DNA from: Basidiobolus meristosporus CBS 931.73
Taxonomy: Eukaryota; Basidiobolomycota; Basidiobolomycetes; Basidiobolales; Basidiobolaceae
Direction: 5' to 3'
Assembly (NCBI GenBank): GCA_002104905.1
Contig: MCFE01000143.1
Location: forward strand, 91,647 to 155,646
Length of the DNA: 64,000 bases
Both the position numbers and the translations under genes were made by a program. Shown here piece after piece: positions 1 to 64,000 of the stretch (positions within the stretch are counted from its first letter, which is position 1; every line of letters begins with the position of its first letter). The notes beneath the pieces were generated by a model. The model ran no database searches. It saw nothing but the letters and a program-made list of their open reading frames with translations, and was not told where the DNA came from.

Positions 1-163
1 TACTACCTTCAATGGGCACACTGTCCACAGGGCCTTTTTTGGATGTAGCCCTGCTTGTTACACTGAATGTCAAAGCAAGCTGTTGTCCAACCATTCTTCT
101 GTTGCCATCAGCGGTTGGGTTTGGTTGGGAACCAGACAACTTTGCTTTAATTTTTGCCAGCAT
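1..163 (-). pseudogene. Divergent second ORF of Tnp2-type transposon copy A (5' end only)
   Basis: Read on the minus strand from about 163 to the window edge, this gives a peptide beginning MLAKIKAKLSGSQPNPTADG. It is clearly homologous to the plus-strand reading that starts at 10,192 (MLPKSKAKLSGSQPNPTADG). It lies head-to-head with the transposase remnant that starts near 405, with a spacer of about 240 bp, as in copy B. The function is unknown: it may be the accessory protein of a two-gene transposon. The rest is cut by the window edge. Confidence 0.5.
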
Positions 164-404
164 ATATATGGAAGTGAGTCAAACCTAAGGGGAAATAATG
201 TTACATATATGTGTGTATGTGGTACCACAACTTTATTTGTAATGCTTTTTATGGCAGGTCATCATTGAATCTTGCATTCATGTAGGTGCAATGTCTTATA
301 TACAAGACATGCGCATTGACCAAAAAGTGATATAATAGCATTGGGTCGTTGAAGGTCAAACTGTTTGCCCCATAGATAAGACTACTTTGACTCAATGCTG
401 TAAG

Positions 405-3400
405 AGAAGAGAAAATAGGCCATGTGGCTATTGTGGCAAGCCTCGAAGCATGCAGACAGCATAGGAAGTATTACAAGGATCACAGCCAGTATTTTGCCAC
501 CCAAGTCATAGTTGACTGTTCATTGATCAATATTGTACCAACATTATCTTGCCAGCCAGTGGATACTTCTATGTTGGCACCTGGTTGTCTTTGTCACCTT
601 GCACAAACTGAGTCAGGTGCATTTGTGATGACTTTACGCTCACCTCAGCCTTCTGAATATGGCACGCAAAGTGATAGCTCTGACAAAGAAGGTTCACTGA
701 TGGATTTGTTGTGTTGTATTATGACTAGTTTGGGGCTTGTTCTACAATGTAGAGGCTAACCAACAATATACCACAACTTTCAGTATGCTAATACTGAAAT
801 AGTTTATTGGGAGTTTGATATACCAATAGAAGTTATAACTTCCACTAATATCCTCAGTCTTAGGCTCAAAATATACCATAGGCAGAGTTTCTCACTTCTA
901 CAGCAGTGTTCTGACCTTCTGTTGACTAATGGGCATATTTGCTTTTAAAATAACTTTTCCTTATTTGGAAGTCATGTTCCTTTCTGAGAAAATTTTTCCA
1001 AATATAGAAATACTGAGCTCCCCTTTAACCTAAAGGGGTGTGTTGTAGAAGTCTCTAAAGGGGTCTTTAGACCTGAAGGGGTGTCTAAAGGGGTGTTCTT
1101 AGAGTAAAGGGGCTTCTGGTAGTGGTCTCTAAAGTGGACTTTACACTAAAGGGGCTTCTTAAAAGGGACTTTTCTGACAGAAAAGAGGTAGTTTTTGTAG
1201 AACTTAGATTGGATTCTTGTGAGCTTTGCGGTCTCTTTACTGATGTAGTATTGATCAATGTCAGAATACTCAACAGTGCAAGTGATGCAGGGGAAGTCTT
1301 ATAACCTTTAAACATGTAATTGTAGTGTGAAGATTCTGGAAAGAGAGGCTCTCCTTTATTTTTCAGCTGGGGAAGTCATATATATGAGATTTCTGAAGGA
1401 TCAAAGTTTTTGGGCAATTGCACAAGCAATGCACATGATACAAAGCTAAAACATTGCAGTGGTGCAGATTGGACATAGGCGCAGCACCTGTGAAAATTTC
1501 ATGTATCCCATAACAACAGTACCATGTATGAGTCCGGTCAAATCCCTATATGCAATGAGACAACAACTGTTGAAACAAATGCCAAGGATAGTTTATGGAG
1601 CCAAGTGAGCCCAGTAATCCATCTACTGGTGAATGATGTAATGTTGTGGCTAGAGAAGTGGCGTGTTTCCACTAATAGCAGTAATGGGGGCTTTGAGGAT
1701 TTATTACTACTTCTTGCCAAAATTATTCCAAGATGCAACTTACCATGTATATGGTATAAGTGGACAACCGTCATGTGGCTGGCAACATATGACCCAGAGA
1801 CTGTCCTGATTCCAGCATGCGTTAACAGTTGAATGGCATTCATATCCAAAAATGCTACCATTGAAACATGTCCAAATTGTCAGGAATCCACCACCATTGC
1901 AGGAAAACATTGCTCACACTCTGGATATATTCCAGTCATACCCCATCTGAGGAAGCTAATGCAGTCCAACAAATATAGCAAAGCTATATAGTACCACACT
2001 CAGTATCAATTAAGCGCAAACATATCCAATATATTTCATGGCAAACATTAGAAACAGCTCAGAAGCAAGGGTACTTTGAAGGTATGTATGACCATGCCTT
2101 TGCTTTAGCACTTGATGGATTCTCATAATACAAGTACTCTACTAGCAAATCCTGCTGGCCAGTGATTCTCATCAATCTGAGTCTGCTACCCATCCTATGG
2201 TATCAGAGCAATAATCTGATTGTAGTCTTACTGGTATCTGGGCCTAAATCACCACCCAACCTGGATAGCTACCTGTATCCATTGCTGGATGAATTTTGTA
2301 TGCTTTCCAGCAGGGTAATAGTGAATGGCTGTCATGTAAAAGCACATATTATTATCTGCATTGGAGATACCCCAGCCATCAGCAAGATAGCAGGTTATTC
2401 CGGGCACAATGAATGGTATTGCAGTCAAATGCATGAGATCCAGGGGATTTATTCCATAACTCACACACATTATCATGACCCAAACACCAGCACTAAGTAC
2501 ATCTTCTTTCCACAGAGCAAATGCAAAGAAGTCAGTGTGCAATTGCAGCAAAGTTGGCAGGCTGTACACTGTTGGACAGAAAATGGAATTAACTGGAAAC
2601 CAGAGATACTTAAGATAGAGGGTATCTGTTGGAGCAAAAGCTTTCCACTAGGAGCAATGCATTTGCTTTTCAGCAATATCCGTATACTGAAGAGCAAGTT
2701 TTGCATGAGGCATCTCAAGCTAAACAAGCCCTTCAGATACTGGAGAAATTTGAACAGATTGGCAAGATATTGCAGAGTAACCACTACCCTAAGTACTTCT
2801 CATGGGCTCCAATCAATATTCATACACATATGCAACAATACAAATGCAAAGACTGGATGAACTGGATATGTATTTATTCAAGTGGTGTTTAGAAGCCATT
2901 CCTATCAAGAGTACATTGGAAGCATTGGGAGTCATATGTGATCATTGTAAGAATATTTATCCAGAAGCAGATCACCAATGCCAACTTGACGCATATATAG
3001 CTGTGGTGCAAGGAGTTTGTGATAGGACTTGAGCAGATATACTACAAACTTAAAGCTGAATATGTAGATCTCTGCCGCTACTGTATTCATTCTCTACTCC
3101 ATCTTGCCCAGTTTGTGGAGAATATTGGACCTTGCTTCACCTTTTGGATTTTCCTATGGAGTGGATGTGTAGGAGATAGGAAGACAAGTCAAGTTGCAGG
3201 TACTATCATATCTCAATCTCATCAAGAATACTACCTTCAAGTCTGTCATGGATGTGATGAGTTGGTACATGCAGGACAGCCCGGAAGAGTTGAAAATACT
3301 GAGGACAAATGTGCACATGGAGTCACCTATGCCTATGGCATTAAGAAGCTAAGTAGCCCAAATGTGTGGGTAATCAGTTAAGTAATGCAAAGTTGGGTTA

Positions 3401-3800
3401 GATGCAACAAGCAACTAATTTTTATCAGGAAAACTCTACCAAGGTATGCATGATTTCTCATGGTCATAAGCCAACTTCCACACCATTCAATACAGTATTC
3501 ACACAAACAAAAGCCAGAGCACACCTATAAGGGGGACTAGAATCCAGCAGGGAGAAGCAATATATTGGCTATATACCAAGAAGTTCTTCTCAGATATTCA
3601 GGAGGTATTCATGGCAGGAGTGGTGACAACCAAGCATATGTTTGCAAGATGTATATGTTACCAGCAGTACAAGGTATATGGCAACTTTGCAAGTATCACA
3701 CTAAAAAGCCATAAAGTTGAGGTTATAGAAGTATGTCAATTGCGGCAGGTGTGCATGTCTATAGAGGTTAGTAAACAGGAGGCCATAGTTTTTTTTTTGA
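405..3800 (+). pseudogene. Tnp2-family transposase relic (copy A)
   Basis: Broken readings along the plus strand follow the order of fungal Tnp2 (Transposase_21-like) proteins. There is an N-terminal zinc-finger-like stretch near 420-480 and an acidic SDSSDKEGS patch near 680. A C-x2-C pair (CPNCQ) lies near 1,875, followed by 'FALALDGFS' near 2,100. The core at 2,162-2,500 carries the family landmarks GPKSPPNLDSYLYPLLDE, then GDTPAISK, then GHNEWYCSQMHEIQG. A late 'HSLLHLAQFVENIGP' block lies near 3,085-3,130. Many stops and frame changes show it is dead. The family call rests on motif order, not on a database search. Confidence 0.65.
712..1502. repeat. Insertion in transposase copy A with hairpins and a TAAAGGGG repeat
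   Basis: Copy B reads straight from the acidic patch to 'HEPGQIP'. Copy A carries about 790 extra bases at that point. Two short perfect hairpins are visible: TTCAGTAT/ATACTGAA at 779-798 and CCCCTTTA/TAAAGGGG at 1,020-1,038. Between 1,031 and 1,160 the motif TAAAGGGG recurs irregularly. No coding content is recognised. It could be a small non-autonomous element, but no clear target duplication was found. Confidence 0.45.
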
Positions 3801-4317
3801 TTTGAACTATATGTGGAATACCCAAGGTAGTAGTTGGTAAGTAAATAAAGAGGGGTGATTCCACAGTGGAATATATCAATTGCACAAGGGGAGGTAGAGA
3901 AAGGAAATACCACTTGGTAATTGGTATGGTAGCTTTGTACAGAACCAGTGGTAGACCATCATACTGCTGATATAATGCCATCAGAGTTTCACAGTGAGGC
4001 CATCAAAATACCGTCAAGTTTCTTGCCATATAAGGCAATTGGATGTCCTGGCCAATTGGACCTATTTAAAATAGTTATAGAGTGCTAAAAGACCACAACA
4101 GTACCATGCAAATATTGTCACAGCACCAATTAAATATTGTCAAGTTCTATCCCTTTATTGGTTTGTAAAATCAGCAAAGCACAGTTGTGATCCTGTCATA
4201 AGATTGTTAGGAGGGTCACTAATTCCAAGCTGCTGATATTATGATGGTCTCCAAATGGGATCCTGATGGCTGATCCAGATTGGATCCACTTGTGGGCCCA
4301 AATTATTTTTCATAAGA

Positions 4318-7300
4318 TTTCTTGAATTCCATGAAATTGCTCCTTTATAGTAAAGAAAAGTGTATCTTGTAGTGGGTCTTCTGTCTTCCAAATTTTGTCC
4401 CCAATCAGCATTAGAGTATCCCACAAAATCCTGTTCTGAGTCCTTTTAAGTGTATCTTAAGCAGATATCAGCAGTTCCTTTTAGGTGTCTAAAAATCCAC
4501 ATAACTGCTGCAATATGATCAGACCATAGTTCTGATTATGCTGGCTGACAGCTTCCACTGAATGTGAGATATCAGGATATGTTCCAAGCATGATGTACAT
4601 CCAACAGCAGGCCATAGATTGATGAGGAATGTCAGGGCTTTCAAATGGCAACTGGCTCTCTGAATTTGGTTGAGTTGTGACAAAGCTTAGGCTTGTCTCC
4701 ATTGAGGTAGCTGCTGGTTTACAGTCTTTCATTTGGCACTTCTTTAGTATATCTTGAATATACTTGGATGGGCTTAGGGTAGTATTCTGGGTACTTATGT
4801 CTATGGAGAACTTAGTCCCTAAGGAGTAACTGAGTTTTCCTAGATTGGATATCTAGAACTCTTTAGATAGGCTGGATTTAGTCTCCTCCAATGTTACTAG
4901 GTTATTGGCAGCTTTAATAAGATCATCCATATATAGAGCTAATAGAACTGGATTTGCTCTATCTGACTTATAGTATATACTATAGTTAGCATTACTCCTT
5001 TTGAAACTCAGAGATTGCAAATAAGAATCTATCTTGCAATTACAGGCTCTTGGTGATTTTTTGATACTATAGAGTAGTTTTTAAAGCTTGCAGACTAAAT
5101 GAGGGTTATCTTGGCTAACAAACCCATTGGGCGGGTTCATATACACTTCCTTATCAGGTTCTCCATTCAAAAATGCAGTTTTACATCCTATTGATGTACT
5201 AAAAACTTATATTTGGCTGCAATAGCCAATATTAATCTGATGGAATTAAACTTGGCTAGCAGTGCAAAGGTCTCAGTATAATCAAGTCCATTTGTTTGAG
5301 AGTATCCATTGGCCACAAGTCTTGCATTTTATCTTTCAATTGAACCATCAGACTTGTATTTTGTCTCAAAGACCAATCTGCATCCAATTGATTTTTTGCT
5401 GACTGGTAACTTGACCAGGTTCCAAGTTTGATATTCCATTGGGGCCTGATATTCCTCAGCCATTGCAGATCTCCAAAACTTAGTCTGATGGCTATTTAGG
5501 GCCTCTTTTGCAGTCTGGGGCTCATCAATATGGACTGAATAGGCATAGGCTAAGTTTGTACCCTCACTAATATAGTAATTTGGGCTATTTCTTGTTCAAT
5601 TGGATCTCCAGGCATTTGATACTGGAATGCTCACTTCTGGGATATTCCTGGGCACTGACTCTGGCTGACCACAGCTGTAGAGTCCTTTAGAGGGAAAAAC
5701 CTTTCATTGTTTTGCTCCAATTCAATCCTGACTATTGGTTGACTTGTGATCAAATATTTGTCATCATCTAATATCATTTTTTGTGAAAATTTTGAATTTT
5801 CATAAAACAACACATCCCTGGACTTGATTGGCTTCTTTGCTTTGGTTTTGCAGAGTTTGTATGCCTTACTCTCATTGCAGTAGCCCAAAAATATGCATTT
5901 TACATTTTTTGGCTAAAATTTTGACTGATTTGCAGGCAGTTTCTTGGCATGTGCTGTACACCAAAATATTCAATGTTTCTGCTCTTGTCCTGTATCCATA
6001 CTATGCTGCAAATGGAGTAGAATCACAAATCATTCTGCTATAACTCCATTTTCAAGGTATACAGCAGTGGCAATGGATTCTACCCAAAAGTCATAGGATA
6101 ATTCTTGAACATGGATCATAGATGTTGCCATTTACTGATTTTGGCTTCCAGATATGATGGAATATAAGTCATCTTCTATAGATTTTGATCTCTGATACCC
6201 AACGCAATATGAGCACTATTTTAATCAGTGACCCTGCATCCTGAATTGTCAAAGCAGAAGCTGAATCCTTCTGCTGTGGCCTAGCTTACAGATAGTAGGT
6301 TCTTGGCTATTTCTGGTACTTGGAGTACTTCTTTAAAAGTCAGTATATGGCTTCCTTTGCTGCTTCTGAGGTTTACTTGTAAAGTTCCTTCTCCCTCTGC
6401 GTCAAGTGTTCTATTGTCATCCATGAAAACCTTCTTGATTGGAATTTCTTGATATTGGGTAAAAAGTTCTTTTTGGTGTGCAAAGTGTAGAGATGCTCCA
6501 TAATCAATATAGCACATCTGAGAATCCTTGTTTGTGGTCATATCTAGTGCAGATATGAATAGACTATGTTCAGTTGTTGCAGTATTTCCATATTCAGGCT
6601 TCTTTTGCTGATTATCTCTCTTTTTGATACACCAGTCTGATGTGTGTCCTTTCCTTTTGCAGTAGTTGCAAAACAGGTTGCTGTTGCCTTTGTGGGGTCT
6701 TGGGTACCTTCTTTGTTGGTTATTACTGCTTAATAAAGCATTTTCATCTTCCTTCCTATTGGCACTAAATTTTCTTAATTCTTCATCAAGGAGCCTTCCA
6801 TACACATAATTTAAGGTCAAATCTTCAGTTCTGGACTCTAGGGCTGCTACAAGGCCTTGCAGCTTGTCTGTCAGCCTTTTTGGAATGGTGACTATCACAT
6901 CCTCATCAGTAGCTGGTATGCCCACAAATTCTATTTCATACACCAGCAGGTAATTCTGCTAATTAGAATTTTCATTTCTTCTCCTGGCAGCATCTTTGTA
7001 GTAAGAATTTTTGTCCAAGGTACATCTTCTAAGCAGCTGAACATGACTGGTAGGTTTCAACTAATGCCTTCCTGGTGTTCTTTGCCATTTTTGCTCTTGA
7101 GCATTGAATTAGCAATTTGTTTTTAACATTAAGGCAAATGCAGATAAAGGCACTTTGTTCTCTCCTCTGATACCTTAAGGCTTCCTCTTCCACATTTCTA
7201 GGACGGCATTCTTCTCCCATGACAGTATCCAAAAGGACTCTTTCTTGTAGCAGCATCTTCATCTTCACCTTCCACACTTGGTAGTTAGATCCATCCAACT

Positions 7301-7343
7301 TTTCAGCAGAGGGAAAAGTTCCAGTAACAGCAGTGGTAGACAT
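4318..7343 (-). pseudogene. copia gag-pol remnant (copy II)
   Basis: Gag starts with ATG at 7,343 (MSTTAVTGTFPSAEKLDG) and is broken near 7,029. The next block (6,943-6,281) has an intact zinc knuckle, CNYCKRKGHTSDWC, and a protease site altered to 'YIDYGAS' from D-S-G-A. At about 6,120-6,150 the reading jumps from the gag-pre-integrase region (SYLEA) to the integrase C-terminal part (MIHVQELSYDFWVES), so the integrase catalytic core is deleted. Reverse transcriptase and RNase H follow with many stops. It matches the copy at 19,167-23,920 throughout. Confidence 0.8.
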
Positions 7344-7374
7344 TGTGGAGAGTGACAGCTTGGGGCTAATAACC

Positions 7375-7724
7375 TGTTGTAAGAGTCTTGGACATATTGG
7401 AAGTGAGTTGGGAGAACAAATAGATTATGTAGTATCACTTGGTTATTTATTGAATGTCAAAGTAGTATTTATACTTTTACATGATCTTGGCATAACAAAC
7501 ATGTAGAATAGGTTAAGAAAGGTCCCAAGAACATGTGTGCAAAGTTTGGGGCTGTTTGAACAGCATTGAGAATTGTCATGTTCTGGGTACCTGGTATTTT
7601 AATGAAAATATTCTAAGTAAATCCCAACAAGGAATTTGGTCAGTAGTCTCTAGACTTTGAAGGTAATGCTCTAAGTGACTAAGTTAGGTAAATATTTAGG
7701 TGTAATTTCAAATTATTCACAACA
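7375..7724 (-). repeat. 5' LTR of copia copy II (one 130-bp unit)
   Basis: A 350-bp LTR bounded by TGTTGTAA and CACAACA. It matches the LTRs at 18,547, 23,953 and 24,654 but has only one copy of the internal unit of about 130 bp. Next to it, at 7,359-7,374, lies a degenerate primer-binding site (minus strand GGTTATTAGCCCC). Confidence 0.8.
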
Positions 7725-9950
7725 CTATCACCTCAACTTTACAGCTTTTTAGTGTGATACTTGCAAAGTTGCCATATACCTTGTACTGCTGGTAACATAT
7801 ACATCTTGCAAATATAAGCTTGGTTGTTGCTACTTCCACCATCAATACATCCTGTATATCTGCATCAAACTCCTTAATATTTAACCATGTATTCCTTCTC
7901 CATGCTGAAATCTAGTCCCCCTTATACATGTGCTCTGGCTCTTGTTTGTATGAATTCTTGATTGAGTGGTGTAGAAGTTGGCCTGTGACCATGAGACATC
8001 TGGCATACCTGAGTTGAGTTTTCCTAATAAAAACTAGTTGCTTGTTGCACGCAATCTAGTTTTGCATTACTTAACTGATTACCCACCCATTGGGCTGCTT
8101 AGCTTCTTAATGCAACAAGCTTAGGTGTCTCCATGTGCACATCTATCCTCAGTATTCTACAACTCTTTCTGGCTGTTCTCCATGTGAGCACTCATCATAT
8201 CCTTGACAGACTTGAAAGTACTATCTTGATGAGATTAGGATAGGGTAGTACCTGTGAATTGACTTGTCTTCCTATCTCCCCACACATTCACTCCATAAGA
8301 GACTCCCAAAAGGTGAAGCAAGGCCCAATATTTGCAATAAACCAAGCAAGATGGAGTAGAGAATGGATATAGTAGTGGCAGAGATCTACACATTCAGCGT
8401 TATGTTTGTAGTGTAGCTGCTCAAATCCCATCACAAGCTTCAGACTGATGAAAAATAAGTGCATTGCTCCCAGTGTAAAGCTTTTGCTCCAACAGATACC
8501 CTCTATCTTAAGTATCTCTGGTTTCTAATTGATTCCATATTCTGGCCAATGGCATATAGCTTGCCAACTTTGCTGCAATTGCATGCTGACTTCTATACAT
8601 TCTCTCTGTGGGAAGATGATGTTCTTAGTGTTAGTGTTTAGGTAATAATAATGTGTGTGAGTTATGCAGTAAGTCCCCTGGATCTCACACATTTGATAGC
8701 AATACCATCCATTGTGCACAGAAAAACTGCTATCTTGCTGATAGCATGGGTATCTCCAATGTAGATAGCAATATGTAACTTTACATGACAGCCACTTACT
8801 GCTATCCTGCTGGAAAGCATACAAAATTCATCCAGCAATGGATACAGGTAAATATCCAGGTTGGACGGTGATTTAGGCCCAGATACCAGTAAGACTACCA
8901 ACAGATTTTTGCTCTGATACTGTAAGATGGGTGGCAGATTCAGATTGATGAGAATCATAGGCCAGCAGGATTTGCTGGTAAAGCACTTGTTTTATGAGAA
9001 TCCATTAAATGCAAAAGCAAAGATATAGTCTTTGATACCTTCAAAGTAGCCCTTGCTTCTTAGCTGTTTGTGATGTTTGCCATCAGATATATTGGATATT
9101 TTTGTGCATGACTGATACTGAGTGCAGTACTCTGTAGCTTTGCAATATTTGCTGGACTGCATGAGCTTCCTTAGATACAATTTTACCAGAATATATCTGG
9201 AGTGTGAAAAATGTTATCCCTCAACAGTGCTGGATGCCTGACAATTTGGTCACATTGCAATGGTAGTATTTTTGGATGTGAATGTCATGTAACTGTTAAC
9301 ACATACTGGAATCAAAACAGTGTCTGGGTCATATGATGCCAGCTGCATGATGGCTGTCCACTTGTACCATGTACATGGTAAGTTGCATCCTGGAATGATT
9401 TTGGCAAGAAGTAGTAATGAATCCTTAAAGCCCCCATTGTTGATATTTGTGGAAACATGCCACTTCTCTAGTCACAACATTATATCATTCATCAGCAGAT
9501 GGATTGCTGTGCTCACTTGGCTCCATCAAGTATCCTTGGGATTTATTTCAACAGGTATTGTCTCATTACACATTGGGATTTGGCCAGGCTCATGTGTGGT
9601 ACTGTTGTCAGGGGAGATAGGGTCACAATCAATCAGTGAACCTTCTTTATCAGAGCTATCACTCTGCAAGCCATATTCCAAAGGCTGAGGTGAGCCTAAA
9701 GGTGTCACAAACTCATCTGACTTGGTTTGCGCAAGGTGACAAAGACAGCCAGGTGCCTATATAGAAGTATCAACTGGCTGGCACAATAATGTTGGTACAG
9801 TAGTGACTGATGTATAGTCAAATATGACTTGTGTGGCAAAACACTAGCTATGAGCCTTGTAATACTTTCTATACTGTCTGCATGCTTTATGGCTGAGAGG
9901 CTTGCTACAATAGCCACATGGTCCTTTTTCTCTTCCCTTACAGCATTGAG
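7725..9950 (-). pseudogene. Tnp2-family transposase relic (copy B)
   Basis: The minus-strand reading keeps the acidic patch SDSSDKEGS and 'HEPGQIPMCNE' (9,526-9,708), the CPNCQ-like segment near 9,230, and 'YLRKLMQSSKYCKATEYCTQ' near 9,180-9,120. It also keeps 'GPKSPSNLDIYLYPLLDEF' near 8,880-8,820 and 'GDTHAISK' near 8,760. Scattered stops and frame shifts run through it. It lacks the 790-bp insertion of copy A, so it shows the original order of that region. Confidence 0.65.
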
Positions 9951-10191
9951 TCAAAGTAGTCTTGTCCATGAGGCAAACAGCTTGACCTTCAACAATGCAG
10001 TGCTATTATATCACTTTTTGCTCAATATTCATGTGCATTCAAGACAACCTTGTATTTGGGGCATTGCACCTACATGAATGTAAGATTCAATGATGACCTG
10101 CCATTGTAATCATTATAAATAAAGTTATGGCACCATATATGCATGTATATGTAACACTAGTTCCCCTTTGGCTTGACTCACTTCCATATAT
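7725..10191 (-). mobile_element. Decayed Tnp2-type transposon, copy B (transposase half)
   Basis: This is the reverse-oriented counterpart of copy A. The 3' part at 7,725-8,300 matches 14,640-15,200 closely. The spacer between the transposase start (near 9,950) and the divergent ORF at 10,192 corresponds to 164-405 in copy A. Its left side is interrupted by the copia LTR ending at 7,724. Confidence 0.6.
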
Positions 10192-13100
10192 ATGCTGCCA
10201 AAAAGTAAAGCAAAGCTGTCAGGTTCCCAGCCAAACCCCACTGCTGATGGCAGCAGAAGAACAGTTGGGCAACTGCTTGCTTTGACATTCAATGGAACAA
10301 GCATGGCTACATCCAACAAAGGCCATGTTAACTGTGGGCCCACTGCATGTAATAATGTGGACTCCTCAGGCTCTCAGTCAAGTAGGCAATTGAGAACCTC
10401 TGCAGAGCCACAAGCTAACTGTTATGCTCAGGCAGATGTGAATGTAGCAAATGCAGTACCCTCAGTTGAAGACCAGCAAGTAGCTGTCATAACATCACCA
10501 TCACCCATATCAGCAAGTATGTTGTCTGCTCATACCAAAGCATAAATGAAGCAATTAGGTGCAGTGGCTGATAAGATAGATGCATTGGCCTGAAGACATC
10601 AGGAAATAGTCCAGAAACAGGATAAGTGGATAACATGTGTAGACCAATCAGTATCCCAGGTAGAGAAAGCAGTATCTTTGCTGCAAAGAAGGAACTCAAG
10701 TAGCTTGATGTCACAGCCAAGAATTGAGCCATTTCCTGATGTAACAGCAGAGGAAGACTGCACAGTCTTTGAAGCACAACAATAGTACCCAAAGATAAAG
10801 CCTGCAGAAAAACCTATTACAGTATGGGAGGGAGACAATGTGATGCTTATAACAAAGCCTAAAAATCAAAAGACATTGAAGATCTGTGAAGACATTGAGT
10901 GCAATAATAAAGAGTGGGCCAATATTCAAGAGGCTGTCAGAAGTCTAGCTCACCATCACCTTTAGGCTGGCATACCATGGGCCATCAGGAACTCAAAGCC
11001 AAGTAGAATGCTCTTGACTTGTTCCATGAGCATCATCCTGGATGCAAACAGGCAAACAGATATTGGGCTAGCATTGGTATGCTAAGAAAGTGTCTTGAGA
11101 GTAGCAGAAACTATTAAAGGCAGAAGAACAAGGGTGCCATGGCTAATAACCAGTGGCTTCCTCAGGAGCCCATCCCAAGCAGAGCCAAAAGCCCCCAACA
11201 AGCATCAAGGAGATGTCAGGTAGCTGGAAGAGTGCCAATAGGGGACAAGCAGGCAGTCATGGATGCACTAGCACAACATTTGTCAAGGAAAAGGTGTAGT
11301 ACCACTCAAGAAGCACTCAGTCAAAGTAGAAATGGAGGACTTGAAGGTGATAAACACCAGCGGCTTCTACAGGAGCCTGTTGCAACTACAGTTGAGTCCT
11401 CAAAACAAGCAGAAAAGAAATATCAGGTTGCCAGAAGAGTGGTGGCAAGGAACAAGCGGGCTAAAAGAGATGCATCAGAGCAGAACCTATCAAGGAGAAA
11501 ATGTAGCTCATTACAAGAAGCACTCAGACAAAGTAGTAGTGAAAGACTGGCATTGATAAAGGAAAAGGTAAAGGAAAAAATTTCTACCCAAGCCTGAGAC
11601 AGGTAGGCATGCAAAAAAACTGCAGTTCTTGCTAATCAATGCTGCAAGCCTGGCACAGAATGAATACCATCATAGCCAAGAAGAATCAGCAACAAGAAAA
11701 CAGATGTTCTCACAAGAGTTGGAAGCGCAGTCAGTTGAGTTACACTCCAGCTAGGTGGATGAGTATGCAGAAAATGGCAATTTGTCTACCACAGCCTCTG
11801 CATCCTCCACTGCTGACAGAGTGGAGATCCCACTGACAGACATTCTACAATGTCAAGAACTCAAAAGACTATTGCAATGCCTTCAGTGGAATTTTGCAAC
11901 ATTAATAGGCATACCAGGAGGTAGCAGCACTTCTTCAAAAGCAGTGTGCTAAAAAACCCCTTGAATATTGCAAGTATTTATTGCAAAGACTGGCAGATGA
12001 GGTGCTAGACCTTGCAGTGCTGGCTGAAGACCAGGATGTGTAGGAACTAGTGAATCAACATTGGCATAAAACTGTTGGGTTCCCACCAAAGTTGTGGAAC
12101 CAGAGCATTACAGCAGAGGTACTTATTGAGTAGAGGATTTTGATGGAGTTACTTGTTGAGCGTGGGGTTGGGCTTAATGTTAGTGGAGGGTATAAGGACT
12201 TGTATAGGTCAATACAATGGTGTCCTGATAGGATCACAATCTCTTAGTCACCGGACTTTAAATTTGTGATAGCCTTTTGACAGGATCATTACAATAACTT
12301 TTTGTAGGGTTCCACATGCAATTTGCACAGTATGGGCCAGACATGTCCATTTGTGCCTCAACTTTGGAAACCCAAGAGATATTGAATGAGTTTTTGCCTC
12401 AGCTAAGTAATGTAATAAGTGATATACTAGTAGAGCTACATGGTTTCCAAGAGCAATACACACAGGACTCATCAAGGCAACAGTGCCAAAGTATTAGACA
12501 GAGGGTGAGTGGGTACCTTGAGTAATCAGAAGGTGACTTCAACAGGAAGAATACATACCAGAAGCAACTGTGTCAAGAGTGCACCAGCATGCCTTGCTGG
12601 ATTCCTTACCATCCCCTGCAGCATTGGCATGTTGATGCTTGTCAGTCCAATCCACACTAACACCCCTCACAAGAGTGCCCCACATTGAGTCAAAATGCAT
12701 CAGATCAACATTCATTCTTCAGGGCAAAACTACCAGAACCCACTAAACTGCTCATTTAGGCACAAGTCCATTGGAGAGGGCCAAGATGAGTCAACCTGTA
12801 ACATCACATTGAGCTCAGCCATGGGCTGTGCCAACACATCAAGTTGTGCCTGAGCATGCTGGCACATCTGAACATCAGCAAGTTACTTCTGGTGAACTGA
12901 CTGACAATGACCCACATGAAGTGCCTCCACCACCAGAGTCTTTGGCAAGTAAAAGAATGCATCAGCATGTGGCACCTCAGGCTGGTTCTGCTATATTGTC
13001 TGGGGCAATTTAGTGCAGCCAAGCTCCAGTATTGTGCTCATTAACTAGGAGGCAAAATACTGACTACAAGTACACAAGTAGCCAAGATGATTGTGCACAA

Positions 13101-13220
13101 GGAGGTAGTTCAGGTGTTCAATGTGAATCACTACCAAATTTTTCAGTAGTAATGCCTGTAAGAAAAAATCTAGGAGAAGATGATACAACCACAGTGAATT
13201 GTTGACATTTGTCACAATCC
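10192..13220 (+). pseudogene. Unrecognised second ORF of the Tnp2-type transposon (copy B side), decayed
   Basis: A plus-strand reading begins at 10,192 (MLPKSKAKLSGSQPNPTADG) and stays open to 10,545. It continues past stops with a Ser/Gln-rich then coiled-coil-like stretch (VADKIDALA, QKQDKWITCVDQSVSQVEKA). Further down, near 11,950-12,230, 'LEYCKYLLQRLADEVLDLAV' and 'ILMELLVERGVGLNVSGGYK' match another relic at 25,210-25,530. It is head-to-head with the transposase relic of copy B. I do not recognise a family. The right end is undefined, and beyond about 13,220 nothing coherent is seen. Confidence 0.45.
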
Positions 13221-13740
13221 AAATCATGCATTTTTTTTGCAATCTAAATTGAGCCATTGCAAATCTGTGATCATTAAGTTTTTGTCATAAGTAATATCAA
13301 GGTTGTCTTGCATTTGAGACTGTGCCCCTTTATAAACACCCTGCATATTTACACATCATTTGTAACACCAGTGCAGCTATTTAATCTGATTTACATCAAC
13401 ACAACTAGTTGCATGCTTGCTATGACACCAAGTCCAATTACTGAGATCAGGAACTTACTTGCTCAATGGGCAAAATGAAATATTTGATGATAAATCAGGT
13501 AGCTTGTGTGTTGGTCAATGAGCCAATTGGGGGCCAAGAGCTTTAGGATACTTTTAGACCAATCAACCATTGTCATACTATCTAATTGGAGTGATGGCAA
13601 CCATAATGGTGAGTATCTGTGTAGTTTATAGTGTGATACACATTTATTTCCATCCACATTAAAGAAACATATCCAAGTACTGGACTTTACCTACCACAAT
13701 AACAGTATGTGATTGCCCATGTGATGCAAACATCACAAGT
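13221..13740. other. Non-coding stretch inside the transposon nest
   Basis: AT-rich sequence without a convincing reading frame or a match to the neighbouring element copies that I could see. It is probably more decayed transposon DNA. Confidence 0.4.
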
Positions 13741-14080
13741 TGGGGTAATTGTCTGTGCTAACCACATTGTGTCAGATTATGCCATAGTGTGCAAGATTGT
13801 CCCACATAGTGCAAAATTGACCAAGAGCAATCCTGCCTACTGGTTGCTACACTACCATGCCTGATTGTTCTTTGCAACCACAGATTGCACCACATGCCCT
13901 GGAGCAGTACAATGGAACAAGTCTCTTGAGTGTTAGCAATGTTTTCCTCCTGAGGAGGTGGATTCCTGACAAGTTGAACACCTTGCAATGATCACATTTT
14001 CTGATTTGAATATCATGCAGGTCTTAATACATGCTGACATTAGAACAGTCTCTGGGTCATACTCTATGAAGAATAATCTG
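13740..14080 (-). pseudogene. Short Tnp2 transposase fragment
   Basis: From about 13,960 to 14,075 the sequence matches 16,450-16,560 of copy C (the segment around the CxxC pair and 'DPETVLMPACVNS'). It lies directly left of the 3' end of copy C, so it is a separate fragment or a rearranged piece. Confidence 0.5.
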
Positions 14081-14099
14081 GTCCTGCAATAGATTCAAT

Positions 14100-17000
14100 T
14101 TAGATCAGCCATCAAGATCCCATCAGGTGACTGTTTCGATACCAGCAGCTTGGAATTAATGATCATCTACACAATCTTATGATGGAACCACAATGGTGTT
14201 TGGCTAATTTCACCACCAAATAAAGTTAAAAAGCATAACAGTTTTTGAGTGGTTTTTTGTCAAGCATTGTTGCAGTATTGGTGTGCTCTATAACTGTACA
14301 AGTGGATCTAACCAGCCAGTGCATTCAGTTGCCTTATATGGCAAAAAACTTGACAGTGTTTTGACAGCCTCATTGCAAGCCTCTGATGGCATTATTATGG
14401 TAGTATGGTGGCCTAAAGCTAGCTCTGTAAAATGCTACAGTACCAATTTACTAAATGATATTTCCTTTTTCTACCTCACCTTGCACAGTTCATATATTCC
14501 ACTCTAAAATCATCCCTCTTTATTTGCTTACCCATTACTACTTTGGGTGTTCCACATATAGTTCAAATCAAAAAACACTATGGCCACCTGCTTACCAACC
14601 TCTACAAGCATGCGCACCTGCTGCAATTGACATACTTCTATCACCTCAACTATACAGCTTTTTGATGTGATACTTGCAAAGTTGCCATATACCTTATATC
14701 ACTGGTAACATATATATCTTGCAAAAATATGCTTGGCTACCACCACTTCTGCCATGAATACCTTCAGGAATATTTGCAAAGAACTTTTTGGTATTTAGTC
14801 AGTATATTCCTTGTCCCTCCTGGATTCTAGCACCCCTTATAGTTGTGCTCTGGCTCTTGTTTGTGCCAATTCTGTATTGATTAGTATAGAAATTAGCTTG
14901 TGGTCAAGCAAAATCCAGCATTCCCTGGTAGAGTTCTTGTAGTTAAAAATCAAGTGCTTATTGCACCAAACCCAACTTTGCATTACTTAACAGATTACCC
15001 ATGCATTGGGGCTGCTTAATGCTATAGACATAGTTGTCTCCATGTGTACATCTTTATCAGTATTTTCCAACTCTTCTTGGCTGACCTCCATATGCCAACT
15101 CATCCCTTCCATGACAGACTTGAGGTAGCATTCTTAATGAGATTGGGATATGGTAGTACCAGCAACTTGACTAGTCTTCCTATCTTTCTACACATCTGCT
15201 CCATAGGAAACTCCCAAAAGGTGAGGCAAGGTCCCATATTTGCAATAAACAAAGCCAGATGAAGTAGAGAATGGATACAGTAATGACAGAGATCTACACA
15301 CTTGGCTTTATGTTTGTAGTATAGCTGCTCAAATTCCATCACAAGCTTCTTGCCCAAAAGCTCTAGGGGCATCAAATCAGCATTGGTGATCCACATCTGA
15401 ATATATAGTCCTTCAATGTCCACTTATAACTCCCAATGCTTCAATGTACTCCTGGTAAAAATGACTTCAGAAGGCCACCTGAATAAGCACATATCTAGTT
15501 CATCCAGTCCTTGCATTTGTATTGTTGCATATATATATCAATATTGATTGGTGCTTGTGATCAGTACCTGGGTAGCAGATACTCTGTAATATCTTGCCAA
15601 TTCTTCAAATTTCTCCAGTATCACAAAGGGCTCATTTAGCTTGAATTACCTCATACAACTTGGTCACCAGTATGGGGATATTGTTGAGCCACAAATTCAT
15701 TGCTCCCAGGGAAAAGGTTCTGCTCCAACAGATACCCTCTTTCATAAGTGTCTCTGGTTTCTGATTAATTCCATATGCTGGCTAATGGCTTATAGCTTGC
15801 CAACTTTGCTGCAATTGCAGGTTGACTTCTGTACATTTTCTTTGTGCAAAGATGATGTTCTTAGTGTTGGTGTTTGGGTAATAAATATGTGTGTGAGTAT
15901 GGGGTAAGTCCCCTGGATCTCACACATTCAACAGCAATACCATTTATGGTGCCCAAAAAGCCATCTATTTTGCTAATGGGTGGGGTATTGTTAGTGCAGA
16001 TAATAATATGCACTTTGAAATGATGGCCGTTTACTGTTATCCTGCTGGAAAGTATGCAGAATTCATCCAGCAATGGATACAGGTAGCTATCCAGGTTGGA
16101 CAGTGATTAAGCCCCATATACCAGTGGGACTACCATCAGATTTCTGCATTGATATTGTAAGATAGGTGGCAGATTCAAGTTGTTGAGAAATCAGTGGCCA
16201 TCAGGATTTGCTGGTAGTGTACTGGTTTAATGAGAATCCATCAAGTGTCATGGAAAAGACACGGTCATATGTACCTTTAAGTAGCCCTTGCTTCTTATCT
16301 GTTTATTATGTTTGCCATTGAATATATTGGATATGTTTGCTCTTGAATGCTACTGTACTTATAGCTTCACAATATTTTTTGGACTTCATGAGCTTCATTA
16401 GTCATGGTATTACTAGAATATATCCAGAGTGCAAACAATGTTTTCCCCCAATGGTTGTGGATTCCTGACAAGTTGAACACCTTGCAATGGTAGCATTATC
16501 TGATGTGAATGCCATGCAGCTGTTAACACATGCTGGCATCAGGACAGTCTCTGGGTCATATGTTGCCTGCTGCATGATGGTTGTCCACTTGTACCATGTG
16601 CATGGCAAGTTGCATCCCTGGATGATTCTGGTAAGAAGTAGTAGTAAATCCACAAAGCCCCCATTACTGATATTAGTGGAGAAGTGCCACTTCTTTAGCC
16701 ACAACATCACATCATTCACCACTAGATGGATTACTGGGCTCACTTGACTTCACATAGTATTCTTGGCATTCTTTTGCCATGGGTGGTGCTGCATTACATG
16801 ATGCAATTTAGCCAGGCTCATGCAGGGTACTGTAATTAGAAAAGATAGGCTCACAATCCATCAGTGAGCTAGCTTCTTCAGAGCTATTACTCTGCATGCC
16901 ATATTCAGAATGCTGGGGTGAGACCAAAAGCATCACAAATTCTCCTGACTCAGTTTATGTAAGGTGACAAGTACAGCCAGGTGCTGTTATAGAAGTATCA

Positions 17001-17250
17001 AGTGGCCAGCAAGATATTGCAGATACAGTAGTAACAGCTGAATGGTAAAATATGACTTGTGTGGCAAAACACTGGCCTTGATCCTTGTAATACCTCCTAA
17101 GCTGTATGTGTGCTTCATGGCTGAAAGGCTTGTTACAATAACCACATGGTCTTTTTTCTCTTCTCTTATGGTGTTGAATCAAAATAGTCTTGTCCATGGG
17201 GCAAACAGTTTGGCACTTAACAATGTAAAGCTGGTTTATCATTTTTTTGT
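14100..17250 (-). pseudogene. Tnp2-family transposase relic (copy C)
   Basis: The minus-strand reading runs from an N-terminal zinc-finger-like block near 17,150 (RPCGYCNKPFSHEAH) through the acidic patch near 16,880. It continues through 'MSPVIHLVVNDVMLWLKKWH' (16,743), a C-x2-C near 16,460, a damaged 'YLYPLLDEFCILSSR' near 16,070, and 'HSLLHLALFIANMGPCLTFW' near 15,270-15,210. The tail at 14,100-15,000 matches 3,380-4,300 of copy A. It is damaged throughout. The start side abuts a copia gag fragment near 17,290, so the divergent ORF is lost in this copy. Confidence 0.65.
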
Positions 17251-17289
17251 CAATACTAATGTGAATTTAAGACAGTCTGTTATTTGAGA

Positions 17290-18515
17290 CTTTGAACATT
17301 GCTGTTGCCTTTGTTTGGTCTTGGGTACCTCCTTTGTTGGTTATCATTGCTTATTAAAGCACTGTCTTCTTTCTTCTTATGGCACTTGATTTTCTTAATT
17401 CTTTGTCCAGCAGCCTTCCATATACGTAATTTAAGGTCCAATCTTCAGTTCTGGACTCTAGGGCTGATACATGACCCTGAAACTTGTCTTTCAGGCTAAT
17501 CAGGATGATTACTATCATATCTTCATCAGTAGTTGGTACGCCCACAGATTCTATTCATCTACCAGCAGGGTAATTCTATTAATTAGATTTTTTATTTCTT
17601 CTCCTGGCAGCATCTTTGCAGTAAAGAATTTTTGTCTAAGATACATTTTGTTAGCAGCTGAACATGACTGATAGGTGTCTTCTAATGCCTTCCAGGCATT
17701 CCTTGCCATCTTTGCTCTTGAGCATGTCATGATCACATGACAACCATGAACACCCATGACAAGTTTCAGCTTCCTAGCTCAATTTCTAAGAGATTCCTTC
17801 TGGAACCTTCTACCACCTTCCAGAAAGTTCCTGACCATTCCAAACCCTTGTTACACAATGGAACATTCCATGGAAGCTTCCCACTGTATTTTTCATATTC
17901 CAGTACCATATATGGAGATACCATGTCACATGACTTAGGCACATGATCAGGTGACTCAATCCATTTCCCCATCCTGACTCAGTGCCTTGCCTTCTATATT
18001 ATTATCCCCAGCACATTGCTGTGCCTCACCCCACAACCCCATTAGTATTAGCCAATATCTCTTGGCATTGGAATAACCAAAAAGTAAATATAGTCCTATC
18101 CCCCCTTAAGTATTCCTCAGTTTGATAAACACAGGTCTTGAATAAACAGCCTTGCCTTAGAAATCCACCTTGCCTTGGAAATCTGCCTTGCCTTGGCAAT
18201 CCACACCTAAGTCCTTTCCTGGTCCTGCCTTGCCTAGCTCTACTCTCCTGCCTTGTGTCTATTCATAACAGAGCATGGGATTAGCAATTTGTCTTTAACA
18301 TTGAGGCAAATAGAGTTAAAGGCACTTTGTTCTTTGTTCTGGTACTTTAAGGCTTCCTCTCCCATGCTTTTAGGAGGGCATTCTTCTCCCATGACAATAT
18401 CCCAAAGGCCTCATTCTTGTGGCAGCATCTTCATCTTCACCTTCCACACTTGGTAGTCAGATCCATCCAACGTTTCAGCAGAGGGGAAAATTCCAGTAAT
18501 AACAGTAGTAGACAT
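17290..18515 (-). pseudogene. copia gag fragment (copy III), split by a solo LTR
   Basis: Gag begins with ATG at 18,515 (MSTTVITGIFPSAETLDG). It runs leftward, is interrupted at 18,270-17,725 by a foreign solo LTR, and resumes to about 17,290 with 'VSALESRTEDWTLNYVYGRL'. The protease and everything after it are gone. Its upstream LTR is the one at 18,547-19,155, which also serves as the 3' LTR of the neighbouring full element. Confidence 0.75.
17725..18270. repeat. Solo LTR of a second LTR-retrotransposon family, 5-bp target duplication
   Basis: A 546-bp insertion bounded by TGTCATGA and TCATAACA, flanked on both sides by GAGCA (17,720-17,724 and 18,271-18,275), sits inside gag copy III. It is unrelated to the copia LTRs here. 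Its right part (18,150-18,215) has a loose tandem repeat of about 20 bp around CTTGCCTTGGAAATC. A Ty3-like origin is possible but unproven. Confidence 0.75.
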
Positions 18516-18546
18516 TGCAGAGAGTAGCAGCTTGGAGCTCATATCT

Positions 18547-19155
18547 TGTTGTAATAGTCTTGGAGATATTGGAAGTGATTGGGAGGACAAGTAGATTATG
18601 TGGTTTTCACTTAATGATTTATTGAATGTAAAAGTAGTATTTATACTTTTACATGATATTGGCATTACAAACATGTAGAATAGGTTAAGGAAGGTCCCAA
18701 GAACATGTGTGCAAAGTTTGGGGCTGTTTGGACAACTTTGAGAATTTTCATGTTGTGGGTACCTGGTATTTTGGTGAAAATATTCTAAGTAAATCCCAAC
18801 AAGGAATTTGGTCAGTATTCTCTAGGATCTGAAGGTAATGATCTAAGTGACTAAGTTGGGTGAGTATTTAGGTGGAATTACAAATTTTTACAACAGTATT
18901 TAGGTGAAAATATTCTAAGTAAATCCCAACAAGGAATTTGGTCAGTATTCTCTAGGATCTGAAGGTAATGATCTAAGTGACTAAGTTGGGTGAATATTTA
19001 GGTGGAATTACAAATTTTTACAACAGTATTTTGGTGAAAATATTCTAAGTAAATCCCAACAAGGAATTTGGTCAGTATTCTTTAGGATCTGAGGGTAATG
19101 ATCTAAGTGACTAAGTTAGGTGAATATTTAGGTGGAATTGCAAATTTTTACAACA
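18547..19155 (-). repeat. copia LTR with three 130-bp units
   Basis: A 609-bp LTR bounded by TGTTGTAA and TTACAACA. A unit of about 130 bp (ending in GTATTTTGGTGAAAA and its match) occurs three times: the same point recurs at 18,780, 18,910 and 19,040. It is shared between copy I (as 3' LTR) and the partial copy III (as 5' LTR). Confidence 0.85.
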
Positions 19156-19164
19156 CTCCCACTC
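19156..19164 (-). other. Polypurine tract of copia copy I
   Basis: On the minus strand GAGTGGGAG lies directly before the 3' LTR start, where plus-strand DNA synthesis would be primed. Confidence 0.6.
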
Positions 19165-19166
19165 AG

Positions 19167-22100
19167 CTAAATGTTCATACTGACTAGTCCTAATTTTGAC
19201 CTAAGATATTCAAACTTGTCTCTGGCTAATGGTTTGGTTAATATGTCTGCAATCATTTCATCTGTGGGACAGTAAACTAAGCTAACTAAGTTATTCTCTA
19301 TAGTTTCACATATGAAATGATGTCTAATATCCATGTGCTTGGTTCTAGCATGAAAAGTTGGATTTCTACCTAATTGTATACATCCTTGATTATCTTGAAA
19401 TAAAGTAATAGGCGTTTTTTGACATAGGCCTAAATCTGTAAAAAGCTTTCTTAGCCACATTGCTTCTTTTGTAGCTTCACAGGCTGCCATATACTCTGCC
19501 TCTGTGGTAGAAAGTGCTATGGTTGGTTGCTTTCTTGAATTCCATGAAATTGCTCCTTTACAGTAAAGAAAGGTGTATCCAGTGGTGGATCTTCTGTCTT
19601 CCAAATTTTGTCCCCAATCAGCATCAGAGTATCCCACAAGATCCTGTTCTGAATCCTTATAAATGTATCTTAAGCAGATATCAGCAGTTCCTTTTAGGTA
19701 TCTAAAAATCCGCTTAACTGCTGCAATATGATCAGATCCATAGTTCTGATTATGTTGGCTGACTACTCCCACTGAATATGAGATATCTGGACGTGTTCCA
19801 AGCATGATATACATCAGACTGCTGATCATAGATTGATAAGGAAAGTCAGGGCTTGAAGATGGCACCAAGCTCTCTTGATTTGGTTGAGTTTTGACCAAGT
19901 TAAGGTTTGTCTCCATTGGGGTAGCTGCCGGTTTACAGTCTTCCATTTGGTACTTCTTTAGTATATCTTGAATATACTTTGATTGGCTTAGGGTAATAGT
20001 CTGGGTACTTCTGTCTATGGAGAACTTAATCCCTAAGTAGTAACTAAGTTCTCCTAAATCAGACATCTTGAACTCCTTAGATAGGCTGGATTTAGTCTCT
20101 TCCAATGTTTCTAGGTTATTGGTGGCTATAATAAGATCATCCACATATAGAGCTAATAGAACTGGATTTGCTCTATCTGGCTTATAGTATATACTATAGT
20201 CAGCATTACTTCTTTTGAAACTCAAGGATTCCAAATAAGAATCTATCTTGCAATTCCAGGCGCTTGGTGATTGTTTGAGATCATATAGTGACTTTTTAAG
20301 CTTGCAGACCAAATGGGGGTTATCTTGGTCAACAAACCCATCAGGCTGGTCCATATACATGTCCTCATCAAGTTCTCCATTCAAAAATGCAGTTTTTACA
20401 TCCATTTGATGAATAAAAAACTTATATTTGGCTGCAATAGCCAATATTAATCTGATGGAATTAAACTTGGCTACTGGTGCAAAGGTCTCAGTATAGTCAA
20501 GTCCTTTTGTTTGAGAGTATCCTTTGGCTACAAGTCTTGCTTTGTATCTTTCAATTGTACCATCAGCCTTGTATTTTGTCTTGAAGACCCATCTGCATCC
20601 AATTGATTTTTGGTTGATTGATAATTTGACTAAGTCCCAAGTTTGAATTTCCATCAGGGCCTGATATTCCTCAGTCATTGTAGGTCTCCAAAACTTTGTC
20701 TGAGGGCTATTTAGGGCCTCTTTTACAGTCTGGGGTTCATCAACATGGACTGAATAGGCATAGGCTAAGTTTGTACCCTCATTGATATAGTAATTTGGAC
20801 TATTTCTTGTCTGATTGGATCTCAGGGCATTTGATACTGGAATGATCACTTCTGGGATATTCCTGGGAACTGATTCTGGCTGAACCATGGTTGTAGAGTC
20901 CTCTGGAGTGAAAAAATTTTCATTGTTTTGCTCTGATTCAACCCTGATAATTGGTGGACTTGAGATCAGATTTTTGTCATCATCTGATGTCATTTTTTGT
21001 GAAAATTTTGAATTTTCATCAAACAACACATCCCTGGACTTGATCAGCTTCTTTGCTTTGGTATTGTAGAGTCTGTATGCCTTACTCTCATTGCAGTAGC
21101 CCAAAAATATGCATTTTACACTTTTTGGCTCAAATTTTGACTGATTTCCAGCCAGTTTTTTGGCATATGCTGTACACCCAAATATTCTTAGATGTTCTGC
21201 ACTTGGTCTGTATCCATACCATGCTTCAAATGCAGTAGAATCATGAAGTAGTCTGTTATAACTCCTATTTTTAAGGTATACAGCAGTGGCAACTGATTCC
21301 ACCCAAAAATCATAGGATAATTTTTGATCATGGATCATAGATCTTGCCATATCAATTATTGATCTGTTAGCTTGTTCTGCTACTCCATTTTGCTGTGGGG
21401 AGTATGGTACGGTGTGGTAGGGTAAACATACCTCCCACAGACAAGTTTATTCATATAGTCATTATGATATACTTATCCATATTTTATCTTATTAGTATTA
21501 TCCCATTCTTCTTTTGCCCATATTATCAGTTTTATCCCCATATGATGTTTACCCTGATTAGTTATTAGCATTAGTTATCCCAGATGTTATTCAGCTTTGT
21601 GATCAGTAGATGTATCTATATAAGGCAAGTACCCGCGTCAGTACCTGTGACACATGTCCTAGGTCTGTGTTACCATCCCTACCATTTCAATACCATATAT
21701 GGTATTTCTATGTTGCACAGGTTTCAGACTACTGATTCCTGATTGGTTGAGAGTGCTGTGCCTTTTAGAACCTTCCAGGACATTCTTGGCATATTTTTAG
21801 CTCATGGTGATGTCATCAAGAATTCCACTGATACCTAGAATCTTCTAGAACCGTGTCATTAGTAATCACTTGGCAATCAGAAAAAGTATTTAAGGGAAAA
21901 CAATCCCTCATCAATAAATCATCCCTTCTATCAGTAACACTTCTGCCTTATTGATTAGCAGTTGATCACTGCACCTGCCTTCAACAGTACATCTAAGACC
22001 TGCCATCAAGGAGCTTTTCAGGGTAGTGCACAAGACACACAGAGGCCTTTGGAGACACTTGGAGCACCTAGGAAGCTAAAGAAGCAGGAGCTTTTACCAT

Positions 22101-23920
22101 AGTGACATATTGACAAAGACACCAGCAGTTTAGACACAGAGGTTATTGCACCCATCAGACACCTCACACACCTTGAGTTGTGTAGCTTCTCCCAGGAGTA
22201 CCTCTACACCACCACAATGGTAGTCTCTTGCTTTATCCCACGAATGTTGCAGAAGTGGATGAAGAGTTTTGAGGTATATTCTCCACCATTGTCAGAGCGT
22301 ATTTTCTTGATTTTTTCACCAGTTTCTCTCTCAACCATGGCTTTAAACTCCCTGAGCTTAGACAGAGCTTCTTCCTTTCTCTCCATGAAGTAGACCCATG
22401 TGTATCTTGTATAATCATCAATAAAAGTGACTAAATACTTCATCCCGCCAAAGGATAAATTTTGCATAGGTCCACACAGATCTGAGTGAATTAGATCTAA
22501 TTTTTTCTTAGTTTTTGATTAACCCAGAGCTCTTGAACAATTGTCTGGCTTGTTTCCCATATATGCAGGCTTCACAGTGCTCCAAATCAGCTGGGGGATC
22601 AACTTTCACTCCAGAAATTAGCGGATCTTTGATCATTTTATGCAAATAATCAAAATTGATGTGTCCAAATCTCCTGTGCCAAAGCATTGGTGTTTCTTCA
22701 TTTAAGTTACTTATATTGGCCTCCAAATATGATGGAATGTAAGTCAACTTGTATAGATTCTGATCTCTGATGCCCAAAGCAATATGGGCACCATTTTGAT
22801 CAGTGATCCTGCATCCAGAGTTGTCAAAACCAAAACTGAGTCCTTCTGCTGTGGCCTTGCTTACAGAGAGTAGGTTCTTGGCTATTTCTGGTACATAGAG
22901 TACTTCTTTGAAGGTCAGTGTATGGCTTCCTTCACTGCTTCTTAGGTTTACTTGGATAGTTCCTTCTCCCAATGCATCAAGTGTTCTGTTGTCACCCATG
23001 AAAACCTTCTTAATTGGAATTTCTTGATATTGGGTAAAAAGTTCTTTTTGGTGTGTAAAGTGTTGAGAAGCTCCAGAGTCAATATACCACGTCTGAGAAT
23101 CCTTGTTTGTGGTCATATTTAGTGCAGATATGAATAGTCTATCTTCAGTTGTTGCAGCATTTCCATATTCAGGCTTCTTTTGCTGATAATCTCTGTTTTT
23201 GAGACACCGGTCTGATGTGTGTCCTTTCCTTTTGGAGTAGTTGCAAAATAGGTTGCTGTTGCCTTTGTAGGGTCTTGGGTACCTCCTTTGTTGGTTATCA
23301 TTGCTTATTAAAGCATTTTCTTCTTCCTTCTTATTGGCGCTTGATTTTCTTAATTCTTCATCCAGGAGCCTTCCATATACGTAATTTAAGGTCAAATCTT
23401 CAGTTCTGGACTCTAGGGCTGATACAAGGCCCTGAAACCTGTCTGTCAGGCTATTCAGGATGGTAACTATCATATCCTCATCAGTAGTTAGTACACCCAC
23501 AGATTCCATCTCATCTACCAGCAGGGTAATTCTGTTAATTAGATTTTTCATTTCTTCTCCTGGCAGCATCTTTGTAGTAAAGAATTTTTGTCTCAGATAC
23601 ATTTTCTTGGCAGCTGAACATGACTGGTAGGTGTCTTCTAATGCCTTCCAGGCATTCTTTGCCGTTTTTGTTCTTGAGCATTGAATTAGCAATTTGTCCT
23701 TGACATTAAGGCAAATGCAGTTAAAGGCACTTTGTTCTTTCTTCTGGTACTTTAAGGCTTCCTCTCCCACATTTTTAGGAGGGCATTCTTCTCCCATGAC
23801 AATATCTCAAAGGCCTCTTTCTTGTGGCAGCATCTTCATCTTCACCTTCCACACTTGGTGGCTAGATCCATCCAACTTTTCAGCAGAGGGAAAAATTCCA
23901 GTAATAACAGTAGTAGACCT
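19167..23920 (-). pseudogene. copia gag-pol polyprotein, broken (copy I)
   Basis: In order on the minus strand: Gag from 23,920, where the ATG present in copies II and III reads AGG; an in-frame TGA near 23,806 after 'MLPQERGL'; and a zinc knuckle with one cysteine lost (CNYSKRKGHTSDRC). Then come the protease WYIDSGASQHF near 23,080 and the gag-pre-integrase block (LWHRRFGHINFDYL) near 22,680. A -1-type frameshift lies near 22,525, just before 'KLDLIHSDLCGPM'. The integrase core (22,467-22,220) is cut by an insertion, and the C-terminal half resumes in the open stretch 21,350-19,167. That stretch carries reverse transcriptase (LALYVDDLIIATNN) and RNase H to the end (DILTKPLARDKF). The 727-codon 3' part is still open, which suggests fairly recent death. 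Confidence 0.85.
21413..22216. repeat. LTR-like insertion of about 0.8 kb inside copia integrase
   Basis: This foreign stretch separates 'GIKQETT' from 'YSPQQNGVAEQ' of integrase. It begins TGTGGTAGGG and ends CCACCACA, as an LTR would (TG..CA). ATGGTA is seen just left (21,404-21,409) and just right (22,217-22,222), so a target duplication is likely but not perfectly placed. It has no coding content. It is probably a solo LTR of another family. Confidence 0.55.
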
Positions 23921-23936
23921 TGCAGAGAGTGACAGC

Positions 23937-23952
23937 TCAGGGCCCATAACCT
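23937..23952 (-). other. Primer-binding site complementary to the initiator tRNA-Met anticodon arm
   Basis: Directly inside the 5' LTR the minus strand reads GGTTATGGGCCC. This is the complement of the GGGCCCATAACC anticodon arm of eukaryotic initiator tRNA-Met, not of a tRNA 3' end. Drosophila copia and yeast Ty5 use such half-tRNA priming. The partly mutated copies at 7,359-7,374 and 18,535-18,546 fit the same position. Confidence 0.7.
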
Positions 23953-24431
23953 GTTGTAAGAGTCTTGGAGATATTGGAAGTGATTGGGAGGACAAGTAGA
24001 TTATGTGGTTTTCACTTAATGATTTATTGAATGTAAAAGTAGTATTTATACTTTTACATGATCTTGGCATTACAAACATGTAGAATAGGTTAAGGAAGGT
24101 CCCAAGAACATGTGTGCAAAGTTTGGGGCTGTTTGGACAACTTTGAGAATTTTCATGTTGTGGGTACCTGGTATTTTGGTGAAAATATTCTAAGTAAATC
24201 CCAACAAGGAATTTGGTCAGTATTCTCTAGGATCTGAAGGTAATGATCTAAGTGACTAAGTTGGGTGAATATTTAGGTGGAATTACAAATTTTTACAACA
24301 GTATTTTGGTGAAAATATTCTAAGTAAATCCCAACAAGGAATTTGGTCAGTATTCTCTAGGATCTGAAGGTAATGATCTAAGTGACTAAGTTGGGTGAAT
24401 ATTTAGGTGGAATTACAAATTTTTTACAACA
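23953..24431 (-). repeat. 5' LTR of copia copy I (two 130-bp units)
   Basis: A 479-bp LTR bounded by TGTTGTAA and TTACAACA, with two copies of the 130-bp unit (matching points at 24,184 and 24,314). It is one unit shorter than its partner LTR. Confidence 0.85.
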
Positions 24432-24653
24432 CTAATGACATCAATACTTCTTGATCAAAGGAATTAGTTACTGTGACAGCCTTTTGATATGACCATCACA
24501 GTTATTTTCACAGGGTAGAGCTGTTACAAGATCATTAAAACCCCATCATAAGGATATCAGAACACTGTTAGGTTTCAACCACAAATGACAATTGGACATA
24601 TTGGCCAGTTAGGCTCTGTCAAATAATTGTTGGTTGCATAGGACTCTTACAAA

Positions 24654-25001
24654 TGTTGTAAGGGACTTGGAGATATTGGAAGTAATTTGGAGAACAAGTA
24701 GATTTTATGGTTTTCACTTAATGATTTATTGAATATAAAAGTAGTGTTTATACTTTTACATGGTCATGGCTTAGCAAGCATGTAGAATAGGCTTATTAAA
24801 GTCCCAGGAACATGTGGGCAAAGTTTGGGGCTACTTAGATAACGTTGAGAATTTCATGTTCTGGGTACCTGATGTTTTGGTGAAAATATTCTGAGTAAAT
24901 CCCAACAAGGAATTTGGTCAGTATTCTCAACAATTTGTAGGTAATGATCTAAGTGACTAAGTTAGGTGAATACTTAGGTGGAATTACAAATTTTTACAAC
25001 A
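24654..25001 (-). repeat. Solo copia LTR with perfect target-site duplication
   Basis: A 348-bp LTR (TGTTGTAA..TTACAACA), one 130-bp unit, flanked by ACAAA at 24,649-24,653 and 25,002-25,006. It is the product of one insertion followed by LTR-LTR recombination. It is more diverged from the 23,953 LTR than the two LTRs of copy I are from each other. Confidence 0.85.
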
Positions 25002-25209
25002 ACAAAGCCATTAGAGCTTTATCATAAGGTCATCAAAACACTATCAAGTTTATCAATATATCAAGGAGTCTAGACAGCAAAACACTATTATGACCCTGCC
25101 ACAACCTAATTAATGGGGTCAAGAATTCTAAGCTGCTGGTACTAAAATGGCATCATTGTGGGATCCTGCTAGCAGATCCATATGAGATCTATCTGCAGGA
25201 CCAAGTCAT

Positions 25210-25610
25210 TTTTCATGAGGAAAACACACTTGAATATTGCAGGCACTTGTTACAAAGTCTGGCAGTTGAGGTGCTAGACCTTACATTGCCACCAGAAAAC
25301 CAGGACACATGGGAACCAGTGAACAAACAATAGTATAGAGCCTCAGGGTTCCTGCCAAAGACAAGGGCAGAGGATGTTGAGGCAGAGGCACTTATAGATT
25401 GGTAGATTTTAATGGAGTTACTAGTCAAATGTGAGGCTGGGTTAAATGTTAATGTTGGGTATAGGGACTTATATAGGTCAGTATACTTGATCAAATTTCT
25501 AAATAAGGCACCTAGAAGCTGCATGCAAAACTTAAAGTCTCATGAAGTTTTAAGTGTGCTTCACTTGTGCAGGCAAAAGAATCATCTACAACAAAGATGA
25601 GAGCATTTGA
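25210..25610 (+). pseudogene. Relic of the unrecognised transposon second ORF
   Basis: The plus-strand reading 'LEYCRHLLQSLAVEVLDLTL ... ILMELLVKCEAGLNVNVGYR' aligns with 11,950-12,230. It is an orphan piece of the same ORF with no transposase next to it. The sequence at 25,110-25,215 also resembles the copy A end at 4,215-4,317, so the two sites share an element edge. Confidence 0.5.
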
Positions 25611-26268
25611 AAAGGCTATAGTCAGGTGAAAAGCTTAGTACAAAAAATCCGATAGTCACAGTTGAGTTATTATGCGCAGTGCTAACAATCTGACAGAAAT
25701 CATTTCCATGTAATATGCTGTCCCAATTATGAATTGATTATAATGCATGTTGCCCTAATCATTTATGATTTCTGTTGACTACAACTATCCAAATACAGTC
25801 GAATGCGGTTGACTGCAGCCAATTATTGCCAGAGGCCAGAATAGTGGCTGCTGATGTTTTAGTTAGATTGCTCTAGTGCTAGATTCCCATGATAGCTCAA
25901 ATCGAATAAAATATGAAGTAATCATGATTTGATTCAATACAATCCATTTAATGGAAACATCATCTATACGTCTCATGAATATCATATGCTTTATAGATAT
26001 CCCATTATATAATGGCATATGATATCAGAGAGTCATGTGACTGAAAATCAAGCGTAAATTAAAGCAGTCCCACTATGAATGATAAAATATCCATTCAACA
26101 AGGTCAGCATGACCGTTTCCCTTGATCATTTCTCTTGTGCATAAGACCCTATTGGACTTTTCTCAATATTGCTTACACTGAGCTTGAACTAATTCAAAGT
26201 ACGTATGTACCGAGGCACCCGATGTAAGCCTGGGTTTCTAACACGGTTTGCTCAAGTAGTATCTTGCT
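25611..26268. other. Intergenic boundary between transposon nest and gene block
   Basis: No repeat, RNA gene or convincing reading frame is seen. It should include the promoter of the lipase gene starting at 26,269. No TATA-like motif stands out. Confidence 0.4.
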
Positions 26269-27544
26269 ATGGAAACCTACACTGTCTCAGTAAAAGATAC
26301 TTGGCACGAGCATGATGGCGTGACTTTCTACACAAAACTCTTTGAGGTAGAATACATTAACTTAATTTCAAGGCTTCTTCTCATTCATCCGACCACTGTA
26401 GGTAACTCCTAAACCAAGAGCCACGGTGACACTCATTCACGGATTGGGAGAGCACTGTGACCGTTATGAGGAGCTTGGAAAATACTTAGGAGAAAGAGGA
26501 ATTCAAGTGTTTACATACGACCAACGTGGTTTTGGGAAAACCGGGTACCGTAACCCTCCCTTGGGCCATAGCGGTGGTTTCGAAAAGGTGCTACAGGATG
26601 TCGATTACTTTGTAGAGCGGTCGAGCTTTTCGGATCTGTCGGTCCCTCATTTTCTGGTATTGGCGAGTTAGATATGTAAGCATCCGACCCGATTGTAATA
26701 TTAGATCGTTTTGTAGTTTGGTCACTCGATGGGTGGTATGATTGTTTTAAATTACGGTGCCGTGTATAGCACACGCGAAATAGCCGGAATCATCGCATCA
26801 GGTGCAGTAGGGCAATTGATTAGTAAGTGAATGTTGGCTATAGCTGATACTTTGGCTACGTAGCACCCTGTATTCAAGCTGGGAAAGGTTATATCGTTTC
26901 TGGCATCCAAGCTAAAGCTCTCGGGTTCTTGGGATCGATCCCGATTATCAACACGCTTCCGATTCAATCCAACATCAGTTAAGGCCTATACCCAGTGCGT
27001 CATCACGTCCACCAGTACTAACCCGTCCAGTAGAGGCTGAACATCTCAGTTTTAATGAAAAATCCAATCAAGAGTATATGGGCAGCATGTATAACTTTGG
27101 CTACGCATCACTCAGTTGCCGTAAGTGGCCCATCACCTCATTTTATCACCCGCCATGTTAACTCGCGCTTCAGTTTCGGATATCTTTTATTACGGGAAAC
27201 TACTTCTCACTGATCGTTACAAAAACTTTTTGACTCCAGTGCTGCTGACACATGGTGAACAAGACCAGATCACCAGGTAAACAGAGTGTCATACTTTTAT
27301 ATCTTGCGATATACTAATCAATGCAATAGCTGTGCGGCAACAACAGAGTTTCATGACCTTCTGGAAGCAGACAAAACTCTCAAGATCTGGCCAAACTCAG
27401 CTCACGAACGTACGTAAACCCAAATGCTATCAATCATTCAGCCATTAATATAAGTTTGCAGTGCACTTCGAGGACAACAAACAGGAAGTAATGGAGTACT
27501 ATTACCAATGGCTGGACAACAAAATTCACCGGGAAGAAAAGTAG
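26269..27544 (+). CDS. Monoacylglycerol-lipase-like alpha/beta hydrolase (8 exons)
   Basis: Exons 26269-26346, 26402-26656, 26717-26801, 26864-26977, 27031-27120, 27174-27276, 27330-27409 and 27462-27544 join to 888 bp in one frame, 295 residues. All seven introns are 52-62 bp GT..AG; the fourth has a CTAAC branch site. The protein shows the serine-hydrolase pattern of the monoglyceride lipase (yeast Yju3) family. It has the LIHGLGEHCDRY oxyanion segment, YDQRGFGKT, nucleophile Ser115 in GHSMGG, acid Asp238 in THGEQDQIT and His267 in SAHE. The family releases glycerol and fatty acid from monoacylglycerols, often at lipid droplets. It has no signal peptide, so it is probably intracellular. Length is near the family's roughly 300. 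The middle lid region (residues 175-215) is divergent, so the exact substrate is uncertain. The upstream 25 kb are transposons; downstream is the small secreted protein cluster. Confidence 0.85.
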
Positions 27545-27872
27545 GCCAGAAGCTCGAATTCTTATGTTCTGCATAGCCTAATTTGCATCTATTTTCCAGC
27601 TGGCCCAGCTTGGCTAAAGCATCCAATATTGACTGAGGTGCTCTTCCAGGATTCACTAAGGGTATCTAACTATAACGGACTATTAAACCGCAAATTCTGT
27701 CAATACTACAAGCTGTCTACGCCTTTCAAGGTCCCGATATTGATAAACAATTGGGCATCAATGATTAAATATATACGTATCCCCACATGGTTTTCAATTT
27801 GAGTGAAACTGGTTGTAGAGATAAAAGAATCATTGCCATGACCTTTATTCAGTATTGCATGCATTTTCACAT
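27545..27872. other. Intergenic, convergent 3' flanks
   Basis: It lies between the lipase stop and the end of the first small secreted protein gene, which reads towards it. No motif stands out. Confidence 0.4.
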
Positions 27873-28136
27873 TTACCAATTATCCTCGTCATGGTGGCCC
27901 GATTCATCGCCAGGACCATCCTCATCCTGGTCGTCTCCGTAGTCACAGAATGGACCAGTGGCATCCTTTTCCCGGCAAACTGTCTGCTCTCCGCACATAG
28001 TCTCCACCCATTCATCGTTGACGCAGCGGATAATAGCTCGGTCATCCTCTGTGGAGCATTTACTTTCAAGGTTGTTGCAAGCCAGAACAATCTGACTCAA
28101 AAGAGCAAGCACAAGAATGGTTGCGTGGAACTTCAT
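27873..28136 (-). CDS. Small secreted six-cysteine protein 1, short acidic tail
   Basis: The protein has 87 residues. A signal peptide (residues 1-19, hydrophobic ATILVLALLSQIVLA) is followed at once by the family core C-x6-C-x10-C-x9-C-x5-C-x9-C (residues 20-64), which contains the strongly conserved 'IIRCVNDEWVET' and 'TGPFC'. The tail here is short and acidic with a few histidines (GHHDEDNW) and has no HWDGD repeat. Six cysteines predict three disulfides in an extracellular protein. The spacing is loosely like small chitin-binding (CBM19-type) modules, but that is only a guess. No intron. It is divergent from member 2 across a 353-bp shared promoter region. Confidence 0.8.
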   Translation of the reverse strand: MKFHATILVLALLSQIVLACNNLESKCSTEDDRAIIRCVNDEWVETMCGEQTVCREKDATGPFCDYGDDQDEDGPGDESGHHDEDNW

Positions 28137-28489
28137 TAGATTATTGCCAGTGATGAAGAGTGCGTGATCTATTTATGTACAGCTTTGGAATCTGAGGTCC
28201 TTTCAATTCAGGAGCAGTCGCATGCTAATACTGCACAGCTTGCGTTGCCTTTGCAGAGGAAACCCCTTGGTCCCCCGTACTAAATAGTCAAATCGTTCTG
28301 GATAATTCAATACCCTGGGACCTCATGGATGAAAACTATTTAAGCAAAAAGCCTAATATAGAGTAATCTGCTAGAGACTTGTGGAAGTATAGGGCGAGGT
28401 TGGCTTATAAAAGTGGGGCATCTTCTATCGATGACACTCAACAAGTGCCAATTCCTCCACAGTATCGTCTCCGTTGAAAGATTACACCA
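28137..28489. promoter_or_regulatory. Shared promoter region of secreted proteins 1 and 2
   Basis: Head-to-head genes start at 28,136 (minus) and 28,490 (plus). TTATAAAAG at 28,405-28,412 is a TATA-like box 78 bp before the right gene. Minus-strand CATAAATAG near 28,170 could serve the left gene. The AAAGCAGGG motif of the array genes is not seen. Confidence 0.45.
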
Positions 28490-28765
28490 ATGAAACTCTA
28501 CGCCACGCTGATATTCTTCGCTATTTTGAGTCAGGTTGCGCATGCCTGTCAAAGTATGGAAAGTAAGTGCTCCACTGAGGATGATCGTACAATCGTTCGC
28601 TGCGTCAATGATGAATGGGTCGAAACCAAATGTGGAGAGGGAACAGTCTGCCAAGAAAAGCGTCATACTGGGCCGTTCTGCGATTATGAAGGACATGATG
28701 ACTGGGAGGAGGATAATGATGGAGAAGATCATGGTGATGGTGATGATGAAGAGAGCGAAGATTAA
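28490..28765 (+). CDS. Small secreted six-cysteine protein 2, acidic tail
   Basis: 91 residues: signal peptide 1-19 (ending QVAHA), then the six-cysteine core with 'CQSMESKCSTEDDRTIVRC'. The tail is dominated by Asp and Glu with two histidines (DHGDGDDEESED). It is the closest relative of member 1, so the pair probably arose by inverted duplication. AATAAA at 28,801-28,806 is a likely polyadenylation signal. The start ATG is 78 bp after a TATA-like box and gives the signal peptide directly. Confidence 0.8.
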   Translation: MKLYATLIFFAILSQVAHACQSMESKCSTEDDRTIVRCVNDEWVETKCGEGTVCQEKRHTGPFCDYEGHDDWEEDNDGEDHGDGDDEESED

Positions 28766-29536
28766 AAAGATGCAAGACGTTCGAGTTGTATTTGGCTTAC
28801 AATAAACAGAAGATATTCTCTTGAACAATGTTTCTTTTCGCCAGATTTAAAGGATCTCGTGCCGAAAATATCCATCTTTTGTCATCTAAATTGTGACTAC
28901 TGTGACAGGTAATATCCCGAGTACTTGGATATTTGAAGATTGTATGTTACCACACGAGTGGTACTGAAGATTGTATATTACCATGCGAGTGGAGGTGCTT
29001 TCATCTTGGCCCACCTCCATCTCCTAATCACCCTGCCATCATGTAATACTAAGCTTTGTACATAAACCTGTAAGTTCAGCTTCAAAGGTGATAGTAGATA
29101 GGATTACTGCACATATTGCACTTCTGCATGGAAATGCTCCATTACTCTACCCGTCGCAGTTTCTGCTACTCCACAATTCTGCAGCTGCACATTTACAATT
29201 ATAGAAATTAAGTTGGTAACTCGTTATCACACCATTTGCCGTCATTCCAAGCTTTTGCAGTGGTGTCTTACTCCTTAATACCTAAATTTATCTCTCCATT
29301 TCACTCCAGTGCTAGGGGGTCTGTGATACTTCTCCGGATGGATGTAGGGGATTTGCAATGGTAAGGACTTTTAGAAGCGTATTGGTCATTGATACGCAGT
29401 TATGGGGAAAGGAGCACTATATTTAGAAACTATTAGTAACCACATAGAGATACCATTTACTACTATAAATACCTTGAAAGCTACTTCCCAAATGACATAC
29501 TCACAGCCTATCCTCTACTTCAACTACGATCATACC
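28766..29536. other. Intergenic; 31-bp tandem repeat and promoter of secreted protein 3
   Basis: It contains the 3' flank of member 2, a two-unit tandem repeat at 28,934-28,992, and TATAAATA at 29,464-29,471, 66 bp before the next start. No other coding signal is seen. Confidence 0.5.
28934..28992 (+). repeat. 31-bp direct repeat, two units
   Basis: Units begin TGAAGATTGTATGTTACCA at 28,934 and TGAAGATTGTATATTACCA at 28,965. Each ends in GCGAGTGG or CACGAGTGG. It lies just downstream of secreted protein 2. No function is recognised. Confidence 0.7.
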
Positions 29537-29806
29537 ATGAGAATCTGCACTGCATTTGTTGTTCTTGCCTTTCTGAGCCAGGTAGTGATGGGATGCACCC
29601 AAAACGAAAGCAAATGTTCCTCAGAGGATGCCCAGACTATCGTCCGATGCGTCAACGATGGCTGGGTTGATACGAAGTGCGGACAAGGAACAGTCTGTCG
29701 TCAAGGTGACCACACTGGGCCATTTTGTGATCACGAGGATGTGGAAGACGATCAAGAGTGGGGCCAAGATGATGATGAGGAGGAGGAGGAGGAGGACAAT
29801 GAATGA
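29537..29806 (+). CDS. Small secreted six-cysteine protein 3, Glu-rich tail
   Basis: 89 residues from ATG 29,537. An in-frame ATG at 29,402 lies before the TATA-like box, so the shorter start, which places the signal peptide first, is preferred. Signal peptide 1-20 (VVLAFLSQVVMG), then the six-cysteine core (CTQNESKCSSEDAQTIVRC). The tail lacks histidine repeats and ends in a run of glutamates encoded by GAG/GAA. AATAAA lies at 29,863-29,870. In tail type it falls between members 1-2 and the His-rich members. Confidence 0.8.
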   Translation: MRICTAFVVLAFLSQVVMGCTQNESKCSSEDAQTIVRCVNDGWVDTKCGQGTVCRQGDHTGPFCDHEDVEDDQEWGQDDDEEEEEEDNE

Positions 29807-29984
29807 TACATCGTATAGTAATAATGATATTATATGTCTACCACTATCCAAATATCCTCTAAATAATAAAGCTCATCAGTAAGTGCAATCAATGCTATGA
29901 ATCTGTGATAATATCATACTATTGGCCATTCTCCTGATACTTCTCGTTGTCACATTAACTATCAGTCCTTGTCATTGTCCCCAT

Positions 29985-30107
29985 CACCGCTTGATCAGAA
30001 GGTCTAGAGCAATTGGTGCAGCATAGACTCTCATGATTCGATTGTTTTATTCGAGGTATTAAAAGCGTTCAACGGCACCCTCGCCTAACCCTTTGCTGAT
30101 TTATATT
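29985..30107 (-). pseudogene. Relic of a secreted protein gene: signal peptide and promoter only
   Basis: On the minus strand, ATG at 30,034 gives MRVYAAPIALDLLIK, matching the signal peptide of the array genes. It then hits a stop where 'SQVVIGC' should be. The cysteine core and tail are missing. Upstream, 30,040-30,107 keeps the 'TTCAACGG' and TATAAATC (30,098-30,107) features of the intact genes. It fits the roughly 1-kb spacing of the array, as one unit before member 4. Confidence 0.65.
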
Positions 30108-30453
30108 CACCAAGTAAAAGCTAAGTTATAGCGCCAACGAAATTTACTCTATTCAGATGAACAACCATAATCCCATCTACTTTCTAGTGAACTATCGTAG
30201 CTTGCAAGTAACTACAAAAAGCTGTGACCATCAAGTATAAATCGTATTGGCATTTGTCCAGATTCGAAAACGTGATCTAATATGGCTATCAAGAATAGCA
30301 CAAGACAGACAAAGGCAAGGTATTGAGACGACAGCTCTTGTGAAATATTACTTTATTATTTAGTACAGCTAGTGTCGGCAGATCTATAAGCTAAAGCAGA
30401 GTTCTTGATACTTCTCTGCAACAATACTAATTTCATATACAGCACAGTCCGGA

Positions 30454-30750
30454 CTAGTGACCATGGTGGCGGTCATCCCAGTGCTCGTCGTGGTCTCCAT
30501 CCCAGTGACCGTCATGATCCCCATCCCAATGATCATCGTGATCCCAGCCATCATGGTCACAGAATGGTCCGGTGTGATCCTCCTCATGACAGACTGTCTC
30601 CTTGCCACACTTCGTCTCCACCCAGTCGTCGTTGACACAGCGGATAATGGTGCGGTCATCCTCGGACGAGCACCGGCTTTCATCGTGGGTGCATCCAATC
30701 ACCACCTGGCTGAGAAAGGCCAAAGCAATCAGTGCAACGTAGACTCTCAT
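30454..30750 (-). CDS. Small secreted six-cysteine protein 4, HWDGD-repeat tail
   Basis: 98 residues. ATG 30,750 is chosen over an in-frame ATG 39 bp upstream because it starts directly with the signal peptide MRVYVALIALAFLSQVVIG. The core is CTHDESRCSSEDDRTIIRC and onward (residues 20-64). The tail from about residue 65 has three HW units of an 8-residue repeat (HWDGDHDG), ending DDRHHGH. Alternating His and Asp with regular Trp suggests a flexible metal-binding arm (Zn, Cu or Ni, or Ca through Asp). That is inference. It is the first gene of the seven-gene minus-strand array. Confidence 0.85.
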   Translation of the reverse strand: MRVYVALIALAFLSQVVIGCTHDESRCSSEDDRTIIRCVNDDWVETKCGKETVCHEEDHTGPFCDHDGWDHDDHWDGDHDGHWDGDHDEHWDDRHHGH

Positions 30751-30820
30751 GATTTGGCTGTTGTATTCGAAATATGGAAAGTAAGGCACTGATGGGTATC
30801 ATTCAACGGCATCCTTGACT

Positions 30821-30930
30821 GATTTATATTCACCAGCTCACGCGATATGAGCTTCCGTTAAATTGTAGTGCCAATAGAACTCACTGAATACAAATGAATC
30901 GCATCGATCATCCTTACCCTGCTTTGATAG
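30821..30930 (-). promoter_or_regulatory. Conserved promoter module of secreted protein 4
   Basis: On the minus strand CTATCAAAGCAGGG (30,917-30,930) is followed about 90 bp later by AATATAAATC (30,821-30,830), 71 bp before the ATG. The same pair recurs upstream of members 5 to 10. Confidence 0.55.
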
Positions 30931-31439
30931 CCTAGACTCCTTAATTTTGCCAACTGACTGCTACTGCACACGCACTCGCCAATTTCCCCCGCCTGATGGA
31001 TGTCTTGGAGAGACTCGAGTGGATAAAAGAGACCCTATGTCATTCGGCCTTGACGCATATTCCAGAAGCATACTGCATTTAGGTGATGTTGTGAAGACTG
31101 GTGTCATGTGACATAAAAAGTGGCTATCCGACTCGGGATTTCCTGGATAGCATCAGTCTACATTCCATTGAAGTTTATTTGATAAATGCCATACCTTCAG
31201 CTAAATATTATTGTGAAATATGCTTAGCACTTGGTATAACAACACGGCGTCATCAAGTATGTATCACAACCACAATCCTCATGATTCAAACATGCGATTG
31301 GATGTTACAGGACAGACGAAGGTAAGGTGAATAAAGACAACAAATGATGTAGGAAGTGATTTATTATTAAGTGCAATCAGCGACAGCAGGTCTTTAAACC
31401 AGTACAAAGCTCTTTATATCGTTCACAAAGTAATCCTGA

Positions 31440-31760
31440 CTAGTGATCACGGTGGCGGTCATCCCAGTGCTCGTCGCGGTCTCCATCCCAGTGACCGTCG
31501 TGATCCCCATCCCAGTGACCGTCATGATCCCCATCCCAATGATCATCGTGATCCCAGCCATCATGGTCGCAGAATGGCCCGGTGTGATCCTCCTCACGAC
31601 AGACTGTCTCCTTGCCACACTTCGTCTCCACCCAGTCGTCGTTGACACAGCGGATAATGGTGCGGTCATCCTCGGACGAGCACCGGCTTTCATTGTGAGT
31701 GCATCCAATCACCACCTGGCTGAGAAACGCCAAAGCAATCAGTGCAACGTAGACTCTCAT
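31440..31760 (-). CDS. Small secreted six-cysteine protein 5, longest array tail
   Basis: 106 residues. It is identical to member 4 in nearly all of the signal peptide and core. The tail has four HW units instead of three, the extra one being a 24-bp (8-codon) repeat gain. It ends DRDEHWDDRHRDH. Flanking DNA on both sides matches member 4, so this is a recent tandem copy. No intron. Confidence 0.85.
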   Translation of the reverse strand: MRVYVALIALAFLSQVVIGCTHNESRCSSEDDRTIIRCVNDDWVETKCGKETVCREEDHTGPFCDHDGWDHDDHWDGDHDGHWDGDHDGHWDGDRDEHWDDRHRDH

Positions 31761-31830
31761 GGTTTGGCTGTTGTATTTGAAGTATGGAGAGTAAGATACT
31801 GATGGGTATCATTCAACGGTATCCTTGACT

Positions 31831-31940
31831 GATTTATATTCACCAGCTCACGCGATATGGGCTTCCGTTAAATTGTAGTGCCAATAGAACTCACTGAATA
31901 CAAATGAATCGCATCGATCATCCTTACCCTGCTTTAGTAG
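31831..31940 (-). promoter_or_regulatory. Conserved promoter module of secreted protein 5
   Basis: CTACTAAAGCAGGG (31,927-31,940, minus) and AATATAAATC (31,831-31,840) sit as in the neighbouring genes, 71 bp before the ATG at 31,760. Confidence 0.55.
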
Positions 31941-32452
31941 CCTAAACCCTGTAATTTTACTGACTAGCAGCTGCTACTACTACATACAAACACACAAATC
32001 CCCCGCATGGTGAATATCTTTGAGTGGCTCGAACAGATGAAGGAGACCTCATGTGGATCGACAACAGTGCGTATACCAACCCCATACAGTATTTAAGTGA
32101 TCTGGTGAAGGATGGTGTCAAGTGGCATCAAGTTATCTTGCATACCCCCATTATACATTCTCTTGAACTATCTGCTGATTTTCAATGTCGTGAATGCCAT
32201 TTTAGCAGTTACTACAAAAAGCTGTGGTGATCAAGCACGTACTGTAGCGGCAATTTCGAATTTCGAATATATGATCCTATATTGTTGTCGAGAATAGCTC
32301 AAACCAGGCAACGACAAATTACTGAGATAAGAACTATTATACGATATTATTTTATTATTAGGCATTATCTGTGTCATCAGGTCTAGAAGCCGACATAAGG
32401 TTCTCAATGTTTTTCTTCGACAATACCACTATCATAGACAACGCAATCTTGA

Positions 32453-32749
32453 CTAGTGATCATGGTGGCCGTCATCCCAGTGCTGGTCATCGTCTCCATC
32501 CCAGTGCTCATCGTGGTCCCCTTCCCAATGGTCATCGTGATCCCAGCCATCATGGTCGCAGAATGGCCCGGTGTGATCCTCCTCACGACAGACTGTCTCC
32601 TTGCCACACCTCGTCTCCACCCAGTCGTCGTTGACACAGCGGATAATGGTGCGGTCGTCGTCGGACGAGCACCGGCTTTCATCGTGGGTGCATCCAATCA
32701 CCACCTGAATCAGAAGGGCCAAAGCAGCCAGCACAACATAGACTCTCAT
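32453..32749 (-). CDS. Small secreted six-cysteine protein 6
   Basis: 98 residues. The signal peptide differs from members 4 and 5 (MRVYVVLAALALLIQVVIG). The core has Asp for Glu in CSSDDDRTIIRC and Arg for Lys in VETRC. The tail has three HW units with variant fillers (HWEGDHDE, HWDGDDDQ, HWDDGHHDH). Its 5' flank is the most diverged of the array: the AAAGCAGGG motif (32,913-32,926) is kept but the TATA-like box is weak. Confidence 0.85.
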   Translation of the reverse strand: MRVYVVLAALALLIQVVIGCTHDESRCSSDDDRTIIRCVNDDWVETRCGKETVCREEDHTGPFCDHDGWDHDDHWEGDHDEHWDGDDDQHWDDGHHDH

Positions 32750-33458
32750 GATTCGATCGTTGTTTTGGCAATAACAAAAAAGCGGTGCTGATGGGTTTCA
32801 TTCAACGAAATTTTGGCTCTTATATCTACGGACTCATGCAATGCTAGCTTCCGCAAAGTTGTAGTGCCAACAGAATTCACTTTATTTAAACGAATAGCAT
32901 CATGCTTCTTTTCCCTGCTTTGATAGTTTAGACTCCTTATTTTTACAAAATGCCTAGCACTATCACTACTACACACACGCACGCACGCCCATAAATCCCC
33001 CCTGCTAGTAGAACGTCTGGAAGTGTATCGAACGGATATAAAAGACGCTGTGTTGATCGACACTAATGCATACTAATTTCACACTGCATTCGAGTGATGT
33101 TGCGAAAGATGGTGACATGAGACATAAGAGAGTAGTCACCTGACACGCGTTGTCTTAGATAGCCTCATACTACTATTGATTTTAATATGGTATGTTACTT
33201 TACTTTCTATGCATTCTAGCACAGTAAGGGTAGCAGCTACTAAAAACATATGACCATCAAGTACATCGTAGTGGTGATTGTTCACATTCGAATACGTGAT
33301 CTGATATAGCCATCCAAAATGACAAAGGACAAGTATTACAAGATTGCATGAAATTATTTATTGTTAAGTACTATCAGTATAAGCAGGCCTATAAATCAAC
33401 GCAGAGTTCCGAATACCTTTCTACAACAATGCTGGCATTATATGATAGGCAGCTCTAG

Positions 33459-33755
33459 CTAGTGATCGTGATGGCGGTCATTCCGGTGCTCGTCGTGGTC
33501 TCCATCCCAGTGACCGTCATGATCCCCATCCCAATGATCATCGTGATCCCAGCCATCATGGTCACAGAATGGCCCGGTGTGATCCTCCTCACGACAGACT
33601 GTCTCCTTGCCACACTTCGTCTCCACCCAGTCGTCGTTGACACAGCGGATAATGGTGCGGTCATCCTCGGACGAGCACCGGCTTTCATTGTGGGTGCATC
33701 CGATCACCACCTGGCTGAGAAAGGCCAAAGCAATCAGTGCAACGTAGACTCTCAT
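33459..33755 (-). CDS. Small secreted six-cysteine protein 7
   Basis: 98 residues from ATG 33,755 (an upstream in-frame ATG at 33,794 is not used, as in member 4). Core as in members 4 and 5. The tail has two full HW units and a third changed to HRNDRHHDH, so one tryptophan is lost. The flanks match members 4 and 5 closely, with the promoter pair at 33,826-33,835 and 33,922-33,935. Confidence 0.85.
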   Translation of the reverse strand: MRVYVALIALAFLSQVVIGCTHNESRCSSEDDRTIIRCVNDDWVETKCGKETVCREEDHTGPFCDHDGWDHDDHWDGDHDGHWDGDHDEHRNDRHHDH

Positions 33756-33962
33756 GGTTTGGCTGTTGTATTTGAAGTATGGAGAGTAAGGCACTGATGG
33801 GTATCATTCAACGGCATCCTTGACTGATTTATATTCACCAGCTCACGCGATATGGGCTTCCGTTAAATTGTAGTGCCAATAGAACTCACTGAATACAAAT
33901 GAATCGCATCGATCATCCTTACCCTGCTTTAGTAGCCTAGATTCCCTAATTCTATTCACCGG

Positions 33963-33998
33963 TTACTACTGCTACTACTACTACTACTACACACACAT
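33963..33998. repeat. CTA triplet and CA microsatellite
   Basis: A run of CTA units is followed by ACACACAC. It is in the spacer between secreted proteins 7 and 8. Confidence 0.7.
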
Positions 33999-34413
33999 GC
34001 AAGCGGCTCGAATGGATGACGGAGAATATCCGTTTATCGGCACCAGTGCATGCAGCAACCTCATACTGCATTTGTGTGGCGTTTTGAAGGATGGTGTCAA
34101 GTAGCATCAGCAAATGATCCTGAATAACCCCACTCTACTTTCTATTGAACTATCGTTGATTGCAAATAACTACAAAAGGCTGTGACCATCAAGTATAAAT
34201 CGTATTGGCATTTGTCCGGATTCGAATACGTGATCTTATATGGCTATCAAGAATAGCACAAGACAGGCAAAGGCAAGGTATTGAGAGACGAGAGCTCTCG
34301 TGTAATATTGCTTTATTAATAAGCGCAACCAGTGGTAGCCTATCTATAAATAAACACAGAACCCTCGTTGTTTTTCTTCGATAATACTAATTTCACAGAC
34401 AACACAGCCTTGA

Positions 34414-34710
34414 CTAGTGATCATGGTGACGATCATCCCAATCCTGGTCGCGATCTCCATCCCAGTGCTCATCGTGGTCCCCTTCCCAATGATCATCATG
34501 ATCCCAGCCATCATGGTCGCAGAATGGCCCGGTGTGATCCTCCTCACGACAGACTGTCTCCTTGCCACACTTCGTCTCCACCCAGTCGTCGTTGACACAG
34601 CGGATAATGGTGCGGTCATCCTCGGACGAGCACCGGCTTTCATTGTGGGTGCATCCGATCACCACTTGGCTCAGAAGGGCTAGAACAATTAGTGCGGCGT
34701 AGACTTTCAT
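34414..34710 (-). CDS. Small secreted six-cysteine protein 8
   Basis: 98 residues. The signal peptide MKVYAALIVLALLSQVVIG is shared with member 10, and the core with members 7, 9 and 10. The tail HWEGDHDEHWDGDRDQDW has two HW units and a third read as DW, and is identical in sequence to the member 9 tail. Its upstream DNA is nearly identical to that of member 10 and unlike that of member 9. Its coding 3' half follows member 9. It is thus a mosaic. Confidence 0.85.
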   Translation of the reverse strand: MKVYAALIVLALLSQVVIGCTHNESRCSSEDDRTIIRCVNDDWVETKCGKETVCREEDHTGPFCDHDGWDHDDHWEGDHDEHWDGDRDQDWDDRHHDH

Positions 34711-35115
34711 GGCTTGCCAGTTGTATTCGGAGAAACGTAATCGCTAGTTCGATGTGTACCAGCTTACGTGACCATTGTCCGATTTATATTCGCTCGCCCT
34801 TGCAACGTGATATCCCGTGAGCCCATGATACCAATGGGACTTGCTGTAGTTAAATGGTTTGCATCGATCGCCTTTTCCCTGCTTTAGTAGTGTGGGTTAC
34901 CTTCGTTTTCTAACCCTAACTCCATCCTTCTGCACGTACCCACTACCCCTAAATGATACATATCTCTGAGAGACTTGAATGGCTGTCAGGGACTACATGT
35001 TGATCGCACTAGTACCTACGCTCCACCCCCACATCAAACTAGGGCTGGGCTACGAATGATGGTGCCATCTGGGATAACAGACTGGCTGCCTCAGTAACGT
35101 TCACGTGGATAGCTA
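34680..35115. repeat. Upstream segment shared with secreted protein 10 (copy 1)
   Basis: From the start of gene 8 to about 35,115 the sequence is nearly identical to 37,010-37,455, upstream of gene 10. It includes the TATA-like box (34,781-34,790) and CTACTAAAGCAGGG (34,877-34,890). Beyond about 35,150 the two diverge. Confidence 0.75.
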
Positions 35116-35695
35116 TGTGATATTTTCTATTTCATTACTGACTGGGCATCTCATTTGAAATGTTGCAAATGTTATAGTTGTGGCAGCTAAATCCTTCACA
35201 GGCATTAGTAAAGTTTGTTGCACCCTTAGACAAGATTCATTTAAACGGTGCTTACAGTACCAGAATGTTTGTGATAACACTAGTATAGACGTTATGTGTA
35301 GCACAGGTTTTTTTGCACTCATCTTCCCAATGCTTACTATGGTTTCAATCTTAATGGCAATGAAGTGCATTTAGGGTTCCTAACTTCAACATATATTAAT
35401 ACAGTATGTTATTTTACTTTATATACATTCTAGCTCAGTAAGAATAGCAGCTACAATAAACATATATGACTTTCAAGCACATCATAGTGGTGATTGTCCA
35501 AATTCGAATACGTGATCTAATATAGCTATCAAGAATAGCACAAGACAGATAAAGGCAAGGTATTGAGAGACGACAGCTTTTGTGCGATATTGCTTTATTG
35601 CTAAATGCAACCAGTGTCGGCGTATCTATAAAGCGATACAGAATTCTGGCTGTTTTTCTTCGATAATACTAATTTCACAGACAACACAGCCTTGA
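35116..35695. other. Array spacer without recognised gene
   Basis: The left part (35,150-35,380) is unique. The right part (35,500-35,690) repeats the 3' flank found next to members 4, 7 and 8 ('GGCTATCAAGAATAGCACAA' and onward). Confidence 0.4.
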
Positions 35696-35992
35696 CTAGT
35701 GATCATGGTGACGATCATCCCAATCCTGGTCGCGATCTCCATCCCAGTGCTCATCGTGGTCCCCTTCCCAATGATCATCATGATCCCAGCCATCATGGTC
35801 GCAGAATGGCCCGGTGTGATCCTCCTCACGACAGACTGTCTCCTTGCCACACTTCGTCTCCACCCAGTCGTCGTTGACACAGCGGATAATGGTGCGGTCA
35901 TCCTCGGACGAGCACCGGCTTTCATTGTGGGTGCATCCGATCACCACTTGGCTCAGAAGGGATAGAACAATTAATGCAGCGAAGACTCTCAT
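35696..35992 (-). CDS. Small secreted six-cysteine protein 9
   Basis: 98 residues from ATG 35,992. A longer in-frame start at 36,052 adds 20 non-hydrophobic residues before the signal peptide and is rejected. The signal peptide MRVFAALIVLSLLSQVVIG is slightly different. Core and tail match member 8 residue for residue from the first cysteine on. The promoter pair is present but weaker (TATATTT at 36,063; CTAAAGCAGG at 36,155-36,167). Confidence 0.85.
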   Translation of the reverse strand: MRVFAALIVLSLLSQVVIGCTHNESRCSSEDDRTIIRCVNDDWVETKCGKETVCREEDHTGPFCDHDGWDHDDHWEGDHDEHWDGDRDQDWDDRHHDH

Positions 35993-36752
35993 GGTTTGCC
36001 AGTTATATTCGGAGAGATAAAAGTCTTGATGATTAGCATTCAACAACACCAATTCTCAATTTATATTTCTTCAGCTTCTCAGTATAGAAGCACAAGAGTT
36101 TTTTGCGCCAATGGCACTTTGCGCTTGTAAATGAACCGCATTGATCATCCTTTTCCTGCTTTAGTTATTTGGATATACCTCTTTTACTTCAGAGTTTCTA
36201 TCACACGTTTGAATCCTCCCCCCCCCCAAAAAAAATAACGGCGATTATTGTGCAGCTCTGTTGAATGTAAGGGGTATGATGATCAGTACTAGTATATATA
36301 CATCCCACTCTAAAAGTGCAACACTATAAATGAGGGTCATATATTATTCAACCTACCGTTCATTAAGTAGATGTTTTCATGAGCAATTTCACTTAACATT
36401 TTTATCAAACTGCAGCTAGGAAGGTATGTTCATGTTTGAGTCGTAATATCTAAACTCACAATAGTGTTATTGAAGCGAACCATCCCTATAGTCTGCATTT
36501 GATTCAGTCAAAATTTTGAGTGTCAATATGGCTGTAGCAAACGTATTTCGCTGACTATTTACGATATTCAAACATATCAATTTATCTTGTAGTATAAACA
36601 CTGCGAAAGATATTTATGTAGAGTATTGAGTAACAACGGTGCAACATGTACCATTTTATTGAATGCGATCAGTTTCAATAGATTTATGAATCTACATAAA
36701 GCAATTGATGATTCTCTTAAATAAAGGGTTGACCATATACAGTCGAGATTGA
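35993..36752. other. Array spacer
   Basis: It holds the promoter of gene 9, a C/A homopolymer stretch near 36,218-36,236, and otherwise AT-rich DNA with no recognised gene. Confidence 0.4.
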
Positions 36753-37040
36753 TTAGTGGTCATCCTCCCAGTGCTCGTTGTGGTCTCCATCCCAGTGCTC
36801 ATCATGATCCCCTTCCCAATGATCATCATGATCCCAGCCATCATGGTCGCAGAATGGCCCGGTGTGATCCTCCTCACGACAGACTGTCTCCTTGCCACAC
36901 TTCGTCTCCACCCAGTCGTCGTTGACACAGCGGATAATGGTGCGGTCATCCTCGGACGAGCACCGGCTTTCATTGTGGGTGCATCCGATCACCACTTGGC
37001 TCAGAAGGGCTAGAACAATTAGTGCGGCGTAGACTTTCAT
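36753..37040 (-). CDS. Small secreted six-cysteine protein 10
   Basis: 95 residues, the shortest of the array. Signal peptide and core are as in member 8. The tail has three HW units (HWEGDHDE, HWDGDHNE, HWEDDH) and ends early, without the RHHDH end. It is the last intact gene of the same-strand array. Confidence 0.85.
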   Translation of the reverse strand: MKVYAALIVLALLSQVVIGCTHNESRCSSEDDRTIIRCVNDDWVETKCGKETVCREEDHTGPFCDHDGWDHDDHWEGDHDEHWDGDHNEHWEDDH

Positions 37041-37455
37041 GGCTTGCCAGTTGTATTCGGAGAAACGTAATCGCTAGTTCGATGCGTACCAGCTTACGTG
37101 ACCATTGTCCGATTTATATTCGCTCGCCCTTGCAACGTGATATCCCGTGAGCCCATGATACCAATGGGACTTGCTGTAGTTAAATGGTTTGCATCGATCG
37201 CCTTTTCCCTGCTTTAGTAGTGTGGGTTACCTTCGTTTTCTGACCCTAACTCCATCCTTCTGCACGTACCCACCACCCCTAAATGATGCATATCTCTGAG
37301 AGACTTGAATGGCTGTCAGGGACTATATGTTGATCGCACTAGTACCTACGCTCCACCCCCACATCAAACTAGGGCTGGGCTACGAATGATGGTGCCATCT
37401 GGGATAACAGACTGGCTGCCTCAGTAACGTTCACGTGGATAGCTATGTGATATTT
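37010..37455. repeat. Upstream segment shared with secreted protein 8 (copy 2)
   Basis: Nearly identical partner of 34,680-35,115, differing at only a few positions. It marks a recent duplication or gene conversion. It includes AATATAAATC (37,111-37,120, minus) and CTACTAAAGCAGGG (37,207-37,220). Confidence 0.75.
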
Positions 37456-37736
37456 TCTATTTCATTACTAATTGAGCATCTCGTTTGACGTGATGCCAAT
37501 GTTGGACTCGCACTAGCTAAGTATAGAGTTTAAACTATAAACAGGTGTAATGTAAACACAAGCAAGTAAGCATAAAGAAACTTCATATCTAAGTATGTCT
37601 TTTACCATTTGATGTCCAAAACGAGCTTTAAGAAGTGCATGCATTTATATGAATAGTCGCAGCAGGCCTATGAATCTATAGAGCTCTTAATAGATTGTGA
37701 TAGTGAAGACTGCATCATACATAGTACAGCTTTATT
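37456..37736. other. Intergenic
   Basis: No recognised feature. Confidence 0.35.
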
Positions 37737-37890
37737 AGTGCCCATCTTCACAATGCTTGACATGGTCCCCGCCGTCAGCATGGCCCTCACACCGATGCCG
37801 GTGATGGTCATCTCAGTGGCCAATGGTGCGCTCATCCTCGGAAGAGTACTAGCTTTCAATTGCGCATCCAACCATCACTTGGCCCAGTAA
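37737..37890 (-). pseudogene. Relic of a secreted protein gene lacking the cysteine core
   Basis: On the minus strand 'GCAIES' is followed by a stop, then 'YSSEDERTIGH', then another stop and a His/Asp/Gly-rich tail ('DDHHRHR..EGHADGGDHVKHCEDGH') that ends in TAA. It therefore keeps the first cysteine, the SSED.RTI segment and a tail, but the middle of the core is deleted and the signal peptide is lost or unreadable. It lies between the minus-strand array and the two plus-strand genes. Confidence 0.65.
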
Positions 37891-38656
37891 ATTCTTATTA
37901 CTCTGGTATACTTCTATTTTCAACTACCAAAGTCCCATCTTTACCTCATTGTGGGCCTACCAGCTATCAGTCAATTATAAATAATCGTCCCTTAGGATTT
38001 GACTATGATCAACCTCTGAATCTCTTGAAACACACATTTAGATATAGGTGGCTCGTTTCTATTCTGTCGGCTCCTATAGCACCATGAAGTACAAAAAGGT
38101 TGAACCCTCGAAGGTGATGCAACATATTTTGGTTGGCTCAAGTCTATATATCCGCATTGTTGGAGCATCAAATTGACAAGCATTCATTCCGACTTCTTTA
38201 CATGGTAGCTGTATGCTACATTTCCGTGTGATTTCAATCCTCATGGTATGCAACATACCCTCCTGTAATCCACCTCACAGCACACCTCTAGATATGCATT
38301 ATTGCTCCTGAATTCCAATTTCTCGCAGCACAAATGGTTAGTAAATCACCACTGGCCCCTACCTGGGCAAATAAGCTTGTGCTCTTTACTTTCGTTGCTC
38401 ACGTTCTCAGGGGATATAGATCAATTCGGAAATTGGCTGGATATTCGATTTTGCCTTAACGTACTAGCGGCAATCACACTCAAACCACAGTATTGTGCAT
38501 AGCAATGGTTTCTTCTTGTAGGTGCATAGGCAAAGATGTACATAAGTCGGCCCACTCTCTCAAGAATTCATTAAACAATCGATTTTCACCTCGACATCAA
38601 TATTGCACCCCCAAAAATCAAGCTAGACGGCATCTCTAACATATTCACAAGTCCAA
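37891..38656. other. Intergenic; promoter of secreted protein 11
   Basis: No recognised gene. The last 100 bases are A/C-rich with 'CAAGTCCAA' directly before the ATG. No clear TATA box is seen. Confidence 0.4.
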
Positions 38657-38995
38657 ATGAAAGTAATTATATCTCTATTCGCCCTTGCCCTTTTGAGTCA
38701 TGCTGTGATCGGATGTAGCACTAATGAAAGCAGATGCTCCTCTGATGATGACCGCACTATTGTTCGCTGCGTTAATGATGAATGGGTAGAGACCAAATGT
38801 GGTGTGGAGACCGTTTGTCGCGAAGAAGAACACACCGGGCCATTCTGTGACCACGAGGACTGGGATCATGATGACCATTGGGATGGCGACCATGACGATC
38901 ATTGGGATGGTGACCATGACGATCATTGGGACGCCCATGACGGTGACCACCATGACGACAGACATGGGGATGATGATCACGATGATGATTATTGA
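38657..38995 (+). CDS. Small secreted six-cysteine protein 11, long His/Asp tail
   Basis: 112 residues: signal peptide MKVIISLFALALLSHAVIG, core CSTNESRCSSDDDRTIVRC onward, then a tail of about 48 residues. The tail has three HWDGDHDD-type units, then DGDHHDDRHGDDDHDDDY. The core is more distant from the array genes than they are from each other, so it is an older duplicate. AATAAA lies at 39,052-39,057. Confidence 0.85.
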   Translation: MKVIISLFALALLSHAVIGCSTNESRCSSDDDRTIVRCVNDEWVETKCGVETVCREEEHTGPFCDHEDWDHDDHWDGDHDDHWDGDHDDHWDAHDGDHHDDRHGDDDHDDDY

Positions 38996-39557
38996 GGTGG
39001 TCAATGATTTTCCTATTATTGGCGACAATTGCATTCTCATGAACATATCAGAATAAAGTTAATCATTCCGTTCCTCATCCATTTGCATTGGGACTAGCTG
39101 TTTTTACGAATTTATGATAGTATATGTTTATCTTTATTTATGATGGTTTATCAACAATACGAGTAATTCAACTATATGGCCAGCAATAATTAGCAACTAA
39201 TACAAGTGTACATGAGGTATGTCTTCTATAGCCAGATTTTGCCATGCAATCAATCAAACATACAGCAGGATGTAATGAGGCGATATGATTTCATTGGTCA
39301 AATATCATCGGTGTATGGACTGGCTTTTTGGGAAATGCCATATGCACTCCTATCTCCCAAACTCATGTACTATGGCAGCAATGTGAATGTGCATGATACA
39401 TCTTGGGCAAGTCTCTCAGTATACTATTTAAGGCCGTTGCTTTACTTCTACTCACTCACACTCAATCTTCATATTAGCATCTACTGCGCACACACAAACA
39501 GCATACACATCAAGCAAACTAGATACATCCTACCTACAAGCACTCAGGAAAACCATC
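38996..39557. other. Intergenic; promoter of secreted protein 12
   Basis: CTATTTAAGG at 39,424-39,433 is a possible TATA-like element. The 100 bases before the ATG are rich in CA (CACACACAAACAGC), typical of a fungal 5' leader. An open frame at 39,206-39,628 overlaps the next gene out of frame and is not supported. Confidence 0.4.
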
Positions 39558-39926
39558 ATGAGATTCTATGCCACTTTACTTGCTCTTGCTCTCTTGAGCC
39601 AAGCTGCGATCGGCTGTACCCACAATGAAAGCAAGTGCTCCGAGAAAGACGATCGCACTATTGTCCGTTGTGTCAACGATGACTGGGTAGAGACCAAGTG
39701 CGGTGTTGAAACTGTTTGCCGCGAAGAAGAGCACACCGGGCCATTCTGTGACCACGAGGACTGGGATCATGATGACCATTGGGATGGTGACCATGATGAT
39801 CATTGGGATGGCGACCACGACGATCATTGGGATGGCGACCACGACGACCACCATGATGACCACCATGACGGCCATGAAGACTGGGATCATGACGACGGGC
39901 ACTGGGATGAGCATGGTGATCATTAA
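39558..39926 (+). CDS. Small secreted six-cysteine protein 12, longest tail
   Basis: 122 residues, the longest member. Signal peptide MRFYATLLALALLSQAAIG. In the core the SS of the others is replaced: CTHNESKCSEKDDRTIVRC. The tail is about 58 residues with three HWDGDHDD units, then HHDDHHDGHEDWDHDDGHW. Well over half of the tail is His or Asp. The DNA repeats closely (GATCATTGGGATGGCGACC), so unit number can change by slippage. AATAAA lies at 39,987-39,992. Confidence 0.85.
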   Translation: MRFYATLLALALLSQAAIGCTHNESKCSEKDDRTIVRCVNDDWVETKCGVETVCREEEHTGPFCDHEDWDHDDHWDGDHDDHWDGDHDDHWDGDHDDHHDDHHDGHEDWDHDDGHWDEHGDH

Positions 39927-40185
39927 GCTAGTCTAAGAGATCAGAGTATCAGTTGCATCGCTATGCCTCAAGTAACATTCATATCAATAAACAAGTTATA
40001 CCTGACAATCTCATCTATCTGGAAAACTGAGAAAGTACTCAGCGCTAGATTGCAATATGCTAGAAGAATACCATATAATCAATAACCTTGGCACGTTCAT
40101 TGGGGAACGTTCTTTACAAGATATGTTCGCTTATATTCCATCCGTGATACGAGACAAATAGGTGTCTCTATACTCCAATAGGATA
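39927..40185. other. Intergenic
   Basis: 3' flank of secreted protein 12. Nothing else is recognised. Confidence 0.35.
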
Positions 40186-40443
40186 TCACGTTTGCACCAT
40201 CAGAATATTCTGGTATACTGATCTTGATATTACACAGCGTATCCCGTTCACTTCATTCCATTCGCTAACCAACTTCAATAAGATTTGCTTATTCCGAAGA
40301 GCGAATTTCACCCCATGATTCATAGAGAAGGTACCCTCATCGAATGTCTCAACAGCAAGTTGGCTAAGAGCATATGCATCAACTGGACCGTTCGTAACAA
40401 GGAATGTCACACGAGGCCCAGGAGTGATTGTACTGATATCCAT
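40186..40443 (-). CDS. Possible small protein or exon, unrecognised
   Basis: An open frame of 85 codons (MDISTITPGPRVTFLVTNG and onward) with fairly ordinary composition and no overlap with another gene. No domain, signal peptide or homolog in the window is recognised. It could be a remnant or an exon of a gene whose other parts I cannot define. The evidence is only openness and composition. Confidence 0.25.
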   Translation of the reverse strand: MDISTITPGPRVTFLVTNGPVDAYALSQLAVETFDEGTFSMNHGVKFALRNKQILLKLVSEWNEVNGIRCVISRSVYQNILMVQT

Positions 40444-40600
40444 GATAACAACACAAGTGTAAGCGAGATGACACGAGCCAACTGGCCAGGTTAGCTTGAA
40501 ATTGAGGGATTTTATTTGACATGAGGGGGTTAAACAGTGAAGGATTATGGGATATTTATAAAATTAATTTCACTATTGCCGATGTTCAAACTTGGGTGAT

Positions 40601-42247
40601 TTAATTGAATTCCTTCTTCTCTTCAGAAAGCTCTCGGAGTTTAGCCTCTCTGTCCTCCTTGTAAGTATACTTGGTGGACAAGAAGATGAATACGAGATTG
40701 GCAGCAAGGCCGATACCGCAGTAGAGGAAGTACTTGGGAGGACCCTGCATAGAAGTTCCCACCAAAGCTTCTTCAATGGCAGTGACAACCAAGTTACCGA
40801 GGGAGACGGTGAGGAGCCAGAAGGATGAAGAGGTTGACTTCATTTGGCGACCGACCTGGGTATATGTGAATTGGAGACCGGTGGGGGAGACCATGGTCTC
40901 ACCAAGGGAGAGAAGGGCCCATTGGGGCAATTGCCAGGCTCCGTGCAGACAGTTAGGGCAGCTGGTGACCTTGCCACTCTTATCATGAGTACCATCAAAT
41001 TTGGATTGCACAATGTATTGGAGACCACCGGACAAAGCAAAGGAGAGGATCACAAGGAAGAAGCCAACAGCCATACGACGGAGGAGGTAGAACCGGATAC
41101 CACGTCTCTCGAGGAATGGGTAGAGAACCTTGGCGCAGAGGGGAACGAAGATCAGAATGAAGATGGTGTTGAAGATCGATGACTGTTCAGTAGAGATCTC
41201 GAGGGAGCCCCAGTTCTTGTTCATCATCTCATACTGCTCTTGCCATTCAGTACTTTGCTGATCGTAGATCATCCACCAGAACATGATTGGAAGAATCATG
41301 CCGAACACTTGACCAAACATGCGGATTTCCTCGACGAACAATGGGCCAACCAAGTCCTCGGCGAAGTTCAACCAGTTGCCACGGCGTTGGCGCTCCTCAG
41401 GGGTGGCCGAGGAGTACTTCTTGATGGCGTATACGGTACCCTTAAGCGCCTTCCAGGGAAGGAACTCGCCAATGGCTGGGACAATACGATAATGCTTGAA
41501 GCCCAAGATGAAGATCACCAATGCACATCCGAAAAGGCCAGCTGGAAGAATGAATGCACCAAAGTAACACTGTGAACCGAAGCAAGTAGCCTTATCCTTG
41601 ATCATTGGAGTGATGTATTGCGAGAGCAATGAGCCACTGTTGATGGAAATGTAGAACATGGCGAAGAACCAATCAAGGGCTTTGGTTTGATGAGGGAGAT
41701 ATTGATCACCACCGTGAGAAGAGACACATGGCTTGATACCACCGGTGCCGAGAGCAATCAGGGTCAAGGGAAGCATAGCAGTCCACAAGGGATAAGCGCC
41801 ATAGTTGCTGATCAATCCGTTGATTGAGAAGACAGCCAAAAGGATGGTACCAAGGAAGTAGACCACCGACAGGTAGACAATGGTGTGGTACTTGGCTAGC
41901 CAGGAGTCAGAGATGGCCGCACCGAGGAGGGGGAAGAAGTAACACATCATGTTGAAGGCGTGTGAATTCACCTTAGCCTGGACCGCATTAAGGCCCACGG
42001 CAGTCTTGAAGTATTGTTGAAGAAGATTTTTGATACCATAGAAAGTGAACCGTTCGCAGAACTCGTTGGGGATAATGTACCAAACAGCCTTAGGGATCTT
42101 ATTTGGATTCTCCAAAAGTTGTTGGTCAAGCTTTGCATTTAGCTCGCGTTCCAAACGTAAGAGTTCTTCTTCACGTTCAGTGAGTCTGTCGGTAGTACCC
42201 AGCTCCATTTGTTGGAGATTGTGATTGTCCTTCTCGTTTGCAGTCAT
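40601..42247 (-). CDS. POT/PTR2-family proton-coupled peptide transporter A
   Basis: 548 residues, no intron. A charged cytoplasmic N-terminus of about 50 residues is followed by about 12 predicted membrane spans. It has the POT hallmarks: NEFCERFTFYG (E-x-x-E-R, proton coupling), GTGGIKPCVSSHGGDQY, FFAMFYISINSGS and the late TGLQFTYTQVGRQMKST loop. The family imports di- and tripeptides with protons across the plasma membrane, supplying nitrogen. It is closest to C and D, with a long stretch after residue 270 almost identical to them. It differs from them in the first half and the last 20 residues. It is the only transporter of the block on the minus strand. TATAAAG (minus) lies near 42,293-42,299. 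Confidence 0.9.
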   Translation of the reverse strand: MTANEKDNHNLQQMELGTTDRLTEREEELLRLERELNAKLDQQLLENPNKIPKAVWYIIPNEFCERFTFYGIKNLLQQYFKTAVGLNAVQAKVNSHAFNMMCYFFPLLGAAISDSWLAKYHTIVYLSVVYFLGTILLAVFSINGLISNYGAYPLWTAMLPLTLIALGTGGIKPCVSSHGGDQYLPHQTKALDWFFAMFYISINSGSLLSQYITPMIKDKATCFGSQCYFGAFILPAGLFGCALVIFILGFKHYRIVPAIGEFLPWKALKGTVYAIKKYSSATPEERQRRGNWLNFAEDLVGPLFVEEIRMFGQVFGMILPIMFWWMIYDQQSTEWQEQYEMMNKNWGSLEISTEQSSIFNTIFILIFVPLCAKVLYPFLERRGIRFYLLRRMAVGFFLVILSFALSGGLQYIVQSKFDGTHDKSGKVTSCPNCLHGAWQLPQWALLSLGETMVSPTGLQFTYTQVGRQMKSTSSSFWLLTVSLGNLVVTAIEEALVGTSMQGPPKYFLYCGIGLAANLVFIFLSTKYTYKEDREAKLRELSEEKKEFN

Positions 42248-43840
42248 GATGGAAGACGAATGTAGTGAGGAATACTGGAGCCCTCTGGCTTGGCTTTATA
42301 GATTCCCAAAAGGAACACTGCTTCATATGATGTCGGACAAGATTTAATGGTGGATATTGCCATCACAGGTAGATTGAAAGCCTTGAAATTCCGCGACATT
42401 TAGGTAATTGTTGGGGAGCATGGACCTGGAAACAAGAGAAAACCGGATCTAACTCGACTGATCAATTCAAAAAAGTCGAATTTTTGGTGTGGTCCAAGGT
42501 CGCGGATTTCTCGATTTGGCTGATTCCTTAATGTAAAATCCCAAGAGTTAGTCATGTGGGAATATTCTTAGTCCATCTTAGCCCACAGGGAAGCCAAATT
42601 TGGGATTCCGTGCATTCGCGCATCATGTGGTTTTATCGACCATCCACTAATTCGGTGGTCGCGAGGTTGAGATGCCACGTCCTATTTGCACACTAGATAG
42701 TCTCAGACTCTACATCCCATGCCCACACTCTGACAGCACGTAGCTATGGTCAAGATTATGTGTTGTATATTTGTTCAGCATTTCAGAGGATCCATGTACA
42801 GATACAAAAGTGTAGGCAGAGAATAGTGACATGTTAATGAAAGAAACCGGTACTCAGAACAGGTTTTGTTGGCCATATCAGCTGCTTATTCAATCCCAAG
42901 GTGGGAAAACGGGTCTTCTGCGCAGCTTCCATGGATTTCCCCTGCGACATCCAAATAATCAATCACATCATCACTTCAAGCAGTCTAGCAAAAATATCAA
43001 CCATAACGCCAACGGTGCGAGTTTTACTTGTCTGTGGTGGGCAACTGGTGGGTTGTTTTCATTCACTGATTATGAATCAAGAAGATCCCCCAAATAGCAC
43101 CCATGTCACCATTAAGCTTACTGAAGTAATCTCGTTTCAGAATTGCACCACCCATTAGATGGTTCATCTGAATCGTGAGAAATTGTCGAGGATGCCGGCC
43201 TAATGGGCGCTACAACGATGATTTTAAGGCGAATCAGCCAGGTAGCATGGTTATCTTTCTATTTGGATCAATTCTGTCTTTGCATGGGAATACTCCAATT
43301 TATACGATATATTATATGGTGTGACCAACTAATGGCAATGCCATGATTTATAGTATGGGAATGGAAAACTTTCGCTAAGCATCTTTAAAGCGACACGTTA
43401 GTGGGAGGGAATAGAATGCAGTGCGTGATACAATGAACTGTTCACTTTCAAAATCGACTAAACTCTAAAGCAATCCATTTACAGTGAATCGTTTCAATGG
43501 AATTAAGGTTAAGTGCGAAAAAAGGTTAATCCAGATAGATTGAGTGGCGGCGGCTTTGATCACAAAGGGAGCACAGGGAGCCAAGCGATGCCTCTGTTTG
43601 ATGTAGATTGCTGAAAATTACAAGCAGCATCCAGAACGGATTGCAAGAACGGATCGATTGCAAGCTGGCATAGAGAGGGAACTGCAAATTGCCAAGAAAG
43701 GCGACAAAATCTACCACTGTGAAGTCTTGGGCAGAGTCAATCCAGAAAATACGTGAGAGTTTCTCGGAAAATGTTTCATATATGGCCCACGCTTATTGCA
43801 AAAAAGGATACTCTCATGACTCTGCAAAGGATCCTAATAA
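42248..43840. other. Intergenic 5' of transporter A
   Basis: About 1.6 kb with no convincing gene. Short open frames near 42,831-43,158 and 43,526-43,717 overlap on different frames and show no domain. Confidence 0.4.
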
Positions 43841-46382
43841 TTCAAATTAGTATCCCGATTGACCACAAAGCGTAATTCGATATAAGAACTGTCATACAGG
43901 GACAATTGAGATTGGTAGCACAGAATCCTGCGTTTCCGTCGCCATCAACAAATCCTGCTACAGCGTCGCGGTGCCGATGTGATACTAGAGCGAACACCTG
44001 ATTGACTGATAGAGTGACAAGGGTTAGAATCGATGTCCTCCTCTCCAATAGGGAGGTGAGGTAGAGGCTCCCCCGTTGCTGATATCAAGGTATCACAATC
44101 ATATCTTGTATCCAAAAAATGGGAAGGTTCACCGGGTTTCATCATTAAATCACCGAACTCCCCTAGTTGGGGATTTTGGAATGTTTAGATGGATAAACAG
44201 GATGTTAGAAAACAATTGAAACACCACGTTAATGTATAGCTATGTTACATGTAAGATACCGTAAGAAATTCCTCGGATTTGTGCGACCAAAATTTAGCTT
44301 AGGACAGGTTCAAAGGTAAGAAATCCGGTAAGAGCCCAAACTTTAATTATATCAAGCCTTATACTAACCAAAACTGAACAGAAACACTGCTATTGCTTGG
44401 CTATGCCAGCAGTATAAAACGGCGGACGCATATCTGCAATGAACTCGCATCCCCTTGTCGTCGACCAATTCAAACACCTATGTGTCAGGATAGAGAGATA
44501 ATGGTGCCGTTCTAGAAGACCAAGTGCGCAGCCTCCTTGGGACATAAGATGCTTGACATTCTTTACGAACCAAAAAAATCTGAAGGTCTTTTAGCCCCTT
44601 TCCCTGATTTTTTAAACGGTTTACTTACTTGAATTCCGTGGTGGTATTTTGAAACGACTGTCGAACCTGACGAGAGAATGGCTTGGCACGTTAGCATCCA
44701 TGGTATCTGGGCATTTATCGGGATCCATTCCTTTTTTTCCGTGCCACTTTACTCAAGTAGCAATCGTGCAGTTAGTTAACCTTCAGTAAGCTGTCACTCC
44801 ACCTTGGTTGCGACCTCCTTAACAGTCTAGTAATATGCGAGAGTAACGTGAAGGCCATTTCTTTACGAGATATTGGGATCGTTGTCAGCAACATCACACT
44901 TAACCCGGCATTGCTCGCTGCTATTGCTAACTCAAGCTGTGCGATTTAACCAATGCTAGTAATATCAAATCTATGAAAAGCTATTGCCAAACAACTCAGT
45001 ACATTAATCTACAGGTCGGCCCCGTTATCATTAGAAACAACAGCCGATTAATTGGATAGCCCGACTTTGTCCATAAATACTGTTATCTGATGGCAGATTA
45101 ATTGAATGGTCATTTGATACGTAGCTTGTTTTTAAGCTTTATGATAGTTGGATACAGATAAGGGACTCCATTATGTGCTCATATGATAGTAATGCAAGAT
45201 GACATTGCTTTGACCGGATTTGGAATGGTATATTCCGGTGTTGTACAGGTATACATTTATATAAGTATATGTATAGTGCCATGTATTGGGCTAGGGTGTA
45301 GAGAAAGAAATACACACTAACAAGCCTCTCTGCAAGGCCAACATTCTCGCGTTTCAACAAGGCCACAAGTTGCTGCATTAACTTCCAAACCACTCGTGCA
45401 GGCGACTTGACGAGATTCGTGCGAAAATCCTCATACCGCCTAATTCGTCATGATGGACGTTCCTTTGGAAGCCTCCATTCAGGATTTCGCAGAACAAATA
45501 GAGTTCTATAGTGAAATCACTTGTGATATTACTCTCACTGATTATCAGCTGATCAAAGAAAATCCAAACTCTAGGTTGGCGAAAGTTTGTACAAAATAGA
45601 CGCAGACCCAATGACTCAACCCAGATTCTTCGTGAGAGTTGTCTCATCAGAAAACCCAGATCGATTTTCTCATGGCTCCGTATTGGACTCAATTTACATC
45701 CGCGGCGTGACCAAAGTAGACGTGCTAGCAAACTCAAATTAGTCAAATTATGGAAGCACAGGATCCTGAAATCTCCCATCATCCACTCAGCACTCCCCGA
45801 GCAGTTCACAAAGTCTCACAATCCTGCACACTAAACTTGATATGTGCATTTGGTGTGATACTCGGCACATGATGGAGGTGATTTTCGGATAAGAACGAGA
45901 TATCAAAGATCTCTGTAGCAATAATGCTGGAGAAAGCTGCTGTCTCGAACGATGCGAGGAAATCAGATTGTGTGGATTCGGTAGTCATACAACGCTATCC
46001 TGTATCCAAATAATAGGAAAGTTCGTTTTTCTCCTAATTTCTCATCACCCAGGTTGTAGATTTTCGACTGCTATGGCGCCATTGGATCAACAAATTCCTT
46101 ATTGATTTGGTGCCATAGAACATTTGACGAGATACCAATTGAAACACTCGGTTTTTTGCGTATCTTACATAACAAAGAAGAGCTGCTGGATTCTTACGTT
46201 GTGTAGCGCTGGAGTTGGCTTTTCGATGGTTAGGCATAGGCTTACGAAAACCTGTTTGAGTCGAACCTTATTTTGAACGAACCTGTACTAGCCAAGCGTA
46301 CCATACGGCAGACTTTAGTCTCACTACCAGTATAAAAAGACAACCATGATTTTCAGATTAGATATCATCTACTTACCTTCTA
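43841..46382. other. Intergenic between divergent transporters A and B, with a faint internal repeat
   Basis: No domain-bearing gene is seen. Stretches near 44,080-44,290 and 45,985-46,180 share order and short matches ('CTTGTATCCAAAAAATGGGAAGGTTC' against 'CCTGTATCCAAATAATAGG', then 'CAATTGAAACAC'), suggesting an old duplication of an upstream region. A 49-codon plus-strand frame at 45,450-45,599 (MMDVPLEASIQDFAEQ) has coding-like composition but no support beyond that. Confidence 0.35.
46331..46338 (+). promoter_or_regulatory. TATA-like box of transporter B
   Basis: TATAAAAA, 45 bp before the ATG at 46,383. Confidence 0.5.
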
Positions 46383-48032
46383 ATGACAAACGAAAAGGAT
46401 ATTCACGAGCTTCAGCAGATGGAAATCGGTGCTGCTGGTGAAGACCAACTCACTGAACGTGAAAAGGAGCTACTCCGTCTGGAACGTGAGCTGAACGCCA
46501 AGCTTGACCAAGCACTCCTTGAGAACCCTGACAAAATCCCAAAGGCCGTTTGGTTCATCATTCCAAACGAGTTTGGTGAGCGCTTCACTTTCTATGGTAT
46601 CAAGAATCTTCTACAGCAGTACTTCAAAACCGCAGTCGGCCTCAATGCCATCGATGCTAAAGTACAAACCCATGCCTTCACAATGATGGCTTATTTCTTC
46701 CCTCTCCTTGGTGCTGCCGTCTCTGATTCATGGTTGGGCAAGTATCACACCATCGTTTACCTCTCCATTGTCTACCTCATCGGCACAGTTCTCCTGGCCG
46801 TTTTCTCCATTAACGGTTTGATTGCGCAATTTGGTGGCTATCCTGTCTGGACTGCCATGGTACCTTTGACCTTAATCGCCCTTGGTACTGGTGGAATCAA
46901 GCCATGTGTTTCATCCCATGGTGGTGACCAATATCTCCCTCATCAAACTAAAGGCTTAGATTGGTTCTTTGCTATGTTCTATATTGCTATCAACACCGGA
47001 GCCCTTCTTGCACAATACATCACCCCTGCCATTAAGGAAAAGGTTGTATGCTTTGGGAGCATGTGCTACTTCGGCGCATTTGTGATCCCAGCGATACTCT
47101 TTGGCTTTGCGCTTGGTGTGTTTATCTTTGGCTTCAGATATTACCGCGTTGTTCCAGCTCTCGGCGAATTCCTTCCCTGGAAGGCTGTTAAATGTACAAT
47201 TGTTGCAGCCAGACGCTATTCTTCTGCTACTCCTGAAGAGCGTGCTCGTCGTGGTAGCTGGCTCAATTTCGCTGAGGAATCCGTGGGTCCACTGTTTGTT
47301 GACGAAGTCCGTCTGTTTGGCAAAGTGTGCCTCATGATCATCCCGATTATCTTCTTCTGGATGATCTACGACCAACAAAGCACTGAATGGCAAGAGCAAT
47401 ATGAAAAGATGAACAAGAATTGGGGATCTCTGGAACTCACTACAGAACAGTCTGCTATCTTCAATACTATCTTCATCCTGATCTTTGTCCCTCTGTGTGC
47501 TAAAGTCATTTACCCATTCTTGGAGAGACGTGGTATCCGTTTCTACTTGCTCCGTCGTATGGCTGTTGGTTTCTTCCTTGTCATTGTCTCATTCGCCATT
47601 TCTGGAGGCCTCCAATACGTCGTTGAATCCAAATTCGACGGCACATATAACGACAAGCATACTAAGGTAGAAACCTGCCCTAACTGTGTCCATGGTGCAT
47701 GGCAACTACCTCAATGGGCTTTGCTCTCACTTGGAGAAGCCATGATATCTCCAACTGGATTGCAATTCACCTATACTCAAGTTGGCCGTCAAATGAAGTC
47801 CACTTCATCCTCATTCTGGTTGTTATGTGTTTCATTCGGTAACTTGGTGGTGACAGCTGTCGAGGAAGGATTGAAGGATACCTCGCTTCAAGGACCACCA
47901 AAATATTTCTTCTACTGTGCCATCGGAATTGTTGCCAACGGTGTCTTCTGCCTCCTCGCTAAAAATTATACCTACAAAGAAGATAGAGACGCACAATTGG
48001 CGAAAACCGACAAGAAACAAGAGGCCCAATAA
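46383..48032 (+). CDS. POT/PTR2-family proton-coupled peptide transporter B
   Basis: 549 residues, no intron. It has the same motif set as A (NEFGERFTFYG, GIKPCVSSHGGDQY, FYIAINTGALLAQ, TGLQFTYTQVGRQMKST) but is the most diverged of the four, with many substitutions along its length and a different C-terminus (TDKKQEAQ). In the E-x-x-E-R motif Gly replaces the Cys of A, C and D. Codon choice also differs from C and D, which fits an older duplicate. Its 3' end and downstream flank have a decayed match at 51,872-52,130. Confidence 0.9.
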   Translation: MTNEKDIHELQQMEIGAAGEDQLTEREKELLRLERELNAKLDQALLENPDKIPKAVWFIIPNEFGERFTFYGIKNLLQQYFKTAVGLNAIDAKVQTHAFTMMAYFFPLLGAAVSDSWLGKYHTIVYLSIVYLIGTVLLAVFSINGLIAQFGGYPVWTAMVPLTLIALGTGGIKPCVSSHGGDQYLPHQTKGLDWFFAMFYIAINTGALLAQYITPAIKEKVVCFGSMCYFGAFVIPAILFGFALGVFIFGFRYYRVVPALGEFLPWKAVKCTIVAARRYSSATPEERARRGSWLNFAEESVGPLFVDEVRLFGKVCLMIIPIIFFWMIYDQQSTEWQEQYEKMNKNWGSLELTTEQSAIFNTIFILIFVPLCAKVIYPFLERRGIRFYLLRRMAVGFFLVIVSFAISGGLQYVVESKFDGTYNDKHTKVETCPNCVHGAWQLPQWALLSLGEAMISPTGLQFTYTQVGRQMKSTSSSFWLLCVSFGNLVVTAVEEGLKDTSLQGPPKYFFYCAIGIVANGVFCLLAKNYTYKEDRDAQLAKTDKKQEAQ

Positions 48033-48502
48033 TAGGATATATAAGTTTAATGCTACGAGATCTTCAGTATTTGAATTTTCCAGACCATACCCTACTGTTG
48101 ATATAACCCAACTTTCTGCTGCACAGCAATGTGAAATAAATCATTAATCAATGTCTGTCACCCAATACACATCGATAAAATATCTTCTGTGTTTGAATGT
48201 TACTTTCTGTGTTTCGATCATAAAGTTGTTGTTTAGTTGATAGATAGATTAATCAAAGGATTCACCGAAATCACGACTATTTTTGATATTCAGCCATCCC
48301 TACACATTTCACCTATTTAGAATCCTCATTGCGTGGTGGTCACTGCCCTTAATTCCAGGACTAATTGGATAGTCATCTGACCCGGACTCTAACCTTGAGC
48401 CTTTAAAGTGAAGTGTGGTGACTCCATGATATACTGAGAGGCACGTATGATGAGTTGATATTTGATCTGTCCAGTTTTGGAATGGAAGGACTATAAGGGA
48501 CG

Positions 48503-48715
48503 GTGAGCGTGATCTTGAATATCCAAGTAAAGTCTAATTTATCGGATGCTGTGCTGAAGTCCTACGCAACTGCAGAGTCCAACTGGCAGAACCAATCTTA
48601 TCATTCTGACTTATACTGGGAAGAGAGCTACAACTCTAACGACCCATTCACCACAAAACTCACCGCCAATTGGGCTTCAAAAAACCCCGACTTCATGCAT
48701 AAGCTACCCAAGTAG
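48503..48715 (+). other. Conserved open stretch upstream of transporter C, unknown
   Basis: A 70-codon frame ends at TAG 48,715. It has no ATG at its start (begins GTG) and contains 'YHSDLYWEESYNSNDPF' and ends 'KNPDFMHKLPK'. Composition is protein-like. The copy at 52,537-52,749 gives the same peptide. It may be the last exon of a lost gene carried along with the duplication; identity between copies may only reflect recent duplication. Confidence 0.35.
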
Positions 48716-49445
48716 TCAAATATATAGGCCGCCTTTAAAGATCCGTGGGAGATTTAACAGAACTCGACAGTGAAGTGATTCAGTGATCGTAAGCCCAATT
48801 CGTCAATATCGAATTCTAGAAATTTGATGGGAATGTAGGTGTCACAAATTGACCACAATCATTAAAATACAACAATCGGCAAATCGCGTTTATCTCTGTG
48901 CTTTGATAAACATCTGGAGTAGACTCCTATCAGAATACCAGCAGCAGTATCAAACCGAGTATTGACAGATAACCACCACTCTGGATGCCTATTGTCTGCG
49001 AAGTGTCTTGAAGAGGCTAAGACATCGTAGTCAACGATTGGACTATACTGAATAGTTGATGATATATCTTCAGTCCCGCGACAAATGAAATCTCATAGCA
49101 TGTGATCACACTTCTGATGAATGTGCCTTACTTGAAGGTCGCCCGTGAAGCCATACAGACTATCTGAAACAGAACCGCGTTCCGTTTTTGATCCTTTCTG
49201 TACACCTTAGTGGTGCTCGTCTATTTGATTGGCAAGACTGCTGAACCATGAACCTTATTTCTGATGGGTTTCCATTTTTGGGGATATGAATTGAGTCTGC
49301 CTTCGAATAAAGTTTGTAGAGTACAAGGATCAGGCAGCTAACCCTGGCCTAGAAAGTAAATCCGATCTTTCGCACCGACTAAATTGTCCGCATGACCACG
49401 ATTTCTGATAGCTAGGTTGTTCGAGGGGACCGCTTGCCTTGAAAA

Positions 49446-49453
49446 TATATAAG
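49446..49453 (+). promoter_or_regulatory. TATA-like box of transporter C
   Basis: TATATAAG, 49 bp before the chosen ATG at 49,502. It shows that the in-frame ATG at 49,439 lies upstream of likely transcription start. The same box is at 53,475-53,482 for copy D. Confidence 0.55.
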
Positions 49454-49501
49454 GGGTGCATCGTGCCTCGTGGAATACACATCACTACTCATATTCACAC
49501 C

Positions 49502-51151
49502 ATGGCCACCGATAAAGACATTCACGAGCTTCAGCAAATGGAAATCGGTGCTGCCGATGAAGATCAACTCACTAGTCGCGAAAAGGAACTTCTAAGATTG
49601 GAACGCGAGCTAAATGCCAAGCTTGACCAACAACTTTTGGAGAATCCAAATAAGATCCCTAAGGCTGTTTGGTACATTATCCCCAACGAGTTCTGCGAAC
49701 GGTTCACTTTCTATGGTATCAAAAATCTTCTTCAGCAATACTTCAAGACTGCCGTGGGTCTTAACCCGGTCCAGGCCAAGGTGAATTCACATGCCTTCAA
49801 CATGATGTGTTACTTCTTCCCCCTCCTCGGTGCGGCCATCTCTGACTCCTGGCTAGCCAAGTACCACACCATTGTCTACCTGTCGGTGGTATACCTGATT
49901 GGTACCATCCTATTGGCTGTCTTCTCAATCAACGGATTGATCAGCAACTACGGAGCCTATCCAGTATGGACTGCTATGCTTCCCTTGACCCTGATTGCTC
50001 TCGGCACCGGTGGTATCAAGCCATGTGTCTCTTCTCACGGTGGTGATCAATATCTCCCTCATCAAACCAAAGCCCTTGATTGGTTCTTCGCCATGTTCTA
50101 CATTTCCATCAACAGTGGCTCCTTGCTCTCGCAATACATCACTCCAATGCTCAAGGATAAGGTCAGCTGCTTCGGGTCACAGTGTTACTTTGCCTCATTT
50201 GCCCTTCCCGCTGCTCTGTTCGCAATTGCATTGGTGATCTTCGTCTTGGGCTTCAAGCATTACCGTGTTGTCCCAGCCATTGGCGAGTTCCTTCCCTGGA
50301 AGGCTATCAAGGGTACCGTATACGCCATCAAGAAGTACTCCTCGGCCACCCCTGAGGAGCGCCAACGCCGTGGCAACTGGTTGAACTTCGCCGAGGACTT
50401 GGTTGGCCCATTGTTCGTCGAGGAAATCCGCATGTTTGGTCAAGTGTTCGGCATGATTCTCCCAATCATGTTCTGGTGGATGATCTACGATCAGCAAAGT
50501 ACTGAATGGCAAGAGCAGTATGAGATGATGAACAAGAACTGGGGCTCCCTCGAGATCTCTACTGAACAGTCATCGATCTTCAACACCATCTTCATTCTGA
50601 TCTTCGTTCCCCTCTGCGCCAAGGTTCTCTACCCATTCCTCGAGAGACGTGGTATCCGGTTCTACCTCCTCCGTCGTATGGCTGTTGGCTTCTTCCTTGT
50701 GATCATCTCCTTTGCTTTGTCCGGTGGTCTCCAATACATTGTGCAGTCCAGATTCGATGGTGAGCGTAATGCAAGTGGCAAGGTCACCAGCTGCCCTAAC
50801 TGTCTGCATGGAGCCTGGCAATTGCCCCAATGGGCCCTTCTCTCCCTTGGTGAGACCATGGTCTCCCCCACCGGTCTCCAATTCACATATACCCAGGTCG
50901 GCCGCCAAATGAAGTCAACCTCTTCATCCTTCTGGCTCCTCACCGTCTCCCTTGGTAACTTGGTTGTCACTGCCATTGAAGAGGGTTTGGCCGGAACCTC
51001 CATCCAAGGTCCCCCCAAGTACTTCCTCTACTGCGGCATCGGTCTTGTCGCCAACATCGTATTCTGCTTCTTGGCCACAAAATACACATACAAGGAGGAC
51101 AAGGATGCCAAGCTACAGGAAGCGGCGCAGGAAAAGAAGGGAATGCATTAA
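49502..51151 (+). CDS. POT/PTR2-family proton-coupled peptide transporter C
   Basis: 549 residues from ATG 49,502 (MATDKDIHELQQMEIG), which matches the start of B. The upstream ATG 49,439 is rejected because it precedes the TATA-like box and adds a non-conserved peptide. Key residues: E63, E66 and R67 of the E-x-x-E-R motif with Y71, GIKPCVSSHGGDQY at 171-184, and FYISIN at 199-204. A charged N-terminus of about 50 residues could form a short helix (REKELLRLERELNAKLD). It is intact, unlike its 4-kb-downstream twin D. Codons are strongly biased to C-ending forms, which suggests high expression. Confidence 0.92.
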   Translation: MATDKDIHELQQMEIGAADEDQLTSREKELLRLERELNAKLDQQLLENPNKIPKAVWYIIPNEFCERFTFYGIKNLLQQYFKTAVGLNPVQAKVNSHAFNMMCYFFPLLGAAISDSWLAKYHTIVYLSVVYLIGTILLAVFSINGLISNYGAYPVWTAMLPLTLIALGTGGIKPCVSSHGGDQYLPHQTKALDWFFAMFYISINSGSLLSQYITPMLKDKVSCFGSQCYFASFALPAALFAIALVIFVLGFKHYRVVPAIGEFLPWKAIKGTVYAIKKYSSATPEERQRRGNWLNFAEDLVGPLFVEEIRMFGQVFGMILPIMFWWMIYDQQSTEWQEQYEMMNKNWGSLEISTEQSSIFNTIFILIFVPLCAKVLYPFLERRGIRFYLLRRMAVGFFLVIISFALSGGLQYIVQSRFDGERNASGKVTSCPNCLHGAWQLPQWALLSLGETMVSPTGLQFTYTQVGRQMKSTSSSFWLLTVSLGNLVVTAIEEGLAGTSIQGPPKYFLYCGIGLVANIVFCFLATKYTYKEDKDAKLQEAAQEKKGMH

Positions 51152-51197
51152 GCCCGTTCGTTTACCACTTGGCGCATCATCATCAATTGCATATTCA

Positions 51198-51234
51198 TAC
51201 ACACACACACACGCATATATATATATATATATAG
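51198..51234. repeat. CA/TA microsatellite
   Basis: An AC run is followed by a TA run, 50 bp after the transporter C stop. The counterpart in the second duplication copy is at 55,229-55,268 and has a different repeat number. Confidence 0.8.
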
Positions 51235-51649
51235 TTCAAATTTTGACAATCCCAAATTGAAATCAAACAGCAATTTGACACTCAACAACTGGATCGCAGA
51301 CTCGTACAGAGTGGTATAAATAAACGAACTTTTGCAAGAGTAAACATGAACAACTGAAGGAACTTGAGTGTGAATGCAACATGGGACTCGCATCGATGTA
51401 TTGTATGTTCGGGAAAAGATCAATGGTAATGAGGTAGTCGTAGTCAGAAAACTTAGTGCTCTTGGTTTACGAAAGCCAAGTGGAGCATCTTGCAGTAGTC
51501 ATTCTATTTATTGGTTGGTAGTATGGGAATAAATGATAGTAGTAACAAGGCCTGATGTTCTTAGTGGCAGTAATTCAAAGACTCAATTAAATCTATATGT
51601 GCATAAAGTAATGAAACAGGAGACCTGAGTTGGCCGGCACTCCAATGGA

Positions 51650-51720
51650 ATATGAAGTTGGCTTCATTAGTGGCTGAGAGTGCAGTCATCAACTTCTTGG
51701 TGGATGGTGCCTCACCCTAA
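51650..51720 (-). pseudogene. Relic of a nitrite reductase 3' end
   Basis: Plus-strand CTTCATTAGTGGCTGAGAG, then GCAGTCATCAACTTCTTGG, then GCCTCACCCTAAATGT correspond to the C-terminal coding end of nitrite reductase 1 near 55,700-55,780 (CTTCCATTAGTTGCCGAAAG, GCAGTCATTGATTTC, GCCTCATCCAAAATGT), with a short deletion. It sits at the same distance from transporter C as the intact gene sits from transporter D. Confidence 0.65.
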
Positions 51721-51871
51721 ATGTAAATAGGTTGAATTTAGGATCGTGCCCGCAATGATCAGTATATCTGGTAGCGTCCTGATCAAGTATATTATCCGCC
51801 AGTAGGTTTGCATACCTAAAGTTGTGTCTTTGTCATTACCAATGCGAACCATGCATCGCTTCTCAACAGCA

Positions 51872-52012
51872 ACCTCGACCCAAGGGCCACCAAAATATAT
51901 TTCGAAGTGTCCAATCGCATTGATCACCAATGATATCCTCTGCTTCCTCGCTAAACATGTCAGCTACAATAAAATTCGAGGTACACTATTGACGAGAACA
52001 AAAGAGGGATAG
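51872..52012 (+). pseudogene. Relic of a transporter 3' end
   Basis: The plus-strand frame 'TSTQGPPKYISKCPIALITN' and then 'LCFLAKHVSYNKI' aligns with the last 50 residues of transporter B (TSLQGPPKYFFYCAIGIVAN and LLAKNYTYKED). The following 100 bases also match the 3' flank of B. It is a heavily decayed B-like gene end, joined directly to the nitrite reductase relic. Confidence 0.75.
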
Positions 52013-52536
52013 ATGGAATATAAGTGTAATAGAAAATAGCTCTTTGGTATTTGAATTTACCAAACCGTAGCTTACTGTTAGTGTTCCCAAACTTTTCGTT
52101 ACTCGGCAATGCGAAATAAATCCATTAAGAATACCATAATCAACGCTCATTATGCACTCTTTTTTTTGTTTGCTTATTGCAGACTGTGTTTCGACGCATC
52201 GTGCGCCGACTATGATTCTTTTGGGATAATTGATTCACAATCGATCACTGAAGTCACAACTACGATTGATCGTGAGCAGGATCCATCATGGATTCTTACC
52301 AAAATCACGACTATTTTTGATATTCAGCCATCCCTACACATTTCACCTATTTAGAATATTCATTGCGTGGTGGTCACTGCCCTTAATTCCAGGACTAATT
52401 GGATAGTCATCTGACCCGGACTCTAACCTTGAGCCTTTAAAGTGAAGTGTGGTGACTCCATGATATACTGAGAGGCACGTATGATGAGTTGATATTTGAT
52501 CTGTCCAGTTTTGGAATGGAAGGACTATAAGGTACG

Positions 52537-52749
52537 GTGAGCGTGATCTTGAATATCCAAGTAAAGTCTAATTTATCGGATGCTGTGCTGAAGTCCTACG
52601 CAACTGCAGAGTCCAACTGGCAGAACCAATCTTATCATTCTGACTTATACTGGGAAGAGAGCTACAACTCTAACGACCCATTCACCACAAAACTCACCGC
52701 CAATTGGGCTTCAAAAAACCCCGACTTCATGCATAAGCTACCCAAGTAG
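52537..52749 (+). other. Conserved open stretch upstream of transporter D, unknown
   Basis: Second copy of the 70-codon frame at 48,503-48,715, same peptide. It also lacks an ATG start. Confidence 0.35.
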
Positions 52750-53530
52750 TCAAATATATAGGCCGCCCTTAAAGATCCGTGGGAGATTTAACAGAACTCG
52801 ACAGTGAAGTGATTCAGTGATCGTAAGCCCAATTCGTCAATATCGAATTCTAAAAATTTGTTGGGAATAGGCCTTACAAAATTATGCGCATACCGTTTAT
52901 GGGGTTGGCTATCTCGCGTTTATCTCTGTGCTTTGATAAACATCTGGAGTAGACTCCTATCAGAATACCAGCAGCAGTATCAAACCGAGTATTGACAGAT
53001 AACCACCACTCTGGATGCCTATTGTCTACGAAGTGTCTTGAAATGGCCAAGGCATCGTGGTTGTCAATTAGGTTAAATTGCATACACTATGATGTACCTT
53101 CAGACCGTTGTCAGATGAAATCTCACAAACATGTGATCACTTCTGGTGAATGTACCTTACTTGAAGGCTGACTGTGAAGCCATGCTGACTATCTGAAACA
53201 GAACCGCGTTCCGTTTTTGATCCTTTCTGTACACCTTAGTGGTGCTTGTCTATTTGATTGGCAAGACTGCTGAACCATGAACCTTATTTCTGATGGGTTT
53301 CCATTTTTGGGGATATGAATTGAGTCTGCCTTCGAATAAAGTTTGTAGAGTACAAGGATCAGGCAGCTAACCCTGGCCTAGAAAGTAAATCCGATCTTTC
53401 GCACCGACTAAATTGTCCGCATGACCACGATTTCTGATAGCTAGGTTGTTCGAGGGGACCGCTTGCCTTGAAAATATATAAGGGGTGCATCGTGCCTCGT
53501 GGAATACACATCACTACTCATATTCACACC

Positions 53531-55181
53531 ATGGCCACCGATAAAGACATTCACGAGCTTCAGCAAATGGAAATCGGTGCTGCCGATGAAGATCAACTCA
53601 CTAGTCGCGAAAAGGAACTTCTAAGATTGGAACGCGAGCTAAATGCCAAGCTTGACCAACAACTTTTGGAGAATCCAAATAAGATCCCTAAGGCTGTTTG
53701 GTACATTATCCCCAACGAGTTCTGCGAACGGTTCACTTTCTATGGTATCAAAAATCTTCTTCAGCAATACTTCAAGACTGCCGTGGGTCTTAACCCGGTC
53801 CAGGCCAAGGTGAATTCACATGCCTTCAACATGATGTGTTACTTCTTCCCCCTCCTCGGTGCGGCCATCTCTGACTCCTGGCTAGCCAAGTACCACACCA
53901 TTGTCTACCTGTCGGTGGTATACCTGATTGGTACCATCCTTTTGGCTGTCTTCTCAATCAACGGATTGATCAGCAACTACGGAGCCTATCCAGTATGGAC
54001 TGCTATGCTTCCCTTGACCCTGATTGCTCTCGGCACCGGTGGTATCAAGCCATGTGTCTCTTCTCACGGTGGTGATCAATATCTCCCTCATCAAACCAAA
54101 GCCCTTGATTGGTTCTTCGCCATGTTCTACATTTCCATCAACAGTGGCTCCTTGCTCTCGCAATACATCACTCCAATGCTCAAGGATAAGGTCAGCTGCT
54201 TCGGATCACAGTGTTACTTTGCCTCATTTGCCCTTCCCGCTGCTCTGTTCGCAATTGCATTGGTGATCTTCGTCTTGGGCTTTCAAGCATTACCGTGTTG
54301 TCCCAGCCATTGGCGAGTTCCTTCCCTGGAAGGCTATCAAGGGTACCGTATACGCCATTAAGAAGTACTCCTCGGCCACCCCTGAGGAGCGCCAACGCCG
54401 TGGCAACTGGTTGAACTTCGCCGAGGACTTGGTTGGCCCATTGTTCGTCGAGGAAATCCGCATGTTTGGTCAAGTGTTCGGCATGATTCTCCCAATCATG
54501 TTCTGGTGGATGATCTACGATCAGCAAAGTACTGAATGGCAAGAGCAGTATGAGATGATGAACAAGAACTGGGGCTCCCTCGAGATCTCTACTGAACAGT
54601 CATCGATCTTCAACACCATCTTCATTCTGATCTTCGTTCCCCTCTGCGCCAAGGTTCTCTACCCATTCCTCGAGAGACGTGGTATCCGGTTCTACCTCCT
54701 CCGTCGTATGGCTGTTGGCTTCTTCCTTGTGATCCTCTCCTTTGCTTTGTCTGGTGGTCTCCAATACATTGTGCAGTCCAGATTCGATGGTGAGCGTAAT
54801 GCAAGTGGCAAGGTCACCAGCTGCCCTAACTGTCTGCACGGAGCCTGGCAATTGCCCCAATGGGCCCTTCTCTCCCTTGGTGAGACCATGGTCTCCCCCA
54901 CCGGTCTCCAATTCACATATACCCAGGTCGGTCGCCAAATGAAGTCAACCTCTTCATCCTTCTGGCTCCTCACCGTCTCCCTTGGTAACTTGGTTGTCAC
55001 TGCCATTGAAGAGGGTTTGGCCGGAACCTCCATCCAAGGTCCCCCCAAGTACTTCCTCTACTGCGGTATCGGTCTTGTCGCCAACATCGTATTCTGCTTC
55101 TTGGCCACAAAATACACATACAAGGAGGACAAGGATGCCAAGCTACAGGAAGCGGCGCAGGAAAAGAAGGGAATGCATTAG
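53531..55181 (+). pseudogene. Peptide transporter D, frameshifted copy of C
   Basis: It is nearly identical to C in DNA but carries one extra T at 54,281-54,283 (GGGCTTTCAAGC against GGGCTTCAAGC). The frame shifts after about residue 250, between membrane segments, and ends at 54,361. The remaining frame is open from about 54,284 to 55,181 and unchanged in protein sequence. Either a very recent loss of function or a sequencing error in a T run could explain it. Otherwise all motifs of C are present. Confidence 0.85.
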
Positions 55182-55228
55182 GCCCGTTCGTTTACCACTT
55201 GGCGCAGCATCATCAATTGCATATTCAT

Positions 55229-55268
55229 ACACACACACACACACACATGCATATATATATATATATAG
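55229..55268. repeat. CA/TA microsatellite (copy 2)
   Basis: Counterpart of 51,198-51,234 with a longer CA run, interrupted by ATGC. Confidence 0.8.
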
Positions 55269-55690
55269 TTCAAATTTTGACAATCCCAAATTGAAATCAA
55301 ACAGCAATTTGACACTCAACAACTGGATCGCAGACTCGTACAGAGTGGTATAAATAAACGAACTTTTGCAAGAGTAAACATGAACAACTGAAGGAACTTG
55401 AGTGTGAATGCAACATGGGACTCGCATCGATGTATTGTATGTTCGGGAAAAGATCAATGGTAATGAGGTAGTCGTAGTCAGAAAACTTAGTGATCTTGGT
55501 TTACGAAAGCCAAGTGGAGCATCTTGCAGTAGTCATTCTATTTATTGGTTGGTAGTATGGGAATAAATGATAGTAGTAACAAGGCCTGATGTTCTTGGTG
55601 GCAGTAATTCAAAGACTCGATTCAGTCTATATGTACATAAAGCCTTTAAAAGACAGTGGGATTGGTTGGGTTCTCCAATTGGACCCTATA

Positions 55691-58600
55691 TTACCAATCC
55701 ATGCTTCCATTAGTTGCCGAAAGAGCAGTCATTGATTTCGTGATCATATGCTTCTTGGTCGACAGGGCCTCATCCAAAATGTCAGCAGGTGGGAGTTGGA
55801 CATACACTTGATCGTGCTCAACCTTGACATGGAAGCACTCAATGTGGAATGCCTCGTCGTTGATGCAGGCACCGGACTTGAGGTTGAAGTTCTTCTTGTG
55901 GATAGGGCAGGAGATGTAAGACTCGGCTCCTGACTCACTCTCGTGGAATCCAAGAATACCGCCTGACAAGACAAGGTCACGCTTCACAGGGCACATATTC
56001 TGGGCCGCATACCACTTGTCGTCCGAGGTGTGGAACACAGCAATCTGCGAATCCCCAACAAGCATCACCTTGCCTTGGTCCAGAGGGAACTGATCCACAG
56101 ATCCAGCCTTGACCCACTCCATGGTACCAGTTTGTCTCTTCAAGCTGGGAAGGGCGGGAACGACCTTGGGCCAGTCGGCAGGTCTCTTAGCACCACGTTG
56201 CTCGATCATTTCGATGAGGGGTCCGCTGCTCTCCTTGGTGTTGACAAACTCTTCAAACTGCTTCTTGAGCTCAGGGTTCTTCACGACTGTGCGCCACTCA
56301 CACTGGTAGGTGCCAATCAAGTATTGCATCTGCTTGTCCAGATCCGCACAAATACCAAGGTGGTCATCCATGATAACCTTGCGGAGATACTTCACCCCTC
56401 CGGGCAGCTTCTCCATCCATCTGGCAGTACGCTGAAGCTTGTCGGCAGTCATGATGTAGTACATCAAGTAACGATCGATGTACTTGGTGGCCTCCTCCTC
56501 AGACACACTAGACACCAACAGGTCAGCATGTCTAGGCTTGGTGCCTCCGTTGCCACCGACGTACACATTGTATCCCTTCTCGGTGGCGATGAGGCCAAAG
56601 TCCTTGCCTTGAGCTTCAGCACACTCACGAATACAGCCGGACACTCCTCCCTTCAGCTTGTGAGGCGAGCGAATACCCTTGTATCTGTTCTCCAGTCGGA
56701 TGGCGAAGCCAACCGAATCTTGCTGTCCATAACGGCACCAGGTGCTACCGACACAAGACTTGACATTACGTAGAGATTTGCCATAAGCGTGGCCGCTCTC
56801 GAAACCAGCATCGACAAGTCTCTCCCAGATCTTGGGCAAGTCCTCCTTTCTGGCTCCGAACAAGTCGAAACGCTGAGCTCCGGTGATCTTGCTGTACAGG
56901 TTGTACTCCTTGGTGACATCTGCGATGGCCTGAAGACCCTCGGGGGTGATTTCTCCTCCGGCCATACGTGGGACAACAGAGTAGAGTCCACCACGCTGAA
57001 GATTGGCAAGATAGCGATCGTTGGTCTCTTGCAACGAGGCAAGACCTCCTGACAAGATATGCTCGTTCCACAAAGAGGTCATGATCGATGCGATCGCTGG
57101 CTTGCACACCTCACATCCGGCTGTGGCCGGGTCTACCGCAGAGTTGCGAGCTACCTCCTCGAACGTCTTGAGCTCCTTGACCTTGACAATAGTGTAGAGC
57201 TCGGCACGGCTGAACTTGAAGTGGGCACACAAGGAGTTGCTGACCGTCTTGCCCAATGACTTCATCTCCGACTCGAAGATCTCAGTCACTTGTGGGACAC
57301 ATCCACCACAGCCAGTACCGGCCTTGGTGAATGCCTTGACTTGGTTGACATTGGCACAGTTCTTCTCCTTGATAGCCTTGCGGATGTCGCCCTTGGTGAC
57401 GTTCAGGCAAGAACAGATTTGAGCATCATCTGGCAGAGCATCGGTTCCGGCCCCTGCCTCTTCCGACTGAGTTCCCAGAATGAGCTCAGATGGGTCGCAG
57501 TCAATGGCCTTGGATGAGCGGGTCATGGCAAGAACCTTGGTGTAGTCCTTGGTGTCACCCACCATCATACCACCCACAAGATGCTTTCCATCCTTGGTGA
57601 AGTTGTACTTTTTGTAGACACGGGAGAATGGGTCACGGTATACAAGTGGTTGATGGATAGTCTCGTCAGGGAAGGGGTTACCGAATGATGCCACATTCAC
57701 TCCCATCAGCTTGAGCTTGGTAGACATATCAGATCCCTTGAAGGTGACCTTCTTCTCCTCAGGCTCGTTGAGGTGAGTGGTGATGTTGCGGGCAACTGCC
57801 TCAGCAGTGTCGTAGCAAGGTGCCACCAAACCGTAGCACATTCCATTGAAGTTGGCGCACTCACCAATGGCATACACATTTGGTGCTGAGGTGCGGAGTT
57901 GGTTGTCAACGGCGATACCACCACGCTCACCAAGCTTGAGTGAGCCATCAGACTCACGGGCGAGCTGATCTCTGGGACGAATACCGATTGAGTAGATGAT
58001 CATATCGGTCTCGACCTCCTTTCCGGATGCGGTGGTGAATCCACTGATCTTCTTCTTGCTGGGCTCCAATTCATCAACAGCTTGAGCCAAGCTCATGGGA
58101 CAATCACCTAATATTGAATTAAGGCCCATTCTTTCAAGTTCGCCCACTAGTAACTTGGATGCTTCACAATCTAACTGACGGGTCATTAAATGATCAGCAC
58201 GCTCATAGACAGTGGAGATTAGTCCAAGATCCTTGGCTGCCTTGGCTGCCTCAAGTCCCAACAACCCTCCACCGACAATGGTGGCTCTCTTGACGTTGTC
58301 CCGGTTGGCCCAGGCAATGATCTGCTCCAGGTCCTCGAGTGTGCGGTACACGTAGATACCACCGACACTGCCCATGGGGGGAACACCTGGTGGCAATGCA
58401 GCCGACGATCCGGTAGCGAGGACACAGATGTCATAGTTGACCCATCCGTACTTCTCAGCACGGACTCGTTGGCCAACTGTGTCGATCTCCTGGACAAGAT
58501 CCCCGAGATGGACCTCAATGTTGTTCTCAGCATACCACTCGCGGGGCTTCATCAACTGCTTAGCAGGATCTCTGTGTGCGAAGTACTGAGTCAAGCCGAC

Positions 58601-58849
58601 ACGGTTGTAGGCAACTGTCAATCAGTCAATCAATCAACAAGGTTAGTTTCTTCCCGTGGTCAAGTCACTCGTCACACAAACATGGACTGTACCTTCAGGC
58701 TCTTCGCCAAAGACCTTGATGTTGTACATGTGCTTGGTGTCGTAGCTGAGCACCTTTTCGATGAAGGAAACGGCGACCATACCGAGGCCAACCACCACAA
58801 TGGTTTGTTGAGCATCGGTAGGTGTAATTATTTCAGTATTCGGAGCCAT
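55691..58849 (-). CDS. Assimilatory nitrite reductase [NAD(P)H], copy 1 (2 exons)
   Basis: Exon 1 58849-58693 and exon 2 58614-55691 join across a 78-bp intron (58692-58615) to 1,026 residues. It reduces nitrite to ammonium in the cytosol. The domain order is that of fungal NiiA/Nit-6. An FAD-binding GLGMVAV is at 21-27 and an NAD-binding GGGLLGLEAA near 167-176. A [2Fe-2S] BFD domain has Cys 453, 455, 488 and 491, and a second, half-degenerate BFD repeat has Cys 553 and 556. The siroheme/4Fe-4S ligands are Cys 673, 679, 713 and 717 (C-x5-C, C-x3-C). A C-terminal Rieske-like domain (about 885-995) follows. Its second motif CPIH (955-958) is normal, but the first reads C-P-V instead of C-x-H. 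It is convergent with transporter D, stop to stop about 510 bp. A divergent patch at residues 194-232 sets it apart from copy 2. Confidence 0.93.
58615..58692 (-). other. Intron of nitrite reductase 1
   Basis: A 78-bp GTACAG..GACAG intron after codon position 1 of residue 53, in the FAD domain. The frame is kept: GAACCTGAAG joins TTGCC. The intron of copy 2 (62,832-62,909) has the same length and the same sequence by eye. Confidence 0.85.
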
Positions 58850-59913
58850 GGAATATGTATTAGTCTATTGAGTAATGAAATGTCGAAAACTGGAATGTAT
58901 TGTTTGTTGGCCTGAGTTGCGGGATTGTCATCGTTATAAATACCTGTGAACCTCAGACATAAATAGTCCGTTCCGTCAAGCCTCTTACTTAACGGACCCT
59001 CATTCAGCGGTCCCCGTCCATTTCTCAATCATGGTAATACAGAAACCACTTCTGTCAACTCTGCATGTATGGATAATCGAGGACCTGTTGAAGTAAAGCA
59101 ACCTCCTGTAAATAACTTGCATGTCAGATATCTAACTAAACATAGAAATAGAACGTACCATTCAACATACATATATAGGAACTGGGAGAAAAGAGTCCAC
59201 AGTTCCGAAGGAACACCTTTATTTGATAATGTCATGCGATTATACCCAGCATTTGTTGGCTTTTTTAAGCAATCATCGGAATGGTTCATCATTTACCAGA
59301 ACGGATGTGTTCTAATTACAAATCATCCAATATGTTTGGAATTCGTCAGAGTTTAGGCCAGGTGCAAGCCATATTTTCCATCAAATTATACAAGGTGTGG
59401 ACCCGAATGCTTTCTAGCTTATCTGTGAAGCCTGAATTTGAATGCGATGCAAATCATAATCCAATACTATACACTGAAGCATTGCAATGAAACGTACTGG
59501 TTCTGATTCCTTAAAAGAATCATTGACCTTATGGTTTTATAACGGTTGTTGGAGAAAAATCTCCTCTCGACCAACGACCGGTTGAAGATAAGCGAGTTCT
59601 ACTTGCTATAGCCGGCTCATAACAAAACGGTAATGACCACGTTCGTATCGTCCGCACAAAAATGCATTATTCCCCTGCTTCACCTTGATCAGCACTCATC
59701 CATATATCAAGCAAAATAGTTAATAAAACACCCACAATACCACAAGAAAATGATCATTAAGTTAATATATATTAAATACAAGTTTTAATCATTTATGCCT
59801 TAAGATACAAATCAAAATCTGCGAACTAATGATAAACATTTCAATTTGAACAATATCTATTTATAATAATCGTCTATAGTATAGTAGCAAAATATCGGCG
59901 TCTGTATAGCAAT
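58850..59913. promoter_or_regulatory. Spacer between the nitrite reductase genes; promoter of copy 1
   Basis: TATTTATA (minus) at 58,935-58,943 lies about 90 bp before the copy 1 start, as in copy 2. The rest is AT-rich, more so towards 59,750-59,890, the 3' flank of copy 2. A 95-codon plus-strand frame at 59,069-59,356 overlaps a minus-strand frame of similar length and has no recognised domain. I do not call either. Confidence 0.45.
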
Positions 59914-62900
59914 CTACCAATCCATCTTGTCGGACTCGGTAGCAGTCATCGATTTCTTGATCATATGCTTCTTGGTCGACAGGGCCTCATCCAAAATGTC
60001 AGCAGGTGGGAGTTGGACATACACTTGATCGTGCTCAACCTTGACATGGAAGCACTCAATGTGGAATGCCTCGTCGTTGATGCAGGCACCGGACTTGAGG
60101 TTGAAGTTCTTCTTGTGGATAGGGCAGGAGATGTAAGACTCGGCTCCTGACTCACTCTCGTGGAATCCAAGAATACCGCCCGACAAGACAAGGTCGCGCT
60201 TCACAGGGCACATATTCTGGGCCGCATACCACTTGTCGTCCGAGGTGTGGAACACAGCAATCTGCGAATCCCCAACAAGCATCACCTTGCCTTGGTCCAG
60301 AGGGAACTGATCCACAGATCCAGCCTTGACCCACTCCATGGTACCAGTTTGTCTCTTCAAGCTGGGAAGGGCGGGAACGACCTTGGGCCAGTCGGCAGGT
60401 CTCTTAGCACCACGTTGCTCGATCATTTCGATGAGGGGTCCGCTGCTCTCCTTGGTGTTGACAAACTCTTCAAACTGCTTCTTGAGCTCAGGGTTCTTCA
60501 CGACTGTGCGCCACTCACACTGGTAGGTGCCAATCAAGTATTGCATCTGCTTGTCCAGATCCGCACAAATACCAAGGTGGTCATCCATGATAACCTTGCG
60601 GAGATACTTCACCCCTCCGGGCAGCTTCTCCATCCATCTGGCAGTACGCTGAAGCTTGTCGGCAGTCATGATGTAGTACATCAAGTAACGATCGATGTAC
60701 TTGGTGGCCTCCTCCTCAGACACACTAGACACCAACAGGTCAGCATGTCTAGGCTTGGTGCCTCCGTTGCCACCGACATACACATTGTATCCCTTCTCGG
60801 TGGCGATGAGGCCAAAGTCCTTGCCTTGAGCTTCAGCACACTCACGAATACAGCCAGACACTCCTCCCTTCAGCTTGTGAGGCGAGCGAATACCCTTGTA
60901 CCTGTTCTCCAGTCGGATGGCGAAGCCAACCGAATCTTGCTGTCCATAACGGCACCAGGTGCTACCGACACAAGACTTGACATTACGTAGAGATTTGCCA
61001 TAAGCGTGGCCGCTCTCGAAACCAGCATCGACAAGTCTCTCCCAGATCTTGGGCAAGTCCTCCTTTCTGGCTCCGAACAAGTCGAAACGCTGAGCTCCGG
61101 TGATCTTGCTGTACAGGTTGTACTCCTTGGTGACATCTGCGATGGCCTGAAGACCCTCGGGGGTGATTTCTCCTCCGGCCATACGTGGGACAACAGAGTA
61201 GAGTCCACCACGCTGAAGATTGGCAAGATAGCGATCGTTGGTCTCTTGCAACGAGGCAAGACCTCCTGACAAGATATGCTCGTTCCACAAAGAGGTCATG
61301 ATCGATGCGATCGCTGGCTTGCACACCTCACATCCGGCTGTGGCCGGGTCTACCGCAGAGTTGCGAGCTACCTCCTCGAACGTCTTGAGCTCCTTGACCT
61401 TGACAATAGTGTAGAGCTCGGCACGGCTGAACTTGAAGTGGGCACACAAGGAGTTGCTGACCGTCTTGCCCAATGACTTCATCTCCGACTCGAAGATCTC
61501 AGTCACTTGTGGGACACATCCACCACAGCCAGTACCGGCCTTGGTGAATGCCTTGACTTGGTTGACATTGGCACAGTTCTTCTCCTTGATAGCCTTGCGG
61601 ATGTCGCCCTTGGTGACGTTCAGGCAAGAGCAGATTTGAGCATCATCTGGCAGAGCATCGGTTCCGGCCCCTGCCTCTTCCGACTGAGTTCCCAGAATGA
61701 GCTCAGATGGGTCGCAGTCAATGGCCTTGGATGAGCGGGTCATGGCAAGAACCTTGGTGTAGTCCTTGGTGTCACCCACCATCATACCACCCACAAGATG
61801 CTTTCCATCCTTGGTGAAGTTGTACTTCTTGTAGACCCCGGCGAAAGGATCGCGGTATACAAGAGGTTGGTGAGTAGCCTCATCAGGGAAGGGGTTACCG
61901 AATGATGCCACATTCACTCCCATCAGCTTGAGCTTGGTAGACATATCGGATCCCTTGAAGGTGACCTTCTTCTCCTCAGGCTCGTTGAGGTGAGTGGTGA
62001 TGTTGCGGGCAACTGCCTCGGCAGTGTCGTAGCAAGGTGCCACCAAACCGTAGCACATTCCATTGAAGTTGGCGCACTCACCAATGGCATACACATTTGG
62101 TGCTGAGGTGCGGAGCTGGTTGTCAACGGCGATACCACCACGCTCACCAAGCTTGAGTGAGCCATCAGACTCACGGGCGAGCTGATCTCTGGGACGAATA
62201 CCGATTGAGTAGATGATCATATCGGTCTCGACCTCCTTTCCGGATGCGGTGGTGAATCCACTGATCTTCTTCTTGCTGGGCTCCAACTCATCATCAACCT
62301 GGGCCAAACCCATGGGACAATCACCAACCACCGAGGTGAGTCCAAGTTTGGCAATCTCGGCCTCCAATAGTCTGGATGCCTCCCCATCCAATTGTCTCAT
62401 CATCAAACGATCAGCACGCTCATAGACAGTGGAGATTAGTCCAAGATCCTTGGCTGCCTTGGCTGCCTCAAGTCCCAACAACCCTCCACCGACAATGGTG
62501 GCTCTCTTGACGTTGTCCCGGTTGGCCCAGGCAATGATCTGCTCCAGGTCCTCGAGTGTGCGGTACACGTAGATACCACCGACACTGCCCATGGGGGGAA
62601 CACCTGGTGGCAATGCAGCCGACGATCCGGTAGCGAGGACACAGATGTCATAGTTGACCCATCCGTACTTCTCAGCACGGACTCGTTGGCCAACTGTGTC
62701 GATCTCCTGGACGAGATCCCCGAGGTGGACCTCAATGTTGTTCTCAGCATACCACTCGCGAGGCTTCATCAACTGCTTAGCAGGGTCTCTGTGTGCGAAG
62801 TACTGAGTCAAGCCGACACGGTTGTAGGCAACTGTCAATCAGTCAATCAATCAACAAGGTTAGTTTCTTCCCGTGGTCAAGTCACTCGTCACACAAACAT

Positions 62901-63066
62901 GGACTGTACCTTCAGGCTCTTCGCCAAAGACCTTGATGTTGTACATGTGCTTGGTGTCGTAGCTGAGCACCTTTTCGATGAAGGAAACGGCGACCATACC
63001 GAGGCCAACCACCACAATGGTTTGTTGAGCATCGGTAGGTGTAAGTAATTCCGTATTGGGAGCCAT
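59914..63066 (-). CDS. Assimilatory nitrite reductase [NAD(P)H], copy 2 (2 exons)
   Basis: Exon 1 63066-62910 and exon 2 62831-59914, intron 62909-62832 (78 bp), 1,024 residues. It has the same domains and cofactor ligands as copy 1, including the same C-P-V in the Rieske-like motif. Protein differences cluster in three places. Residues 194-232 differ (DRLMMRQLDGEASRLLEAE against DHLMTRQLDCEASKLLVGE and onward). A few lie near residues 371-385 (EATHQ and FAGVY against ETIHQ and FSRVY). The last 10-15 residues also differ (ATESDKMDW). Elsewhere the two are almost identical, even at silent sites. It is in the same orientation as copy 1, 1,064 bp apart. Immediate 5' and 3' flanks differ from copy 1. 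Confidence 0.93.
62832..62909 (-). other. Intron of nitrite reductase 2
   Basis: 78 bp, same site, length and sequence as in copy 1. Confidence 0.85.
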
Positions 63067-64000
63067 GGTAAATTATAGTCTATGGAATATATAAAAATGT
63101 GAAGTGCGGATACGGAAGTGAACTTGCTCTTTTACTGGCGACGCACACCATATAAATACAAATCGAACGTAGGTTCGTATTGGCCAATTTTTCCTAATAC
63201 TTCCCTGTCCTATCTTTTCCAAGGATTTTGTATGTATTCGTAGTAACGCGGCAAGGGCAACCCCTTTTTTGTAAAGAGCCCAATTGTGGGTTTGCATACA
63301 CCTATAATGGTTACTCTCTTCTCGACTAATTGCACCTTCGCATCAGATTTCCAATGAAGCACCCGGAAATATTGTGGATAAAGTATTTTTGGAATCTATA
63401 CGATATGTCCACCTTCTCAATATACTTTTTTTGATGATTTTACCCAAATCTGTCACTAATCCTTGAAATGATCTTTGGAATCGAACTTGATCTTCCAAAA
63501 TCGGATTTGCCAATCAATGAAAGCCAGTCAGTGATGTGTTTTTGGTGTCCAACACAGGGCCTCGACTCCATCACAGTGCCTTTCCCCCTGATGGCGGACA
63601 TACACTTTATCACATATGTATTCAGTAAGCTTTATCACGAACACTCTTGCTCACTGCTTCTAGCCTGATACTGAGCTGTGTTACTGTGTTGGAGTACCTG
63701 TATTCTGGCATCTTTCACCTGCTCTTATCATTTATTTCTGACGCCACACTTGCCCGCCTCTCATATATTTATGGTTCAGGTCTGGAATATCTTGTGACTG
63801 TATATATGCCTAGAACTAGTCAATATTTGGAAACCAATCGTTAAATGTGATACCTATTACCATTCCTGTAGTATTATACTATATTGATCTGAACGTAATC
63901 ACATAGCAATCCATATTTTAACATGATTACAAATAGTTATTTTCAGTCAAGTTGATGAGCCACTCCTTATTGGCACGCTTTCGATGTTGAATGTGCTTTT
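63067..64000. promoter_or_regulatory. Promoter of nitrite reductase 2 and unassigned edge
   Basis: TATTTATA (minus) at 63,151-63,158 lies about 90 bp before the start. Beyond about 63,300 no gene is recognised up to the window edge. Confidence 0.4.

Follow-up and report, generated by a model that had tools for sequence, protein, structure and literature searches.

What does a tandem array of small secreted proteins do when each of its members joins a rigidly spaced six-cysteine head to a highly charged tail, and to which known proteins is such a head related? The array lies within a window of 64,000 nucleotides of Basidiobolus meristosporus (the whole stretch of DNA analysed here), which is part of contig C362 of an 89.0 Mb genome assembled in 1311 contigs; the fungus probably lives in the amphibian gut.

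Organization of the array

The array contains 12 intact genes, all uninterrupted at the coordinates first assigned to them, and two relics (Table 1), as the initial annotation had proposed; the genes are supported by their open frames and the relics by tblastn or blastn. The relic between g10 and g11 matches with a tblastn E-value of 0.003 over its 37822–37923 part and 0.69 over the whole. An AATAAA motif is situated 24–97 bases downstream of all 12 genes, and a TATA-like box 73–84 bases upstream of eight of them. The predicted mature proteins are 68–103 residues long.

Table 1. Genes and relics of the array, in window coordinates.
Feature	Coordinates	Strand	Description
Array genes and relics	27873–39926		12 open frames, each from ATG to stop
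g1	27873..28136	-	Signal peptide, CBM19-like head, short acidic tail (2 His)
g2	28490..28765	+	Head nearest CBM19, with a sub-threshold Pfam CBM_19 row (E 0.037); 2 His in its acidic tail
g3	29537..29806	+	CBM19-like head with a sub-threshold Pfam CBM_19 row (E 0.064); 1 His in its Asp/Glu tail
Relic	29980..30065	-	Matches only the signal-peptide (5′) end of g4, g6, g7 and g9 (blastn self-comparison)
g4	30454..30750	-	Head and His/Asp/Trp tail (10 His of 34 residues)
g5	31440..31760	-	Head and His/Asp/Trp tail (10 His of 42)
g6	32453..32749	-	Head and His/Asp/Trp tail (9 His of 34)
g7	33459..33755	-	Head and His/Asp/Trp tail (10 His of 34); 3′ half common to the C99 hybrid gene
g8	34414..34710	-	Head and His/Asp/Trp tail (8 His of 34)
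g9	35696..35992	-	Head and His/Asp/Trp tail (8 His of 34); mature product predicted to be the same as that of g8
g10	36753..37040	-	Head and His/Asp/Trp tail (8 His of 31); 5′ half common to the C99 hybrid gene
Relic gene	37738..37923	-	tblastn, blastn
g11	38657..38995	+	Head and His/Asp/Trp tail (12 His of 48)
g12	39558..39926	+	Head and the longest His/Asp/Trp tail of the window (17 His, 26 Asp and 6 Trp of 58)

Each gene begins with a 19-residue leader. Signal peptides were judged by hand criteria (charge, hydropathy and the residues at -3 and -1), and by these the predicted signal peptide is upheld in all 12 leaders, with Lys or Arg at position 2, Ala or Val at -3, Ala or Gly at -1, and a best ten-residue hydropathy of 2.3–3.4; the array proteins are thus predicted to be secreted. 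Of 66 gene pairs, 42 were usable for the leader and gave a median dN/dS of 0.21, and 20 were usable for the head and gave 0.10; the pairs are not independent, and their synonymous changes are saturated or nearly so. An N-glycosylation sequon (NES) is present at mature residues 4–6 in eight of the 12 heads.

Among the flanking frames that were scanned, Copia-type frames lie to the left of the array and POT peptide transporters and nitrite reductases to the right. Mobile-element frames occupy 2162–2860, 6281–6943 and 19167–23797, with a Transposase_21 match at 2162, a Copia-type reverse transcriptase at 19167, and gag/protease-like frames, recognized by eye, at 6281 and 22508. Intact POT copies are located at 40601, 46383 and 49439 (Pfam PTR2), and a further POT-transporter-like copy (53468–55181) appears by eye to be split across two frames. 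A tandem pair of very similar Rieske-bearing nitrite reductase frames spans 55691–62838, the first assigned by Pfam and the pairing by eye.

The six-cysteine head

The spacing C-x6-C-x10-C-x9-C-x5-C-x9-C is identical in all 12 genes, giving a head of 45 residues from first to sixth cysteine that is probably locked by three disulfides. Invariant columns in an alignment of 11 heads (g9 is left out, its head being identical to that of g8) include VND, WV.T, TVC and TGPFCD, so that the invariant core described initially, with its VND.WV.T and TGPFC motifs, stands.

The statement that this architecture belongs to no named family proves too strong, as the head is a divergent form related to the CBM19-type chitin-binding modules, which abound in this genome. 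CBM19 (PF03427) is the chitin-binding module of fungal chitinases and is plentiful here, with 68 CBM_19 matches listed for the genome (39 over the cut-off), none of them an array gene. Five window proteins were scanned with Pfam (g1, g2, g3, g5 and g12), of which two, g2 and g3, give CBM_19 rows at E ≤ 10 and g1, g5 and g12 give none; both rows are below the cut-off (Table 1), the best score being 14.5 bits (g2) against a gathering score of 20.1. In hhalign comparison, however, the profile of the 11 window heads scores 97.3% (E 2e-11) against that of 16 CBM19-type domains from the genome (set A2, hand-picked from genome frames). The lowest-scoring real head reaches 24.0 bits, a value attained by none of 1000 cysteine-fixed shuffles, whose maximum is 21.9. 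A six-cysteine family wholly without kin is rejected on this profile–profile kinship and the shuffle control.

Several positions nonetheless set the heads apart from set A2. The first of its three invariant glycines is absent from all 11 heads, the second is Asp in all 11, and the third is kept in two (g2 and g3); a near-invariant Tyr before the second cysteine is replaced by Ser in 11 of 11. The profile search proposed with the initial annotation therefore bears out kinship to CBM19-type domains and not membership, and we do not file the head under CBM19, because the Pfam cut-off and the three invariant glycines of A2 are not matched. At least three of the 16 A2 domains (C732:47718, C202 and the third C249 copy) themselves fall singly below the Pfam cut-off, and the second C249 copy is absent from the CBM_19 genome matches listed, so the label 'PfamCBM19' in our tree is a loose one.

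A structure model of the head (pLDDT 88) best resembles CBM14 folds, namely Der p 23, chitotriosidase and Avr4, with middling scores. F44 and D46 are present in 21 of 21 array copies and would pair with the chitin-site residues Trp100 and Asp102 of Avr4, judging from the ends of the alignment ranges. Pfam gives no CBM_14 row at E ≤ 10 in the five scanned proteins, and no array gene is among the 34 CBM_14 matches of the genome search. PDB sequence searches with the window heads return either no row or one chance-level row at E 1.3, and those with the CBM19 set return only weak rows, headed by two chitinase domains (E 0.15 and 0.22). The suggestion that the head binds a chitin-like surface is thus strengthened by the profile comparison and the shuffle control, and more weakly by the predicted fold, with binding itself a prediction from homology.

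Other proteins of the genome carry related modules. On C483, a GH18 chitinase terminates with a similar domain, for which Pfam reports no CBM_19 row. A secreted protein encoded on C249 and at two places on C418 has four tandem CBM19-type domains and, taken as a whole, passes the Pfam cut-offs of both CBM_19 and CBM_14, linking the two families. CBM19-type matches also occur in open frames of 3574–7374 codons on C865, C489, C580 and C911, which correspond to very large secreted or wall proteins.

The His/Asp/Trp tail

Nine of the 12 genes (g4–g12) encode a His/Asp/Trp tail with 8–17 His and 3–6 Trp, counted from mature-protein residue 46 onwards, and these tails carry 24-bp repeats (TRF) and are predicted to be disordered. 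The tails of g1–g3 are short and acidic with one or two His and one Trp, so the His/Asp-rich tail of the initial annotation holds for nine genes and not for these three.

The tail units of g4–g12 were compared in register (24 bp) and without a motif filter. In the first three units of each gene (27 units, 19 distinct) differences at codon positions 1, 2 and 3 number 124, 149 and 666, with a pN/pS of 0.114; in all full units (33 units, 25 distinct) they number 465, 512 and 1344, with a pN/pS of 0.196. The excess at third positions and the low pN/pS indicate that the tail is kept as protein and not merely as a DNA repeat, with the caveats of non-independent units and saturated synonymous change. 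The genome contains 22 occurrences of an exact, degenerate tail pattern of 21 bases, all of them on C362, C99 or C874. NCBIfam searches of three proteins return two rows far below cut-off, HvfA on g2 (0.0053) and ZrgA on g12 (0.06), which we take to reflect composition. Composition and constraint together make metal binding by the tail plausible.

Relatives and array dynamics

The g5 protein has 46 matches in the genome; array genes of C362, C874 and C99 account for 21 of these, and the other 25 score no more than 37.7 bits. The array forms one group with 98/98 support in a tree of 47 rows, which is unrooted, is built on 50 columns and has 14 of its 32 inner branches drawn open. Relatives on C569, C1308, C724 and C1083 have acidic tails lacking the Trp/His unit, and those on C542, C801 and C249 have no such tail; the simplest order would be that an acidic tail came first and the His/Trp repeat later, although the tree is unrooted. 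Searches of bacterial and archaeal genome contigs yielded 19 pattern stretches, none confirmed as a relative, and no relative was confirmed in the plasmids searched.

At C569:81500–87000, and similarly on C1308, a like head is followed by an Asp/Glu-rich stretch (494 residues on C569, with seven KR-E/D sites and eight THKELAK-type repeats), and the C569 product is presumably a Kex2-processed repeat protein. Heads are also arrayed at C724:63500–73000, where some of them carry long GDD-type tails; this second array is partly copied on C1083.

Contig C874 matches window positions 26265–32377 at 99.5%, and C99 matches 36768–39943 at 98.5% and 39388–42195 at 98.4%; the two contigs resemble a second haplotype that is interrupted within the array. 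C99 contains a hybrid gene whose 3′ half is that of g7 (97–100%) and whose 5′ half is that of g10 (100%), as would be left by an unequal crossover that swapped g7–g10 for one gene. It also has an extra g12-like copy, and tail length among the three g12-like genes is 58, 63 and 50 residues. Since these contigs end within the array, misassembly may lie behind the copy differences of C874 and C99.

Proposed function and alternatives

The reading that we prefer, and hold at slightly short of an even chance, is that these are chitin-tethered secreted proteins in which the His/Asp/Trp tail of g4–g12 binds divalent metal. We infer chitin binding, metal binding and the physiological role alike, the chitin half from homology and the metal half from the character of the tail. 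A head with a CBM14-like fold would tether the protein to chitin, either in the fungus's own wall or in insect or food chitin in the gut, and the tail (DHDxHWDG-DHDxHWDG...) would display dense His and Asp capable of holding several divalent ions; because of the His, Zn or Cu is a likelier ligand than Ca. Such tails could make a layer that loads or buffers metal out of the chitin surface, with copy number and tail length set by tandem duplication and unequal crossing-over. Siderophore activity has been measured in Basidiobolus (PMC7466969); the same paper mentions RNA-seq of B. meristosporus CBS 931.73 and names two other Basidiobolus genomes. That the array represents an apparently new kind of chitin-tethered metal trap, in which copy and repeat number tune the Zn or Cu held by the wall or by gut-borne chitin, is a bolder proposal that we regard as less likely than not.

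An Avr4-like wall shield, to which we give perhaps one chance in a few, would have the head coat the fungus's own chitin and block chitinases or mask it from a host, with the acidic, His-bearing tail as a solubilising or repelling brush whose metal binding is incidental. The predicted head fold resembles that of Avr4, a protein that shields chitin (PMC6128652). Acidic tails moreover recur in the relatives on C569, C1308, C724 and C1083 and in g1–g3, and since these lack the His/Trp unit, acidity and not His is the common theme of the tails; such a shield nevertheless leaves the conserved His and Trp of g4–g12 unexplained.

The tails might instead belong to chitin-anchored mineral or matrix proteins that bind calcium or phosphate, or nucleate it, in the walls of spores or capsules. 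Acidic chitin-binding matrix proteins have such a role in animals, the array tails are ~32–50% Asp, and the long GDD-type tails of the C724 relatives are poor in His. However, His and Trp in every eight residues are ill-suited to simple calcium binding and we know of no mineralised wall in this fungal group, and we consider this explanation improbable.

Similarly improbable is a soluble zincophore of the Pra1 type, a diffusible protein that takes up zinc and is then retrieved by a transporter. ZrgA, a zinc-uptake protein, is weakly matched by g12 (13 bits against a cut-off of 185), which points in this direction; Pfam finds no deuterolysin-like domain in the five scanned window proteins, none of the 23 ZIP matches listed for the genome (E ≤ 0.001) is on C362, and the head suggests a tether to chitin rather than to a transporter. 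A tail that is a non-functional, drifting 24-bp minisatellite in a duplicated gene would fit the differing tail lengths of the g12 copies and the crossover product, but is rejected as highly improbable on the in-register pN/pS values, the third-position excess and the 12 intact frames.

Comparison with known systems

The array heads share with CBM19 the order of the six cysteines, the Trp of the central hairpin, the TVC loop and the CD at the last cysteine, but are free-standing with a charged tail, whereas CBM19 is found on enzymes or Ser/Thr-rich proteins. They differ from CBM14 (PF01607, the peritrophin-A fold of Avr4, Der p 23, the chitotriosidase domain and tachycitin) in having Phe where CBM14 has Trp, and may connect CBM19 of fungi with the fold of CBM14. 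Pra1 of Candida albicans binds zinc and bears His in its C-terminal tail (PMC3386192); like the array proteins, it is fungal and secreted. The array proteins differ in their head, in their multi-copy array and in having no listed ZIP match on their contig. As a charged-tail family varying by unequal crossing-over, they would, if the tail binds metal and the head holds chitin, constitute a wall-tethered alternative to a soluble zincophore.
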